Of a stretch of 47,710 nucleotides of DNA, positions 1 to 47,710 are shown piece by piece. Under the pieces are notes generated by a model that was not told where the DNA came from, searched no databases, and was given only the letters and a program-made list of their open reading frames with translations. A program made the position numbers and the translations under genes. The stretch's first letter is position 1. Each line of letters begins with the position of its first letter. The DNA comes from a virus. The stretch spans positions 1-47,710 of IMG/VR virus record IMGVR_UViG_3300024048_000001, one strand, 5' to 3'.

Positions 1-127
1 GAACCTGTAAGAACGTTTAAATGTACGGAGGTTGAGTAATGCTAACTTGCAAAAACTGTTGTCTTATGCAGAACTGTAAAATGGCTGGTCAGGTATGCGG
101 GGACTTTATGCCTGAAGCTGTGCCTGA
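1..127. repeat. Terminal direct repeat (contig overlap), left copy
   Basis: These 127 bases are identical to the last 127 bases of the window (47584-47710). The last 73-aa rightward gene runs into the 83-aa gene at 39-290 through this overlap, so the genome is circular at sequence level or circularly permuted. A length of exactly 127 matches a commonly used maximum k-mer in short-read assembly, so an assembly overlap is likelier than a true phage terminal repeat. Confidence 0.97.
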
Positions 128-290
128 CATTGTGATTGATTGGACAAGGTATATTTATACCAGAAAAGAAGTTGAAGAATACACTGATCTTGCAGGAGAA
201 ATATGGCCTGATTGCTCAGATGCGATGTTGGCTGATTATGTTGAGGGTATAAAGACGATATTAGTGTTGGATGAAAAGGTTATTTCTTGA
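39..290 (+). CDS. Small Cys-rich protein, last gene of the rightward unit
   Basis: An 83-aa protein with a cysteine cluster at its N-terminus (C4, C7, C8, C13, C20, in a CxNCC-x4-C-x6-C pattern followed by F-M-P), suggesting a small metal-binding knuckle; the rest is acidic. The start is fixed by a GGAGG box and by TAATG overlap with the stop of the preceding gene, seen intact at 47401-47622. It is the last rightward gene and overlaps the convergent lipoprotein gene by 11 bp. The family is not recognised; similar Cys-led small proteins occur among phage accessory genes. Confidence 0.8.
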   Translation: MLTCKNCCLMQNCKMAGQVCGDFMPEAVPDIVIDWTRYIYTRKEVEEYTDLAGEIWPDCSDAMLADYVEGIKTILVLDEKVIS

Positions 291-588
291 TATCTATATC
301 ACAACTTTCTTTCAGAGTAGTATTCTCAGTAATAGGTTTTCCGCCAGTATTGAATCCAATTTCACATCTGTAAGTTCCCTTGTCTGGAATAGTTAAAGCA
401 CCAACACATTTCTGATCGGTAATGATTCCTTCGCCTGTCTTATAGGAAGTCTTGTCAGTACAGGTCATAGTGTACGCTTTGCCTGTATCTTCATCAACAA
501 TGTTAATGTTGAATACGTTGCTTGAATCGAACTGGAATGTTCCGCAACTTACAATAAAAATCGTCAGTAAAAATAAAATCTTCTTCAT
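280..588 (-). CDS. Predicted lipoprotein (possible outer-membrane lysis lipoprotein)
   Basis: A 102-aa protein with a lysine-containing N-region, a hydrophobic stretch and a lipobox ending IVSC-G (C15), so it should be exported and lipidated. The mature part holds four further cysteines and looks beta-rich. It is the last gene of the leftward unit, overlaps the upstream 71-aa gene by 4 bp and overlaps the convergent gene tail to tail. A lipoprotein at the end of a late operon would fit an o-spanin or a superinfection-exclusion lipoprotein. The choice between these is inference, but the signal peptide is clear. Confidence 0.8.
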   Translation of the reverse strand: MKKILFLLTIFIVSCGTFQFDSSNVFNINIVDEDTGKAYTMTCTDKTSYKTGEGIITDQKCVGALTIPDKGTYRCEIGFNTGGKPITENTTLKESCDIDIKK

Positions 589-800
589 TTCTTTTCTCCT
601 CTAAGTTTGTCAAGTTCATCTTGGTAGTCATGTATGACACCATTAAGTCGTGCAATCTCTTTGTAAGCCCACTCAAGTAATTCGAGTGCTTTCACAAATT
701 TAGCTCTGTAGGCATTAACACCGGCATCTATAGCTTTTGCAAGAAAAGTTACACCTGCTCCTACAAAGTTTACAATAGTGGTTGAATCTACCTTACTCAC
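585..800 (-). CDS. Small helical/coiled-coil protein, possible lysis-cassette component
   Basis: A 71-aa protein read from a GTG start that overlaps the stop of the upstream 50-aa gene (GTGA). Residues 10-30 are rich in G, A and V (amphipathic to weakly hydrophobic), and residues 36-68 form a charged helical segment with leucines at heptad-like spacing. It lies directly before the lipoprotein gene with a 4-bp overlap, which resembles the nested arrangement of some spanin pairs, but no clear transmembrane anchor is seen. Function unknown. Confidence 0.7.
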   Translation of the reverse strand: MSKVDSTTIVNFVGAGVTFLAKAIDAGVNAYRAKFVKALELLEWAYKEIARLNGVIHDYQDELDKLRGEKK

Positions 801-949
801 TTTTTACTCCACTTCTTGAACAGCTTAACCGCATCATCATCCCAAGTGAACTCAGTCTCTTTAGCGAGTTTCTCTGCTATGTGGATGAAGAGTTCCTGTA
901 CTCCTTTGATTGACATAAAGGCAATAACAATTTTAATAATTGTTTTCAT
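797..949 (-). CDS. 50-aa protein with hydrophobic N-terminus
   Basis: Starts at an ATG preceded by GGAGG at good spacing. The N-terminus (MKTIIKIVIAFMSIKG) is a short hydrophobic helix after a positive charge; the rest is charged, with an acidic D-D-D cluster and a basic K-rich end. The stop overlaps the GTG of the next gene. Position and shape would fit a small lysis-related membrane protein, but there is no family match I recognise. Confidence 0.7.
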   Translation of the reverse strand: MKTIIKIVIAFMSIKGVQELFIHIAEKLAKETEFTWDDDAVKLFKKWSKK

Positions 950-967
950 AATATCCTCCGTTTAAAT

Positions 968-1423
968 TTATCTCCCGCTTGCTATTCTATTCTTAGTCGC
1001 TTTCTTTTTCTTTCTAGGTTTAAGTGCAGTTTTGATAGCCTTATTGACACTTGTGTCTTTAGCATGAGCAACTGCTTCCCCGAGAGCTTTACGTGTCTTC
1101 TTAGTCTTCTTCTTAACAGAAGCTTCAGCAAGGACTTTACTCTTCTGCTTCTTAGCAATAGCCATCTGCTTCTCAGTAAGAGCGTTCTTATTGCTGTGTC
1201 TTGTTGAATCACCCAAAGCTCTATTGATGAAGTTCTGTGTACGATTCCATTCTTTGGTTCCTTTTGTAAGAGTTTTCCTGTGTGCAACAGCCTGTTTAAG
1301 TGTAGGTTTTTTAGCAACAGCCCTCTCACCTGACTTTTTCTTTTCCATCTTTTTCTGGACTTTAGGTTTAGGGCTATCAGGCATCTTCTTTTTCTTCTTA
1401 GGCCATTCTTTTTTATCAGCCAT
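968..1423 (-). CDS. Very lysine-rich basic protein (histone H1-like composition)
   Basis: A 151-aa protein dominated by K, A and R, with runs such as PKKKKKMP at the start and PRKKKKATKNR near the end, and almost no acidic residues except in the middle (about residues 50-80). The composition resembles nucleoid-binding histone-H1-like tails. Its place in the leftward virion/lysis unit suggests a DNA-condensing or packaged protein, although RNA or cell-wall polyanion binding is also possible. ATG start overlaps the stop of the preceding 40-aa gene (TAATG). Function is inferred from composition only. Confidence 0.8.
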   Translation of the reverse strand: MADKKEWPKKKKKMPDSPKPKVQKKMEKKKSGERAVAKKPTLKQAVAHRKTLTKGTKEWNRTQNFINRALGDSTRHSNKNALTEKQMAIAKKQKSKVLAEASVKKKTKKTRKALGEAVAHAKDTSVNKAIKTALKPRKKKKATKNRIASGR

Positions 1424-1545
1424 TATTTTCTCCCTCTGGTAGGTTTCTTACAATTACCTTTACCTCTGCCAGTTCTAGGGCCAGCACCATTAGGACCCTT
1501 ACCATCAAGTTTCTTTTTCGGTCTAGTGGATTTCTTTGGTTGCAT
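1423..1545 (-). CDS. 40-aa basic Gly/Pro peptide with GPNGAGPRTGRG motif (DUF5320-like)
   Basis: An AAAGGAG box sits six bases before the ATG, and the stop shares one base with the next start. The peptide has a basic N-terminus (residues 1-12), then K-G-P-N-G-A-G-P-R-T-G-R-G-K-G-N-C, which resembles the GTGP-x-G-x-GP-x-TGRG-x-G-x-C signature of small DUF5320-type proteins, whose function is not settled. It overlaps the upstream 85-aa gene by 23 bp. Both reading frame and RBS support it as real. Confidence 0.72.
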   Translation of the reverse strand: MQPKKSTRPKKKLDGKGPNGAGPRTGRGKGNCKKPTRGRK

Positions 1546-1780
1546 AGCTCATCTCCTTTGGTTGGTTATCTTTCTCATCACAAGTATCTTTTTTGTGATA
1601 TTTTAAATGATCTTCAAATTTGGTGTCTAAATTGTCTAATTGTAATGACACTACTGCTATATCCTCTTTCAGATCGTTCTTCATTTCAGCAAGCAAGCAC
1701 CAGCAACCAGTAACTATTGCAACGAACATACCGAACAGCACTCCAATTTCAGCAATAGAGAATTTAGATTCCTTAGACAT
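1523..1780 (-). CDS. Single-pass membrane protein, holin-like candidate
   Basis: An 85-aa protein: short charged N-terminus, one transmembrane segment at about residues 9-29 (IAEIGVLFGMFVAIVTGCWC), then a helical, probably coiled-coil region and a charged, His/Lys-rich tail. The start at 1780 is preferred over upstream in-frame ATGs because GGAG lies six bases before it and it overlaps the upstream stop by 8 bp. One membrane segment plus a charged cytoplasmic tail in a late operon fits a class III holin or other lysis membrane protein; this is inference. Confidence 0.75.
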   Translation of the reverse strand: MSKESKFSIAEIGVLFGMFVAIVTGCWCLLAEMKNDLKEDIAVVSLQLDNLDTKFEDHLKYHKKDTCDEKDNQPKEMSYATKEIH

Positions 1781-2249
1781 TTTCAGCTCCATATATTTTT
1801 TCAATTACAGCTTCTATCATTCCGTCCTTAGTTAGCTTCTTGGATACACCGTACTCTTTTTCTATTTCAGTCTTATTCATACCTGTCAGTTTAGCCTTCA
1901 AACTCTCTGTGGCTTTCTGTCTGTTCTTCTCTGCGATGATAGCACTTGCTTCCTGTGGAGTTATCATGTCGGATACTTTCGTGTCCTTAATGTTCTTCTC
2001 AGTGAGCTTGTCGCCTTTCTTGTTGTAAAGGTTAGGGAAGTTTCTGGTTACTTTACCTTTTGTACCTTTTACAAGTCCGAGCATTTTCTTCTGAGTAGCA
2101 GGATTCTTAGTCCAGACAACTATCTTTCCTTTCTGATTGACTACATTTCCTTTCTCTTCATCTGAGAGTATGTCAAAGAGTGCGGTCTTTTCCGTCTTGG
2201 TGAGCTTATCTGACTCAACCTCTGTTTCCATTGCGGTTATTCTATTCAT
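1773..2249 (-). CDS. Helical protein with C-terminal HeH/LEM-like domain
   Basis: A 158-aa, lysine-rich, alpha-helical protein. The last ~40 residues (LTGMNKTEIEKEYGV..KLTKDGMIEAVIEKI) look like the short helix-extension-helix module (HeH/SAP/LEM type) found at the ends of many phage structural and head-associated proteins, which binds DNA or proteins. The start has AGGAG seven bases upstream. It follows the fibre genes and precedes the possible lysis genes. No enzymatic motif is visible. Confidence 0.75.
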   Translation of the reverse strand: MNRITAMETEVESDKLTKTEKTALFDILSDEEKGNVVNQKGKIVVWTKNPATQKKMLGLVKGTKGKVTRNFPNLYNKKGDKLTEKNIKDTKVSDMITPQEASAIIAEKNRQKATESLKAKLTGMNKTEIEKEYGVSKKLTKDGMIEAVIEKIYGAENV

Positions 2250-2250
2250 T

Positions 2251-2757
2251 TTATACTCCTAATCCTATGTGTTTAATCCAGATTGTCCATGCTACCGTAT
2301 CTGAAAATACAGCGTTTGAAATAAAATCTATGGAATTATCGGTGCAATAGTATTGAAGTGTCACTGTGTCGCCTGCTGTCAGATTCACAGTTCCATTGTA
2401 AGATAGAACATCTTCGTCGCCTGTTTTGCTTGTCATTTTACAAGCCCGCTGAGAACATTTCGCTTCGGTAGTTCCATTTACAAATAAACGACTTGCGACG
2501 AGAGGTCTTCTGTCCCCACCTGCATTGTTCTGATAATGAACACAGCCACCAAAATTAAATAAACCTGATTCAAGCACATTGATTGTTTTGGCGTCTTCAT
2601 TAAGTGACAGCATATCACCTGAAGTTTCGCTTGCTATAGCCACAAGTCCATCACAATCAGTCCACGCATCCTGTGTAGGTGAATCTTCTATTGTTGTCCT
2701 GTGTGCTTTTATTGTCTGTGCTGGTGTTTGTTTCAATGCTGTTGCTAATACTACCAT
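2251..2757 (-). CDS. Receptor-binding/tail spike-tip protein with beta-sandwich C-terminus
   Basis: A 168-aa beta-rich protein whose C-terminal two thirds alternates hydrophobic and polar residues in a pattern like the TNF/C1q-type jelly-roll of phage fibre tips (a GDTVTLQYY strand and a final WTIWIKH strand are the clearest). It follows the LamG-like fibre gene by 2 bp, in the host-recognition cluster. Probably trimeric and external on the virion. The fold assignment is by pattern only. Confidence 0.68.
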   Translation of the reverse strand: MVVLATALKQTPAQTIKAHRTTIEDSPTQDAWTDCDGLVAIASETSGDMLSLNEDAKTINVLESGLFNFGGCVHYQNNAGGDRRPLVASRLFVNGTTEAKCSQRACKMTSKTGDEDVLSYNGTVNLTAGDTVTLQYYCTDNSIDFISNAVFSDTVAWTIWIKHIGLGV

Positions 2758-2759
2758 CT

Positions 2760-4091
2760 TTAAATCCCCACTAAACGTTTTACATATCTGCCGAACTTAT
2801 CAAGCTGTCTTACGGTCATAGCTTGTAAATAAATTATAAGACTCTGAGATTTTCTAACAGCTAGATCCTGAGGAACAAGCTCCTCTGTTATATCTCCTGT
2901 TATTGGAGTGCCTTTAGCATCATAAGTATATTCATTTTCTGTAGTTGCAACGCCTATTTTATTTGACGCATCATCCCAATATGTACTGAGAAAATATGGT
3001 GTCACTTCCTGTAGTGTAGGTACAGCGGAATTACAATACCAGTCAGTAGGGTTAGCTCCATCATATCCAAGAGTCGCCTGAATAGCTACAAGCCAGTCTG
3101 CAACTACACTTTTATCCATTAGTGAACCAGCGGGAAATCTCAGAGCAGTTTCAGCACCATTATGCCATAGAGGGTTATCATTTTTAAACGCCACTTTTGG
3201 GTGAGATGATTGTAGAGTGAATCCTGCAACAGCATCGACTATCGGCGTGTCATCAACATAAGGAACCCATACATAATCAGCTTCAGTGCCTACCGTGCCG
3301 CCTGTTCTGAACCAGAGGTCAAAGCCGTTCTTGATATTAGAATGAAAAGAGTCCTGACGTGCATAAAGGTCTACTGAACCAACTACTGTTCCGTGATAAT
3401 CATTTCCTGACTTATCCAGTACTGAACCGTTAAAGTCTACGTTAAGATTAGCACCTGTCCCGTAATAAAGATTTTCCATGTTTTCAAAACTTACGGAATT
3501 GAACCAGATCCTAAGATTAGACATATGTGCTATGGAAAACGCATATCCATTATGCGTGGCCAAGATCCCCAGGGGACTTGTCGCCATTGATGTTAGTCCC
3601 TCAACAGTGTATTCGGTTCCCATTGTAATTACATCGGTGGAAATGTTCTTAAACTTACTGGTTATCTTTCCTGTGCTGTTCGAGTACTGAAACATCAACA
3701 GGTACGGTGTTCCAACTGCCATATACCCTACGGGAGAAACTGTTCTGGTTCCCTCAGTTCCAATTCTCAGTTTTATCTGGCCATTATCAATAGTACAGTA
3801 GAATCTTTTTACACTTCCTACAGTATCTGTTGTGCCCAAAATTATTTCATCGGCATTTAAAGAATCAAACCTAACCAGAAAAGCTATCGACCAATCAGAA
3901 CCAGCAACGCCAGAAATGGAAGCATTAGGAAAAGTAATATACCCAGTAGCACCATCACCCTTAGCACAGTAACTTTTAACCAATTCGACATCACCAGACC
4001 AAGGGGTGAGGTACTGTTCTGATATCATGTTCCTGTGAGGTGGTATAAGAGATTTGGTGATACTCTTTGGAACATCCCTTGTTATTTTCAT
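2760..4091 (-). CDS. Tail fibre/adhesin with concanavalin A/LamG-like domain
   Basis: A 443-aa protein. Residues about 45-235 show the LamG/concanavalin-like glucanase pattern (KGDGATGYITF, WSIAFLVRF, a Y-L-L-M strand, then NLRIW and LDKSGNDYHGT near the end), which binds glycans in many phage and bacterial adhesins. The C-terminal half is a separate, uncharacterised region. Its start overlaps the stop of the preceding fibre gene. It probably recognises a surface polysaccharide. No catalytic residues can be identified, so depolymerase activity is unproven. Confidence 0.75.
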   Translation of the reverse strand: MKITRDVPKSITKSLIPPHRNMISEQYLTPWSGDVELVKSYCAKGDGATGYITFPNASISGVAGSDWSIAFLVRFDSLNADEIILGTTDTVGSVKRFYCTIDNGQIKLRIGTEGTRTVSPVGYMAVGTPYLLMFQYSNSTGKITSKFKNISTDVITMGTEYTVEGLTSMATSPLGILATHNGYAFSIAHMSNLRIWFNSVSFENMENLYYGTGANLNVDFNGSVLDKSGNDYHGTVVGSVDLYARQDSFHSNIKNGFDLWFRTGGTVGTEADYVWVPYVDDTPIVDAVAGFTLQSSHPKVAFKNDNPLWHNGAETALRFPAGSLMDKSVVADWLVAIQATLGYDGANPTDWYCNSAVPTLQEVTPYFLSTYWDDASNKIGVATTENEYTYDAKGTPITGDITEELVPQDLAVRKSQSLIIYLQAMTVRQLDKFGRYVKRLVGI

Positions 4092-4846
4092 TATACAAAC
4101 TCAGTAATTCTAAGGGTTGAGGTTTCAGCAGCAGCACAAATAACTCTGATAGTACCTGTAAGTGGCCCGATACGTTCACCCGGATAGAGTGGAGTATCAT
4201 TAACATCAGCCGCACCACCGTTATCTCTGTAGAATATTGTGTGAACACCATCATTAAGTATCTCAGCTTTAGTAAGGGTAACAGCCGATGAAGCAGCCGT
4301 AACAGCCGCAGCCGCAGGTACACTTGATATTTCGTAAGCACCTTCAAGTACAGGAAGGTTGCCATCAACAAGGGTAACGCCTTCTATGTTTACTTCGCCA
4401 CTGCCGCCTTTTGTTTTCTTCGCCATCTGTACTTCTACTGTACCACCGGCAACAACTGTAACGGTTCCGGTAACATCGTAAGAATCGTAACTCTCAATCT
4501 CTGCATCTACAGTCTCAACATCTACTTTACCGCATTCTGCCGCAGTAACCGCAGGAGTTGTAACGGTAATTGATTCACCGATAACAGGTACACCGTCAAG
4601 GTACTTGTAGAAATTAATGGTGAATGTCTGACCACCGGCAAGATTCTGTGTCTTTGGAAAGAACCACATCTCCATTACTGAACAGGCATTGACTTTACGT
4701 TTAGTCTGAACAAGAAGCCCACTTGTAGAAGCCACAAGAATACTATCTATTTCAGAAGTTATCTTTGAAGCTATTACATCAACTCCACCCATACCGTCTT
4801 TTCTGCTTTCGTCTTTTGATCTCAGCTCTTGTAAATTCGTTCTCAT
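4091..4846 (-). CDS. Beta-rich fibre-associated structural protein
   Basis: A 251-aa protein with an alpha-helical N-terminus (charged, about residues 1-25) and beta-strand-rich body full of V, T and G, typical of virion fibre or baseplate-like parts. It lies between two fibre genes and shares one base with the next start. RBS ATGGAG precedes the ATG. Not matched to a named family; a role in the receptor-binding complex follows from its neighbours. Confidence 0.7.
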   Translation of the reverse strand: MRTNLQELRSKDESRKDGMGGVDVIASKITSEIDSILVASTSGLLVQTKRKVNACSVMEMWFFPKTQNLAGGQTFTINFYKYLDGVPVIGESITVTTPAVTAAECGKVDVETVDAEIESYDSYDVTGTVTVVAGGTVEVQMAKKTKGGSGEVNIEGVTLVDGNLPVLEGAYEISSVPAAAAVTAASSAVTLTKAEILNDGVHTIFYRDNGGAADVNDTPLYPGERIGPLTGTIRVICAAAETSTLRITEFV

Positions 4847-4889
4847 GGTATCAACTCCATCTAAGGTTCAATTAATATTACTGTAAATA

Positions 4890-6089
4890 CTATACCGGGT
4901 CAAGTACCCCACCTGATATTACACTTGCTATTGGTAATTCAAGTGTCTTCTTTTCGTATCTTATTCTTGCTGCTGTAATGATCGCTGTATTAACAGGTGT
5001 GCCGGTAAAACCTGTGCCATCTTCGCTAAGACACGCAAGGAATATAGCCATTGCCGTTGGTTTAGTATTAGTAGTAGGGCCTGTTATCTCAAATGTGTAC
5101 CATTGGTAAATATCAACGGCATCTGTATTCCAGCTAACAACCTTTTCAACAGGTGTCAAAGCATCTCTTACTGCATCGCCAGCTTTAACAGAATACGGGA
5201 AAGCCTTGATCTGTGTTTCCCAGTCAGCAGTAGAAGAGTCTGTCAATTTAAGCTGAACATCAAGATAAATAGCATCATCACTGATGTAATTTTCATTGAG
5301 TGTGAACTGTATAACAGCTGCAACAAAAGTATCTAAGTCCGGGCTTGCATCATTCTCTACTGAGCCTATCTTTAAATCACCAAATGCCACCCTGTCAAAT
5401 CCTGTAGCACCAGCTATAGTAGCATCAGACCTGAAATCAGGGACTAAAGTTATTAGGTCAGCAGTAGCCGGATAACTGTCTGTGAAGTTAGTGGTAGATC
5501 TAGAAATGAACGAAATATTATTAACGCTTATGTCTTCCTTCTCATACATGATAGGATCGCCACTTATAAGATCTACTGAGTCTGTAATCGTAAGAGATTG
5601 CAGAAGAGTCTTGAGAGCTGAAGATGAAGGAAGCTTAGTCGCAAGTCCAGTAAACGCTGTTTCGCTATCCACGTTGAGCGTGATCGTTCCTGTAGCAGAA
5701 GAAATAGTAAGGAATGTTCCACCTGCAAGCTTATCTTCGAGATACCCATGTGTGTCTGCAACGTCTGTCTTTACTTTACCATCATCTACGATAGTAATGT
5801 TTTCATTTGCTCCAGGGTTATTCTTGGTAATCGTCAGACCTGCACCTGCAAGAACTTTATCGAAAACATACCCAAAGGTACTGTCAGCATTGGAGATTTT
5901 TACCGTACCAGTTTCAAGGTCGCCCAGAAGAGCACTTGCATCTATCTCTATTCTTACGTTCTTGCCTGTATCGTCAGAACTATCAAGCTCGACAAGGGTA
6001 ATGTAAGTTGAACCCTTCAGTTTTTCAAGTAAGTATCCGCTGACTGCATCAGCTTCTTTCGTTTTAATCCGGTGTATTTTCTCAGTCAT
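4890..6089 (-). CDS. Tail fibre protein with three GYL-x-DKL repeats
   Basis: A 399-aa protein. The N-terminal third carries three related units: GYLLEKLKGSTYITL at residue 18, GYVFDKVLAGAGLTI at 73 and GYLEDKLAGGTFLTI at 115. Such repeats form the shaft segments of many phage fibres. The C-terminal two thirds (from about residue 160) is a different, probably globular, beta-rich region. It overlaps the end of the 1030-aa ejection-type gene by 4 bp and is the first of the fibre genes, so it may be the part that joins the fibre to the tail. Confidence 0.78.
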   Translation of the reverse strand: MTEKIHRIKTKEADAVSGYLLEKLKGSTYITLVELDSSDDTGKNVRIEIDASALLGDLETGTVKISNADSTFGYVFDKVLAGAGLTITKNNPGANENITIVDDGKVKTDVADTHGYLEDKLAGGTFLTISSATGTITLNVDSETAFTGLATKLPSSSALKTLLQSLTITDSVDLISGDPIMYEKEDISVNNISFISRSTTNFTDSYPATADLITLVPDFRSDATIAGATGFDRVAFGDLKIGSVENDASPDLDTFVAAVIQFTLNENYISDDAIYLDVQLKLTDSSTADWETQIKAFPYSVKAGDAVRDALTPVEKVVSWNTDAVDIYQWYTFEITGPTTNTKPTAMAIFLACLSEDGTGFTGTPVNTAIITAARIRYEKKTLELPIASVISGGVLDPV

Positions 6090-9000
6090 TTTGCTAACCT
6101 CTTTATTGTTTCGTTAAGATCTTCATCCATAAGCCCAACTTCTTTAAATGTCTGTGTAACTCCAAGCATTTTCCTAAAAATCATTTCACCTTTAGCATAT
6201 CTGGTCGCTCCGCTAAGCATAAAACTTGCACTGCCCTTACCACTATCGTTACCCATCATTGCCCCGACTTCATCAATTGCCTTCAGGATAGGGTACGAAA
6301 TTATTCCAATTGCAGGAGAAAGTATTCCTGCCGGTGAAGCGGTTGTCTTTTCAACAAAAGCTGCATAGGAAAGTCCGGGAGCTCTTGCTTGCAAATAAGC
6401 TGGCATTTCAGAAGCCCACGAAGCCGCATAACCTGTCATTCCCTTTTTATTCATATAAGGTTTAAGACCTTTCTGGTATTCACTATCACTACCCATTGCG
6501 TGACTTGCTGCTGCGAATGTTACAAGTCCACCCACAATAAGTTTTTGTAGTGGTTCTTTATCTCCTCCTTTCCAAGCTATCAATGCTCCCTTAGACATTT
6601 CATGAAAATACATCGGCCATGAAGTAAAGGTCATTGCTACACCAAGGATAGGATCTTTTTGTTTCATGTATCCTTTGAGTAATGACTGTCCACTGGAAGA
6701 GTAATTGAATATATTCTGATTCATTGATCTGGTTGCATATCTGTAAAGGAACTCTTTAGAAGAACGCAGAATATCATTCTGATCTAATGCTCCCATAATA
6801 TGGTCAAAATCATTTCCACCATTAAATGTTTTCATGTGAAGTTCTTTTAGAAGAGCACCGTAAGCATCGCTATGATTCATTCCACCTTTTAAGTTCTTTG
6901 AATATTTCTTTAATACTGACTCACCGTGCCAATAAGCTGAAGTTATTGCAGCCCTTCTTGAAATCTGATCTGAACAGGCAAAAGGAAATGTAAGTATTTC
7001 ACCAAGGACATTAAACGCCTTTGCGATTTTACCAATAGCACCATCACCGGTAGCTTTCATAATTGATTTATAATCTTCATCAACCATAGTCGAAAGACCC
7101 GGATTATTCTTCTGATATTTATAGAGAACTTCTGCAAGGCCTGCATTCTTTCCAGTTATCATAGCTCTATCAAGTTGACCGCTTGCCATAAGATCAAAAG
7201 CTTCTCTAATTCTTGTTGGATGAAGAACAACCTGTCTACCAAAATCAGTAAGAGCTTTTGCTGTAGCTGTTATTGTTCTGACATATCCATGCCTGTAGGA
7301 AGCTGTAAACACTGCCTGAATAGAATTAGACGGTATCATCTTGTTTCCAGTAAGTGCTACCGGAATCGCCGCCCTTGAATAGCCAAGTAGCAGCTTAGAG
7401 AGCCAGTTGCTTTCTTGTGCATTTGCAGGATTGAAGTTTATGTTCCACTGGTTTTCGAGTGCTCTTACATATAGTTGTTCTCCGGACATTGATCTTTCGT
7501 TTACTTTCCCAAGAGGCATAGCGGAAAGAAACTTTGACTGCTGGAGTATTCTTGTTCCTTCACGTTTTATAGAGAGATCCATTAACCCCCTCATGTACTT
7601 ATCAAGCTCTTCATGTGCCGGAAGTCTGTTAGCATCAATGGTAAGTTCCTGAGAGTTAGTTCTGGTGTGCTCCATAAACTTTAACTGAGTACCGTAATCC
7701 TTTCTTCCAACAGCATCTCTATAAGCCTTGCTGTCTTCTGGTTTACTTTTAAGATAACCTTCAAGCCATTCTTCTGTACCGACTCTTGGTGTATAGTTTG
7801 GGCCGGTATCACCTATTCCATTAATGACCACATCTTCGCCAGCAGCATTCTTAACTGTTCTCATGCCGAAGTTTTCCTGTGCTCGATTAATTCCTACTCC
7901 ATCAAAATCACGGATACTCTTAGGAAGACCGAAAGCGGCTTCATCATAATGTTGCTGGTCAACCTCTGCATAGAATCTTAGTGTTTCACGAAGCATAGAA
8001 GCTTTCTTATTTGCATACTTAAGATCATCATACCCAAGCTTGATACCGTGTGTCTTAAAAACAGCTTCTACTGTTTCAGGGTTGACTTTAATAGGATCTC
8101 TCATAGCACTGTCACTAAACAACACGGCCTTACTATAAACCCTGCCGTCCATATAAGCTCTTATGGCTGCTTCCTTTTCAACACCCATCCTTTCATCTAT
8201 AAGTTTAAAATCATGGTTAAGCTGAGTTAACTTGGATTTCATAACCGGAGCGTTTCTATCGAGATCACCAAAACGCTTAAATGATTTTGCTAAAAGAACA
8301 TGTCCTTTATCGTTGGCGTATCTTATTGCATCTCCAAGTTTATATCCGACACTGGTAAACAGCCCTTCTATCTTTCCAAGCCCTGTGATGTCAATTTTAA
8401 CGCCAGCCTGATCCATTGCCTCGGCTATTGTGTTTTGTGCACTGGTAGCCATCTCAGCGAACTTAGTGCCCTTTTGTTTCCAATTAAGTGTAGGGTCGTT
8501 GAATATCTTTTCAATTTCTACTTCTCCAAGCTTTCTTTCATAACAAAGGTCTCTTGAACCTACGGCAAAATCCTTATATGCTTTATCTTCAGCAGCAGCC
8601 GTTATCTTGCTTTTTATACCTGCGAAATTATGTTGTCTAAGTTCGGCTTCCATCATGTCAGGATCAAGTCCAAATATTGAAGCTTTCTGTTTGAATCGAG
8701 TAACTGCTTCTTCGGGGAAAGAAATATCTGTCATTTTACTTTCCCTAATTTTGCTGTCAGTAGTGGCGATCATTTCTTCCAGCAGAGATTTTTCTTTTAG
8801 TGTCTGCTCGTCAGTTCCAGTAAGAAAGCTTAACTGCTTTTTAAGACCTGCTCTTTTTGCATAGTTAGTATCTTTAGGAAGATTCTCCTTTATCTTTATG
8901 CCTTCCAATTCGCTTGCAACCTGCTGAACACCTTTAGCCTTTTGACCATATTTAGTTGCAAGACCAAACTCAGGATTATTAAGGGCGTGTTCTTTTATAA

Positions 9001-9178
9001 ATCTCTGAGCATCATCGGCATATATTCCTTTATTAGTTTCAGTTAAAGCTCTGGCAGTAATATCAGCTGATTTAACATTTGCTAAAACATCTTTTGATGC
9101 TCTATCAGTTGATTCCCTCGTTGCCCTCAACCAGTTCTGTAGTCCCTTCATGAACGACTTCGCCATTGCTTTCGACAT
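6086..9178 (-). CDS. Very large internal-virion (ejection)-type protein
   Basis: A 1030-aa mostly alpha-helical protein with charged N-terminal half and a C-terminal part (about residues 600-1000) containing several Gly/Ala-rich and hydrophobic stretches. It corresponds in position and size to the large core protein of T7-like phages (gp15/gp16), which is ejected and helps DNA cross the envelope. No lysozyme or transglycosylase signature is apparent. The start is set by GGAGG and lies 74 bp inside the preceding gene, an unusually long overlap. Confidence 0.75.
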   Translation of the reverse strand: MSKAMAKSFMKGLQNWLRATRESTDRASKDVLANVKSADITARALTETNKGIYADDAQRFIKEHALNNPEFGLATKYGQKAKGVQQVASELEGIKIKENLPKDTNYAKRAGLKKQLSFLTGTDEQTLKEKSLLEEMIATTDSKIRESKMTDISFPEEAVTRFKQKASIFGLDPDMMEAELRQHNFAGIKSKITAAAEDKAYKDFAVGSRDLCYERKLGEVEIEKIFNDPTLNWKQKGTKFAEMATSAQNTIAEAMDQAGVKIDITGLGKIEGLFTSVGYKLGDAIRYANDKGHVLLAKSFKRFGDLDRNAPVMKSKLTQLNHDFKLIDERMGVEKEAAIRAYMDGRVYSKAVLFSDSAMRDPIKVNPETVEAVFKTHGIKLGYDDLKYANKKASMLRETLRFYAEVDQQHYDEAAFGLPKSIRDFDGVGINRAQENFGMRTVKNAAGEDVVINGIGDTGPNYTPRVGTEEWLEGYLKSKPEDSKAYRDAVGRKDYGTQLKFMEHTRTNSQELTIDANRLPAHEELDKYMRGLMDLSIKREGTRILQQSKFLSAMPLGKVNERSMSGEQLYVRALENQWNINFNPANAQESNWLSKLLLGYSRAAIPVALTGNKMIPSNSIQAVFTASYRHGYVRTITATAKALTDFGRQVVLHPTRIREAFDLMASGQLDRAMITGKNAGLAEVLYKYQKNNPGLSTMVDEDYKSIMKATGDGAIGKIAKAFNVLGEILTFPFACSDQISRRAAITSAYWHGESVLKKYSKNLKGGMNHSDAYGALLKELHMKTFNGGNDFDHIMGALDQNDILRSSKEFLYRYATRSMNQNIFNYSSSGQSLLKGYMKQKDPILGVAMTFTSWPMYFHEMSKGALIAWKGGDKEPLQKLIVGGLVTFAAASHAMGSDSEYQKGLKPYMNKKGMTGYAASWASEMPAYLQARAPGLSYAAFVEKTTASPAGILSPAIGIISYPILKAIDEVGAMMGNDSGKGSASFMLSGATRYAKGEMIFRKMLGVTQTFKEVGLMDEDLNETIKRLAK

Positions 9179-9488
9179 TCATAGCCTCCAAATCATTATC
9201 GTCTATTTCGTTTATTGATTCTTCATACGCAGGAAGAATATAATTTGTGAATATATTCGCTGCTTCTCCGTTACCTACTGATATTTTATCAAGTTCCTCT
9301 GCAAGTTCCGGATCACTCTCTCTGACATTCATTGTCACCTTTCCCAGAAGTTTGTTGATGTTATCATGTATACCAGGCATACTTTTACCAAACAGTTCAG
9401 TAATCATATTGTCGGAGATCTCCTTTGATAACGATGCTACTGTCTCTTCATCTGGAAGTTTCGGTTTATAACCATTCATATAACTCAT
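9105..9488 (-). CDS. Acidic 127-aa protein overlapping the ejection-protein gene
   Basis: A short acidic protein (D/E-rich throughout, pI clearly low) of helical character, ending in an E/G-rich tail. Its last 74 bp are also the start of the 1030-aa gene in another frame, so its tail sequence is constrained by two proteins. It overlaps the 555-aa gene upstream by 4 bp. It may be an accessory or chaperone for the neighbouring internal-virion proteins; the function is unknown. Confidence 0.7.
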   Translation of the reverse strand: MSYMNGYKPKLPDEETVASLSKEISDNMITELFGKSMPGIHDNINKLLGKVTMNVRESDPELAEELDKISVGNGEAANIFTNYILPAYEESINEIDDNDLEAMNVESNGEVVHEGTTELVEGNEGIN

Positions 9489-11152
9489 ATCTTGCCTCCG
9501 AGAACTTTACTGAACGCCTGTCTTATTTCAAAGTTTCCTACCTGCTTATTCTTTCCTCCAGCCAACTCAAAAGCCTGTGCTGACAGATCTGATATTTCCT
9601 GCTTATTGAGTCCCATACTTTCCATAAGTCTGTAGTTCTCTCTAACAACATCTCCTGCCGCTTTACTCATATTGATTTCACCAGTATTCGGAAGTGTTGA
9701 TCTCTGCATTAATGAACTCATTTTCCATCCTTCAGGGTTAACATCAAGTCTCTGCTTGTAATTACTTCCGACATCTCTTATAGAATCTCTCCAGAAATGT
9801 AAATTTTTCTGATTGAAGTATTCTTTCTGGGTAGCATCTTCAAAGCTTTTATACGAAGGATGGTTGGTCATCATGATTCTATCTCTTGCTGCCAAAGCAC
9901 TTGCTAAAGCAACAGCTTCTTCTTTTCTTAGAATTTTAGCAGTATTATCAAACGCTCCTTTTTCATAGTAAGATCTTAACTCATTCCTTTTATCGGCATT
10001 ACTATATTCTATCTGAAGAGGATTGAAAGTATCATTGGCTTCTTTCTGTAATCCCCTGCCTGATAGCTTATGAGCTATACCGCTGAGTAAGAACCCTCCA
10101 CCAAACATCATAGCAGTTGTCATTGGGTCAGTCTCATACTCTTCACCTGTAGCAACACTCGCAAGATCATTACGCATCTTATACCAAAGAGCGTTCTCAG
10201 CACCATTACCAAGAGCGTTAATCATACCTGAGTTCTCAAAAGCTGAAACAAGTTTCGGAGCTGCTAATCTTGCAAACGCAGGGATAGCTTTAAGTGTGAA
10301 TGCACCTGCAGCACCAGAAGCAAGACCGTTAAGTGTTGCTAGTCCAGCTGATTCCCATACTTCTTTACCGTTACCAAGCCTTGCACCCATATCTTCAAGA
10401 CCATCAACGAAAGTGAAGTCAGTTATAAGAGCTGAACTTACCCTCGACCAACTTGCAGTATTCGCTATGCTCTGAGTAGCTGCTTTTGTTAGGCCTAGCT
10501 TTGAACTTATTCCTGCAAGTTTTATAGCATCAGCTGATTTGAAGGCCGTGCTACCACCAAATGCAGCTATGGTTGCTGACATTCTTACAATGTTTCCCGC
10601 AAAATCTCCAAACCCATACCAGCCATTTTCCTGAAGAGTATCGTCCCAATCTTTATAAAGAGATTCATGTGCTCCTCTAGCGAAGTAACTTGGACCTATT
10701 CCAGCACCACCAAGAAAACTCATAAATGCTGAGTCATGATCCTCTGCTATTGTCTGTACATTACCAACAAAGTCATTCCAGAACTCTTTTGGTGAACCGC
10801 TCATGTGCACTTGCTTTGCAGTTTCATATATCTCAACACCTAAGTTTGAAAGCATGAAGCCAAGTCCGGGCATTCCTGCACCTGCACCTGCTGTTGTTCC
10901 TATAAGCTTCATTATTGCATACGTTCCTGAATTAGCTTCTATCCCTGCTGCTACACCCTGTGCAATATCTTTGTTAGTTACCGGCATATAATCATAATTT
11001 GAAAATAAACCTTTGCTGACAAGGTTAAGAAGTGATCGGGTATCATGCTCAACAGGAATGTTTTCCCTCTCCCTACCTTCACTATCAACAATGCTGAATT
11101 CATCAACATCATCTATAGAGTAGGTTTCCCCTGTCTTGGTGTTATACATCAT
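9485..11152 (-). CDS. Internal-virion-type protein with hydrophobic Gly/Ala-rich segments
   Basis: A 555-aa protein with several membrane-like or Gly/Ala-rich stretches (about residues 75-110, 145-155, 185-205, 265-295, 340-360) separated by charged helices. This pattern is common in ejected core proteins that form a channel across the host envelope. It lies between two helical proteins in the ejection cluster and starts within the stop of the 581-aa gene (TAATG). No enzymatic motif was recognised. Confidence 0.72.
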   Translation of the reverse strand: MMYNTKTGETYSIDDVDEFSIVDSEGRERENIPVEHDTRSLLNLVSKGLFSNYDYMPVTNKDIAQGVAAGIEANSGTYAIMKLIGTTAGAGAGMPGLGFMLSNLGVEIYETAKQVHMSGSPKEFWNDFVGNVQTIAEDHDSAFMSFLGGAGIGPSYFARGAHESLYKDWDDTLQENGWYGFGDFAGNIVRMSATIAAFGGSTAFKSADAIKLAGISSKLGLTKAATQSIANTASWSRVSSALITDFTFVDGLEDMGARLGNGKEVWESAGLATLNGLASGAAGAFTLKAIPAFARLAAPKLVSAFENSGMINALGNGAENALWYKMRNDLASVATGEEYETDPMTTAMMFGGGFLLSGIAHKLSGRGLQKEANDTFNPLQIEYSNADKRNELRSYYEKGAFDNTAKILRKEEAVALASALAARDRIMMTNHPSYKSFEDATQKEYFNQKNLHFWRDSIRDVGSNYKQRLDVNPEGWKMSSLMQRSTLPNTGEINMSKAAGDVVRENYRLMESMGLNKQEISDLSAQAFELAGGKNKQVGNFEIRQAFSKVLGGKI

Positions 11153-12897
11153 TATTTTTTACCTGTGAATACGCCAGTATCTGTAGCTTTTAAGTTTTCA
11201 TTAGCCATGTTGTCAACTTGCTGTATCTTAAACTCAACCGCATTGGCTGCTGAGTCAAGCATTCCTTTTAACTGACCGGCAACAAATATTGATTCATCGC
11301 CTGACCTTTTCTTAAAATGCCTCATTAATTCTCCGCCTGTTTCCCATTCATATCCTTTTGGTGATAGTGTCATTTTTTTAGTAGTGAGATCTTTTATAGT
11401 CGCATCGGTAAGATCATTGAGTGTCCCAAAAAGCGTTGCAGCTACCACAATGTTATTCATCGCTATGCCCTTTTGCTTTTTTGTCAGACCTTTCATATCG
11501 TTAATCCTACTATATACCTGTGAGCCTCTAGTCTTACCTGCCGCTCTATTTCTAGCATTTAGTGGAGTGTTACCTTTTTTAGCATTGAACTTATCCAAGT
11601 CGTATAGATATCCCAAAGTTGAATCGAGGTTATCTATACCTGAAACTTGTATTGCGGCTGAGTATTTTGTTATCTTTTTATAAGGAATAAGCCGACCTTC
11701 TTGAGCCATCTTTTTTTCAAGTGCCCCAAGCTTCATTGCCGCCCTTGTGTTTCTACCAACTTCCTGAACGTTTTGCATTTCTAAGTTTGCGTTGAATCTC
11801 TTTAAAGCAACTGTTTGTGTATCAATATTCTGGTTTCTAGCGTTGACCTGTGCATCAACAAACATCGTAATCTCATCACGGTACTTCTCGTACTGCTGCT
11901 GCATATCCATTGCTTTAAACGCATTGGCAACTTCCATACCTTTTGCCTGAAACATATTGGTGTTGTAAGCTCTTTCATCTGCTGCTGATCTGTTGTCGAA
12001 ATCAATCATAGCTGCCATTACATCACGTCCATGCTGTATTTCAAGTTGCTGATTCAGTAATCTAATTTTATCAACTTTTTCTCTATGTTGAGCAACATCC
12101 ATTGTCATCATGGCTGCCACCTTATCCGCTGTTCTTTGTCCCGGACCTTCTACTTGGCTTTTAGCAATTAGTGAAGTCCCCCCTGCTGACATTGCAACTA
12201 TGTTCTGCATAATATCGCCAACCATAGCTGTTACTGTTTCTGCAAGGTAAGCTGCATCATCATCCGGTATCTCAGGCATCTCCATTTCAGGAGCACCGTC
12301 TGCCTGTAGCTGGTCAAGTCCTGACCGTCTGGTATCTGGTTTGTCTCCAACCATTTCAGAAGCCCTGTCACTTATCTTAGCCATATCCAAATTGCCTTTG
12401 CCTGTCCAGTAATTACTCTTGACACTAGCCCATACATCACTTTGAAGTTGTCTTTGAGCTTTAAACTTCTTGGACATTATTTTCATCTGAAGTGTCGAAA
12501 ATTCGTGGCCTATACCATTCACCCAGCTAGAACCAAAGGACTTAACATCATTTGCATTATCCATACCGCTAAGTCGGTTGTCTACAAACCCTACCACTTC
12601 TTTTTTCGTTCTGTCTTTTAATTCTTTCAGATCATCCTTTTCCATTTCTTCTGTTTCGTCTGGTGGCTGTTCATCTGGCACTCTAGGTCTTCTTCCCGCA
12701 GGTCCACGAAGAACAGTGTAAGGAAAACCCTCCTTTTTATGTTTGGCAGCTTGCTTTTCAACGGCCTCTTTCTTTTTAGCTGCCGCATCCTCTTTCTCTC
12801 TTTTTTCTTTTGCTATGCGTTCTTCATTTTTCTCTGTATTTGATTTAAGTGCCTGTTCTCTGTCAAACTGTTCTTGTTCTGCTTTCGTAACAGTCAT
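11152..12897 (-). CDS. Long helical, Lys/Glu-rich internal-virion protein
   Basis: A 581-aa protein. Residues 1-60 are a nearly continuous charged helix (alternating K and E), residues 60-80 are Pro-rich, and the rest is helical with Q/M-rich segments and probable coiled coil (about 280-420). There is no membrane segment. Placed between the 282-aa and 555-aa genes, it fits the middle core protein of podovirus ejection machines. The assignment rests on architecture and context. Confidence 0.72.
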   Translation of the reverse strand: MTVTKAEQEQFDREQALKSNTEKNEERIAKEKREKEDAAAKKKEAVEKQAAKHKKEGFPYTVLRGPAGRRPRVPDEQPPDETEEMEKDDLKELKDRTKKEVVGFVDNRLSGMDNANDVKSFGSSWVNGIGHEFSTLQMKIMSKKFKAQRQLQSDVWASVKSNYWTGKGNLDMAKISDRASEMVGDKPDTRRSGLDQLQADGAPEMEMPEIPDDDAAYLAETVTAMVGDIMQNIVAMSAGGTSLIAKSQVEGPGQRTADKVAAMMTMDVAQHREKVDKIRLLNQQLEIQHGRDVMAAMIDFDNRSAADERAYNTNMFQAKGMEVANAFKAMDMQQQYEKYRDEITMFVDAQVNARNQNIDTQTVALKRFNANLEMQNVQEVGRNTRAAMKLGALEKKMAQEGRLIPYKKITKYSAAIQVSGIDNLDSTLGYLYDLDKFNAKKGNTPLNARNRAAGKTRGSQVYSRINDMKGLTKKQKGIAMNNIVVAATLFGTLNDLTDATIKDLTTKKMTLSPKGYEWETGGELMRHFKKRSGDESIFVAGQLKGMLDSAANAVEFKIQQVDNMANENLKATDTGVFTGKK

Positions 12898-12906
12898 TCT
12901 ATTCTC

Positions 12907-13755
12907 CTAAAATTCGTATGGATTATATATCAGATTCGCATCTAGTTCTAGAAGCCCATAATTAAACAAAGATCCACCTGTGAGCGAAGGAAGCCCAGTT
13001 TTAATAGTAAGGTCTCCATTCGCAGCTTGTAGGGTTGGCGTTGATAAATCTGAAACACCCCTTAGTATTTGTGGTGTTTCAAGTGTTTGATTAAATCCTA
13101 ACCCTAGATTTCCTTCAGGATTATAATTTGAATTATCCACATTTATATCACCTACATTTACTCCATCGTCCATCTTAGCATACTTAACACCAGCACCAAT
13201 AAGACTTGCTGTTGAAGCAATACCTTTAGAAATATTTTCTACTATTTTTGTTTTCCTTGCTATCTCTGCTTCCTTAAATACTGTTTCCTGTGCAAGAATA
13301 TCTGCTTCTGTTTTAGCGAGTCTACTTGCACCTTCCATGGCAAGTCCTGCATTTCTTATAGACATCTCGGCATCAAGATCTTGTAGTCCCTGTGCTGTCT
13401 TTCTGGTATAAGAACCAACTTCTGACAAAGCGAGTTTAGCGTATGACTGATTCCTGAAAGCATCCCCAAAAACACTTTGGGACTCGACTTTATTAACAAG
13501 CCCCTCTGCCTGTGTGGCGAAAACATCATTCTGCATTAATGATCTATTGTACTGTCCTGCTGAAAGACCGCCCTGTCCTGCGAGGTCTGCCGTTTTCATT
13601 GCCAATATATCGGATGCCAATCTTTGCCCAGACAGCCCTTTCTCCTGCTTTTTCCTCTGTGCTTCTGCTTCATTAGAAGCTTTAACCGACATTCCTATAT
13701 TGACTGCTGTTCCTGCTACTGCGGCCACTCCTGCGATTACTGCTCCTATAGCCAT
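12907..13755 (-). CDS. Internal virion protein, gp14-like (membrane-inserting)
   Basis: A 282-aa protein beginning with a Gly/Ala/Val-rich hydrophobic segment (AIGAVIAGVAAVAGTAVNIG), followed by a Q/A-rich amphipathic helical body (about residues 25-185) and a loose, Gly/Asn-rich tail. The layout of hydrophobic N-terminus plus A/Q-rich helix is typical of the smallest ejected core protein of T7-like phages, which inserts in the outer membrane. First of the four ejection-type genes. Sequence identity cannot be judged here. Confidence 0.72.
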   Translation of the reverse strand: MAIGAVIAGVAAVAGTAVNIGMSVKASNEAEAQRKKQEKGLSGQRLASDILAMKTADLAGQGGLSAGQYNRSLMQNDVFATQAEGLVNKVESQSVFGDAFRNQSYAKLALSEVGSYTRKTAQGLQDLDAEMSIRNAGLAMEGASRLAKTEADILAQETVFKEAEIARKTKIVENISKGIASTASLIGAGVKYAKMDDGVNVGDINVDNSNYNPEGNLGLGFNQTLETPQILRGVSDLSTPTLQAANGDLTIKTGLPSLTGGSLFNYGLLELDANLIYNPYEF

Positions 13756-13757
13756 TG

Positions 13758-14039
13758 CTATTCTCCTTCTTCTATTTTATCTAATTCGTCAATATATCTT
13801 TGGAGATAACTCACATCTTTACCTGCATATTGTTCAAGCATTATATCTGTTTCAAAACGTTGGTCGCTATATATCGTTAAAATATCAAAGCATTCGCCAA
13901 GTGCTACATTTTTTATTATAATTTGACCTGTAGTTAAAGACATAAGCGTAGGATCAAGTTCGTTTATAAGTTGAAAGCTTTTGGTTATCAATGATCTTAG
14001 TTTTGCAGGAGTTATTTCAGAACCTTTTCTTATTTCCAT
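13758..14039 (-). CDS. Small acidic structural/accessory protein
   Basis: A 93-aa protein of mixed helix and strand with an acidic C-terminus. I choose the ATG at 14039 because GGAG lies six bases upstream and it then starts just after the upstream stop; an in-frame GTG at 14051 would overlap that stop and lacks an RBS. It sits between tail-type genes and the first ejection protein. Unknown family. Confidence 0.68.
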   Translation of the reverse strand: MEIRKGSEITPAKLRSLITKSFQLINELDPTLMSLTTGQIIIKNVALGECFDILTIYSDQRFETDIMLEQYAGKDVSYLQRYIDELDKIEEGE

Positions 14040-14041
14040 AC

Positions 14042-14638
14042 CTATCTCCACAAAATAGCTATCACATCGGTGGACAACCTATATTCTACTGGTATTGCTA
14101 TTTGCATTTGAACATCTATTGCGGATGCTCGCTTGAACACTTTGAGGTGAGCGGGACTCCCGCCGCCAGCATGAGCTAAACATATTCGTTCTCTCCATAA
14201 ACGAGGCTCATAATTATCAACACCTGCGGGGACAGTGTTCTCAAGAAATATCGCTGGGAAAACAACGCTGTTCCTACCATCAAATAGCTCCGGTAATGGC
14301 AGTGTTACACTAAAGGTGTAATAGCCTCTTGACTCTGGAGTTCCGTTAATCGGGACTTCAATATGCGTGATCTCTCTTACTACATGGAATCTTGTCTTGT
14401 TCTTTGCTTTAAGATCATCAATAAGATCTTTGACTTTGTGCATTTCAATGCCATTAAAATTGGAATCGCTATCCCAAGAACATTCTTTCAAAACCTTTAC
14501 ATAACTTTCAGCCGAATTAACAAGATCAGCATTAAAAAACTTAATGTTCTCAGGAGATATTCTTTTAACTAAATCGTTAAGCTCTAAAAGTTTTCCGTGT
14601 ATCTTTTTGTTGTAAGCATTTGCATCAATTTTTCTCAT
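14042..14638 (-). CDS. Tail-associated protein, unknown family
   Basis: A 198-aa protein with a helical first half (residues 1-85) and a beta-rich second half containing a stretch of short strands and a Gly-rich turn (HAGGGSPAH, about residue 155). It overlaps the 270-aa gene by 4 bp and belongs to a run of five genes between nozzle and ejection proteins. These may form the distal tail or fibre-attachment parts. Function unknown. Confidence 0.7.
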   Translation of the reverse strand: MRKIDANAYNKKIHGKLLELNDLVKRISPENIKFFNADLVNSAESYVKVLKECSWDSDSNFNGIEMHKVKDLIDDLKAKNKTRFHVVREITHIEVPINGTPESRGYYTFSVTLPLPELFDGRNSVVFPAIFLENTVPAGVDNYEPRLWRERICLAHAGGGSPAHLKVFKRASAIDVQMQIAIPVEYRLSTDVIAILWR

Positions 14639-15447
14639 GGTATTTTCCTAAATAAAAAAGATGGTATAATGCGAAAAAGTAACTCTTCCGCTTTATCCTC
14701 AACTCTTACGGAGGCTGAAATACTTGCTATGTTTTTCTCTAAGCTGTAGGCGGGTTCTGATACCTCAGTTAACGACCTGTTACTGCCAATATCAAAACAT
14801 AACTCGTTGACAAAAGTGTCAGGATCTAAAGCAGAACCTTTATACGGATAACCAACACACTCTTCCATAAAATCTTCAAGAGAAAACCACATGCCCTCAA
14901 GTGTTAATCGATAATAGTCATGCACCCAAAGACCATCTGTTCTGTTTATTTTTGTTCTGACATCAAGAGTCAAATCTTTCACTTTGTCATATAATTCACG
15001 GTATGTAACAGGAACATAGTTTGGCGGAAACTCTACTTCTACTATTTTATGATTCCAAGTGTTCTGGTTTATTTCGTTTGGAGCATAAGCAATCAACAAC
15101 TCTTTGTCGCCCACGCTATTTACAATAGCAAATTTAGGGTTAGCCTCATGTAAACTCACGGATCTTTCATAGACAGTTTTAACAGCACTGTCGGGATGGT
15201 CTACCGTAATACCAAAAAACTTCATACAGTTATTAACAGGTCTGGTTTCTGCTGGAAGATCTCTGATAATTGATGTGGGTATCGGTATCGGGTTAGTATC
15301 ATTCTGATACGCTAAAAGATTATCTTCGTCTATCATACCTCTAAGAAGAGCTTCTATCTCTGCAATCTTATTTTCTATCTGTGCCTGTGTAACTTCTGTA
15401 TCGTCAAAAAGGGCTTCGTCTTGATCGAGATAACTAATTTTAGGCAT
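14635..15447 (-). CDS. Tail-associated protein, unknown family
   Basis: A 270-aa protein with a helical, acidic N-terminus (about residues 10-40) and a mixed alpha/beta body. RBS GGAGATACAG precedes the ATG, and the gene overlaps its neighbours by 8 bp and 4 bp, so it is translationally coupled. It lies downstream of the nozzle gene, so a role in tail assembly is likely but unproved. No motif recognised. Confidence 0.7.
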   Translation of the reverse strand: MPKISYLDQDEALFDDTEVTQAQIENKIAEIEALLRGMIDEDNLLAYQNDTNPIPIPTSIIRDLPAETRPVNNCMKFFGITVDHPDSAVKTVYERSVSLHEANPKFAIVNSVGDKELLIAYAPNEINQNTWNHKIVEVEFPPNYVPVTYRELYDKVKDLTLDVRTKINRTDGLWVHDYYRLTLEGMWFSLEDFMEECVGYPYKGSALDPDTFVNELCFDIGSNRSLTEVSEPAYSLEKNIASISASVRVEDKAEELLFRIIPSFLFRKIP

Positions 15448-16120
15448 CTGTATCTCCTGTCACTTCAGCGTAAAGCATTTCAGTAAGAAGGTTAATGTCA
15501 TGGATCTCAATATCATCGTATCCGTTATTTACGAAGTCTGCATAAATTTTATACCTGACTGCTTCCGAAGCTCTTGACTGTGGTGAAAGCTTAACGGATT
15601 TTATAAAACGTTTGCCGGTAAATCTTACAACATCATTCTCAAAACTTCCTGTAAGATCAGTGTTTCCAAGTTTAATTCTGCTGGAAGCACCATTAAACAC
15701 CACGTTTGTTGCAGAAGACCAAGTAAGCTTTAACCCTGCCACTGATACCGTTGCATTGATATAAACGTCTATAGGGCGATCTGTAACGGCTAAATCAGCA
15801 AAAACTATATCATCTGTCTCAACATAAGCTAAGAAGCTTTCAGATATATTCTGAAAAGGCGTTTGAGTCATTAAAGTCGAATATCTTTGTCTATCTTTAA
15901 GTTCTGTTATAAGTCCATTGTACTCTATAAAGCTTGCCGTATCTCTATCGTAAACAAAATCGCCTCCATCTTTAGCTTTTTCAAATAAGGTTATCGTTTT
16001 TACTGAAGAAGCACCTTTTCTGTAAAAATCTCTATAGCAATCATCGTGGATAACTAAGTAAGTATTCTTAACATCAAAGTCAAGAAACAGAAGATGTGTT
16101 GCTGGTGTTGGTATCACCAA
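15440..16120 (-). CDS. Tail-associated beta-rich protein (TTG start)
   Basis: A 226-aa protein, largely beta-strand, with no membrane segment. The most likely start is TTG at 16120 (AGGAG seven bases upstream); GTG three bases later is the alternative, and the nearby ATG is out of frame and stops at once. It overlaps the next gene by 8 bp. It lies in the tail cluster after the nozzle. Family not recognised. Confidence 0.68.
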   Translation of the reverse strand: MVIPTPATHLLFLDFDVKNTYLVIHDDCYRDFYRKGASSVKTITLFEKAKDGGDFVYDRDTASFIEYNGLITELKDRQRYSTLMTQTPFQNISESFLAYVETDDIVFADLAVTDRPIDVYINATVSVAGLKLTWSSATNVVFNGASSRIKLGNTDLTGSFENDVVRFTGKRFIKSVKLSPQSRASEAVRYKIYADFVNNGYDDIEIHDINLLTEMLYAEVTGDTDA

Positions 16121-16148
16121 TACATTTCTCCTTTCATTAAAAGTGTGT

Positions 16149-16388
16149 TCATACCACTACCGTCTCAATAGAAATAACTCCGGGGAGTGCTTTCATATCA
16201 TCACGCACAAAAATAACAACATCCCCTTCTCTAAGACCAGACAATGTTTTTCTTACAGCATCCGGAGATTCCCAATCGAGCCTTGCTCTCATACCGTTAG
16301 GACAAACAAGATCACCGGTTATAGTTATTGCCGGTACTGTCCATCTTGCTGACATGTTTCTGCCGAAGCTGATAGTTTCAGAACTCAT
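16149..16388 (-). CDS. Small beta-barrel-like protein, unknown
   Basis: A 79-aa beta-rich protein following the nozzle gene by 9 bp. Strands alternate with short turns, and a GD-V-V-I-F-V strand followed by a V-I-S-I-E-T-V-V-V end would fit a small barrel or Ig-like domain. Such a small unit could cap or connect the tail tip. Nothing more specific can be supported. Confidence 0.65.
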   Translation of the reverse strand: MSSETISFGRNMSARWTVPAITITGDLVCPNGMRARLDWESPDAVRKTLSGLREGDVVIFVRDDMKALPGVISIETVVV

Positions 16389-16397
16389 AACTTATCC

Positions 16398-18932
16398 TCA
16401 AGTAATATTGGAATCAGGAGCATCAAAACTTTTCTCCCTATCAATTCCAGTTTCAAATATCACCCCAAGTTTACCATTGGAAACAAATAGCCTTTGTATC
16501 TTTTCTGCGTTTTCTCCGTAAACATACTGACCACACCAAATACTCTTTTTGGTATCATAAAGCCAAACTGTATATTCATCTGCCAAGTAAATTATATCGC
16601 CGATACTTACTGATTTAAGTTTTCCTTCAAAGTTTGCCTCTTCAATTTGAGTATTGATCTGTACTAATGCAGGATACCAACTGCCGCTATCAGTTACTTT
16701 TCTGTAAGCAATATAAATTTTCTGATCCTCAACAACCATAACACCACCGGAACAAGCTGACATGAACTGCGGGATAATTCTTTCGCCATCAACAACTCTC
16801 TTGATACCACTTCCTCTTTCAACGAGAAAGAGTCCGTTCTTTGTAGAAGCAATTATTCCGGAACCAAAAGCCTGAACATCATAAATAGCTGAATGAAGTT
16901 CAACTTCATCTATCATCATAAAATTATTTACATCACCAACCCATATCTTATTATCTTCAACGCTATAAACGTTGGAACCTGTAATAACAATATGCTGTGG
17001 ATTTCTCATAGCTCTTCTGATAAGTGGAAGTGGCATAGGTATTCTTCTCAGTCCTGTGTAGTCAAGTGTCATAAGCGGAGGGCATATCACTCTCAAATAG
17101 TCAGTTAAATTAAAATACCCAAACCCGATATCACGTTGAGATGTCCCCATAACAAAAGAGTCATTCCATAAAGCAAACCTGTGGCTTGTTTTCATAACGT
17201 CAGAAATACTGTCAAGGTCTTCTGACGATAGAATAACATCAGTGTCTTCGGCTATACCATTATATACAGCGATCTGCCTGTTGGGATCTATATTTGTTGG
17301 CGAAAGATCTTCAGCTACACCGTTATATTCCCAACAATCGTATCCTGTGTTTTTCCAAAATGTCCACAGCTTAGCAAACAACGTGCTTTTTGATTCTACA
17401 GCTCTCAACATTGATTTTTCCCAGTAGACCAACGCTGGGTCTGGAACAGATAAAACACTATGTTTTGTCTCAAGAAGTTCGCCTATAAAACATATCGTGT
17501 GTACTCCGTTGCTTATCGTTACCTGTTTTTGAGAATAGATATCACCATCAAATACATCGGAAAGCCTAACATATCCTTTGCTGTAGCCATCTTTAGCAAA
17601 AACAAAGTTAATTACAGTGGAGTCAAATTCAACTTGTTTATCTTCAAATGTTACTGCTGTGGTGTAATTCAGAAAATCATCTTCATCCGTTAAAACTTTA
17701 ATTAAGCCCGGAACAAGCGGCAACGCTGTAAAGTAAGACGGAACAAATATTCTACTCCGCAAAACCCTATTTGCTGTCACAAATTTATCAGTTGAAATGT
17801 CAACGGCATCAAGCTTAATAGCGTTGTAATTGTAACTATTGATAGTATATTTTACAGGAACAGAATCTATAAGTCCGGTTCTCATGCAAGTAGAAAGATA
17901 TACTCCCTCTGGAATCTCAGTCTTTACTGTACCCACAATGTGATAGCCACTTTTAACTGCCAACATATAGCTGGAAGCTCCTTGATTTACAGAACATGGT
18001 AATGCAGGCTCCCACTTATCGCTGGGAGTAAGCGAAGCTTCAACCCAACCGGTGCTTGTTGACTCAAAGATTTTTGTATAGTTTTGTTTTACACTGCCAT
18101 ATCTTATTACCCGCTCCAATGTAACTTCCTTGTTTTTTGGATTATACGGAACTACTGGGAAATAGCTGGCAACAACGTGCCTATATCCTTCCATGTTAAT
18201 AGGATCTGAAAGTTCTGAAATAACCCCGAGTTCATTCACGTATGCGAATCTTGTGCCTCCGGTTATCCTGTAAGAGTTTCTGATATATTCATCGCCGATA
18301 AACATCTTGTTATCAAAAACCTTGTTCGTTGCTTCTTTAATGTCAAGCCAAATTCTGCCTGTAATAAGGTCTATATCTCTTGCATCTTCTATCGAAGATT
18401 CTTGATCCACTACATCTGCATCAGTAGTTATCCTGATACTTCCAACTTTCATTATCCGGAATATTTCAGCATAATCGTTTATGATGATAATTGAGAAATC
18501 ATCTTCGCCTACAAAAAACTTGTTTCCCTTAGTAAAAGAAAAATGGTTATCATAAAAACGAACGCTATCACTATCTCTATGAGCATACTTCTTAAAAGGA
18601 CTTGTATCACATATCTTAAAATCTGTCTCAGGCCATTTATCTAACCATCCCCAGAGTTCTCTTTTATAATTCAAGCCAAGTGTAAGTGTCATATTACTGA
18701 GTTTAAATGAATCTACGAAATAGAACTGCTGATCTTCCATGCTATTGAGGACTCTTGTGCCGTCTCTTACAGTAAGTGTCTCACCATTCTTAATCTCAAA
18801 GTTATGAAGAGCACTGACGAAGCCAGGAGCTATCTCAAGAGATCGTCTGACTATACCTTTGTTGAGTGGAATTTTGTTCTGGATAGTTTTGATTATCTGT
18901 CTGGTGGATTCCGAAACAACTTTTTTCGCCAT
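16398..18932 (-). CDS. Tail nozzle protein (tail tubular protein B-like)
   Basis: An 844-aa beta-rich protein located directly downstream of the tail-tube adaptor, sharing one base with it, as T7 gene 12 follows gene 11. Many short beta-strand groups of 40-60 residues in the middle (about 240-740) suggest the beta-propeller of podovirus nozzles. N-terminal 30 residues are helical. Its size fits the T7 gp12 class (about 790 aa). It would form the hexameric lower tail through which DNA exits. Confidence 0.85.
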   Translation of the reverse strand: MAKKVVSESTRQIIKTIQNKIPLNKGIVRRSLEIAPGFVSALHNFEIKNGETLTVRDGTRVLNSMEDQQFYFVDSFKLSNMTLTLGLNYKRELWGWLDKWPETDFKICDTSPFKKYAHRDSDSVRFYDNHFSFTKGNKFFVGEDDFSIIIINDYAEIFRIMKVGSIRITTDADVVDQESSIEDARDIDLITGRIWLDIKEATNKVFDNKMFIGDEYIRNSYRITGGTRFAYVNELGVISELSDPINMEGYRHVVASYFPVVPYNPKNKEVTLERVIRYGSVKQNYTKIFESTSTGWVEASLTPSDKWEPALPCSVNQGASSYMLAVKSGYHIVGTVKTEIPEGVYLSTCMRTGLIDSVPVKYTINSYNYNAIKLDAVDISTDKFVTANRVLRSRIFVPSYFTALPLVPGLIKVLTDEDDFLNYTTAVTFEDKQVEFDSTVINFVFAKDGYSKGYVRLSDVFDGDIYSQKQVTISNGVHTICFIGELLETKHSVLSVPDPALVYWEKSMLRAVESKSTLFAKLWTFWKNTGYDCWEYNGVAEDLSPTNIDPNRQIAVYNGIAEDTDVILSSEDLDSISDVMKTSHRFALWNDSFVMGTSQRDIGFGYFNLTDYLRVICPPLMTLDYTGLRRIPMPLPLIRRAMRNPQHIVITGSNVYSVEDNKIWVGDVNNFMMIDEVELHSAIYDVQAFGSGIIASTKNGLFLVERGSGIKRVVDGERIIPQFMSACSGGVMVVEDQKIYIAYRKVTDSGSWYPALVQINTQIEEANFEGKLKSVSIGDIIYLADEYTVWLYDTKKSIWCGQYVYGENAEKIQRLFVSNGKLGVIFETGIDREKSFDAPDSNIT

Positions 18933-19543
18933 TAATTGCCTAGCCTAGACCCTGAAGGTCTTAATCGTGTGACTTTCTTGATCGATTCAGTTTCTTTATA
19001 AAAAGCTCTCTTGCGTTCAATATACTCTGCCTGAGTGTTATTAGACCAGCCCTTGCCCTTGCTTCCCAGAACTGTTCTTATTATCTCAAGACGGAGGAGT
19101 CTCAAGTGATGTTTCGGGAAAACAAGGACATCTGATTCCCCCGAAACTTCCGGTGGGATTTTCGCAACACGAAGAAGGAGCTCGTCACCCTGTTGCCACG
19201 GAGTAACGGAATAGAGTGACTTGTCCCCGACTACTCTGATCGGAGAATTCATGTTGCTACAGTCGGCTGATATTCTCCAGTCATTTATGAGCGTATCATA
19301 ATAACCGAGAATTTTATGGAAAATTGCAGGAAGTTTAAATATGCTGGTCTCGCCACTGAACTTGTGAAGATACTCTTCTTTGAACATGGCCGGGTTGTCA
19401 CTTACCATCTGAGCCATCTTCTCGTTAATGTAGAACGGAAGATCTTCAGAATTGATATACTGATAGCCGGTATCTGAATCACCTGACTCAATTATCTGAT
19501 TAAGCTCTTTGGAAAGTATCGTGAAGAATTGAGATAGCTGCAT
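18932..19543 (-). CDS. Head-tail/tail-tube adaptor (tail tubular protein A-like)
   Basis: A 203-aa, largely helical protein starting after the terminator that follows the capsid genes, and sharing one base with the nozzle gene. Its length is the usual one for T7 gp11-type adaptors (about 195 aa), which ring the portal and receive the nozzle. The N-terminal helices, a central region of short strands and a C-terminal helix fit that family. Assigned mainly from order and length. Confidence 0.78.
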   Translation of the reverse strand: MQLSQFFTILSKELNQIIESGDSDTGYQYINSEDLPFYINEKMAQMVSDNPAMFKEEYLHKFSGETSIFKLPAIFHKILGYYDTLINDWRISADCSNMNSPIRVVGDKSLYSVTPWQQGDELLLRVAKIPPEVSGESDVLVFPKHHLRLLRLEIIRTVLGSKGKGWSNNTQAEYIERKRAFYKETESIKKVTRLRPSGSRLGN

Positions 19544-19560
19544 ATTTAAAACCCCTATCT

Positions 19561-19588
19561 AAAGAAACAGGGGAGCCGAAGCCCCCCT
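19561..19588 (-). terminator. Intrinsic terminator between capsid and tail genes
   Basis: On the minus strand, an 8-bp stem AGGGGGGC-UUCG-GCUCCCCU (one G-U pair, very stable UUCG loop) at 19569-19588 is followed by GTTTCTTT. It lies in the 53-bp gap after the 325-aa head protein gene and before the tail adaptor. T7 has its main terminator T-phi at the same place, right after the capsid gene; read-through would lower tail gene expression relative to capsid. Confidence 0.85.
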
Positions 19589-19596
19589 AAGAAAAA

Positions 19597-20574
19597 CTAA
19601 GCGTGATTCAATTCTATCTCGTCACTTGAGATAACTGATCCATCAGCAAGTATGAAGTGAACAAAGAAGAAGTCGTTTCCGCTATCTTTGTTCAGAGTAA
19701 CAGTAAGTGTTCCGTCAGACTTGGCAAAGGCAAGAAGACTTGCGTTCCCTGCATCTGAAATTGCTGCACCATTTGATGGTGAAAGCTGTTCGCCCTCGGT
19801 CGCCTTAACAACAAGCCCGTCAGAAGTGTCAAGATCGGTGTCAATAACAGCAGGTGTTCCCGCATCAGCTCCGGCTCCGTCACCATTAGTAACTTTAACA
19901 GCAACAACAGCATACGTTTCAACCGCAACAGGAGTGTCCGCACCATCTTTGATAGTAAGAACAACGTCTCTCGTTACGTCTGCTGCAGCACCACCAACAG
20001 CTATTGAAGAGCCTGAACGCTCAAGAGCAGCAGCACTTCCCTTGAGTTCTTCGTCAAGTATCTGAAGAGCAGGATAAACAGCTTCGTCTTTTGCACGAGC
20101 TGAGAAGTTAGTTGCTTTAAGATAGTTGGAAGTAGGGTCGGCTGCAAAACCTTCCTCAAGTGCACCAGAAAATTCCTCTGCATCAACCATAGTGTCAATC
20201 TCGCCCGCACTACCTGAAGTAGCCTTGAAGATCGTACTGGCTGTAGCATCATCATTGATGTATCCGGCAAGCACATCATCTGTAGTTGAAGTATCATCTA
20301 TCTCAACGTGCAGAGTTTTGTTTGCTGTGCTCAGAGTTATTGTTCCTGCTGCCGCACCGGTATCTTCTGCCTGAAAAGTCCAATCGTTTCCGATAACCCC
20401 CGCCACCTTATGAGCGATGGTTATTTCTCCAATACTCGTAGCAAAGGTTTTTGTGAAAGAAGCAAATGAGCCAGTTTTAAATTCACTGTCAATCCCATCT
20501 GCCACATCTTTAAGGTCTTCGGTTGGATTGCCGCCTATTTTGCTTTTGATAAATCCAAAGTCAAATAATCTCAT
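19597..20574 (-). CDS. Ala/Thr/Asp-rich head-associated protein, probable capsid fibre or decoration
   Basis: A 325-aa protein with A, G, T, D-rich beta-like composition and few aromatic or basic residues after a short basic start. The body repeats short strands separated by G/D turns (about residues 40-300), as in Ig-like or fibre-type surface proteins. It follows the capsid gene by 13 bp and precedes a strong terminator, so it shares the capsid transcript level. A head decoration or head fibre role is the best guess. Confidence 0.7.
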   Translation of the reverse strand: MRLFDFGFIKSKIGGNPTEDLKDVADGIDSEFKTGSFASFTKTFATSIGEITIAHKVAGVIGNDWTFQAEDTGAAAGTITLSTANKTLHVEIDDTSTTDDVLAGYINDDATASTIFKATSGSAGEIDTMVDAEEFSGALEEGFAADPTSNYLKATNFSARAKDEAVYPALQILDEELKGSAAALERSGSSIAVGGAAADVTRDVVLTIKDGADTPVAVETYAVVAVKVTNGDGAGADAGTPAVIDTDLDTSDGLVVKATEGEQLSPSNGAAISDAGNASLLAFAKSDGTLTVTLNKDSGNDFFFVHFILADGSVISSDEIELNHA

Positions 20575-20587
20575 GGAACCCTCCCTG

Positions 20588-21979
20588 CTAACCTGTTATG
20601 CCGTAAGCAAGGTGGTTCTGCATATTGGTAACACCAAATGTAAGAGCAGCAAGGATGTGAGCTTCTTCAACTCTCCTATCCCTGATAGGATCGAGTGCTC
20701 TAACTTTAGGGATCATTGTACCGAATTTTGCATTGTCATGGTAATCAATACCCGCATTGTTAGGATCAAGACAAACAAGAACGTGTTCCTGTTTAGCAAT
20801 AAGAGTATCGGTAACAGAATCAACCATAGACGGATGGTATTTCAACTTATCTGTCGTAACAAGTTTGATCTGTGTATCACCAACTTCGATTGTTCTCATT
20901 TTGTAACTCATTCTAGGAAATCTAACCATTTCAACATCAACGGTCTTATTCATAGCAAGAGCTTCACGCTCGATCATTCCACCGAACTTAGATGATGTGA
21001 AACCAATCATTGTTTCAGGAGCACCGGCAGGTCTGTCAGCAAGCATGTCATAAAGAGTCCAGTAGTTGAAAGTTGCACTTGATTCAACTTTAACCTGTGG
21101 TTTAGCTTCATCAGTGTTGAGTGTAGGATCAGAAAGATTAAGGAGTTTCCAGATACCTTTCATTTCGCCATAGTTGTATGTAGCTGTTGGAGCGAATCCA
21201 CCACCATACCACAATGCAGTTTCTATCTTTGAATAGAAAGCAGGTTCAACAGCTCTTCTGAGGCCGTTAATGCTGTTGTCGTATTTAGTCTGCTGACTAA
21301 GTGCAACAAGGTCTTTACCGTAAGCACTATCAAACATCTGAATGTAATTCTCATACTGGTTAGTGGTAATATCATCTGACTCAGGAGCACCATCACTGAA
21401 GTTAGCAAGCTCTGTAATAAGAAAGTTAGCACCAGTTACAATACTTGTGCAAGCGGCTGCGGCTGCAACACCTGAAAGAGAAGATGAAACAAGACGACAA
21501 AGAAGATCTGAATCTTCTGTCGTAACTGTTTCAAGTCTAAAAAGAGCACTGAAAGTTACTGTAGCAGGTGTACTGGTAACTACAGAACCATTAATTCTGA
21601 AAGCAAGTCCTGCTCTCTGCTTAACATTGATGAGCGTAAGAGCTGCACTTATATCAAGCTGTGATGTGGTTGTTCCAACAGTCATAAGATTGATTACGCC
21701 AGTACCGCCACCGTTCGGAGTTATTGCTCCTGTAGTGATATAATCAGTCTTTACGCCAGTGACTTTATTGTAAAGGACTCTGTAATTCCCTTTTCCACCA
21801 CTGCCTATTCCCTGTCCATCAGGTACGCCGGCTTTTGATCCGACCATTCCGATGTTGTTCATTACTGCGAATGATTTAGCTGAACTGTAAAGCATCTGCC
21901 AATCAAAGAAATTCTGTACGGCATCAACGATTTGATCCGCCGCAATAAGTACGCCAGTGTTATTCATAACGTTCTCCAA
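20588..21979 (-). CDS. Major capsid protein
   Basis: A 463-aa protein right after the scaffold-like gene, with RBS GGAG about eight bases before the ATG. It shows the expected mix of HK97-type capsid features: long helical segment near residues 225-250, beta-rich A-domain-like C-terminus, no repeats and no catalytic motif. The TTGACA-18-TATAGT promoter about 700 bp upstream and the terminator downstream enclose scaffold, capsid and head protein as a highly expressed unit. Assigned by order and length. Confidence 0.85.
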   Translation of the reverse strand: MENVMNNTGVLIAADQIVDAVQNFFDWQMLYSSAKSFAVMNNIGMVGSKAGVPDGQGIGSGGKGNYRVLYNKVTGVKTDYITTGAITPNGGGTGVINLMTVGTTTSQLDISAALTLINVKQRAGLAFRINGSVVTSTPATVTFSALFRLETVTTEDSDLLCRLVSSSLSGVAAAAACTSIVTGANFLITELANFSDGAPESDDITTNQYENYIQMFDSAYGKDLVALSQQTKYDNSINGLRRAVEPAFYSKIETALWYGGGFAPTATYNYGEMKGIWKLLNLSDPTLNTDEAKPQVKVESSATFNYWTLYDMLADRPAGAPETMIGFTSSKFGGMIEREALAMNKTVDVEMVRFPRMSYKMRTIEVGDTQIKLVTTDKLKYHPSMVDSVTDTLIAKQEHVLVCLDPNNAGIDYHDNAKFGTMIPKVRALDPIRDRRVEEAHILAALTFGVTNMQNHLAYGITG

Positions 21980-21987
21980 TTAAAAGT

Positions 21988-22605
21988 TTATCTATCTCTG
22001 CTTACTCCGAACTTACTCTGGATGTCAGTGTTATCCACTTTGACAATCGGTGTTCTTGGAAGTAGGAAAAGAATATTAAGCTTTTCTGCATCGGTCAGTG
22101 CTGAGGAATTAACGGCTTCACGTGTAAGCTTTCCTTCCTGAAGATCTTTAAAAAAATCTGCTGAACCGAGAGCCGGAACTTTGTATCCTTCACCACTACT
22201 TGAACCACCACCAACAGCTCCGGGAGCTGCATCACTTCCTGTATCCTGTCCTGTATCACCTGCAGTATCACTTGCCGGCTTCTGTGAGAGGCCAACGGTC
22301 TTAAACGTTTCGAGTGTGTGTGTAAACATGGAAGGGGTATCGAGTATTTCGGGGTTTTCTTTTAACATTTCATCAATATTTTTATCATTGACTTTTACTT
22401 CAGCAAGTTTCGCCCAAACTTCTTCGCCGATAGAATCTTTGGTCGCCTTAAGAAACTCGTTTCTAGTCTTAGTCTTTTCTTCGATAACCTTGTTTGCGGC
22501 TGTCTTTGCCATAAGGTCGTCCAAGAACTTCTTTTGTTCCGGAGACTGTGAACTCTGGTTTGTAATTTCTTCTGCTTTAATTTCTTCTGGTGTCTTGACA
22601 GTCAT
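21988..22605 (-). CDS. Scaffolding protein
   Basis: A 205-aa hydrophilic, helical, K/E-rich protein (about residues 1-110), followed by a flexible G/S/A/D-rich linker (about 115-145) and a basic C-terminus. This arrangement (helical, then disordered, then basic end that contacts capsid) is normal for phage scaffolds, and it lies directly before the capsid gene. No protease motif is visible, so capsid maturation may not need a phage protease, as in T7. Confidence 0.78.
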   Translation of the reverse strand: MTVKTPEEIKAEEITNQSSQSPEQKKFLDDLMAKTAANKVIEEKTKTRNEFLKATKDSIGEEVWAKLAEVKVNDKNIDEMLKENPEILDTPSMFTHTLETFKTVGLSQKPASDTAGDTGQDTGSDAAPGAVGGGSSSGEGYKVPALGSADFFKDLQEGKLTREAVNSSALTDAEKLNILFLLPRTPIVKVDNTDIQSKFGVSRDR

Positions 22606-22877
22606 TGTAATTCCTCCATTACACGGTTTAAAAACTCCTTCGGGTCGGTCATACTATAAGGGATACCCTTGCGTAATGTCAAGGATTTTTTAGAGTGCTT
22701 CCTAATAATGGACTCCATTTGTGCCTGAAAATCCAGAATAAAGGCTTCTCCTGTCATATCTTGCGAGCGTGTAAAAATCAGTTTACGCAACGGTTTGTTT
22801 AACTTCATCACGCCAAGGTTAAACTTATAAAACAGCATGAGTAAATCCTTTAGAATTTCTTGATTGCCTTTGTCCAT
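22602..22877 (-). CDS. Small helical protein between portal and scaffold
   Basis: A 91-aa basic, helical protein that starts immediately after the portal stop (22878) and overlaps the scaffold start by 4 bp. Its C-terminal third (residues 65-82) is encoded by the DNA that also forms the strong TTGACA-18-TATAGT promoter, so the sequence has two roles. Unknown function; could be a portal- or scaffold-associated accessory protein. Confidence 0.7.
   Translation of the reverse strand: MDKGNQEILKDLLMLFYKFNLGVMKLNKPLRKLIFTRSQDMTGEAFILDFQAQMESIIRKHSKKSLTLRKGIPYSMTDPKEFLNRVMEELQ
22653..22682 (-). promoter_or_regulatory. Strong internal sigma-70 promoter for scaffold and capsid
   Basis: On the minus strand, TTGACA (22677-22682) and TATAGT (22653-22658) are separated by 18 bp. 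It lies inside the 91-aa gene and would start transcription near 22646, about 40 bp before the scaffold start. Two near-consensus boxes make it one of the best promoters in the window. It would raise scaffold and capsid expression above that of portal and terminase. Confidence 0.75.
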
Positions 22878-24659
22878 TTATTGCTCCTGAAATTTTTCTT
22901 TATTATCTGTTATTAATTTTATCGAGGCCATAGCCGCCTCCGCCTGTTCTTCCGTAATAGCTCCTGCTTCGAGCAGCTTCATAACTGTAGAAGCCTGATC
23001 TTGTGCCGCAAACTCTTCATTGGTCATAAGGTATCTGTAAGGGTTGGCAAAGCCAACAGCATCATAGAGATCATAAAAAAGATTCTCAAGGTTTGCTCTG
23101 CTTGGATCAAGTTCAGCTATCTTAAGAGCTTCCTGAAGTTTGCCCTGTCTTACCATCTGGTCAGCAGGTAAATATGAACCATTAACAACACGCAGGTTCC
23201 TGTGATTCTTAAGGAACTCTTCTGGTATCCCTTTGTCTTTGAAATCAAAATCATCATATCTTGTGTAGAAAATAAGCAGTATATCCCATGTGACCGGATT
23301 ATAAAAAGAGCTTTCTATCCTTTTGGCAATAGCTGAATCGGACCGGACCAGTGCATTACTAATCATATCAGCAGCATCTTTAACTCTGATCTGTTTATCT
23401 TGGATACCGAAGGAAAGATCTGTAGTTCCTGTAACATAAAACAGAGCTTCCTTGGCCTTGTCATACATAAACTGAGCACCATTGGTAACTTCGGGTATCT
23501 GGAACTTCATCATTGCATCCTGAATACTTCTGACTTCTTTACCTACACTATCGACCGTGTACATCTTTGTTCCATCTGCCGGGTCCATAGCGAGAGGGTC
23601 AACCAGACAGTTGCCTAACATGAATATCGGAGCGGTATTATTGAAAGCATTATTATCTGCAACCTGATTGAACGCATTTGACATTGCGGCTACAGGCCAT
23701 TTAAGTTCTTCCCAAAGGGTTATGTAATCATCATAACAGAATCCAACATTGATCGGGATACGACTTGCATCACCATTACTTGAAGTTCCGGAGTCAACTA
23801 TTACTGCATCATTTACAACTACATAAAACATTCCGTCATTGGTGTAATATTCTCTGACTGTTACAACCGCTGTCGGTGCTACAAGTCCATGAATATCATT
23901 ACCTGAATTACTCTTAAGCTGATCTTCTGTCTGGCCAGTAGAGCCATTAACCTGTTTCTCATATTTAGGATACTTTGCCTTGAATGCACCATAAGTCATC
24001 TCGCTATTGGTAGTCACAATAATGTATCGTGCAGTATCACGATAACTGAGGGGGTCAGCATCCCAATCGAAGTAAGTTGTCATTGGATCATAAATACGGA
24101 AATCAATTGAGCCTTTATTATAGATCTCTTCTTTTGCTTTACGGCCATCTTTAAATTTCCATGCTTCACTCAGCATTTTCTCAAAAACTGTTTGCTGAAC
24201 AAAGATACCATCCCGGACAAAGTTAGTAATAATTCGTGGGTTTTTCCCAGAAAGATTTTTTCTTGTGTAAGATTTCGCAAGTTCTTTCTCAAGAAGTCTG
24301 CTTACCTTGACATAATCCTTGGTGTTGGCAGCCCATTCATATCTCGGAGGAATAGCTGTCATATTCTCTATCATCTTCTTACAGATAGCTTTGAACATAG
24401 GTAACAGCATTTTGGAGCAAGTTCTGGTAACAGATTGTGTGCCTGAATCATTTCCCCTGTTATCTCTGTCCGCAGTAGATGTCTCATAAACAGTCAGCAG
24501 TGCCTCATTACTTGCAGCTCCTTTAATGTCTGCCGGTATTTTCCCATTATATGCTTGCCTTGCATACGCCATCTTTTTCTTGAAACCAAGAAAAGCTTCC
24601 TGAGAACATTTAAGATCATTCTTGTACTGTTCTAAAACTGTTGTGTATTCTTCATTCAT
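22878..24659 (-). CDS. Portal (head-tail connector) protein
   Basis: A 593-aa protein between large terminase and scaffold, sharing one base with the terminase stop. Long helical N-terminus, mixed alpha/beta wing (about 140-330), a helical stem near residues 395-450 and a helical, E/A/Q-rich crown at the end (about 540-593) match portal architecture. It is longer than T7 gp8 (about 535 aa) but in the podovirus range. Assigned from order, length and secondary-structure pattern. Confidence 0.82.
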   Translation of the reverse strand: MNEEYTTVLEQYKNDLKCSQEAFLGFKKKMAYARQAYNGKIPADIKGAASNEALLTVYETSTADRDNRGNDSGTQSVTRTCSKMLLPMFKAICKKMIENMTAIPPRYEWAANTKDYVKVSRLLEKELAKSYTRKNLSGKNPRIITNFVRDGIFVQQTVFEKMLSEAWKFKDGRKAKEEIYNKGSIDFRIYDPMTTYFDWDADPLSYRDTARYIIVTTNSEMTYGAFKAKYPKYEKQVNGSTGQTEDQLKSNSGNDIHGLVAPTAVVTVREYYTNDGMFYVVVNDAVIVDSGTSSNGDASRIPINVGFCYDDYITLWEELKWPVAAMSNAFNQVADNNAFNNTAPIFMLGNCLVDPLAMDPADGTKMYTVDSVGKEVRSIQDAMMKFQIPEVTNGAQFMYDKAKEALFYVTGTTDLSFGIQDKQIRVKDAADMISNALVRSDSAIAKRIESSFYNPVTWDILLIFYTRYDDFDFKDKGIPEEFLKNHRNLRVVNGSYLPADQMVRQGKLQEALKIAELDPSRANLENLFYDLYDAVGFANPYRYLMTNEEFAAQDQASTVMKLLEAGAITEEQAEAAMASIKLITDNKEKFQEQ

Positions 24660-26503
24660 TATGCAAGTCTCCCGAACATCCCAGGTGTTCTAAGTGAAAT
24701 ATTTTTAAAGCTGCGATTCCTATTATGTTTCATCTTCTTTCTTAATCTTGCTGCGTGAACATCTGTAAGCTTGTCAATGTCAGCGACCATCATTACTGCA
24801 CAATCAACAAAATCCATTCCACCTACACCAAAGAACTGATCGATAAGTGTTCCAATAAATTTAACTCGGTCAAGGTCAGGATCATCTTTAATCTTAAGAA
24901 CTACCAATTCTTTCATTTCACAGGTAAGAGAAAGAACCTTATTGGCTACATCAACCTTGCTTCCTAAAGATTTCTCATGCTTAAAGTGATCCAAATACCT
25001 GAGTTTATCACGCATAAGCCTGATTTGTTCCTCATATAGCCCTGTCTGGCCCTGTCCTTGAGCATCCTGAACAAAGAAATCTATGTCATTTTTTAGTGCT
25101 AAACTGATATTTACGTCCTTAATACCACCGGTATCCATACCAAATGTCTGCCAAGCATCGTAAATCATGTAACAATTATCTGTAACAACGCTATTGATTA
25201 TGGAAAATCTTGACTTCTTATCACCTTCTTTCTTGCCTCTTTTAGAAAAAGACGGATCACATATCTGAGCAACGAGGTTACCTGCTTTAAGTTCGAGCAG
25301 TTCATCCATCGTAACTTCTATTACATTTCTTTCCCGACTGAATCCAATATCAAGCTGACCACCTTCAAATAGTCTTGGCTGCATCATCATCTGATTTGGG
25401 AACCACTCACCCTGCTGTATTTTCTGGTTAGCGAGTTCTGCATCCGTAAAATATCTACAGAGTCTAATCGTATCTCCGTCCCAATCCCATTCAGCCGGAA
25501 CTTCAAATACTGTAGCAATAGGAAAGTCTTCTTTGATCTTGGTGTAAATTGAATTTTCCCACCACTCCGTACCGGTCATATACATTATGAACTCATGATC
25601 GTCTCTGTATTGCTTCATGGCGAATAGAGTTCTGACAAAACTCATAAGCTGGTCGGTATCTTTTGGTGTCCTACTGGTGATATTTGTAACAAGATCATCT
25701 GCGAATACACCCTCGAAATGGAGTCCGGTCCTATCTATCTGCGGAGAACCTATTGTGAATGTAGCTTCTTTACGGAACTCGCTATTTGTAAAACCGTCTT
25801 TATCTTCCGCTTCTGTTTCCTCGTTATATGTAACAACATTAATTTTTTCTCTGGTAAGCAAATTACCGCTTCTTCTTTTAAACATCGAGGGATCATCGGT
25901 GAAGAGATCAGGAAATATTAATCCGAGATATGGACTCAGCATCATTTCCTTGATACTGGTCAGAAGACCTTTTGCCATTTCCTTATCAGAACTAACGACA
26001 AGCCACTTATATGTAGGATGACTAACAACTTCCCACATTGAACGAAGTCCAATCCATTTAGTGGTCTTTCCAGTACCACGAGACATCATAATAAGTTCTA
26101 TGGTTGCTCCTGGAACATATTTAAAGAAACCACCTTGACCTTCAGAGCATTTAAACTTTTCCGGAACATAACCGGTATTAAGAAAAGTGTCGAGAACTCT
26201 GTCAACAGGGAATACCCACTTTGGATCTGAAACCCACATGAAGAACTCAATACGATATTTTGTAAAGATATGCCGGAGGTAATTATACAATGTAAAATAT
26301 TTATAACTGATACTGTCTTCTGCATCGCCCGGGTAATGCTTCTTATATTCTTCACAGACCTTCTCAAAAGCTTCCGGCTCAATTGCTTTTATGTGTTTTT
26401 GACCTGTTTCTTCGAGTCTATTTAGAAGTATATTGAGATCTTTCTGGGTTGGCTCCCAATCATTAGACCGTTTGCGGAGCTTTTCAGCTGCTTTCTTTAC
26501 CAT
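24659..26503 (-). CDS. terL: Terminase large subunit
   Basis: A 614-aa packaging motor. The ATPase has Walker A SRGTGKTT (residues 141-148) and Walker B GVFADD (265-270); D270 is in the place of the usual catalytic acid. The C-terminal RNase H-like nuclease has its acidic residues at D416 (CDPSF), D480 (VQDAQG) and D564/D567 (MDFVDCAV). Strong similarity in style to T7-like gp19 enzymes. It shares one base with the portal start and directly follows the 105-aa gene. Packaging mode (cos, pac or direct repeats) cannot be told from this gene alone. Confidence 0.93.
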   Translation of the reverse strand: MVKKAAEKLRKRSNDWEPTQKDLNILLNRLEETGQKHIKAIEPEAFEKVCEEYKKHYPGDAEDSISYKYFTLYNYLRHIFTKYRIEFFMWVSDPKWVFPVDRVLDTFLNTGYVPEKFKCSEGQGGFFKYVPGATIELIMMSRGTGKTTKWIGLRSMWEVVSHPTYKWLVVSSDKEMAKGLLTSIKEMMLSPYLGLIFPDLFTDDPSMFKRRSGNLLTREKINVVTYNEETEAEDKDGFTNSEFRKEATFTIGSPQIDRTGLHFEGVFADDLVTNITSRTPKDTDQLMSFVRTLFAMKQYRDDHEFIMYMTGTEWWENSIYTKIKEDFPIATVFEVPAEWDWDGDTIRLCRYFTDAELANQKIQQGEWFPNQMMMQPRLFEGGQLDIGFSRERNVIEVTMDELLELKAGNLVAQICDPSFSKRGKKEGDKKSRFSIINSVVTDNCYMIYDAWQTFGMDTGGIKDVNISLALKNDIDFFVQDAQGQGQTGLYEEQIRLMRDKLRYLDHFKHEKSLGSKVDVANKVLSLTCEMKELVVLKIKDDPDLDRVKFIGTLIDQFFGVGGMDFVDCAVMMVADIDKLTDVHAARLRKKMKHNRNRSFKNISLRTPGMFGRLA

Positions 26504-26821
26504 TTATGTATGTTTTCCCTGAGCAAATGCTAACCGGCCTTTAACTTTTGTGGAGCTTTTCTTGGAATCCCTTGTAAGAATCATTAATTCAAGGAGTGCT
26601 TCACTACTTCCACGGCCATCTTCCGGTAAAGCAAGTTCTATTAATCTGATAATAGCTTCGTCTTTAAGAATATTTGCTGAGATTATTTTCTTGAGAAGTG
26701 TTACTGACTGAGTGCCACTGATTGTTTTGGTTAGTCTGATCTCTGCTTTATCGTAAAGCTCTGCCTCTTCAGCAATAGGATCTATGTCAGGACTGCACCC
26801 ACCTTCCGGTTCGCTATGCAA
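26504..26821 (-). CDS. Candidate small terminase subunit (TTG start)
   Basis: A 105-aa helical protein directly upstream of the large terminase, with no gap, the usual place for the small subunit. The start is TTG at 26821, with AAAGGAG seven bases upstream; no ATG is available in frame near the start. Residues 15-75 are helical and charged; a clear helix-turn-helix cannot be defined. Overlaps the 66-aa gene by 40 bp. Assignment is positional. Confidence 0.6.
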   Translation of the reverse strand: MHSEPEGGCSPDIDPIAEEAELYDKAEIRLTKTISGTQSVTLLKKIISANILKDEAIIRLIELALPEDGRGSSEALLELMILTRDSKKSSTKVKGRLAFAQGKHT

Positions 26822-26982
26822 GTTGAAACTCCTTTATAAGTTTTAAGCCTTATGCCATCGAATACGAATGCTGTGCTCTCAGCTTCAAAATCATCATCCA
26901 TTATCCCTATATTCATATCAGTGTATCCAACAGGCGTATCCATTTCATTTATGCCTGATCTATCAAAGATTACTCTAAACAT
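26782..26982 (-). CDS. Small 66-aa protein, unknown
   Basis: A short, acidic then basic protein (D-rich centre, K/R near the end) of beta character. Its stop lies 40 bp inside the candidate small terminase gene in another frame, and it shares one base with the upstream gene start, so it is embedded in a tightly coupled run. No family recognised. Confidence 0.65.
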   Translation of the reverse strand: MFRVIFDRSGINEMDTPVGYTDMNIGIMDDDFEAESTAFVFDGIRLKTYKGVSTCIANRKVGAVLT

Positions 26983-27527
26983 TAGATTTCATCTCCTTCA
27001 TCTATTAATCTTGCGTGTATAACCCTATCACCTTCTGTCTGCTGAATACCAATGTTAACACCAACAATAGGAACAGTAAGAAAACCTTTATCACCTGAGA
27101 TCACATATTTAAAAGCAACAAGCGTATAGGCACTTGTGTCTCCTAAAAACACTGCCCCGAAATCAGTAGCGCTTATCAGCTCTATTGTTCCTTCTGCCAC
27201 TTCTTCACCGGAAGCGTTATATAAATACACCGGTGCACCCCTTTCAGGGATACAATATTTAGACAGATCATAAATTGTGTGTGTGTCAGTTGGCGTAGGT
27301 TCAGATATACTCATAACATCAACTACCAGCACTTCAAAGTATTCACCCGGTTCAGGTATCCAGACCTCAAGCCTTCGGTCTTCTTCCTCTCTCCTTGAAT
27401 TCGGAATTACTATCTGTTCATCATGGCTGAACGCAAGCTTAACAATTTCTACTTCTGCTGTTCTCTCTATGGAAGCAAGTTTTTCACCTGTTCTTGCATC
27501 AATTATCCGGAATGAACTTCTACTCAT
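26982..27527 (-). CDS. 181-aa beta-rich protein, unknown
   Basis: An acidic protein with many alternating hydrophobic strands (first about residues 5-25, then 60-75, 85-135, 140-180), so a beta-sandwich or barrel is likely. It precedes the packaging genes, overlapping the 105-aa gene upstream by 4 bp. It could be a virion minor protein or a decoration protein encoded away from the capsid. No motif identified. Confidence 0.68.
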   Translation of the reverse strand: MSRSSFRIIDARTGEKLASIERTAEVEIVKLAFSHDEQIVIPNSRREEEDRRLEVWIPEPGEYFEVLVVDVMSISEPTPTDTHTIYDLSKYCIPERGAPVYLYNASGEEVAEGTIELISATDFGAVFLGDTSAYTLVAFKYVISGDKGFLTVPIVGVNIGIQQTEGDRVIHARLIDEGDEI

Positions 27528-27841
27528 TTTGTTTGTCCTCTCATAAAAGCATTAAACTCCGCATCTTCATCTATTACACATCTGATTACTGCTGCTGCCA
27601 TATTCCTGCTATTAGGTTCTTTACCCTTCTTTTTACAAAGACTCGTTATTGCTGAAATAAGGTGAAGTCCATAAGCACCACAGACAGGTATTCGGATAAA
27701 CCCATATACTTTACCGTCAAATACTCCTGGTATTACTGGTTGTATCTGCTTATCAAGACGTTTCTTAATATTCTTTACTGTACTCTTTTTGAATAGTTTT
27801 GACTTGCCTTGAAGCCCCCAGACACTTGCTTCTAAACCCAT
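27524..27841 (-). CDS. First gene after the late promoter, basic helical protein
   Basis: A 105-aa basic protein (K-rich first third, then a hydrophobic middle, then acidic end), starting 26 bp after the -10 box of the late promoter, with GGAGG before the ATG. Being first, it has the shortest leader of the leftward virion operon. It might be a DNA-binding or packaging-related factor; the family is unknown. Confidence 0.72.
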   Translation of the reverse strand: MGLEASVWGLQGKSKLFKKSTVKNIKKRLDKQIQPVIPGVFDGKVYGFIRIPVCGAYGLHLISAITSLCKKKGKEPNSRNMAAAVIRCVIDEDAEFNAFMRGQTK

Positions 27842-27866
27842 TACAGTTCCTCCGCAATTTATCGGA

Positions 27867-27895
27867 AGTGTAAACTATGGATTGTATTTTGTCAA
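27867..27895 (-). promoter_or_regulatory. Strong sigma-70 promoter for the leftward virion operon
   Basis: On the minus strand, TTGACA (27890-27895), 17-bp spacer and TACACT (27867-27872). It stands in the 66-bp gap between the metallopeptidase and the 105-aa gene, the only real gap between 28632 and 22602, and would drive terminase, portal and downstream genes. The -35 box is perfect and spacing ideal. Confidence 0.82.
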
Positions 27896-27907
27896 GGAAT
27901 AGGGGTT

Positions 27908-28366
27908 TTACTTAGATTTCTTAGATTTCGATTCTTTTTTCTTTTCTACAGTTAGATACTTCTTGAAAAGTTCAGTGATCTTCGTATGATTCAGGAAGAT
28001 ATTAAACCCTATGTGGCCTGAGAACCGGCAGTATGCTTCATCCATAGCTCTGACATCTTCCATTGTGATAGCAGTATTCCTTGAATATCCTAGTTGGTGA
28101 GAATACGCATGACATAACTCATGAATAAGTGTATCAAGAATATCTTCTGCTTTAGCATCTTCCCGCCACAGAATGTTAATATTACAATCAAAAGGAAACT
28201 CATTAAACTTCAAGCATGATCCGTATTCTGTCTTGCCATTTTCACAAGTGCTGTTTGTATGACCAACAACACTGAGAGTAGTTTCAAGTCTTGGAAGCCC
28301 TCTTAGAAGTTCTTCTCCTATGTCACACATTATCAGTGTCTTCTTTACGAGAAATCGTTTACTCAT
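27908..28366 (-). CDS. Zincin-like metallopeptidase (HExxH)
   Basis: A 152-aa protein with a zinc-protease motif H82-E-L-C-H86 inside IHELCHAYSHQLG and a downstream glutamate (E110, MDEAYCRF) that could be the third ligand. A basic Lys/Ser-rich tail ends the protein. Phages commonly carry such compact zincin-like (SprT/ImmA-related) domains of uncertain substrate; host regulator cleavage is one option. It lies just upstream of the late promoter, sharing its last gap, so it belongs to the early leftward set. Confidence 0.8.
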   Translation of the reverse strand: MSKRFLVKKTLIMCDIGEELLRGLPRLETTLSVVGHTNSTCENGKTEYGSCLKFNEFPFDCNINILWREDAKAEDILDTLIHELCHAYSHQLGYSRNTAITMEDVRAMDEAYCRFSGHIGFNIFLNHTKITELFKKYLTVEKKKESKSKKSK

Positions 28367-28632
28367 TATCTGCCTCCACCATGTAGACTTAACCTTAATG
28401 CCACCTCAGGGAATACACAAAGCTGGATATGACTATATGTGTCAAACCAATAACAAGTGTAAGAGTAACCTCCATCATCTTCCTCAAAACTGATTACCGT
28501 CATGTCAAGTGATAACCGGCACTCAAGGTTTACGTTGTGGCCAATAGCAAATTTAGGTGGGGTGTCTTTTAACCGTTGAGCTTGTCTGGCTTCCATTGCT
28601 TTGGTGGCTGCTTCTTTTGTCTTGAATGACAT
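28366..28632 (-). CDS. 88-aa small protein, unknown
   Basis: I choose the ATG at 28632 because GGAG lies six bases upstream; an in-frame ATG 42 bp earlier has no RBS and would add a hydrophobic tail of unlikely function. The protein has a basic, helical start (about residues 5-25) and then short strands with an acidic D-D-G turn and a WF-D-T pair. Shares one base with the metallopeptidase start. No family recognised. Confidence 0.7.
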   Translation of the reverse strand: MSFKTKEAATKAMEARQAQRLKDTPPKFAIGHNVNLECRLSLDMTVISFEEDDGGYSYTCYWFDTYSHIQLCVFPEVALRLSLHGGGR

Positions 28633-28741
28633 TGTGAACTCCATAATAAAAAATAAATAAAACATAAGAGACAAGACAACACTACTCTAGAAAGAAATAA
28701 ATAGCAAGTAATAGAGGTCTCATTATTTTTGGGGGGAATAT
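28633..28741. other. AT-rich gap with no gene
   Basis: A 109-bp noncoding stretch in the leftward unit. On the minus strand a weak TTGCTA-17-TAGTGT arrangement can be drawn, and it holds one copy of the 15-nt repeat CTCATTATTTTTGGG (28719-28733) also found at 29201-29215. I see no stable hairpin. Confidence 0.5.
28719..28733. repeat. 15-nt direct repeat CTCATTATTTTTGGG, copy 1
   Basis: Exact copy of 29201-29215, 482 bp apart, one noncoding and one inside a small membrane protein gene. On the minus strand it reads CCCAAAAATAATGAG. Could be a protein-binding site; chance cannot be excluded in AT-rich DNA, although the GGG end makes that less likely. Confidence 0.55.
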
Positions 28742-29119
28742 TTAACTACCATAATCAATTTTTACGAGATTGCCTTTTAGAATCCCCCAATTGGACGGCT
28801 TGGAGTCAGATAGAATAAATTCACGCATATTATTGTTTTTGTATTTAGCCTCCAAATAATTACAGAAATTAAGGTGATTAATCCTGTTCGGGATCACATA
28901 AGCTCTTTTCATTATCAGGACAAAGCCAAAGATGTCAGCCCAGATTACAGGGCATAGACAATCATTTACACCCGAAAACAACTCTTCCTGCATGTTCGCC
29001 AGTAGCCCATGAAGAAATAGCCTCCAGGATAGAAACGTGGGGACTTTTACTACAAATGATTTAAAGACCAAGACCAAACGTGTAGCACCCCCGCATATCT
29101 TCACAGTATTAATCTCCAT
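28742..29119 (-). CDS. Very short protein-kinase/APH-like protein ending at its DFG-type motif
   Basis: A 125-aa protein. Visible kinase-fold landmarks in the right order: FVVKVP (possible beta-3 lysine K25), a downstream EE pair (45-46), a hydrophobic hinge-like strand (FGFVLIMKRA, 64-73), a catalytic-loop-like SDSKPSNWG (104-112; D105, K107, N110) and IDYGS (121-125; D122 and G124 in place of DFG). The protein stops one residue later, so activation segment and C-lobe helices are absent. Normal kinases need about 250 residues. It could be a minimal nucleotide-binding decoy or inhibitor. No RBS is seen before the ATG. Similar short proteins occur in phages, but the function is unknown to me. 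Confidence 0.7.
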   Translation of the reverse strand: MEINTVKICGGATRLVLVFKSFVVKVPTFLSWRLFLHGLLANMQEELFSGVNDCLCPVIWADIFGFVLIMKRAYVIPNRINHLNFCNYLEAKYKNNNMREFILSDSKPSNWGILKGNLVKIDYGS

Positions 29120-29134
29120 ATCTGTTAATTAACT

Positions 29135-29359
29135 TTACACTATCCTATAAATTATCGCAAGCAAAAGTCCTAGCAGAAAAATGTTGATCAGGGAGACACG
29201 CTCATTATTTTTGGGAAAAATTTCTATGGGGAGGTCTAAACATCTGACGACTGCCGGGGCCGTTGGGTCATTTGCTTCTGGAGAATAGCCGAAAACAACC
29301 CAATTCTGTGAAACATCTTCAACTACTTCCAAGCCAGATGCGTAAGTGCCTGTAATCAT
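29135..29359 (-). CDS. Small membrane-anchored protein, first leftward gene
   Basis: A 74-aa protein with an acidic, soluble N-terminal part (about residues 1-52) and a C-terminal transmembrane segment (about 55-73, INIFLLGLLLAIIYRIV), so it is tail-anchored. It is the first gene left of the divergent intergenic region. There is no evident RBS before the ATG, so start is uncertain. Likely early expressed; unknown role. Confidence 0.55.
   Translation of the reverse strand: MITGTYASGLEVVEDVSQNWVVFGYSPEANDPTAPAVVRCLDLPIEIFPKNNERVSLINIFLLGLLLAIIYRIV
29201..29215. repeat. 15-nt direct repeat CTCATTATTTTTGGG, copy 2
   Basis: Second exact copy of the element at 28719-28733. It lies within the C-terminal coding part of the 74-aa membrane protein gene (29135-29359), encoding the residues just before its transmembrane segment. 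Confidence 0.55.
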
Positions 29360-29527
29360 TGATACTAGAGCTTCGCATAACGTTCATTATGTAAACCTAG
29401 CCTTATAACAGCCTGTTTTTACTATCAATCCTCAACTGGGTAATAATGTCTCGGTGTCCTGTTGGAGTATCCCGCCAAAATCACGTCGCTAGTTATACAA
29501 ATACTAATACAATTCTCTTAAAGTTAA

Positions 29528-29698
29528 GAACTACTATTAATATAACTATCTTAAAGATACACAGTCTTAGGTATTGTCTTAGTTGTTAAGATAAGAACTA
29601 CTATAAATAGTATTCTTCTTGTTAATACAGGAACAACTATTAATAGTATTACAGTTACTAATACAGAAAGAAGAACTATATTAATATATATAATACTT
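29528..29698. repeat. AT-rich palindromic repeats with GAACWACTAT core
   Basis: Four related units start at GAAC positions 29528, 29595, 29631 and 29673 (spacings 67, 36 and 42 bp). Units 2 and 3 contain near-perfect dyads: ACTATAAATAGT-like and ACTATTAATAGT (12-bp perfect palindrome, 29636-29647). The set looks like binding sites of one factor or an AT-rich unwinding element at an origin. Degeneracy of units 1 and 4 lowers certainty. Confidence 0.55.
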
Positions 29699-29708
29699 AT
29701 AATACGCT

Positions 29709-29720
29709 CGCACGCGTGCG
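29709..29720. repeat. GC-rich perfect palindrome CGCACGCGTGCG
   Basis: Twelve-base perfect palindrome in a strongly AT-rich setting, followed by TACACGCGAG and by another palindrome ATCAGCTGAT at 29735-29744. The abrupt local change in base composition between AT-rich repeats and dyads suggests a functional protein site or nicking/priming structure, not neutral sequence. Confidence 0.6.
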
Positions 29721-29750
29721 TACACGCGAGGCTTATCAGCTGATCTGCTT

Positions 29751-29842
29751 GTGACGTTTTTTGTCACATTCCGTGGACCGTTATTTGCTACAGGTGACAA
29801 AGTTTGTCACGTGTCTTTACCATTTTTGTAATTTGTCACAAA
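29751..29842. promoter_or_regulatory. GTGAC-N7-GTCAC dyads (possible activator/enhancer sites)
   Basis: Site 1 is GTGAC-N7-GTCAC at 29751-29767. Site 2, GTGACAAAGTTTGTCAC at 29794-29810, is a perfect 17-base palindrome. Site 3 is TTTGTCACAAA at 29832-29842, sharing the TTTGTCAC half. Centres of sites 1 and 2 are 43 bp apart, about four helical turns. They lie roughly 107 and 150 bp before the start predicted for the sigma-54-type promoter, where enhancer-binding proteins normally bind. They could also be repressor or origin sites. Confidence 0.65.
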
Positions 29843-29881
29843 TCGCACACATACTTTCTAATCATATCAAGCAGTTACAAG

Positions 29882-29899
29882 TTGGCATACTTATTGCAA
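29882..29899 (+). promoter_or_regulatory. Sigma-54-type (-24/-12) promoter of the rightward unit
   Basis: The plus strand reads TTGGCATACTTATTGCAA. GG at 29884-29885 and GC at 29896-29897 are exactly 10 bases apart, and the flanks agree with the known TGGCAC-N5-TTGC consensus. A sigma-70 reading fails because the TATAAA at 29901-29906 is only 13 bases from TTGGCA. The first rightward gene starts 49 bp after the -12 element with AAGGAAGG. Dyads upstream add support. Experimental proof is lacking, and no phage-encoded sigma-54 activator is visible, so a host activator would be needed. Confidence 0.6.
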
Positions 29900-29947
29900 C
29901 TATAAAGGCGTTGACGTGTTTATTAATACTTTAGAAGGAAGGTAATT

Positions 29948-30076
29948 ATGAATTATTCCAGAATGCTTGAACTTGCAAAGATGACCGAAGATCAGTTGTT
30001 GGATATCCTTATCAGCAACGCGACTAACAACGTCGGTATAGGTGAGAATTTATACATTCTTAGAAACTTAGTTTAA
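29948..30076 (+). CDS. 42-aa first gene of rightward unit
   Basis: Starts with ATG preceded by GGAAGG in the leader of the rightward unit. A small helical peptide with an acidic centre (residues 8-20); no motif. Being first after the predicted sigma-54-type promoter it should be expressed at once on infection if the promoter is early. Unknown role, perhaps a host-takeover peptide. Confidence 0.62.
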   Translation: MNYSRMLELAKMTEDQLLDILISNATNNVGIGENLYILRNLV

Positions 30077-30095
30077 TTTTAGAAGGGGTGATACT

Positions 30096-30320
30096 ATGAT
30101 TATTGATTTAATGCTAGACAGAAAGGACGGCACAAATTATGTACCAAAACAGTTTTATTATGACGTAATGAATTATGGCGAAATTGGAAATAAGATTTCC
30201 CGTGCTATGGACAGTGGAAAAGAACTGGACATCAAAACAGCTCTATCTAATTACATACTTGAAAACGGATACAGTCTGGACATTACAGACTATATTTTTT
30301 CAGTCGATTGGTTGGTTTAA
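30096..30320 (+). CDS. 74-aa small acidic protein, unknown
   Basis: RBS block TTAGAAGGGGTG (30079-30090) precedes the ATG; the same block occurs before two other genes in this unit. The protein is acidic, mixed alpha/beta, with several tyrosines and aspartates in the C-terminal half. No family recognised. Its position suggests an early, small, host-directed function. Confidence 0.7.
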   Translation: MIIDLMLDRKDGTNYVPKQFYYDVMNYGEIGNKISRAMDSGKELDIKTALSNYILENGYSLDITDYIFSVDWLV

Positions 30321-30345
30321 TTAATACTTTGAGGGGGGTTCGGTT

Positions 30346-30654
30346 ATGTTGGTAGCTTTGGTTCACGATCATTTTGATAAAAATCATTTAGACAAAGTTG
30401 TAGCTGAAATGAAGAAACTTGGGACACCAAAAATAAAAGCTGTGTATGTTGAGTGTCACGACATGTATGTTGCTTTAGAAGGGTGTCATAGGCTTAGAGC
30501 TTGTGAAAAATTAGGCATCGTGCCTGAATTTGAGCTTTTAGAATATGATGATGTTTATGAGCTTAAAGGCGGACAAATAGGGATAGACAGCGACTGCAAA
30601 ATATCTGATATTTTAGATGATTGTCATAAAAGTACGATGATAGTTTTTGATTAA
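30346..30654 (+). CDS. Standalone ParB/sulfiredoxin-like domain protein
   Basis: A 102-aa protein. Residues 5-70 follow the ParB N-terminal fold: a helix (DKNHLDKVVAEMKKLG), a strand, and the diagnostic G46-C-H-R-L-R-A52 box after YVALE, then helix and EFELLEY. The GxHRxxA box forms the nucleotide-binding site in ParB, and related small domains have nuclease or other activities. There is no helix-turn-helix DNA-binding half, so partition is unlikely. An AGGGGGG-type RBS precedes the ATG. A role in DNA processing or as a CTP/ATP-binding switch is possible. Confidence 0.8.
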   Translation: MLVALVHDHFDKNHLDKVVAEMKKLGTPKIKAVYVECHDMYVALEGCHRLRACEKLGIVPEFELLEYDDVYELKGGQIGIDSDCKISDILDDCHKSTMIVFD

Positions 30655-30657
30655 GTA

Positions 30658-30713
30658 CCCCCCCCCAGACCTGAGCAAGTCTAAAACTGCTCGTGTTTAT
30701 TTTAATTTATTTT
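30658..30713 (+). other. C9 tract followed by weak hairpin and T-rich run
   Basis: After the ParB-like gene there are nine C residues (30658-30666), then GAGCA...TGCTC, a 5-bp stem with a bulge (about 30674-30693), then a T-rich run. It could act as an attenuator or weak terminator. The C tract might vary in length between molecules; it is noncoding. Confidence 0.4.
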
Positions 30714-30726
30714 TTGGAGCTAAACA

Positions 30727-30906
30727 ATGAACAACACAAAACCAATGGTTAAAATGCAAAGCGTTTGCGGTCAATGCTGTAAAACAAGCTGCCGCGGGTG
30801 CAGCAACTATCTCGGACGTGAACAAACAGTGAAACAAAGTATCTTAACTGATCTAATAGCAGTAATAGCTTTGTTTTCAGTATGTATATTAATATTTATT
30901 ATTTAA
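30727..30906 (+). CDS. Cys-rich protein with C-terminal membrane segment
   Basis: A 59-aa protein starting after TTGGAGC. Residues 14-25 contain the cluster C-G-Q-C-C-K-T-S-C-R-G-C, five cysteines within twelve residues, likely a zinc or metal site. Residues 40-59 (ILTDLIAVIALFSVCILIFII) form a clear transmembrane segment at the end. It would be tail-anchored with a metal site facing the cytoplasm. Too short for typical gene prediction but has a good RBS and a clear domain layout. Confidence 0.72.
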   Translation: MNNTKPMVKMQSVCGQCCKTSCRGCSNYLGREQTVKQSILTDLIAVIALFSVCILIFII

Positions 30907-30917
30907 GGGGAATTATT

Positions 30918-31097
30918 ATGCGAAAGTGTGAAATTTGTGGAAAAGAAGTTTCAAGGATTAATCTTGTAAAGGTTGCGGAATTTGAAACTATGCAAATGTG
31001 TGATGATTGTATAGAAGACGAAGAAGTAGTTCAGATCATTGATGATGATGATGATATTATAGATGAAGCTTTAAGATCAATAAGGGGATTATTATGA
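30918..31097 (+). CDS. Zinc-ribbon-like small protein
   Basis: A 59-aa protein with two CxxC knuckles: C4-E-I-C7 followed by G-K-E, and C27-D-D-C30, the classic spacing of a short zinc ribbon. The C-terminus is strongly acidic, with a D-D-D-D-D run. The start at 30918 has GGGGA upstream; an in-frame ATG 36 bp earlier overlaps the previous gene and lacks an RBS. It may bind host RNA polymerase or DNA-processing proteins; the partner is unknown. Confidence 0.78.
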   Translation: MRKCEICGKEVSRINLVKVAEFETMQMCDDCIEDEEVVQIIDDDDDIIDEALRSIRGLL

Positions 31098-31729
31098 AAG
31101 TAACAAAAAGAGACACACACGACGAGCTTGTCAAAGCTAACGACACAACCTATCTTTCACACTGGAATAAAGCAGTTAAAGAGGCTGAATTTCTGGAGGC
31201 ACTCTCTAAAAAGGTTGAGGCTCACATTGTAGCCGATACAGATAGCTGGTTACACCAGACAGTTTATGTTAAGTATAAAAAGCACAGGTTTATTGTCTGG
31301 AATAGAAACCTAAAATTCTCATGCTATATCAGAATGGCACACGGAATTGACCACTGGAGACAAAAGTCAAGGGAAAGTTTCGAACCAATGAATGGCTATG
31401 CTTTCTATAAAATGACAGAAAAGAAGTTGCTTGCTAAACTTGACAGAGAGATTGAAGAAATTGAGCTAGCCGATAAACTGGAAAAAGAAGCAAAAAAAGC
31501 CAGCGATATTAAATTTGTAGAAGCGAGAAAGAAAGTTGATTATATTGCTAAATGCTTGAATCTCGCAACAGTTACAAGTAAGCGTTTTAATTCCTATGCT
31601 GTGGAGTGGGACAGTATCCTCAGTCCAATATCAAAACAATGCGAAGTAAGTATAGATCCTAGGAACTATCACGTTGATGACCGTGGACTTGATGCAACTT
31701 ATAAACTGTTTAAAGCTATAAAGAGCTAA
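31094..31729 (+). CDS. 211-aa helical protein, unknown
   Basis: ATG overlaps the previous stop by 4 bp (ATGA). Helical, K/E-rich, with a short beta-like part around residues 45-85 (hydrophobic, aromatic) and a long charged helix at about 108-155. The gene is the largest of the early rightward cluster and ends just before a stable hairpin. No family recognised. Confidence 0.75.
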   Translation: MKVTKRDTHDELVKANDTTYLSHWNKAVKEAEFLEALSKKVEAHIVADTDSWLHQTVYVKYKKHRFIVWNRNLKFSCYIRMAHGIDHWRQKSRESFEPMNGYAFYKMTEKKLLAKLDREIEEIELADKLEKEAKKASDIKFVEARKKVDYIAKCLNLATVTSKRFNSYAVEWDSILSPISKQCEVSIDPRNYHVDDRGLDATYKLFKAIKS

Positions 31730-31744
31730 CTAAACAACCTTCTT

Positions 31745-31770
31745 AAAGCCTATTCTTCGGAGTGGGCTTT
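31745..31770 (+). terminator. Stable UUCG hairpin after the 211-aa gene
   Basis: An 11-bp stem AAAGCCTATTC-TTCG-GAGTGGGCTTT (two G-U pairs) with a C(UUCG)G tetraloop, 15 bp after the stop of the 211-aa gene. The downstream bases are TTTATAG, so the U-tract is short. It may be a partial terminator or an mRNA-processing/stability hairpin that separates the first seven genes from the rest. The same tetraloop closes the terminator at 19569-19588. Confidence 0.7.
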
Positions 31771-31808
31771 ATAGAGGGCGTGTTATTAATTTATTATGTG
31801 AGGGTATT

Positions 31809-32060
31809 ATGAAGTATTTAGAGGCAATGAAGACATTAAAGAATTACAGAAAAAAGACATTTAGAAAAAGCATTATCGACCTAACCCACCCCCTCGATGA
31901 AGAACATAAAAAACAAAAGTATTTCTACCAAGGGGAGGATTTTATCATTATCAGCAACGACTTTGTAGATCATCTTTATCAGACTGAAAGCTATCTATGC
32001 TGGGAAAAACTTAATAATGTCGTTTGTGCTTGTGAATATGTTTTTAGCAAGGAGGATTGA
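31809..32060 (+). CDS. 83-aa small protein, unknown
   Basis: First gene after the UUCG hairpin, with a G-A-G-G-G-T RBS. Basic helical N-terminus (residues 1-22), then D/E-rich and aromatic strands. A short stretch (residues 40-60) alternates hydrophobic and charged residues. No family recognised. Its stop precedes the next RBS. Confidence 0.7.
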   Translation: MKYLEAMKTLKNYRKKTFRKSIIDLTHPLDEEHKKQKYFYQGEDFIIISNDFVDHLYQTESYLCWEKLNNVVCACEYVFSKED

Positions 32061-32064
32061 ACCA

Positions 32065-32412
32065 ATGAAAAACCAACCAACATACATACAGTACAAGAGA
32101 CAAGAAATTAAGGGGCTAGTCATAGAGCGTTATAATAATCTTTATGACCTGAAACGCAACCCGGTACTAGCAGTCCTACTTGGAGACAAGGGAACTATAA
32201 GCAAAGTAACCAAACAGAAATACGGTGTCGTCTACATTCCTTGGGCTGAGCTGGCACTTCATAAAAAGATAAAGATCATCAGAGGAAGGAAAGGAAACTA
32301 CAAATACGAAATCTGGCGTAAAATCAGGGTTGAGGAATATATGGTGAATTATGAAATGAAGAAATATAACAGAGCGGGCGAAATCAAACAATTAGAAGGG
32401 GTGGCGGTATGA
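32065..32412 (+). CDS. 115-aa basic protein, unknown
   Basis: The ATG at 32065 follows AAGGAGG and the stop of the preceding gene; an in-frame ATG 48 bp earlier would overlap that gene. K/R/Y-rich, mixed alpha/beta, with an N-terminal helix (about 8-28) and several strands. Its last 38 bases and the following start are part of a 42-nt block repeated at 32919-32960, so this gene end is duplicated. Confidence 0.75.
   Translation: MKNQPTYIQYKRQEIKGLVIERYNNLYDLKRNPVLAVLLGDKGTISKVTKQKYGVVYIPWAELALHKKIKIIRGRKGNYKYEIWRKIRVEEYMVNYEMKKYNRAGEIKQLEGVAV
32371..32412. repeat. 42-nt gene-junction repeat, copy 1
   Basis: Differs from 32919-32960 at one base (T at 32391 versus C). This copy spans the end of the 115-aa gene (EIKQLEGVAV) and the RBS/ATG of the following 102-aa gene, so it carries a complete stop-RBS-start junction. 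The repeat seems to have been duplicated, or used as a recombination site, when small genes were added. Confidence 0.9.
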
Positions 32413-32717
32413 TTAGTTTAAAATGTATGGAATTAAGGTTAGTATCAAAAATGAGAACTGATTTAAACAGTCAAATGGTATCTGTTTTGAAAAGAACTGC
32501 TGTAATCAGAATCACAAAGTATTTCCCGAAAAGAAGTAATCAGTCAGAATCTAAAATTATTTGTTTTGATGAGTATGGATGTTTTATCAGAGCTTATGAT
32601 TTCAAGTATCACAGCAGAGGAAGTCTTAAGTCTTTTCTTCCGAAAAGAATAACTGTTATTGAGGACGGGTATTATTTGAGCAAAAAGAACTTTAATTACT
32701 ATGAGGTTACATCATGA
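32409..32717 (+). CDS. 102-aa basic protein, unknown
   Basis: ATG overlaps the preceding stop by 4 bp and follows the TAGAAGGGGTG block of the 42-nt repeat. Basic (K/R about 20 percent), with strands around residues 15-70 and few acidic residues in the middle. No recognised motif. Part of the tightly coupled early cluster. Confidence 0.7.
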   Translation: MISLKCMELRLVSKMRTDLNSQMVSVLKRTAVIRITKYFPKRSNQSESKIICFDEYGCFIRAYDFKYHSRGSLKSFLPKRITVIEDGYYLSKKNFNYYEVTS

Positions 32718-32887
32718 AGAAATCAGTTTATATAGGACAGGCAAGAAGTGGTGGAATTGTAATATCGCTTGTAACAGGGGGAGACACCTATCTAACCATT
32801 TCACAGGTAAGGGAACTCAAAATTGATGTTCTCTCTTTAGAAGATTTCCATATGGCTGATTTTACAAAGTTCTACGGAGGATTGTGA
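32714..32887 (+). CDS. 57-aa small beta-rich protein
   Basis: ATG overlaps the preceding TGA (ATGA). Short strands with a Gly/Ser-rich turn near residues 12-24 and an acidic C-terminal half; no cysteine or membrane segment. The gene is too short for a domain call. It is followed two bases later by the start of a truncated 17-codon reading frame. Confidence 0.6.
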   Translation: MKKSVYIGQARSGGIVISLVTGGDTYLTISQVRELKIDVLSLEDFHMADFTKFYGGL

Positions 32888-32889
32888 AA

Positions 32890-32943
32890 ATGATAACAGA
32901 TAAATCAGAACGGATATTAGAGCGGGCGAAATCAAACAACTAG
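32890..32943 (+). pseudogene. 17-codon remnant of the 33375-33602 gene
   Basis: Reads M-I-T-D-K-S-E-R-I-L-E-R-A and stops after 17 codons. The full gene at 33375-33602 begins M-I-T-N-K-S-T-R-I-L-R-R-A, so this looks like the severed start of a paralogue, joined to the 42-nt junction repeat that supplies its stop. Alternatively it is a leader peptide for the 59-aa gene that follows. The matching starts are visible at both protein and DNA level. Confidence 0.6.
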
Positions 32944-32960
32944 AAGGGGTGGCGGTATGA
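32919..32960. repeat. 42-nt gene-junction repeat, copy 2
   Basis: Second copy of 32371-32412 with one substitution. Here it contributes the stop of a 17-codon remnant and the RBS plus ATG of the 59-aa gene starting at 32957. The same DNA therefore provides translation signals for two unrelated proteins. Confidence 0.9.
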
Positions 32961-33136
32961 ATGTTAAAGAATGGAAAAAAGAAGCGTTGGAAATTATGGA
33001 AACAGAGTATGGTCTCGAAAACTGTATGTTTGAAGAAGTAACTTTGCTAAGGTCTTTTGATAGCGGCGACACACCGAGAGACTTCGCAAACTGGCAGGAA
33101 TCAAAACACAATCTGATTAACTTCAATGAGGGCTAA
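32957..33136 (+). CDS. 59-aa small acidic protein
   Basis: Starts inside the 42-nt repeat at an ATG preceded by GAAGGGGTGG. Acidic helical first half (E/K-rich), then D-S-G-D turn and aromatic end. Ends three bases before the start of the 81-aa gene. Unknown family; part of the small-gene cluster. Confidence 0.65.
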   Translation: MNVKEWKKEALEIMETEYGLENCMFEEVTLLRSFDSGDTPRDFANWQESKHNLINFNEG

Positions 33137-33139
33137 CCA

Positions 33140-33385
33140 ATGACAACAGATAAAAGCAAGAATGAGCAGGAACTAAGACACAGAATAGAGAACAATCTTG
33201 AGGGCGTAACGGCTGCGGATTGTTTCGGATATAAAACCTTCTTCGCATCAGGGGACGGCTTTGATATAATAGCAAGCTATGGTTTTAATTACAAGGGGAC
33301 TGCATCTATGATGTTGGAATCTATGCTCTGGCATGATCTAATGTTCGGGCCCAGGCATTTGACGGAGGAAAAAAATGATAACTAA
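33140..33385 (+). CDS. 81-aa small protein with MTTDKS start
   Basis: ATG follows GGGCTAACCA. The N-terminus M-T-T-D-K-S resembles those of the genes at 32890, 33375 and 33890, which suggests shared translation-start modules. The rest is helical with a Gly-rich, aromatic middle (residues 30-55). It overlaps the next start by 11 bp. Function unknown. Confidence 0.7.
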   Translation: MTTDKSKNEQELRHRIENNLEGVTAADCFGYKTFFASGDGFDIIASYGFNYKGTASMMLESMLWHDLMFGPRHLTEEKNDN

Positions 33386-33602
33386 TAAGAGTACAAGGAT
33401 TTTACGCAGGGCGGTCGGGTGGCTAACTCTCTGGGCCGGATACGCCAAAGAAGATAGAAAGAGCGGGACACGTGACAACAGGGACTCTGAGGAAGCAGAA
33501 AATATCTGGCGTATGGCTAAGCAGGAACTAGACAGGCTAGACCGACCAGTTAAATTGACTGTTGCAAGATACATGGAACTAATTGAAGGAGCGGGAAAAT
33601 GA
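33375..33602 (+). CDS. 75-aa basic helical protein, unknown
   Basis: Start with GGAGG seven bases upstream. Arg/Lys-rich helix in the first 30 residues, then a charged helical segment; no membrane region despite a short W-L-T-L-W-A-G stretch. Paralogous in its first 13 residues to the 17-codon remnant at 32890. Overlaps the next start by 4 bp. Confidence 0.68.
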   Translation: MITNKSTRILRRAVGWLTLWAGYAKEDRKSGTRDNRDSEEAENIWRMAKQELDRLDRPVKLTVARYMELIEGAGK

Positions 33603-33886
33603 AACTTTACACACAAATTAAGAAGAACAACAAACTTATTCCTTTGACATCTTACAACGACAAAATGCTTTGCAGAGATCCAAAGGGTTATAAGTGGATA
33701 TTGTTGAAATGGAACGATCTGTTCTCCGGCAAGCGGGTTTATGCTGAAGTGTTGAATGATGCAAAGGGACGACTTGTTTGTACTGTAGCAGGTAACTGTG
33801 AGATTATGCGAACACAGCGGGAGCAGGTATATATCAAAAAGATGTGCAATGATATGAAAACATCAATACCATTAGTGAGGCAATAA
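33599..33886 (+). CDS. 95-aa small protein, unknown
   Basis: Start overlaps the preceding stop by 4 bp. Basic protein with strands (residues 5-15, 25-60) and a helical C-terminus (residues 75-90). It contains three cysteines without clear zinc spacing. Ends three bases before the next ATG. Function unknown. Confidence 0.68.
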   Translation: MKLYTQIKKNNKLIPLTSYNDKMLCRDPKGYKWILLKWNDLFSGKRVYAEVLNDAKGRLVCTVAGNCEIMRTQREQVYIKKMCNDMKTSIPLVRQ

Positions 33887-33889
33887 CCA

Positions 33890-34132
33890 ATGACAACTAA
33901 AAACAGCATAGGCAAGAAGTACATACAGGCAGACTTCAACTATATCCTGAATACCGCTAAACAGGCAAAAGATCAAGCGGAGAACCTAAGAGGGAAAATA
34001 GGCGAACTGAAAGAAGCGGTGTTCACACTTGATGAATTTGAGATTTATTGCTTGGATACGATCAAGGAACTGACCGGCAAGGACTTGCATAACTTTGCAA
34101 TGGATAACAACTATGGAAGGAGTGAAAAATGA
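33890..34132 (+). CDS. 80-aa helical protein, unknown
   Basis: ATG within AACCAATGACAAC, the same start-proximal pattern as the 33140 gene. Mostly helical (K/A/E-rich, about residues 15-70), acidic centre, no membrane segment. It overlaps the following membrane protein gene by 4 bp. No family recognised. Confidence 0.68.
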   Translation: MTTKNSIGKKYIQADFNYILNTAKQAKDQAENLRGKIGELKEAVFTLDEFEIYCLDTIKELTGKDLHNFAMDNNYGRSEK

Positions 34133-34296
34133 ACCAGGACGATATTTATATCCTAACGATCATATTAATTCTGCTTCCACTATTCATAGTAGGGTACTTC
34201 CTCAACAGGGAGCAAGATCAGATAGATGCGTGGTATCTTAAAGAGTACGGCAAGGAAAGACACCCGAAGAAGGTTAAGCGGAAAGATAGGTGGTAG
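34129..34296 (+). CDS. 55-aa single-pass membrane protein
   Basis: ATGA overlap with the preceding stop. An N-terminal transmembrane segment at about residues 6-25 (IYILTIILILLPLFIVGYFL) is followed by a charged, basic tail (K/R/D-rich). It is the last gene before the terminator region and could be a small host-takeover or exclusion protein; a holin is possible but less likely in the early unit. Confidence 0.68.
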   Translation: MNQDDIYILTIILILLPLFIVGYFLNREQDQIDAWYLKEYGKERHPKKVKRKDRW

Positions 34297-34318
34297 AATT
34301 CCCCAATGATTCCAATTG

Positions 34319-34489
34319 TTATATTTTAATGCTACTATTTTAATCCAATCATTTCCATTACTTACAAAATAACCTTAGTAAATGTTTATACTACACAAAA
34401 AGATACTTTTTAAATGTTATATTATTTTACTAACACTGATCTCGACCATGAATAAAAACAAGCGGTTGACTGTTAGCATTAAAATATAA
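34319..34489. repeat. 16-bp inverted repeat pair spaced 139 bp
   Basis: TTATATTTTAATGCTA at 34319-34334 and its exact complement TAGCATTAAAATATAA at 34474-34489. Such an exact 16-bp inverted match is improbable by chance even in AT-rich DNA. The region between is AT-rich and without genes. It could bring a looped segment together or mark a former mobile or origin element. Confidence 0.75.
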
Positions 34490-34522
34490 GGTTGTTTTGG
34501 GGGTTCAAATATACAAGGTGAT

Positions 34523-34559
34523 CAGAGCTTTTGGCTTTGAGTTTTTTCTTTCTTTTTTT
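34523..34559 (+). terminator. Intrinsic terminator ending the first rightward gene cluster
   Basis: Stem CAGAGC-TTTTG-GCTTTG (one G-U pair) at 34523-34539 followed by A and a nearly continuous 19-base T-rich run to 34559. The stem is short but the U-run is long, a good rho-independent arrangement. It separates the early small genes from the operon starting at 34851. Confidence 0.7.
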
Positions 34560-34690
34560 CAAAAAACTATGCTCTATATACGAACTTTGAAAACAACAAA
34601 CGATCTAAGAACTTACACAGATTAGTTTATTTATAAAGTAAAACCTTCTTATATATTTTCAAGTAGTCCGGGATATTCTCTAAATATTTC

Positions 34691-34769
34691 GAGCGGGCAA
34701 TTTATTTTCACAACATTTTCCTAATAAAGTTGAGTGGGCTGATTATTTTCAAGTGGGCGATCTTTTTTA
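34691..34769. repeat. Three 19-nt direct repeats upstream of the recombination operon promoter
   Basis: Copies at 34691-34709, 34732-34750 and 34751-34769 share RAGYGGGC followed by an AT-rich half (consensus RAGYGGGCNATYWTTTTYA). Copies 2 and 3 are directly joined, and copy 3 abuts the -35 box. This looks like an activator- or repressor-binding array for the promoter next to it. Confidence 0.75.
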
Positions 34770-34798
34770 TTGACTTAGTGTGTTAACACATGTAAGAT
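34770..34798 (+). promoter_or_regulatory. Promoter with palindromic operator-like spacer
   Basis: TTGACT (34770-34775), 17-bp spacer, TAAGAT (34793-34798). The spacer contains the perfect 12-base palindrome TGTGTTAACACA at 34779-34790, placed between the two boxes where a bound dimer would block or remodel RNA polymerase. The first gene of the DNA-processing operon starts 52 bp downstream. Confidence 0.78.
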
Positions 34799-34850
34799 TC
34801 TAAAGATGGTATTTGCTGCGGAGCAACAACAACATATTATTGGAGATTAT

Positions 34851-35528
34851 ATGATTAACCTTTACAATAAAGACTGTATGAAGTTTATGGCAGACAAACC
34901 AGATAAGTATTATGACTTAGCTATTGTAGATGTTCCTTATGGTTCAAAAAATATTCAAGGTGGTTATACTTCAGGAATAGGAGGTCAAGGATCTGCAAAA
35001 CAAAAGAATTATTGTAAATCGATTTGGAAGTGTGGTTGTCCAGATAAACAGTATTTTGAAGAATTATTCAGAGTAAGTAAAGATCAAATAATTTGGGGAG
35101 CTAACCATTTTATGTCTAAAATCCCATTCGATTCTAGCTGTTGGATAGTTTGGGATAAAAAAAATGAGAATACAGATTATGCTGATTGTGAATTAGCGTG
35201 GACTTCTTTTAATAGTGCTGTTAGAAAGTTTGAATTTATGTGGAATGGAATGTTGCAAGGTGATATGAAAAACAAACAGCAGAGAATACACCCGACTGAG
35301 AAGCCTGTATCCTTGTATGAATGGCTACTAGACAAGTACGCTAAGAAAGGAAACAAAATATTTGATAGTCATGGAGGAAGTATGAGCAGTGCAATAGCTT
35401 GTTATAACCTAGGCTATGATTTAGATATATGTGAGCTAGACCCTGAATATTTCAAACAGGCGAAGGAAAGGTTTGAGCAGCATACAAGACAGATAAGATT
35501 AACAGACTTTACGGAGCAAACTAAATGA
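34851..35528 (+). CDS. DNA adenine/cytosine-N4 methyltransferase
   Basis: A 225-aa amino-methyltransferase. Catalytic motif IV is D27-V-P-Y30 (usual DPPY; proline 28 replaced by valine). The SAM-binding motif I follows at residues 171-177, F-D-S-H-G-G-S (usual FxGxG), and motif II acidic pairs at E195-D197. Motif IV before motif I is the normal order of this N6/N4 type. The ATG at 34851 is chosen for its GGAG; the in-frame start 45 bp earlier lacks an RBS. Likely protects phage DNA from host restriction; specificity unknown. ATGA overlap with the next gene. Confidence 0.82.
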   Translation: MINLYNKDCMKFMADKPDKYYDLAIVDVPYGSKNIQGGYTSGIGGQGSAKQKNYCKSIWKCGCPDKQYFEELFRVSKDQIIWGANHFMSKIPFDSSCWIVWDKKNENTDYADCELAWTSFNSAVRKFEFMWNGMLQGDMKNKQQRIHPTEKPVSLYEWLLDKYAKKGNKIFDSHGGSMSSAIACYNLGYDLDICELDPEYFKQAKERFEQHTRQIRLTDFTEQTK

Positions 35529-37384
35529 GATTTAAAACGATCAGAGTAAAGAACTTTCAGGGAGTAGCAGAGCATCTTGCTAACTTACAAGGAAAATCAG
35601 CCAACATCTATGCAAGGAATGGTAAGGGTAAGACAACAGTTTTTAAGAACGCTATTCTTTGGAATCTGTTTGAGAAAGATCACCGAGGCCACAAGCTTGA
35701 CCCTAAGCCACGTAAAAATGACGGTCGTGGTGAACGTATCAGAGGACTTATCCCAGAAGTAGAACTTGTTATTGAGCTTGACAATGGAGCAGAGATAACT
35801 CTTTTAAGAAGACTTGAAGAAAAGGTAGTTAAAAAAACCAAGCTCTATAAAGCAGATGAAGGTTATTGGGAAGTTGACGGTGTTGGAGTTAATAAAACTC
35901 AGTTCGATAATAAAGTTAAAGAAATTATCGGTGATCCGGAAATATTCTCTGTAATGCTGAATCCAGAAGTTTTCCTTACTGACAAGAAATGGGATAAACG
36001 AAGATCTTTCCTTGAAAAGATGATGGGTGAAGTACAACTTGAAGAAGTAATCAAAGGCAGTGATATTGAGATACTTAATGGCAAACCATTGAATGATGCC
36101 CTTGAAATAGCTAGGAGTGCTCTTAAGAAAGCTGAAGATAAACTATCAAAGATAGCACCAAAGATGGAAGAAGCACAGAGAAAAGTACCCGGTGCTCCTG
36201 AGATACTTACAAAGACACAGGCTGAACTTAAAACTGAACTTGATGAAACTGTAAACGCCAGACTTGCTGAAGAAGAAGCCTGTAAGAATCCTGATTTCAG
36301 TAAGAGAAGTACACTGATTGCTAAAATTGATAAGCTGAAAGAAAGAGATAAAGAATCTTACAATAAGACTCTGAGAACTATTGACAGCAGTATTGATGAT
36401 CTTGAGAAAAGGATACTCAGTTACAATACTCAGATTTCTTCAATCCGGACAAGTATTCCAAGGAAACAGGAAGAGATAACTAATCTTTCTGAAAAGCTTG
36501 ATGAAATGAGAGCTAAGTATTCCGACTTTGAATCAGAAAAGTTTGAAGAAGCCAAGTGTGTTACTTGTGGACAGGACCTCCCGGTATATCTGAAAGAAGA
36601 ATATGAAAAACTATTCAACATAGAACACGCCAAAACACTTAAAGAAATGCTTGACATTGGAAAATCAAAGAAGATAGAAATAACTGAACTCAATGAAGAG
36701 GTGGTTGACAGAAAGATTGATCTTGAGAAAAACCTCACAGAAAAAGAAGCACTACTTGAATCTATAAATGACCTCAGAGAGAAGAAAAAGACCACAACCC
36801 TTACTGAGTCACCTGAAATAGCAGAACTCACCACAGAACTAAACTCCGTTCGTGAAACAGGCGAATTACAGAAGTCAGAAAGACTCGCAGGACTCGAAGG
36901 TCAGGAAAAGGGTATCAGAGAGTCAATTGCTACCTTTACTTCTGCACAGAATAATGTTGCCAGAGTTAAGGAACTTGAAAAAGAAGAAGAAGATCTCGGT
37001 GAAGTGGTAACAGAATGTAGAAGAATAAAAGATCTTACCCTGGGTGTTCAGAGAAAATGGAATCTCAAAATTGAGCAGAAAGTGAACAAACTCTTTTCTC
37101 TTATCAAGTGGAGACTGTCAGAGGAACAGAAGAACGGTGAACCAAAGGACGTGTGTGAAGCAATGTATAAAGGGATTGACTATAATAAAACCGTTTCCAA
37201 TGGTGAAGGTGTCAATATGTGCTATGACCTTCATAAAACGATCAGTGATTTCTATGGTATCAAGTTTCCTTTTATTGCTGACAACAGTGAGAGTGTTACA
37301 GATTGGTTGGTTGAATCAGATAATCAGGTTATTTACCTGTATGCTGACAAGAAATATAATGAACTTAAAATGGAGATTTTGTAA
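35525..37384 (+). CDS. SbcC/Rad50-like ATPase of phage recombination operon
   Basis: A 619-aa SMC-type ATPase. Walker A is R31-N-G-K-G-K-T-T38; then long coiled coil (about 190-330), a zinc-hook-like CVTC (C345, C348), more coiled coil and a C-terminal FPFIADNSESV (about 581-591) that resembles the Walker B/D-loop of phage members of this group. Typically shorter than bacterial SbcC (over 1000 aa). It precedes RecT and MBL genes, as in many Gram-positive siphophages, and is probably part of DNA end processing. No SbcD-type nuclease gene is next to it. Confidence 0.85.
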   Translation: MRFKTIRVKNFQGVAEHLANLQGKSANIYARNGKGKTTVFKNAILWNLFEKDHRGHKLDPKPRKNDGRGERIRGLIPEVELVIELDNGAEITLLRRLEEKVVKKTKLYKADEGYWEVDGVGVNKTQFDNKVKEIIGDPEIFSVMLNPEVFLTDKKWDKRRSFLEKMMGEVQLEEVIKGSDIEILNGKPLNDALEIARSALKKAEDKLSKIAPKMEEAQRKVPGAPEILTKTQAELKTELDETVNARLAEEEACKNPDFSKRSTLIAKIDKLKERDKESYNKTLRTIDSSIDDLEKRILSYNTQISSIRTSIPRKQEEITNLSEKLDEMRAKYSDFESEKFEEAKCVTCGQDLPVYLKEEYEKLFNIEHAKTLKEMLDIGKSKKIEITELNEEVVDRKIDLEKNLTEKEALLESINDLREKKKTTTLTESPEIAELTTELNSVRETGELQKSERLAGLEGQEKGIRESIATFTSAQNNVARVKELEKEEEDLGEVVTECRRIKDLTLGVQRKWNLKIEQKVNKLFSLIKWRLSEEQKNGEPKDVCEAMYKGIDYNKTVSNGEGVNMCYDLHKTISDFYGIKFPFIADNSESVTDWLVESDNQVIYLYADKKYNELKMEIL

Positions 37385-37884
37385 TGACAACAAGTATTAT
37401 TATCCTGATTATTTTTGTAGTAGTGCTGATTATTGACATGGTTATTAGGGCTAAGTGGAAGTCTGACGTTAAAGCATACATCGTGGAAAAAACAGAGCAA
37501 ATTGGAGAGAACTCGGTTATACTTAACTCTTCTGTTATGACCAATGTCCAGAGCAGTCACCACCTAAACAAAACTCTCGTTGAAGGTCTTATAGCATCTA
37601 ATGAGGTCTTTACTGGAGGACTCGAAGAAACCTCTATCCTAAACATCAAACTCATTGAAGACTTTGTTGAATTATCCGACTCAGAGTACAAGCGAACAAT
37701 CAAACAGCTTATGGCAGAGAAGGATAACGCAGTTGCTATGCACCTTCAGCTTATAACTGCTATTAAGAGTCTGAAAGATAGTGACAGGACTAAAATACAG
37801 TATCGACTTGACAACATTACAGGACTTAAAAATGGTAAAGAGAGAAGAGTTCCTGCAACAAAAAATAAAAATGGAGGAAAGTAA
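37384..37884 (+). CDS. Membrane-anchored coiled-coil protein between SbcC-like and RecT
   Basis: ATG shares one base with the SbcC-like stop (TAATG). An N-terminal transmembrane segment at residues 4-22 (SIIILIIFVVVLIIDMVI) is followed by a helical, charged body of about 140 residues and a basic K/N/G-rich end. A membrane-tethered helical protein inside a recombination operon is unusual and could anchor a recombination or replication complex. Unknown family. Confidence 0.78.
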   Translation: MTTSIIILIIFVVVLIIDMVIRAKWKSDVKAYIVEKTEQIGENSVILNSSVMTNVQSSHHLNKTLVEGLIASNEVFTGGLEETSILNIKLIEDFVELSDSEYKRTIKQLMAEKDNAVAMHLQLITAIKSLKDSDRTKIQYRLDNITGLKNGKERRVPATKNKNGGK

Positions 37885-37885
37885 A

Positions 37886-38728
37886 ATGAGCAACAATTTA
37901 CCTATGCTTTCATCACTTAAAAACATTCTCAAGAGAGAGGACATTATTGAAAGATTCGTTGGTATGCTCGGAAAAGCTGAAGCAAAAGTTTTTTCCGCAA
38001 GTATTATCAATATCACTTCAGGTAGCAGTGCTCTTCAAAAGTGTACTGAAAAAAGTATTATGATGGCTGCTTTTAAATCTGCTGCACTCAAACTTCCAAT
38101 AGACCCTGCACTTGGAAGAGCTTATATAATTCCATACGGAAGTGTAGCAACTTTTCAGCTTGGATACAAAGGACTCAGAGAACTTGCTATCAGGTCTAGA
38201 CTGTATGAGAAAATCAAAACTGCCGAAATCTATGAAGATGATCTTAAGAGCTATGATCCGATCACCGGTGACATTGAATTTACCGACCTTGAAACAAGGA
38301 AAGACAGAGAAGATCCGAAGAAAGACCCAATTGGTTATTATGCTTTCTTCATAATGAACACAGGCTTTAAAGCAAACGTTTATATGAGCAAGAAGGAAGT
38401 AGAGAATCATGGTAAGAAATTCTCTCAGGCATACAAGAAGGGTAAAAAGGATTGTCCTTGGTTTACAGATTTTGATAAAATGGCTTGTAAAACTGTCCTA
38501 AAAAGATTGCTGAATGATAACGGTATCCTCTCAATTGAAATGCAGACAGGTATGGTTGGTGACTCTAAGGAAGAACCTATTGAAGTTCAGGATGCTGTTG
38601 TAACTGAAAGACCTGAAGCAAAGAAAGTTGAGAAGAAAGCACCTAAACCAAAGGATAAGGACGTGATTGACAATCCGCATGAGCCTGTTGATACTGAAAA
38701 GAAAAAAGAAAAAGACCCTTTTGATTAG
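37886..38728 (+). CDS. recT: RecT-type single-strand annealing protein
   Basis: A 280-aa protein. The ATG at 37886 is preceded by GGAGG; in-frame ATGs further upstream run through the previous gene. The RecT family core (about residues 25-215) is seen in segments such as LGYKGLRELAIR, IYEDD, YYAFF and the K-M-A-C-K-T-V-L-K-R-L-L stretch, which form the DNA-binding groove. The C-terminus is acidic then basic, typical for interaction with SSB. It works with SSB in strand annealing to build concatemers or repair phage ends. Confidence 0.9.
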   Translation: MSNNLPMLSSLKNILKREDIIERFVGMLGKAEAKVFSASIINITSGSSALQKCTEKSIMMAAFKSAALKLPIDPALGRAYIIPYGSVATFQLGYKGLRELAIRSRLYEKIKTAEIYEDDLKSYDPITGDIEFTDLETRKDREDPKKDPIGYYAFFIMNTGFKANVYMSKKEVENHGKKFSQAYKKGKKDCPWFTDFDKMACKTVLKRLLNDNGILSIEMQTGMVGDSKEEPIEVQDAVVTERPEAKKVEKKAPKPKDKDVIDNPHEPVDTEKKKEKDPFD

Positions 38729-38738
38729 GAGTTGATTA

Positions 38739-39425
38739 ATGATTAAAGCACTTGCATCCGGAAGCACCGGAAACGCATATCTCCTTGGTAGAATCTTAAT
38801 AGAATGCGGTATTCCGTATCCCAAGATTCTCAAATTAGGTGGATGGATAACTCCAAAAGCCTGTATCATAACTCATTCCCATAACGATCACGCAAAATCT
38901 ACCAAGGATGTTGCTAAGCACGGTATTCCAATTTATGCAAGTGCCGGGACTCTGGATGAAATTGACCCTAAAGGAAAGCTCAGAAGAGCTTATGTTATGA
39001 GTCCTGAAACTCCTTATCAGATACTTGACTGGACTGTTACTCCATACACGTCCAAACATTGTTTTGGAGCTTTCTACTACATTTTGGAGAAGGATAATGA
39101 GAAGCTTATTTTTTCTACAGATAATGCACAGATTGAAGAAGACCATGCAGACCTCACAGAAATCTATATTGAAGCTAATTATTCAGAGGAAGACTTGAAG
39201 AAGAATGAATATCTCAGGGACAGCAAGAGAGTAGAAGCTATAAGGGTTCATATGAGCCTGGAAGATTGCTTGGAGTTCCTAAACAGACAAGATCTGAGCA
39301 CCGTAAGGAAAATAATATTGATTCATTTATCCGCTGAAAATTCTGATCCAGCAGATTACGTTAATAGGATACAATCAGCAACAGGAGTCCCCACATATAT
39401 TGCAACAGAGGAAATTGACAGATGA
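38739..39425 (+). CDS. Metallo-beta-lactamase-fold hydrolase (probable nuclease partner of RecT)
   Basis: A 228-aa MBL-fold protein. The metal motif H46-S-H48-N-D50-H51 is intact; a later histidine near residue 101 (YTSKHCFG), aspartate in STDNAQ (about 126) and H in LIHLSAENSD (about 202) are the other metal ligand candidates. Phage members next to RecT are thought to act as DNA exonucleases, in the place taken by RecE or lambda exonuclease elsewhere. It follows RecT by 10 bp with AGGAG. A promoter and hairpin that appear to serve the HNH gene begin at its stop. Confidence 0.83.
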   Translation: MIKALASGSTGNAYLLGRILIECGIPYPKILKLGGWITPKACIITHSHNDHAKSTKDVAKHGIPIYASAGTLDEIDPKGKLRRAYVMSPETPYQILDWTVTPYTSKHCFGAFYYILEKDNEKLIFSTDNAQIEEDHADLTEIYIEANYSEEDLKKNEYLRDSKRVEAIRVHMSLEDCLEFLNRQDLSTVRKIILIHLSAENSDPADYVNRIQSATGVPTYIATEEIDR

Positions 39426-39443
39426 ATAATTGTTTGGTACAGT
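39415..39443 (+). promoter_or_regulatory. Promoter of the homing endonuclease gene
   Basis: TTGACA (39415-39420), 17-bp spacer, TACAGT (39438-39443), one mismatch per box or less. The -35 is inside the last codons of the MBL gene. The predicted start of transcription lies near 39450, upstream of the ATG at 39518 but downstream of the ATG at 39422, which is one reason to prefer the later start. Confidence 0.7.
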
Positions 39444-39448
39444 TTGGT

Positions 39449-39487
39449 GTTCCTTCTTCTTCAGCTGAAGGCAGGAACGTTTTTATT
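39449..39487 (+). terminator. Hairpin and U-tract in the leader of the homing endonuclease
   Basis: GTTCCT (39449-39454) pairs with AGGAAC (39473-39478), enclosing the palindrome CTTCAGCTGAAG (39459-39470), and is followed by GTTTTTATT. It looks like an intrinsic terminator or an attenuator located exactly at the start of the predicted transcript. In T4 phage, homing endonucleases such as I-TevI are silenced by hairpins near the start; a similar control is possible here. Confidence 0.55.
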
Positions 39488-39517
39488 AGCGAACCTGTGA
39501 AGATGGAGGAACATCTC

Positions 39518-40072
39518 ATGAAAAATCAAACAGAAATCTGGAAAGACATCGAAGGTTTTGAAAATTACTATCAGATCAGCAACTTAGGAAGAGTTAAAAG
39601 TTTTAGGAAAAGGAAGCCATCCATATTAATCGCGACCCCTAACAATTATGGTTACTCTGTAGTTTCTTTGCACAAGCAGAGCAAGAGGTCGCCAAAACAG
39701 GTACACAGAATGGTTATGGAAGCTTTTTCTACTAATCCTGAGAATAAGCCGCAAGTAAACCACATTGATGAAAACAAAACTAACAATAACGTACAAAACC
39801 TTGAATGGGTAACTAGATCAGAGAACATGATGCACGGTACTTGTCGGGAAAGAATACAAGCCACCAGAAACAAAAGAAAGGTTTTCTGTGCAGAAAAACC
39901 AGTCTATCAAATAGACCTTATTACTGGTGAAACCATAGCCTTGTTTAAATCTACACGTGAAGCTGGAAGACAAACTAAGACAGATTCTTCCCTTATAAGA
40001 CGGTGTTGCAATGGTAAGGCAAAGTTTGCTAATGGCTGTAAATGGAAATACAAAAATAATGGAGAGAAGTAG
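39518..40072 (+). CDS. HNH homing endonuclease (NUMOD4-HNH-NUMOD1)
   Basis: A 184-aa protein, with domains in order: NUMOD4 DNA-binding (W-K-D-I-E-G-F-E-N-Y-Y-Q-I-S-N-L-G-R-V-K, residues 8-27), HNH (H-R-M-V near 63, then N-H-I-D around 82 and N-N-V-Q-N-L-E-W), and a C-terminal NUMOD1-like repeat (VYQIDLITGETI...). The start at 39518 has GGAGG at good spacing; a start at 39422 would add 32 residues not typical of this family and lies before the promoter. Likely a mobile free-standing endonuclease, probably inserted within the recombination operon. Confidence 0.88.
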   Translation: MKNQTEIWKDIEGFENYYQISNLGRVKSFRKRKPSILIATPNNYGYSVVSLHKQSKRSPKQVHRMVMEAFSTNPENKPQVNHIDENKTNNNVQNLEWVTRSENMMHGTCRERIQATRNKRKVFCAEKPVYQIDLITGETIALFKSTREAGRQTKTDSSLIRRCCNGKAKFANGCKWKYKNNGEK

Positions 40073-40426
40073 ATGAATTTCAAGCAGGAACAAGAGTTTA
40101 GAATGGCCCACGCTATGATGGCCCAATTCATAATTGAAATAGTTGGTCTTATCAAAGACCCAGAAGCGAAGAATCTTTACGATGAAGTTCAGGCCATCTA
40201 TAAAAAACGTAGAAAGGAGTGGACGGAGATGGTTATTCTTTCCACCTATATTGACAAGAATGGCTTTGATGTTTTCAAATACACAAAAGTCCCTAAGCCA
40301 TCTGATGAAGTTGTGATTCAGGATATTATAAAAATAGGCATGGCGTACAAAGCAGGAATCCCAAAAAGTATGACTAAACCAGTAGACAAGAAAGTTAAGA
40401 AAAGAAATAGTGGTATAATAAGTTAA
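40073..40426 (+). CDS. 117-aa helical protein, unknown
   Basis: ATG directly after the endonuclease stop; RBS GGAGAAG. Helical, K/E-rich with a hydrophobic amphipathic part (residues 10-50) and a basic end. Before the HNH insertion it would have followed the MBL gene directly. Unknown family. Confidence 0.72.
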   Translation: MNFKQEQEFRMAHAMMAQFIIEIVGLIKDPEAKNLYDEVQAIYKKRRKEWTEMVILSTYIDKNGFDVFKYTKVPKPSDEVVIQDIIKIGMAYKAGIPKSMTKPVDKKVKKRNSGIIS

Positions 40427-40436
40427 GGAGAAAGCT

Positions 40437-40601
40437 ATGAGTGCATTTTTAAGTGGATGTTTAATAGGCGTTGTAGTTTCAACAATGACAGGCATAAAAG
40501 ATATTAAAGACAAAGAATGGAAGTGGGGTGCAGGAAGACTTGTTTTTGTGTCTATCCTGACAGGCTTCTGGTCTTACATGATTGGCTGGGAGATGTTTTA
40601 A
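40437..40601 (+). CDS. 54-aa protein with two membrane segments
   Basis: AAGGAG seven bases before the ATG. Residues 3-20 (AFLSGCLIGVVVSTMTGI) and 34-51 (GRLVFVSILTGFWSYMIG) are hydrophobic, separated by a charged loop K-D-I-K-D-K-E-W-K. Such a two-pass mini protein is holin-like, but it sits in the DNA-processing operon, so a membrane-anchor role is also possible. Its stop shares no base with the next ATG, which follows at once. Confidence 0.7.
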   Translation: MSAFLSGCLIGVVVSTMTGIKDIKDKEWKWGAGRLVFVSILTGFWSYMIGWEMF

Positions 40602-41165
40602 ATGATCTCAGTAATAATCTCAGGAAAATTTCTCAAGTACAACAAAGAGCAAATAAAAATAGGTGGTCGTTTAGTGTTCTGCGGAAAATCAGATATGAGA
40701 TTTCTTAACACCACCTATGATGTTGGGATTAACCTTGTATGCCTGTGTAGCCTTGAGGACAAGAACTTGTATTACAGATTTGCTGATAAGAACCCAAGTA
40801 TCTTCGTTGCTTCAGGTGTGCTCGATAAAATCAAACCGTCTGTTAACCCAAAGTACATAACTGTTTACTTGATTGAAGAACACGTTTGTCCTGAAGGTGA
40901 TAAGTTCGATACCACTGAATCTGTTTTTTATGTTGACCACAGCACAGATGTTTACAAGAAGCTCCGGAAGGTAAGGTTCGGTGATGCTCTAAGTTTCGTT
41001 GGGGTTATGATACACGATAAGAAAGATAACTCATATCTGATAGTCAAGGATATAATTACCACCAACACGTTTGTCGTTCTGTCAGGACTTGAACAGAGCT
41101 TGCCGTTCGATGATTTAAGGAAAGAGGTTGATGAAAATTTAAAGACTGGAAAAGGAGACTTTTAA
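40602..41165 (+). CDS. 187-aa beta-rich protein, possible OB-fold
   Basis: Begins immediately after the preceding stop. Strands at about residues 2-8, 17-27, 38-50, 84-92 and 118-168 with a final acidic helix; the pattern R-F-G-D-A-L-S-F-V-G-V followed by V-K-D-I-I and a later V-V-L would fit an OB-type barrel, as in small DNA-binding proteins. This is weak evidence. It shares one base with the next start. Confidence 0.65.
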   Translation: MISVIISGKFLKYNKEQIKIGGRLVFCGKSDMRFLNTTYDVGINLVCLCSLEDKNLYYRFADKNPSIFVASGVLDKIKPSVNPKYITVYLIEEHVCPEGDKFDTTESVFYVDHSTDVYKKLRKVRFGDALSFVGVMIHDKKDNSYLIVKDIITTNTFVVLSGLEQSLPFDDLRKEVDENLKTGKGDF

Positions 41166-41446
41166 TGTATGCAACAGTATTGCCTAGAAAGCAGTTGGAG
41201 TATGTTCTTAAAAAACAGGGATACAAAGAAGACAAAAATATGGAATGGCACAAAAGAACAAAACCATACGGATATTGCAGTAGGAGGCTTTTAAAATTTT
41301 GCCTTAAAGAAATAGGCATCTGCCGGCTATCTGATTTTGGAGATAACGACCACACTTTTCAGTGGTTCACAGACATCGAAGAATTAAAAGGGCTTAATTG
41401 GGACAAAGAATGGTTTATTCCCAGCAGTTTTAGAGAAAGCAATTGA
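41165..41446 (+). CDS. 93-aa small basic protein, unknown
   Basis: ATG shares one base with the previous stop (TAATG). K/R-rich, Y/W-containing, with two cysteines and mostly helical first half (about residues 8-25). Acidic second half. No recognised motif; next gene overlaps by 4 bp using TTG. Confidence 0.68.
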   Translation: MYATVLPRKQLEYVLKKQGYKEDKNMEWHKRTKPYGYCSRRLLKFCLKEIGICRLSDFGDNDHTFQWFTDIEELKGLNWDKEWFIPSSFRESN

Positions 41447-41739
41447 TAGCTGAAGCAAGAATAAAAAAGTTCATAGCAGAAGACAAGGGATACGTTATTG
41501 CACTTGTCCAATATTACGACTATGAGCTTGGCAGTAAGAAGGGTAAGGATTGGAGTCACCCAAGTCGTGCTGCAATGCCTAAAAAACTGTTTACCGCTTG
41601 GGGAATAATGAATAAGAAGTCAGTGTTCTTCAACATATTCTCAGGCAGAGAAACATATCCACAAATAAGATTTAGGTCGCTATCAAGAAGAGCACCAAGT
41701 GCTAAATATACGGATGTTCCTAATGCAGATACACTTTAA
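41443..41739 (+). CDS. 98-aa basic protein (TTG start)
   Basis: Read from TTG overlapping the preceding stop (TTGA); GAGAAAG upstream acts as RBS. The protein is basic, with helix (residues 2-12), strand-rich middle and R/S-rich end (R-F-R-S-L-S-R-R). The pattern is compatible with a DNA-binding accessory protein; the family is unknown. Confidence 0.66.
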   Translation: MIAEARIKKFIAEDKGYVIALVQYYDYELGSKKGKDWSHPSRAAMPKKLFTAWGIMNKKSVFFNIFSGRETYPQIRFRSLSRRAPSAKYTDVPNADTL

Positions 41740-41752
41740 AGGAGAGTAAAAG

Positions 41753-41962
41753 ATGAAAATAGTAAGAATTCTTTTGGCAATAGAAGGCCAAAACGTCGTG
41801 GGGACTACGGGAGGAATGGACATCGCAAACGGTGAAGGTAAAGCAATGGATGCTAAAGATGTGTCTGATAATGTTTTATGTTATTGCAAGAATGTTGTAA
41901 GCGAGGATCTGGCAAAACGGAAGAAAGAACTTGATAAAAAAATAGAGGAAAAAGATGGATAA
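41753..41962 (+). CDS. 69-aa small helical/Gly-rich protein
   Basis: AGGAG upstream of the ATG. A hydrophobic strand at the start (residues 2-9), Gly-rich central loop (G-T-T-G-G-M-D-I) and a K/E-rich helical end. It overlaps the helix-turn-helix gene by 8 bp. Unknown role. Confidence 0.65.
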   Translation: MKIVRILLAIEGQNVVGTTGGMDIANGEGKAMDAKDVSDNVLCYCKNVVSEDLAKRKKELDKKIEEKDG

Positions 41963-42146
41963 GTTTAGAAAGATCACTCCAAAACAAATAAGAGATTTAC
42001 TTGGAATGACAATTGTCGAGATAGCAAGAGCTATAGGATGTTCAAGAGAGCACGTGTATTACGCTCTGAAGAAGAATAGAGAAGGTAGTGAAGTAAGATG
42101 TAGGATTAACAAATTAATTACGGAGAAGTTAAATGAGTGTGTTTAA
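41955..42146 (+). CDS. 63-aa helix-turn-helix DNA-binding protein
   Basis: Residues 8-45 contain a HTH: I-R-D-L-L-G-M-T-I-V-E-I-A-R-A-I-G-C-S-R with a typical turn at G-C-S followed by recognition helix H-V-Y-Y-A-L. Basic K/R-rich surroundings. Such tiny HTH proteins regulate phage operons. Gene lies just before SSB and overlaps it by 14 bp. Target operator unknown; the TGTGTTAACACA site upstream of the operon is a candidate. Confidence 0.75.
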   Translation: MDKFRKITPKQIRDLLGMTIVEIARAIGCSREHVYYALKKNREGSEVRCRINKLITEKLNECV

Positions 42147-42564
42147 TACTTTGAATAAAGTAGAGATTATCGGAAGACTTGGAAGAACGCCAGAATTGAA
42201 GACTGTTGGTAATGGAATATCAATATGTAATTTTTCTATCGCCACCAATGACAGTAAGAAAAGAGGCGATGAATATGAAGAGACTACAGAATGGTTCAAT
42301 GTTGTGCTCTTTGGAAAACTTGCTGAGAGTGTTGGTACTAGATGTAAAAAAGGTACTCTTCTTTTTATCGAAGGAAGACTCCAGACTACCAAGTACACAG
42401 GTAAGGACGGCACAGAGAAGAGAAAAGTTGAGGTGGTGGGTAAAACAGTCAAGTTCCTTGGGAATGATGAATATGTAGCACCTGCTTCTATTCCAAAGAA
42501 AGAACCTGATACTAAGACTCAGGCAGATGAAGGTGATGTAGACAACACGGATTTGCCCTTCTGA
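42133..42564 (+). CDS. ssb: Single-stranded DNA-binding protein
   Basis: A 143-aa SSB. Typical OB-fold core: N-K-V-E-I-I-G-R-L-G-R-T-P-E-L at the start, W-F-N-V-V-L-F-G-K-L-A-E near residue 56, and E-G-R-L-Q-T-T-K-Y-T-G. The flexible C-terminus ends in D-T-D-L-P-F-like acidic tip (N-T-D-L-P-F), the part that recruits host and phage proteins such as RecT. RBS GGAGAAG. It supplies ssDNA protection for the recombination system. Confidence 0.95.
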   Translation: MSVFNTLNKVEIIGRLGRTPELKTVGNGISICNFSIATNDSKKRGDEYEETTEWFNVVLFGKLAESVGTRCKKGTLLFIEGRLQTTKYTGKDGTEKRKVEVVGKTVKFLGNDEYVAPASIPKKEPDTKTQADEGDVDNTDLPF

Positions 42565-42593
42565 TAACGTCAACAATATTAAGGAGTTACCCA

Positions 42594-42872
42594 ATGAGCA
42601 CAAAATATAAACTAGAAGCAGTAAAGGACTTGTATAAGCAACAGGTAGAGGGCGAGCCTATGCGGAATGACGGCATACCTAAGAAGCGTTTCTTCGATTG
42701 GGTTATCTGCTACATCTGGAAATTGAGGATAGACAATAAGAAGCTAAGAAGAGAGCTGAAAATTAAACGTGAAGTCCTTGCACTTATCCGGACAAGAAAA
42801 CAGAAAAGGAAAGATGAAATATTTAAAGTTGTCCCGGAAGTTGTTGAACTGGATGATGGGGTAAACCTATGA
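42594..42872 (+). CDS. 92-aa basic helical protein, unknown
   Basis: Between SSB and RusA, with AAGGAG upstream. Long basic helix in the middle (about residues 40-75, K/R/E-rich, W-K-L-R-I-D-N-K-K-L-R-R), acidic end. May be a small coiled-coil accessory protein for DNA processing. Stop overlaps the RusA start by 4 bp. Confidence 0.7.
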   Translation: MSTKYKLEAVKDLYKQQVEGEPMRNDGIPKKRFFDWVICYIWKLRIDNKKLRRELKIKREVLALIRTRKQKRKDEIFKVVPEVVELDDGVNL

Positions 42873-43300
42873 GGATAATTATTTACGGAGATCCGAAAGC
42901 TAAACAGTCAGCAAAGTTTGCTAAAATAGGTAAATTCATTAACAGCTATCAGCCAAAATCAGTTGTCCAGAATGAAAAGAATATCCGAGCACAGGTACTT
43001 GAACAGTTGCCAGAAGACTTTAGACCATTTACCGAGAATGTTATTGTAACTAAACTTCACTTTGTATTTTCACCATTAAAAGGATTCAGTAAAAAGAAGC
43101 TGAAACTCATTGAGGATGGAGCTCTTATCTATAAGAACACTAAACCTGATCTGACGGATAATCTTTCCAAGTCACTCTTTGATGCAATGGAAGGTGTTGT
43201 TTACGATAATGACAGCCGGATAGTGGCAATGGATAACCTGAAAAAGTATTATGGATTTAGACCTAGAATAGAGCTTGATATTTCAGAGTTTCCAATTTAA
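42869..43300 (+). CDS. rusA: RusA-type Holliday junction resolvase
   Basis: A 143-aa protein with the RusA signature K-P-D-L-T-D-N-L-S-K-S-L-F-D-A-M-E-G-V at about residues 91-109 and then the acidic pair D-N-D-S. D93, D96 and D113 correspond to the known catalytic aspartates. Basic N-terminus binds branched DNA. It would resolve recombination or replication branches before packaging. ATGA overlap with the previous gene. Last of the recombination operon before a new promoter. Confidence 0.9.
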   Translation: MRIIIYGDPKAKQSAKFAKIGKFINSYQPKSVVQNEKNIRAQVLEQLPEDFRPFTENVIVTKLHFVFSPLKGFSKKKLKLIEDGALIYKNTKPDLTDNLSKSLFDAMEGVVYDNDSRIVAMDNLKKYYGFRPRIELDISEFPI

Positions 43301-43324
43301 TCTAAAACTTTCTACAAAAACTTC

Positions 43325-43353
43325 TTGACTTACACACTTTACAATACTAAGCT
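43325..43353 (+). promoter_or_regulatory. Promoter before the winged-helix gene
   Basis: TTGACT (43325-43330), 17-bp spacer, TAAGCT (43348-43353), in the 84-bp gap between RusA and the winged-helix gene, whose ATG is 32 bp downstream of the -10 box with CGGAG as RBS. The boxes resemble the promoter at 34770 (TTGACT-17-TAAGAT), but there is no palindrome in the spacer. Confidence 0.65.
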
Positions 43354-43384
43354 TTCATAGTTTATTAACTTTTCGGAGATAACT

Positions 43385-43594
43385 ATGAAAGGAAACATCT
43401 TAACTTCAAAGGAAATGATACACGGTTGTCAAGTATCACATCCGACGTTAAAAGCATGGACAAAAATCGGATTACCAGTATTGAGACAAGACCCTTGGCT
43501 GTTTGACAGAAAGAAAGCTGTAGCTTGGATTAAGGAAGCCAAGCCTGAGAGATACGAGCATCTTAAACAGTATCTTGCAATGATGGAGGGTTAG
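43385..43594 (+). CDS. 69-aa winged-helix (Nu1/excisionase-like) protein
   Basis: Residues 5-52 follow the short MerR/AlpA-type winged helix: I-L-T-S-K-E-M-I (helix 1), V-S-H-P-T-L-K-A-W (recognition helix), L-P-V-L-R-Q-D-P-W-L-F-D (wing). The same fold occurs in lambda Nu1 (small terminase), excisionases and regulators. It has its own promoter and precedes a run of genes of unknown function, so it is likely regulatory, though a small terminase role cannot be excluded. Confidence 0.75.
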   Translation: MKGNILTSKEMIHGCQVSHPTLKAWTKIGLPVLRQDPWLFDRKKAVAWIKEAKPERYEHLKQYLAMMEG

Positions 43595-44164
43595 ATGGAT
43601 AAGACAATCTACGAGTTGGACTTGCATGAGAGCATGAATCTCACGTTCACTAGTGTATTAAGGGTGGCAGGCGGGTGGATATATAATTATTGGGATTATA
43701 CTAATGATTGCATGAAGCAGGGAACCTTCGTGCCCTACAACAAAGAGTTCTTGCCCAAAAAGAAAACTACTCCAAGAGAGATAGTCAAGAAGTCAAGACC
43801 AGACAATATATTCCAAGTCTATTTTCAGTTTATCATTAATGGTCTACTCCCTACAGATGCGTGGAGAAAAGCTAATGACTTTATGAACCACATGAAGAAG
43901 ACAGGTTGGACTTATGGTAAGAGTTCTCAGCCGATCAAAAGTTGGAGAGCGGCAGTTGATAGCACTTGGACTAAGGAGTACGCTGTTCTTTCTAAATTCC
44001 ATAGAGATACGCTGAAGGAAATTGCTGAGCTTTTAGAAATTACCTATGAAGAAGAAACCGATTATGTAGATGGTGATATTCTAAGAGTCAAGAAAGCAAA
44101 GCCACAACTCTTCCAAGCATACAAGTTGCCTGATAGTTGGTTTAAATACTGTGGGGAGAAATAA
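43595..44164 (+). CDS. 189-aa protein, unknown
   Basis: Starts directly after the previous stop, with GGAGG eight bases upstream. Aromatic-rich (W, Y, F), mixed alpha/beta, with basic patches at residues 55-70 and 110-125. Long helical region near residues 120-160. No family recognised. Next gene begins 2 bp downstream. Confidence 0.72.
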   Translation: MDKTIYELDLHESMNLTFTSVLRVAGGWIYNYWDYTNDCMKQGTFVPYNKEFLPKKKTTPREIVKKSRPDNIFQVYFQFIINGLLPTDAWRKANDFMNHMKKTGWTYGKSSQPIKSWRAAVDSTWTKEYAVLSKFHRDTLKEIAELLEITYEEETDYVDGDILRVKKAKPQLFQAYKLPDSWFKYCGEK

Positions 44165-44165
44165 T

Positions 44166-44750
44166 ATGGCACAAGATTTAGAAAGCAGACTACAGTATGC
44201 AAAATTCAAAGATAAAGAAATCGCAGATGCTATGGAAGTTCTGAAACGTAATGTAGACTTTGAAGGTGGTATCGAAGCACAGTTTGCGTATTGCAGAACT
44301 ATCATACTCAACAAACGAGAAGACCCCAAGAAACGCAAGCAGAGCTATGATAACTGGTTTGCAGAGAACATCTATGGAGAGTTGGTTAAGAAGTTTGGTT
44401 TGGACTGGAGAGAGAATACCAGGCTAATTCTTAAAGGTCTGCCGGATGATGTTAAGGAGAAGATCAAAGCAGAGGCTAGAACAAGTTGGACTTACTATCA
44501 GGAGATCTCTAATTCAGGCACTTGTTTGAATTCTGAAGAACAGGCAATTCTTAAAGGTATGATTGAGAACAAGAACCGGATAACCAACGATGAAGAACAG
44601 GTTGTCTCAGATAAGGTTAATGAATTTATGAAGAAGGTCGAGAAGGAAGCGATCATCAAAGCCTCATGTGTAGCCTATGAATGTAGGTGGAAGAATAAGA
44701 AGAAGGTGGTTGAAAAGGAAATGACGGATGAAGAATATGATAGGATTTAA
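44166..44750 (+). CDS. 194-aa charged helical protein, unknown
   Basis: ATG at 44166 preferred because it follows the previous stop with GGGGAG upstream; an ATG 15 bases earlier overlaps. K/E-rich, helical throughout, with amphipathic segments about 5-35, 60-85 and 130-165; two cysteines only. Could bind nucleic acid or proteins. No motif recognised. Confidence 0.72.
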   Translation: MAQDLESRLQYAKFKDKEIADAMEVLKRNVDFEGGIEAQFAYCRTIILNKREDPKKRKQSYDNWFAENIYGELVKKFGLDWRENTRLILKGLPDDVKEKIKAEARTSWTYYQEISNSGTCLNSEEQAILKGMIENKNRITNDEEQVVSDKVNEFMKKVEKEAIIKASCVAYECRWKNKKKVVEKEMTDEEYDRI

Positions 44751-44762
44751 AGGAGAATAACA

Positions 44763-45749
44763 ATGAGTAAGAAGATGACAAGAATTGAAAGTGCTAGGAC
44801 TGTAAGAGATTTTAAAGGCAACTGTGGTGCAAATTACGACATTCAGTGTAGAAAGTGCTTTAATTATCTTCCGAAAACAAATAAATGTAAATCAAACTCA
44901 GACACAGAAAGACTAATTGCAGCCCAAACCTTCATCAAACGACACAACCAAAAAAGCAAGCGGAAGCCTAAACCAGTTATTGCAAAAACCACACCTACTA
45001 GACCAAACTTTCGCCAAGCCCTTAAGGACAAAAAGGAGTTCTATGTTGCGGTTACTCCAGAGCTTAGTGAAGAGCTTCAGAAGGTGGCGTTTGAGTGTGG
45101 GGCTAAGTGGATGGGTAATCCTGATTTAATTCAGGTTACAGGAAACGATTTTTTAATCTTTGAATTTAGTGTAGCAAAACAGAATGCGTACCATATTTAT
45201 GCCTCTAATATTATAATAGATCATAAGGCTGAACACACAGAGTACGATCCCACCACAGACACTTTCAAAGAACCTGAAAGCATAGGTACAGTGCCAGACG
45301 TAGAGTGGTTTGAGTGTATAGATATTGGTGGAGTAAGCGGGAAAAATCTATCCTACCATAAAAAATATAAGGTTATCGGACGAGATGATGATATGGTCAC
45401 TATTGTTAACGATAAAGGTAAAGAAGAGAGGGTGTGGGCAAGCAGATTTATCCCCACCACAGACACTTTCAAAGAACCTGAAGCCCAAGAAACCATAGGC
45501 AACCCTTCAGATGAGGCTGATGAACTTCCTGAGTGTATCAAGATTACTGATCCTGTGCCTGAATTTTGCTACCATATAACCCAAAAAGCGATTAAGTGGA
45601 ATAGATGCAAGTTCATAACTGAGAAAACCTTCGAGGGTGAAACAACGTATATTCTGCTTGAGCATGGGGGAATACGGTCATTTGGAGATGAGACGTATAG
45701 GTCACTTGATGATGCTGTTGCTGTTTTGAAAAGTAGGGAGGTGAAGTAA
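44763..45749 (+). CDS. 328-aa modular protein with Cys motif and internal repeat
   Basis: Residues 21-42 hold C21-x7-C29-x2-C32-x9-C42 (within CRKCFNYLP and NKCKS), a probable zinc knuckle. A basic linker follows (about 60-80), then three beta-rich modules linked by acidic, Thr-rich connectors. The connector PTTDTFKEPE occurs twice, encoded by identical 30-nt DNA (45249-45278, 45453-45482), which implies duplication of a module with its linker. Possibly a multi-domain binding protein; family unknown. AAAGGAG precedes the ATG. Confidence 0.75.
   Translation: MSKKMTRIESARTVRDFKGNCGANYDIQCRKCFNYLPKTNKCKSNSDTERLIAAQTFIKRHNQKSKRKPKPVIAKTTPTRPNFRQALKDKKEFYVAVTPELSEELQKVAFECGAKWMGNPDLIQVTGNDFLIFEFSVAKQNAYHIYASNIIIDHKAEHTEYDPTTDTFKEPESIGTVPDVEWFECIDIGGVSGKNLSYHKKYKVIGRDDDMVTIVNDKGKEERVWASRFIPTTDTFKEPEAQETIGNPSDEADELPECIKITDPVPEFCYHITQKAIKWNRCKFITEKTFEGETTYILLEHGGIRSFGDETYRSLDDAVAVLKSREVK
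45249..45278. repeat. 30-nt in-frame direct repeat, copy 1
   Basis: Identical to 45453-45482, 204 bp (68 codons) apart, both in the same frame of the 328-aa gene. Identity also at synonymous positions suggests recent duplication or gene conversion. Confidence 0.9.
45453..45482. repeat. 30-nt in-frame direct repeat, copy 2
   Basis: Second copy encoding the same PTTDTFKEPE connector. Recombination between the copies would delete exactly one 68-codon module without shifting the frame. Confidence 0.9.
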
Positions 45750-46135
45750 TGAGAGGATATAGAGTATTTGATACAGTAGAAAAGAAGTATTGTCCTAACG
45801 GCTTTTATCTTAGAGGTGATGGTGTTTTGCTTGAGAATGTTGGAGGAGCTTTTACATCTTTAACCCCAGCCGACCCAAAACGCTACATTGTAGAGGAGTC
45901 TACAGGGCTAAAGGACAAGAATGATAAGATGATATTTGAGGGGGATGTTGTATCTTTTTGGCCTACCCTAGAGCATGAAAGAGGAAAAATTAAATGTGAA
46001 ATAACTTATTCAATGCACGGTTTTTGGGCAAAGGAGATTGATATTGAGTATGACCGCAAATGGATAATGTATGGTGATGTAGAAGTAATAGGCAACGTCC
46101 ATAATAACCCCGAACTACTGGAGGTAACAGAATGA
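45749..46135 (+). CDS. YopX-family protein
   Basis: A 128-aa protein with the YopX pattern: R-G-Y-R-V-F-D-T at the start, then S-T-G-L-K-D-K-N-D-K-M-I-F-E-G-D-V-V (about residues 51-68) and V-I-G-N-V-H-N-N-P-E-L-L at the end. YopX proteins are widespread in phages; their function is not known. It shares one base with the preceding stop. The end of this gene and the next start form a 23-nt block repeated at 46515. Confidence 0.9.
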   Translation: MRGYRVFDTVEKKYCPNGFYLRGDGVLLENVGGAFTSLTPADPKRYIVEESTGLKDKNDKMIFEGDVVSFWPTLEHERGKIKCEITYSMHGFWAKEIDIEYDRKWIMYGDVEVIGNVHNNPELLEVTE

Positions 46136-46139
46136 ACAT
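46117..46139. repeat. 23-nt gene-junction repeat, copy 1
   Basis: Identical to 46515-46537. Both copies span the last codons V-T-E, stop, GGAGG-type RBS and the M-N-I start of the next gene, giving the same junction to different pairs of genes. Confidence 0.85.
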
Positions 46140-46533
46140 CAGAGAAAATATGATTATAGATATTGAAACGGAAGTATCAGACAGCGAGTCAGATTCGAAA
46201 ACTTTAAAATTTCTTGTAGATGAGGACTTAAAAGATTTAGGTTATAATGTACATTCGCTACAGGTTCAGCCAGCTAAACGCCACCCAGACCCCAACGGAG
46301 TTCTACCGCTTACGGAAAAGGAGGTCGAGGAAATGTTCTATATTTTGGATATTCCTTTTTATAAGCATGAAGAATTTGATGAAGATGATGGCGACGTGTT
46401 TGAAGTTAAAATTGTTTGTGAAGAAATTGAGTATTTTATTTCAAACGAATACAAGAGCTGGAAAGAAAAAGTAACCAACTACAAAGCAATCCTATACATT
46501 GCCAACCTATTTGAACTGGAGGTAACAGAATGA
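46132..46533 (+). CDS. 133-aa acidic protein, unknown
   Basis: Begins at the ATG inside the 23-nt junction repeat and ends in the second copy. Strongly acidic (D/E-rich, D-E-D-D-G-D near residue 85), mixed alpha/beta with aromatic residues in the C-terminal half. No family recognised. Possibly a DNA mimic or an inhibitor, because of the acidic composition, but this is speculation. Confidence 0.7.
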   Translation: MNIRENMIIDIETEVSDSESDSKTLKFLVDEDLKDLGYNVHSLQVQPAKRHPDPNGVLPLTEKEVEEMFYILDIPFYKHEEFDEDDGDVFEVKIVCEEIEYFISNEYKSWKEKVTNYKAILYIANLFELEVTE

Positions 46534-46537
46534 ACAT
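46515..46537. repeat. 23-nt gene-junction repeat, copy 2
   Basis: Second exact copy of 46117-46139. A third, weaker version of the junction (AAGGAGATAACAGAATGAA) occurs at about 46900-46918 before the 78-aa gene. Confidence 0.85.
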
Positions 46538-46916
46538 AGCTAATATATTCGGAATGCACATAGGGTGTAGAATATCAGTTAAATTGAAAAAGGAAACGAT
46601 GTCTGCTCAACTTGCAGGAGTTTTTAAAGGTCGAGGAACAGGTAGGTATATGGTTAAAACTCACGATGATTTTAACATATATTTAGAAGACTGCAAACTC
46701 CTCCTCACCCCACTTGATAAGATAACAGAGGAGGATAAGAGTGAGTTTTTAAAAAAGTTTGAAGTAGAATTTAAACACCTAACACTTGAAAAAGGTGTAC
46801 TTCAAATTCATAAGCAGATAAAAAGAGATTTGACAGTATATGAATGTTTCTGGCTTGCCTCAAAAGGCTACGATATAGGAATAGTTGAAGATGAATATAA
46901 GGAGATAACAGAATGA
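46530..46916 (+). CDS. 128-aa phage accessory protein of a common small-phage-protein type
   Basis: Starts in the second junction repeat. The first part is a compact beta domain (about residues 1-60) with L-L-T-P-L-D-K-I-T-E-E-D at residues 57-69, then a helical region and W-L-A-S-K-G-Y-D near the end. This layout resembles a recurrent phage family of unknown role (strand-rich domain, P-L-x-x-I-T linker, K-G-Y-D end). Ends with the same E-I-T-E as its neighbours. Confidence 0.68.
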   Translation: MNIANIFGMHIGCRISVKLKKETMSAQLAGVFKGRGTGRYMVKTHDDFNIYLEDCKLLLTPLDKITEEDKSEFLKKFEVEFKHLTLEKGVLQIHKQIKRDLTVYECFWLASKGYDIGIVEDEYKEITE

Positions 46917-47149
46917 AACTTACCCTATTAGGTTGGATATGGTTATTTACAATAATCCTTATATCTATACTTATAACAGCACACTTTACATTAGAAGCAG
47001 CTGAGATAGATATGGATTCTTTTATTGACACTTTACCCTCTGGAGATTGTGGAGGTGGCTGTATAGAAGAACTTCAGGTATGTATATGGGCTTGTAAATA
47101 TGACTTAGATGAAGATAGTTACTTAGATAATTATGGAGGTATGAGATGA
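46913..47149 (+). CDS. 78-aa membrane protein with Cys-rich acidic tail
   Basis: ATGA overlap with the previous gene. N-terminal membrane segment at residues 5-25 (LLGWIWLFTIILISILITAHF), then an acidic tail containing C-G-G-G-C and two further cysteines. If exported, the cysteines could be disulphide-bonded outside the membrane. Candidate for lysis or exclusion functions; family not recognised. Confidence 0.7.
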   Translation: MKLTLLGWIWLFTIILISILITAHFTLEAAEIDMDSFIDTLPSGDCGGGCIEELQVCIWACKYDLDEDSYLDNYGGMR

Positions 47150-47388
47150 GTTTATTAATAGTTTTTTTATGTCTATGTTCTGGGTATGCTTACGGTACAG
47201 TGTCTAACAAGTCAAAATATATCTATGGCTATGATATGACCGACAATAAACCGTTAAGGATGAATAGAAAAACAACAGCAGTTGAATTTATTCTTTGGGA
47301 AAAAGGAGAGCAAGGACACGAAGACATGTTTTGGTACAGGATGGACAGAAGTCATTGGATTAAATTTAAACCGTATGAAAGTAATTAA
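47146..47388 (+). CDS. 80-aa protein with N-terminal signal-like segment
   Basis: Overlap ATGA with the previous gene. The first 17 residues (MSLLIVFLCLCSGYAYG) are hydrophobic and look like a signal or signal anchor, followed by a beta-rich, Y/W/K-containing part. It could be periplasmic or membrane attached. Followed by GGAGG-driven next gene. Unknown family. Confidence 0.68.
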   Translation: MSLLIVFLCLCSGYAYGTVSNKSKYIYGYDMTDNKPLRMNRKTTAVEFILWEKGEQGHEDMFWYRMDRSHWIKFKPYESN

Positions 47389-47400
47389 TGGAGGTGTGAG

Positions 47401-47622
47401 ATGAAGTTTAGAGCTATTATAAAAGCCCTTCTTGAGGGTATGGCGTTCGGAGTTGCATTTGTTGTAATTGCTGCTGTACTGATAAGACTGTTCTTCCCAC
47501 CGACCATGACATTCAGCATTAGCGAGCACAAACCGTACACCGTAACAATGAAATGTGAAGTATGGTATGAGATGGTTGACTACGAACCTGTAAGAACGTT
47601 TAAATGTACGGAGGTTGAGTAA
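47401..47622 (+). CDS. 73-aa single-pass membrane protein
   Basis: GGAGGTGTGAG precedes the ATG. Transmembrane segment at about residues 11-31 (LEGMAFGVAFVVIAAVLIRLF), basic N-terminus in, polar beta-like tail out with two cysteines. Its stop overlaps the ATG of the Cys-rich gene that is complete at 39-290, across the contig ends. Part of a group of small membrane proteins at the end of the rightward unit. Confidence 0.72.
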   Translation: MKFRAIIKALLEGMAFGVAFVVIAAVLIRLFFPPTMTFSISEHKPYTVTMKCEVWYEMVDYEPVRTFKCTEVE

Positions 47623-47710
47623 TGCTAACTTGCAAAAACTGTTGTCTTATGCAGAACTGTAAAATGGCTGGTCAGGTATGCGGGGACTTTATGCCTGAAG
47701 CTGTGCCTGA
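47584..47710. repeat. Terminal direct repeat (contig overlap), right copy
   Basis: Exact copy of bases 1-127. It contains the last 39 bases of the 73-aa membrane protein gene and the first 89 bases (47622-47710) of the Cys-rich gene that is complete at 39-290. It should be trimmed when circularising, leaving 47,583 bp. Confidence 0.97.

Follow-up and report, generated by a model that had tools for sequence, protein, structure and literature searches.

Phages normally rely on the housekeeping sigma factor for their early genes, which hence fire in any cell. The use of host sigma-54 for phage genes is known from the Pseudomonas phage YuA (Ceyssens et al. 2008, cited in PMC5053324), which is cited as strictly sigma-54 dependent (PMC5053324). 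The YuA record NC_010116 annotates three -24/-12 promoters, located in the structural and lysis region. The phage promoter discussed here shares the predicted use of host sigma-54, but it carries palindromic dyads of the type GTGAC-N7-GTCAC, which are lacking at the YuA promoters, and it heads an operon on the replication side of the genome. Scored with the matrix derived from host pilA promoters, YuA reaches 11.1 at best, compared with 39.8 for this promoter.

In phage K5, a palindrome in front of a phage gene is the site of action of the host DNA-binding regulator SrpA (PMC5945682). The same principle is proposed here, but the regulator and its site are different, and sigma-54 is not mentioned in the text searched (PMC5945682). 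Phage LSL4 acts on the PilS-PilR circuit, which is also the circuit proposed here, through its protein PIT4; however, PIT4 is a kinase-binding protein and not a promoter exploiting the regulator (PMC10714779).

PilR/sigma-54 control of the pilin gene pilA is established in Geobacter (PMC2725144), where the PilR gene is known to lie next to pilA (PMC2725144), and in P. aeruginosa (PMC10714779). In Xylella, NtrC and PilR are the only activators and pilA1 has a sigma-54 promoter (PMC3224663); control by PilR is likely. The hallmarks of the PilR site in P. aeruginosa, TGT-N11-AGA and GTCT elements (PMC6058289), differ from the dyads described below. A phage promoter tied to PilR was not found in the open-licence literature searched. 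Thus, phage use of host sigma-54 is known already from YuA, while an apparently widespread type of promoter that ties early genes to a named host circuit would be new.

Architecture of the control region

The phage record was analysed over its whole length of 47,710 bases (hereafter the window). It has a G+C content of 38.8%, and no host is given in the record. A divergent control region separates a leftward array (280–29359) from a rightward array (29948–47622). The leftward array consists of late and structural ORFs on the minus strand, including the terminase at 24659–26503. The rightward array starts with an ORF for an unknown protein of 42 aa (29948–30076, plus strand, taken from the ORF list), which has no match in PHROG. 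It is followed on the plus strand by the early and replication genes (30096–47622), which include RecT, a DNA methyltransferase, an SSB-like ORF, RusA, a protein with a metallo-beta-lactamase fold, and many small ORFs.

The sigma-54 -24/-12 core TTGGCATACTTATTGCAA lies on the plus strand at 29882–29899, with a predicted transcription start near 29908. Its GG (29884–29885) and GC (29896–29897) are separated by exactly 10 bases. The core fits the TGGCAYR-N4-TTGCW context of sigma-54-dependent promoters, and differs from TGGCACG-N4-TTGCW by two mismatches, both located between the GG and GC elements. Upstream of the core, two enhancer dyads without strand orientation are present. The distal dyad GTGACGTTTTTTGTCAC (29751–29767) is an exact GTGAC-N7-GTCAC match centred at about -149 from the start, while the proximal dyad GTGACAAAGTTTGTCAC (29794–29810) is a perfect 17-mer palindrome centred at about -106. 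Both centres fit the range of upstream activator sites, which is about 80 to 150 bases before the start. No further exact GTGAC-N7-GTCAC occurs on either strand of the 47.7 kb, and the gap from the proximal dyad to the TGG of the core measures 72 bases. An extra half-site TTTGTCAC at 29832–29839 (plus strand) may provide a weak third contact; its sequence occurs three times on the plus strand of the window, always within the control region. Between the dyads and the core, an IHF consensus TATCAAGCAGTTA at 29865–29877 (plus strand) marks a putative DNA bend. The IHF pattern WATCAANNNNTTR has three matches in the whole window when both strands are counted. A Shine-Dalgarno-like stretch AGAAGGAAGG, read from the sequence, follows at 29934–29943 (plus strand).

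Other features were observed in the same region. On the minus strand, 29861–29888 contains a leftward, extended -10 sigma-70-like promoter (TGATATGAT), which shares bases with both the IHF site and the sigma-54 core. A genuine promoter here would run against the rightward one and might supply transcripts of the late genes. Further to the left, the A+T-rich stretch 29490–29705 carries repeated CTACTATTAATA-like units and inverted repeats, and a G+C-rich palindromic run GCACGCGTGC follows at about 29709. Together, these repeats and the palindromic run may represent a replication origin.

The same element in cellular genomes

Viral contigs were searched with the pattern GTGAC-N7-GTCAC, 55–85 bases, TGGCA-N6-TTGC, and cellular genomes with the same pattern and a slightly stricter core. 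In 38 of the 66 cellular sites, a type IV pilin start (MxxGFTLIELMIVVAIIGIL) was found within 220 bases. These pilin-associated sites occur in Xanthomonas, Geobacter, Myxococcales, betaproteobacteria, Aminicenantes, Acidobacteria, and others. Seven whole genomes of 3–8.7 Mb contain exactly one site each, namely the pilA one, although they had been selected from among the pilA hits. A scan of 297 genomes of one phylum yielded four sites, all before a pilin gene and, save one, not pre-selected from pilA hits; the reversed-pattern control yielded none. In cellular genomes, the strict combination of dyad and core thus largely marks pilA.

A gene for an NtrC-family response regulator neighbours seven of the pilA loci, and the encoded regulators have a similar recognition helix (FRSxRYKL type). 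When the pilA-adjacent regulators were compared with NCBIfam, no PilR model was listed, and several NtrC-family models matched below cut-off. PilR as the binder of the dyad is inferred from the location of the dyad before pilA and from these adjacent regulator genes, without binding data.

The gap between dyad and core is helically phased in the pilA promoters (Rayleigh p ~5e-8). Almost the same phase is seen in the viral set, and the gap of 72 bases in the window is in phase. The host pilA promoters share with the phage promoter the GTGAC-N7-GTCAC dyad, the helically phased gap, the TTGGCAY-N5-TTGCW core and, in some cases, an IHF site. They differ in the gene that follows, which is a pilin there and a small phage gene heading a replication operon here. 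The window promoter therefore resembles a pilA promoter but is not one, as the ORF downstream encodes 42 aa of unknown function and no pilin.

Another 27 distinct host sites are not located before a pilin gene; many of them have a gap near 55 and are out of phase with pilA, for example those before cbpA/DnaJ-like and small unknown genes. Ten host loci with sigma-54-like promoters and the same dyad at a gap near 55 were noted separately (L079, L088, L120, L130, L131, L082, L085, L100, L116, and L127). The gap-55 loci are out of phase with pilA, lie before genes for DnaJ/CbpA-like proteins and a small conserved protein, and belong mostly to gammaproteobacteria. It is conceivable that they answer to a different activator that shares the dyad.

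Specificity of the combined signal

Matrices for the dyad and the core were built from 38 distinct host pilA promoters. With the dyad matrix, the distal and proximal dyads score 18.2 and 24.5 bits, respectively. On either strand of the window, no position scores higher than the core at 29882–29899 (14.0 bits, the next being 10.2), and TGGCA-N7-TGC occurs only once in the window, at the promoter core. The joint score of dyad and core amounts to 38.6 bits at this site, whereas unrelated places in the window do not exceed 6.3 bits and the best scores of ten simulated windows range from 4.7 to 12.1 bits. The lowest-scoring pilA promoters of the training set, which matches by construction, reach 40.4 bits.

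The core alone is not decisive, because a near-identical look-alike, TGGCGTACTTATTGC, arises on the minus strand at 21942. The case for a promoter therefore rests on the dyads combined with the core. The look-alike itself was dismissed as a promoter, as it is located inside coding sequence. Other assignments of the palindromes were also rejected. A CRP/FNR-type site (TGTGA-N6-TCACA) is ruled out by the spacing of 9 between TGTGA and TCACA, and the NmpR site has a different sequence, GCGCA-N5-TGCGC (PMC11841059). NtrC sites are of another, TGCACC-type sequence, and a reading as NtrC sites was likewise rejected.

A preceding sequence-only reading had proposed a sigma-54 promoter with GG and GC exactly 10 bases apart, palindromes at about -107 and -150, one of them a perfect 17-mer, and no good sigma-70 promoter before the first rightward gene. 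These three claims held. The sequence and coordinates of the core were right, the centres of the dyads shift only to about -106 and -149, and sigma-70-like matches in the region reach only 9–10 of 12, with no strong rightward one before the first gene.

Occurrence in other viruses

In viral contigs, the search pattern was found in 61 stretches. Lengthening the core by one base reduced this number to 9, and scrambling the dyad to 10; judging by these controls, roughly five sixths of the 61 stretches are probably genuine. The viral set includes some host-derived sequence, as at least L019 is itself a pilA promoter. An independent scan of viral contigs, which used only two neighbouring dyads, gave at least 119 stretches. 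Sigma-54 cores scoring at least 21 of 24 were found downstream in 18 clusters (the window scores 22.5), compared with 0, 0, 0 and 1 clusters in four controls with wrong spacing. Many viral contigs carry paired dyads without a sigma-54 core.

The element was inspected in twelve viruses with full or near-full contigs of 20–87 kb, where it mostly lies ahead of short unknown genes. Several of the twelve combine paired dyads with a divergent region, as in the window. In G010, dyads at 39511 and 39545 precede a core at 39612, and in G008, dyads at 16990 and 17045 precede a core at 17134, both in a divergent layout. A similar arrangement is present in G020, G019, G021, G025, and G034. Several such contigs can be assigned to phages, because PHROG matches identify hallmark proteins, namely terminase, portal, head-closure, and phage DNA polymerase or primase-helicase. 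Of 46 viral promoters, 7 have an IHF-like site between dyad and core, where 0.3 would be expected.

Two variations of these elements were also observed. In G025 (locus L154), two tandem full-consensus sigma-54 cores TTGGCACGATAGTTGCTAC at positions 136 and 176 have no perfect dyads of their own and are additional to the core behind the dyads. In L189, L224, L251, and L257, arrays of GTGAC-N7-GTCAC with a regular spacing of 20 or of 36 and 48 bases have no sigma-54 core; they could be coding repeats or operator arrays.

The window proteins show almost no similarity to those at the loci of the first viral scan. The element is therefore a recurrence rather than a sign of whole-phage shared descent. 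Close relatives of the phage remained elusive. The 211-aa early protein, the terminase, and a 463-aa structural protein have no close relatives in viral contigs, the latter two have no relative in 50,697 phage records, and none of 395 genomes of the Geobacter-like phylum contains the terminase. A search with RecT returned a sole match, the viral record L296 of 9,982 bases, which is 100% identical to window positions 33102–43083. This record is uninformative on the promoter, as the shared stretch ends short of it. Its identity indicates that the same phage has been assembled elsewhere too. The leftward gene at 28742–29119 (minus strand) matches phrog_4301. Its identity is about 45% with uncharacterised proteins of T4-like coliphages and about 42% with those of Aeromonas phages, in a phage otherwise almost without relatives. 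The element was also not found when eight known phages, some of them pilus-dependent, were scanned with the pilA matrix (YuA, the first 50 kb of F116, Mx8, CP1, DLP2, and three spring-water phages); the best score was 17.1, compared with 39.8 for the window.

The remaining claims of the sequence-only reading can be judged from these results. It had stated that no activator is encoded and that a host AAA+ activator would be required. This is supported, as no sigma-54 activator above the family cut-off is encoded in the window or in 34 viral contigs with the pattern. Its suggestion of host nitrogen, stress or motility control narrows to motility, given that the dyad and core mostly mark PilR-controlled pilA in cellular genomes. 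Two checks that it proposed were run. The scan of cellular genomes for GTGAC-N7-GTCAC upstream of sigma-54 cores placed the majority of sites directly before type IV pilin genes, and the search of phage genomes showed the layout recurring in mostly unrelated viral contigs, while conservation in close relatives could not be judged for lack of an informative one. Overall, sigma-54 control of a phage early operon by a host activator is supported, in the absence of transcription start or rpoN data.

Proposed mechanism and alternative explanations

The stretch 29751–29899 is likely a PilR/sigma-54 early promoter that mimics the host pilA promoter. What is shown comprises the sequence elements, the fact that they occur together in viral contigs more often than by chance, the association with pilA promoters, the lack of a detected phage activator, and the location at the start of an operon. 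Binding of PilR, the action of IHF, the early timing, the dependence on pili, the host, and transcription itself are inferred. Upon phage entry, the sigma-54 polymerase of the host would sit in a closed complex at 29882–29899. Phosphorylated dimers of host PilR, the NtrC-family member of the PilS-PilR pair, would occupy both dyads and then assemble, while IHF would bend the gap between dyads and core. The AAA+ ATPase of PilR would then hydrolyse ATP and open the complex, driving the rightward early operon from about 29908. Early expression would thus require that the pilus circuit of the cell is switched on. The phage would rely on a regulator whose activity coincides with type IV pilus production, a plausible reason being that the pili serve as its receptor. 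A point against the pilA-mimic reading is that the host is unidentified, so neither PilR nor such a pilA promoter has been shown in it.

The nearest alternative, though an unlikely one, is a sigma-54 early promoter that answers not to PilR but to a different NtrC-family activator of the host with the same dyad as its target. It draws support from the 27 distinct host sites not before pilin, of which those at a gap near 55 are out of phase, and from the different PilR hallmarks in P. aeruginosa (PMC6058289). Against it, the whole-genome scans found solely the pilA site, both in the 7 of 7 genomes chosen from pilA hits and for 4 of 4 sites in the phylum scan, and the gap of 72 shares the helical phase of the pilA class and not that of the gap-55 class. 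There is much less to be said for the dyads being operators of a phage repressor or Cro-like protein next to a coincidental sigma-54-like core. A divergent control region with perfect dyads is what phage operators typically look like, and paired dyads without a core are frequent in viral contigs. However, no repressor was recognised among the scanned proteins (although most window proteins match no family), no convincing sigma-70 promoter overlaps the dyads, the viral signal collapses in both pattern controls, and pilA promoters have the same layout.

Similarly improbable is a decoy function, in which replicating phage DNA would titrate PilR, lower pilA expression and block superinfection, with transcription being secondary. 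With two strong sites per genome, multiple copies of the phage DNA could sequester a regulator, and the attack of PIT4 on PilS is a precedent (PMC10714779). A decoy, however, would not need a sigma-54 core at a fixed helical distance, a ribosome site and an operon, and the core is retained together with the dyads across phages. Finally, the near-perfect resemblance to pilA promoters could reflect the chance capture of a host promoter that is now inert. This is very unlikely, as the element recurs in dozens of viral contigs, where it stands at the start of operons, its start signals are intact and no pilin remnants are present.

Significance for phage biology

Beyond the single locus, the pilA-mimic promoter permits a bolder reading, which the evidence favours only by a modest margin. 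According to it, a broad set of uncultured tailed phages gates its early operons via the type IV pilus circuit of the host, and the state of the probable receptor system of the cell decides whether early genes are expressed. Independently of this reading, a compact pilA/PilR signature was obtained across several bacterial phyla. If the bolder reading is true, infection would be gated by the regulatory circuit of the receptor itself, via an ATP-driven host activator, and pilR and rpoN mutants are predicted to be resistant at a post-adsorption step. It would also provide a sequence signature for the host assignment of uncultured phages, and would explain how some phages avoid waste in non-permissive cells.
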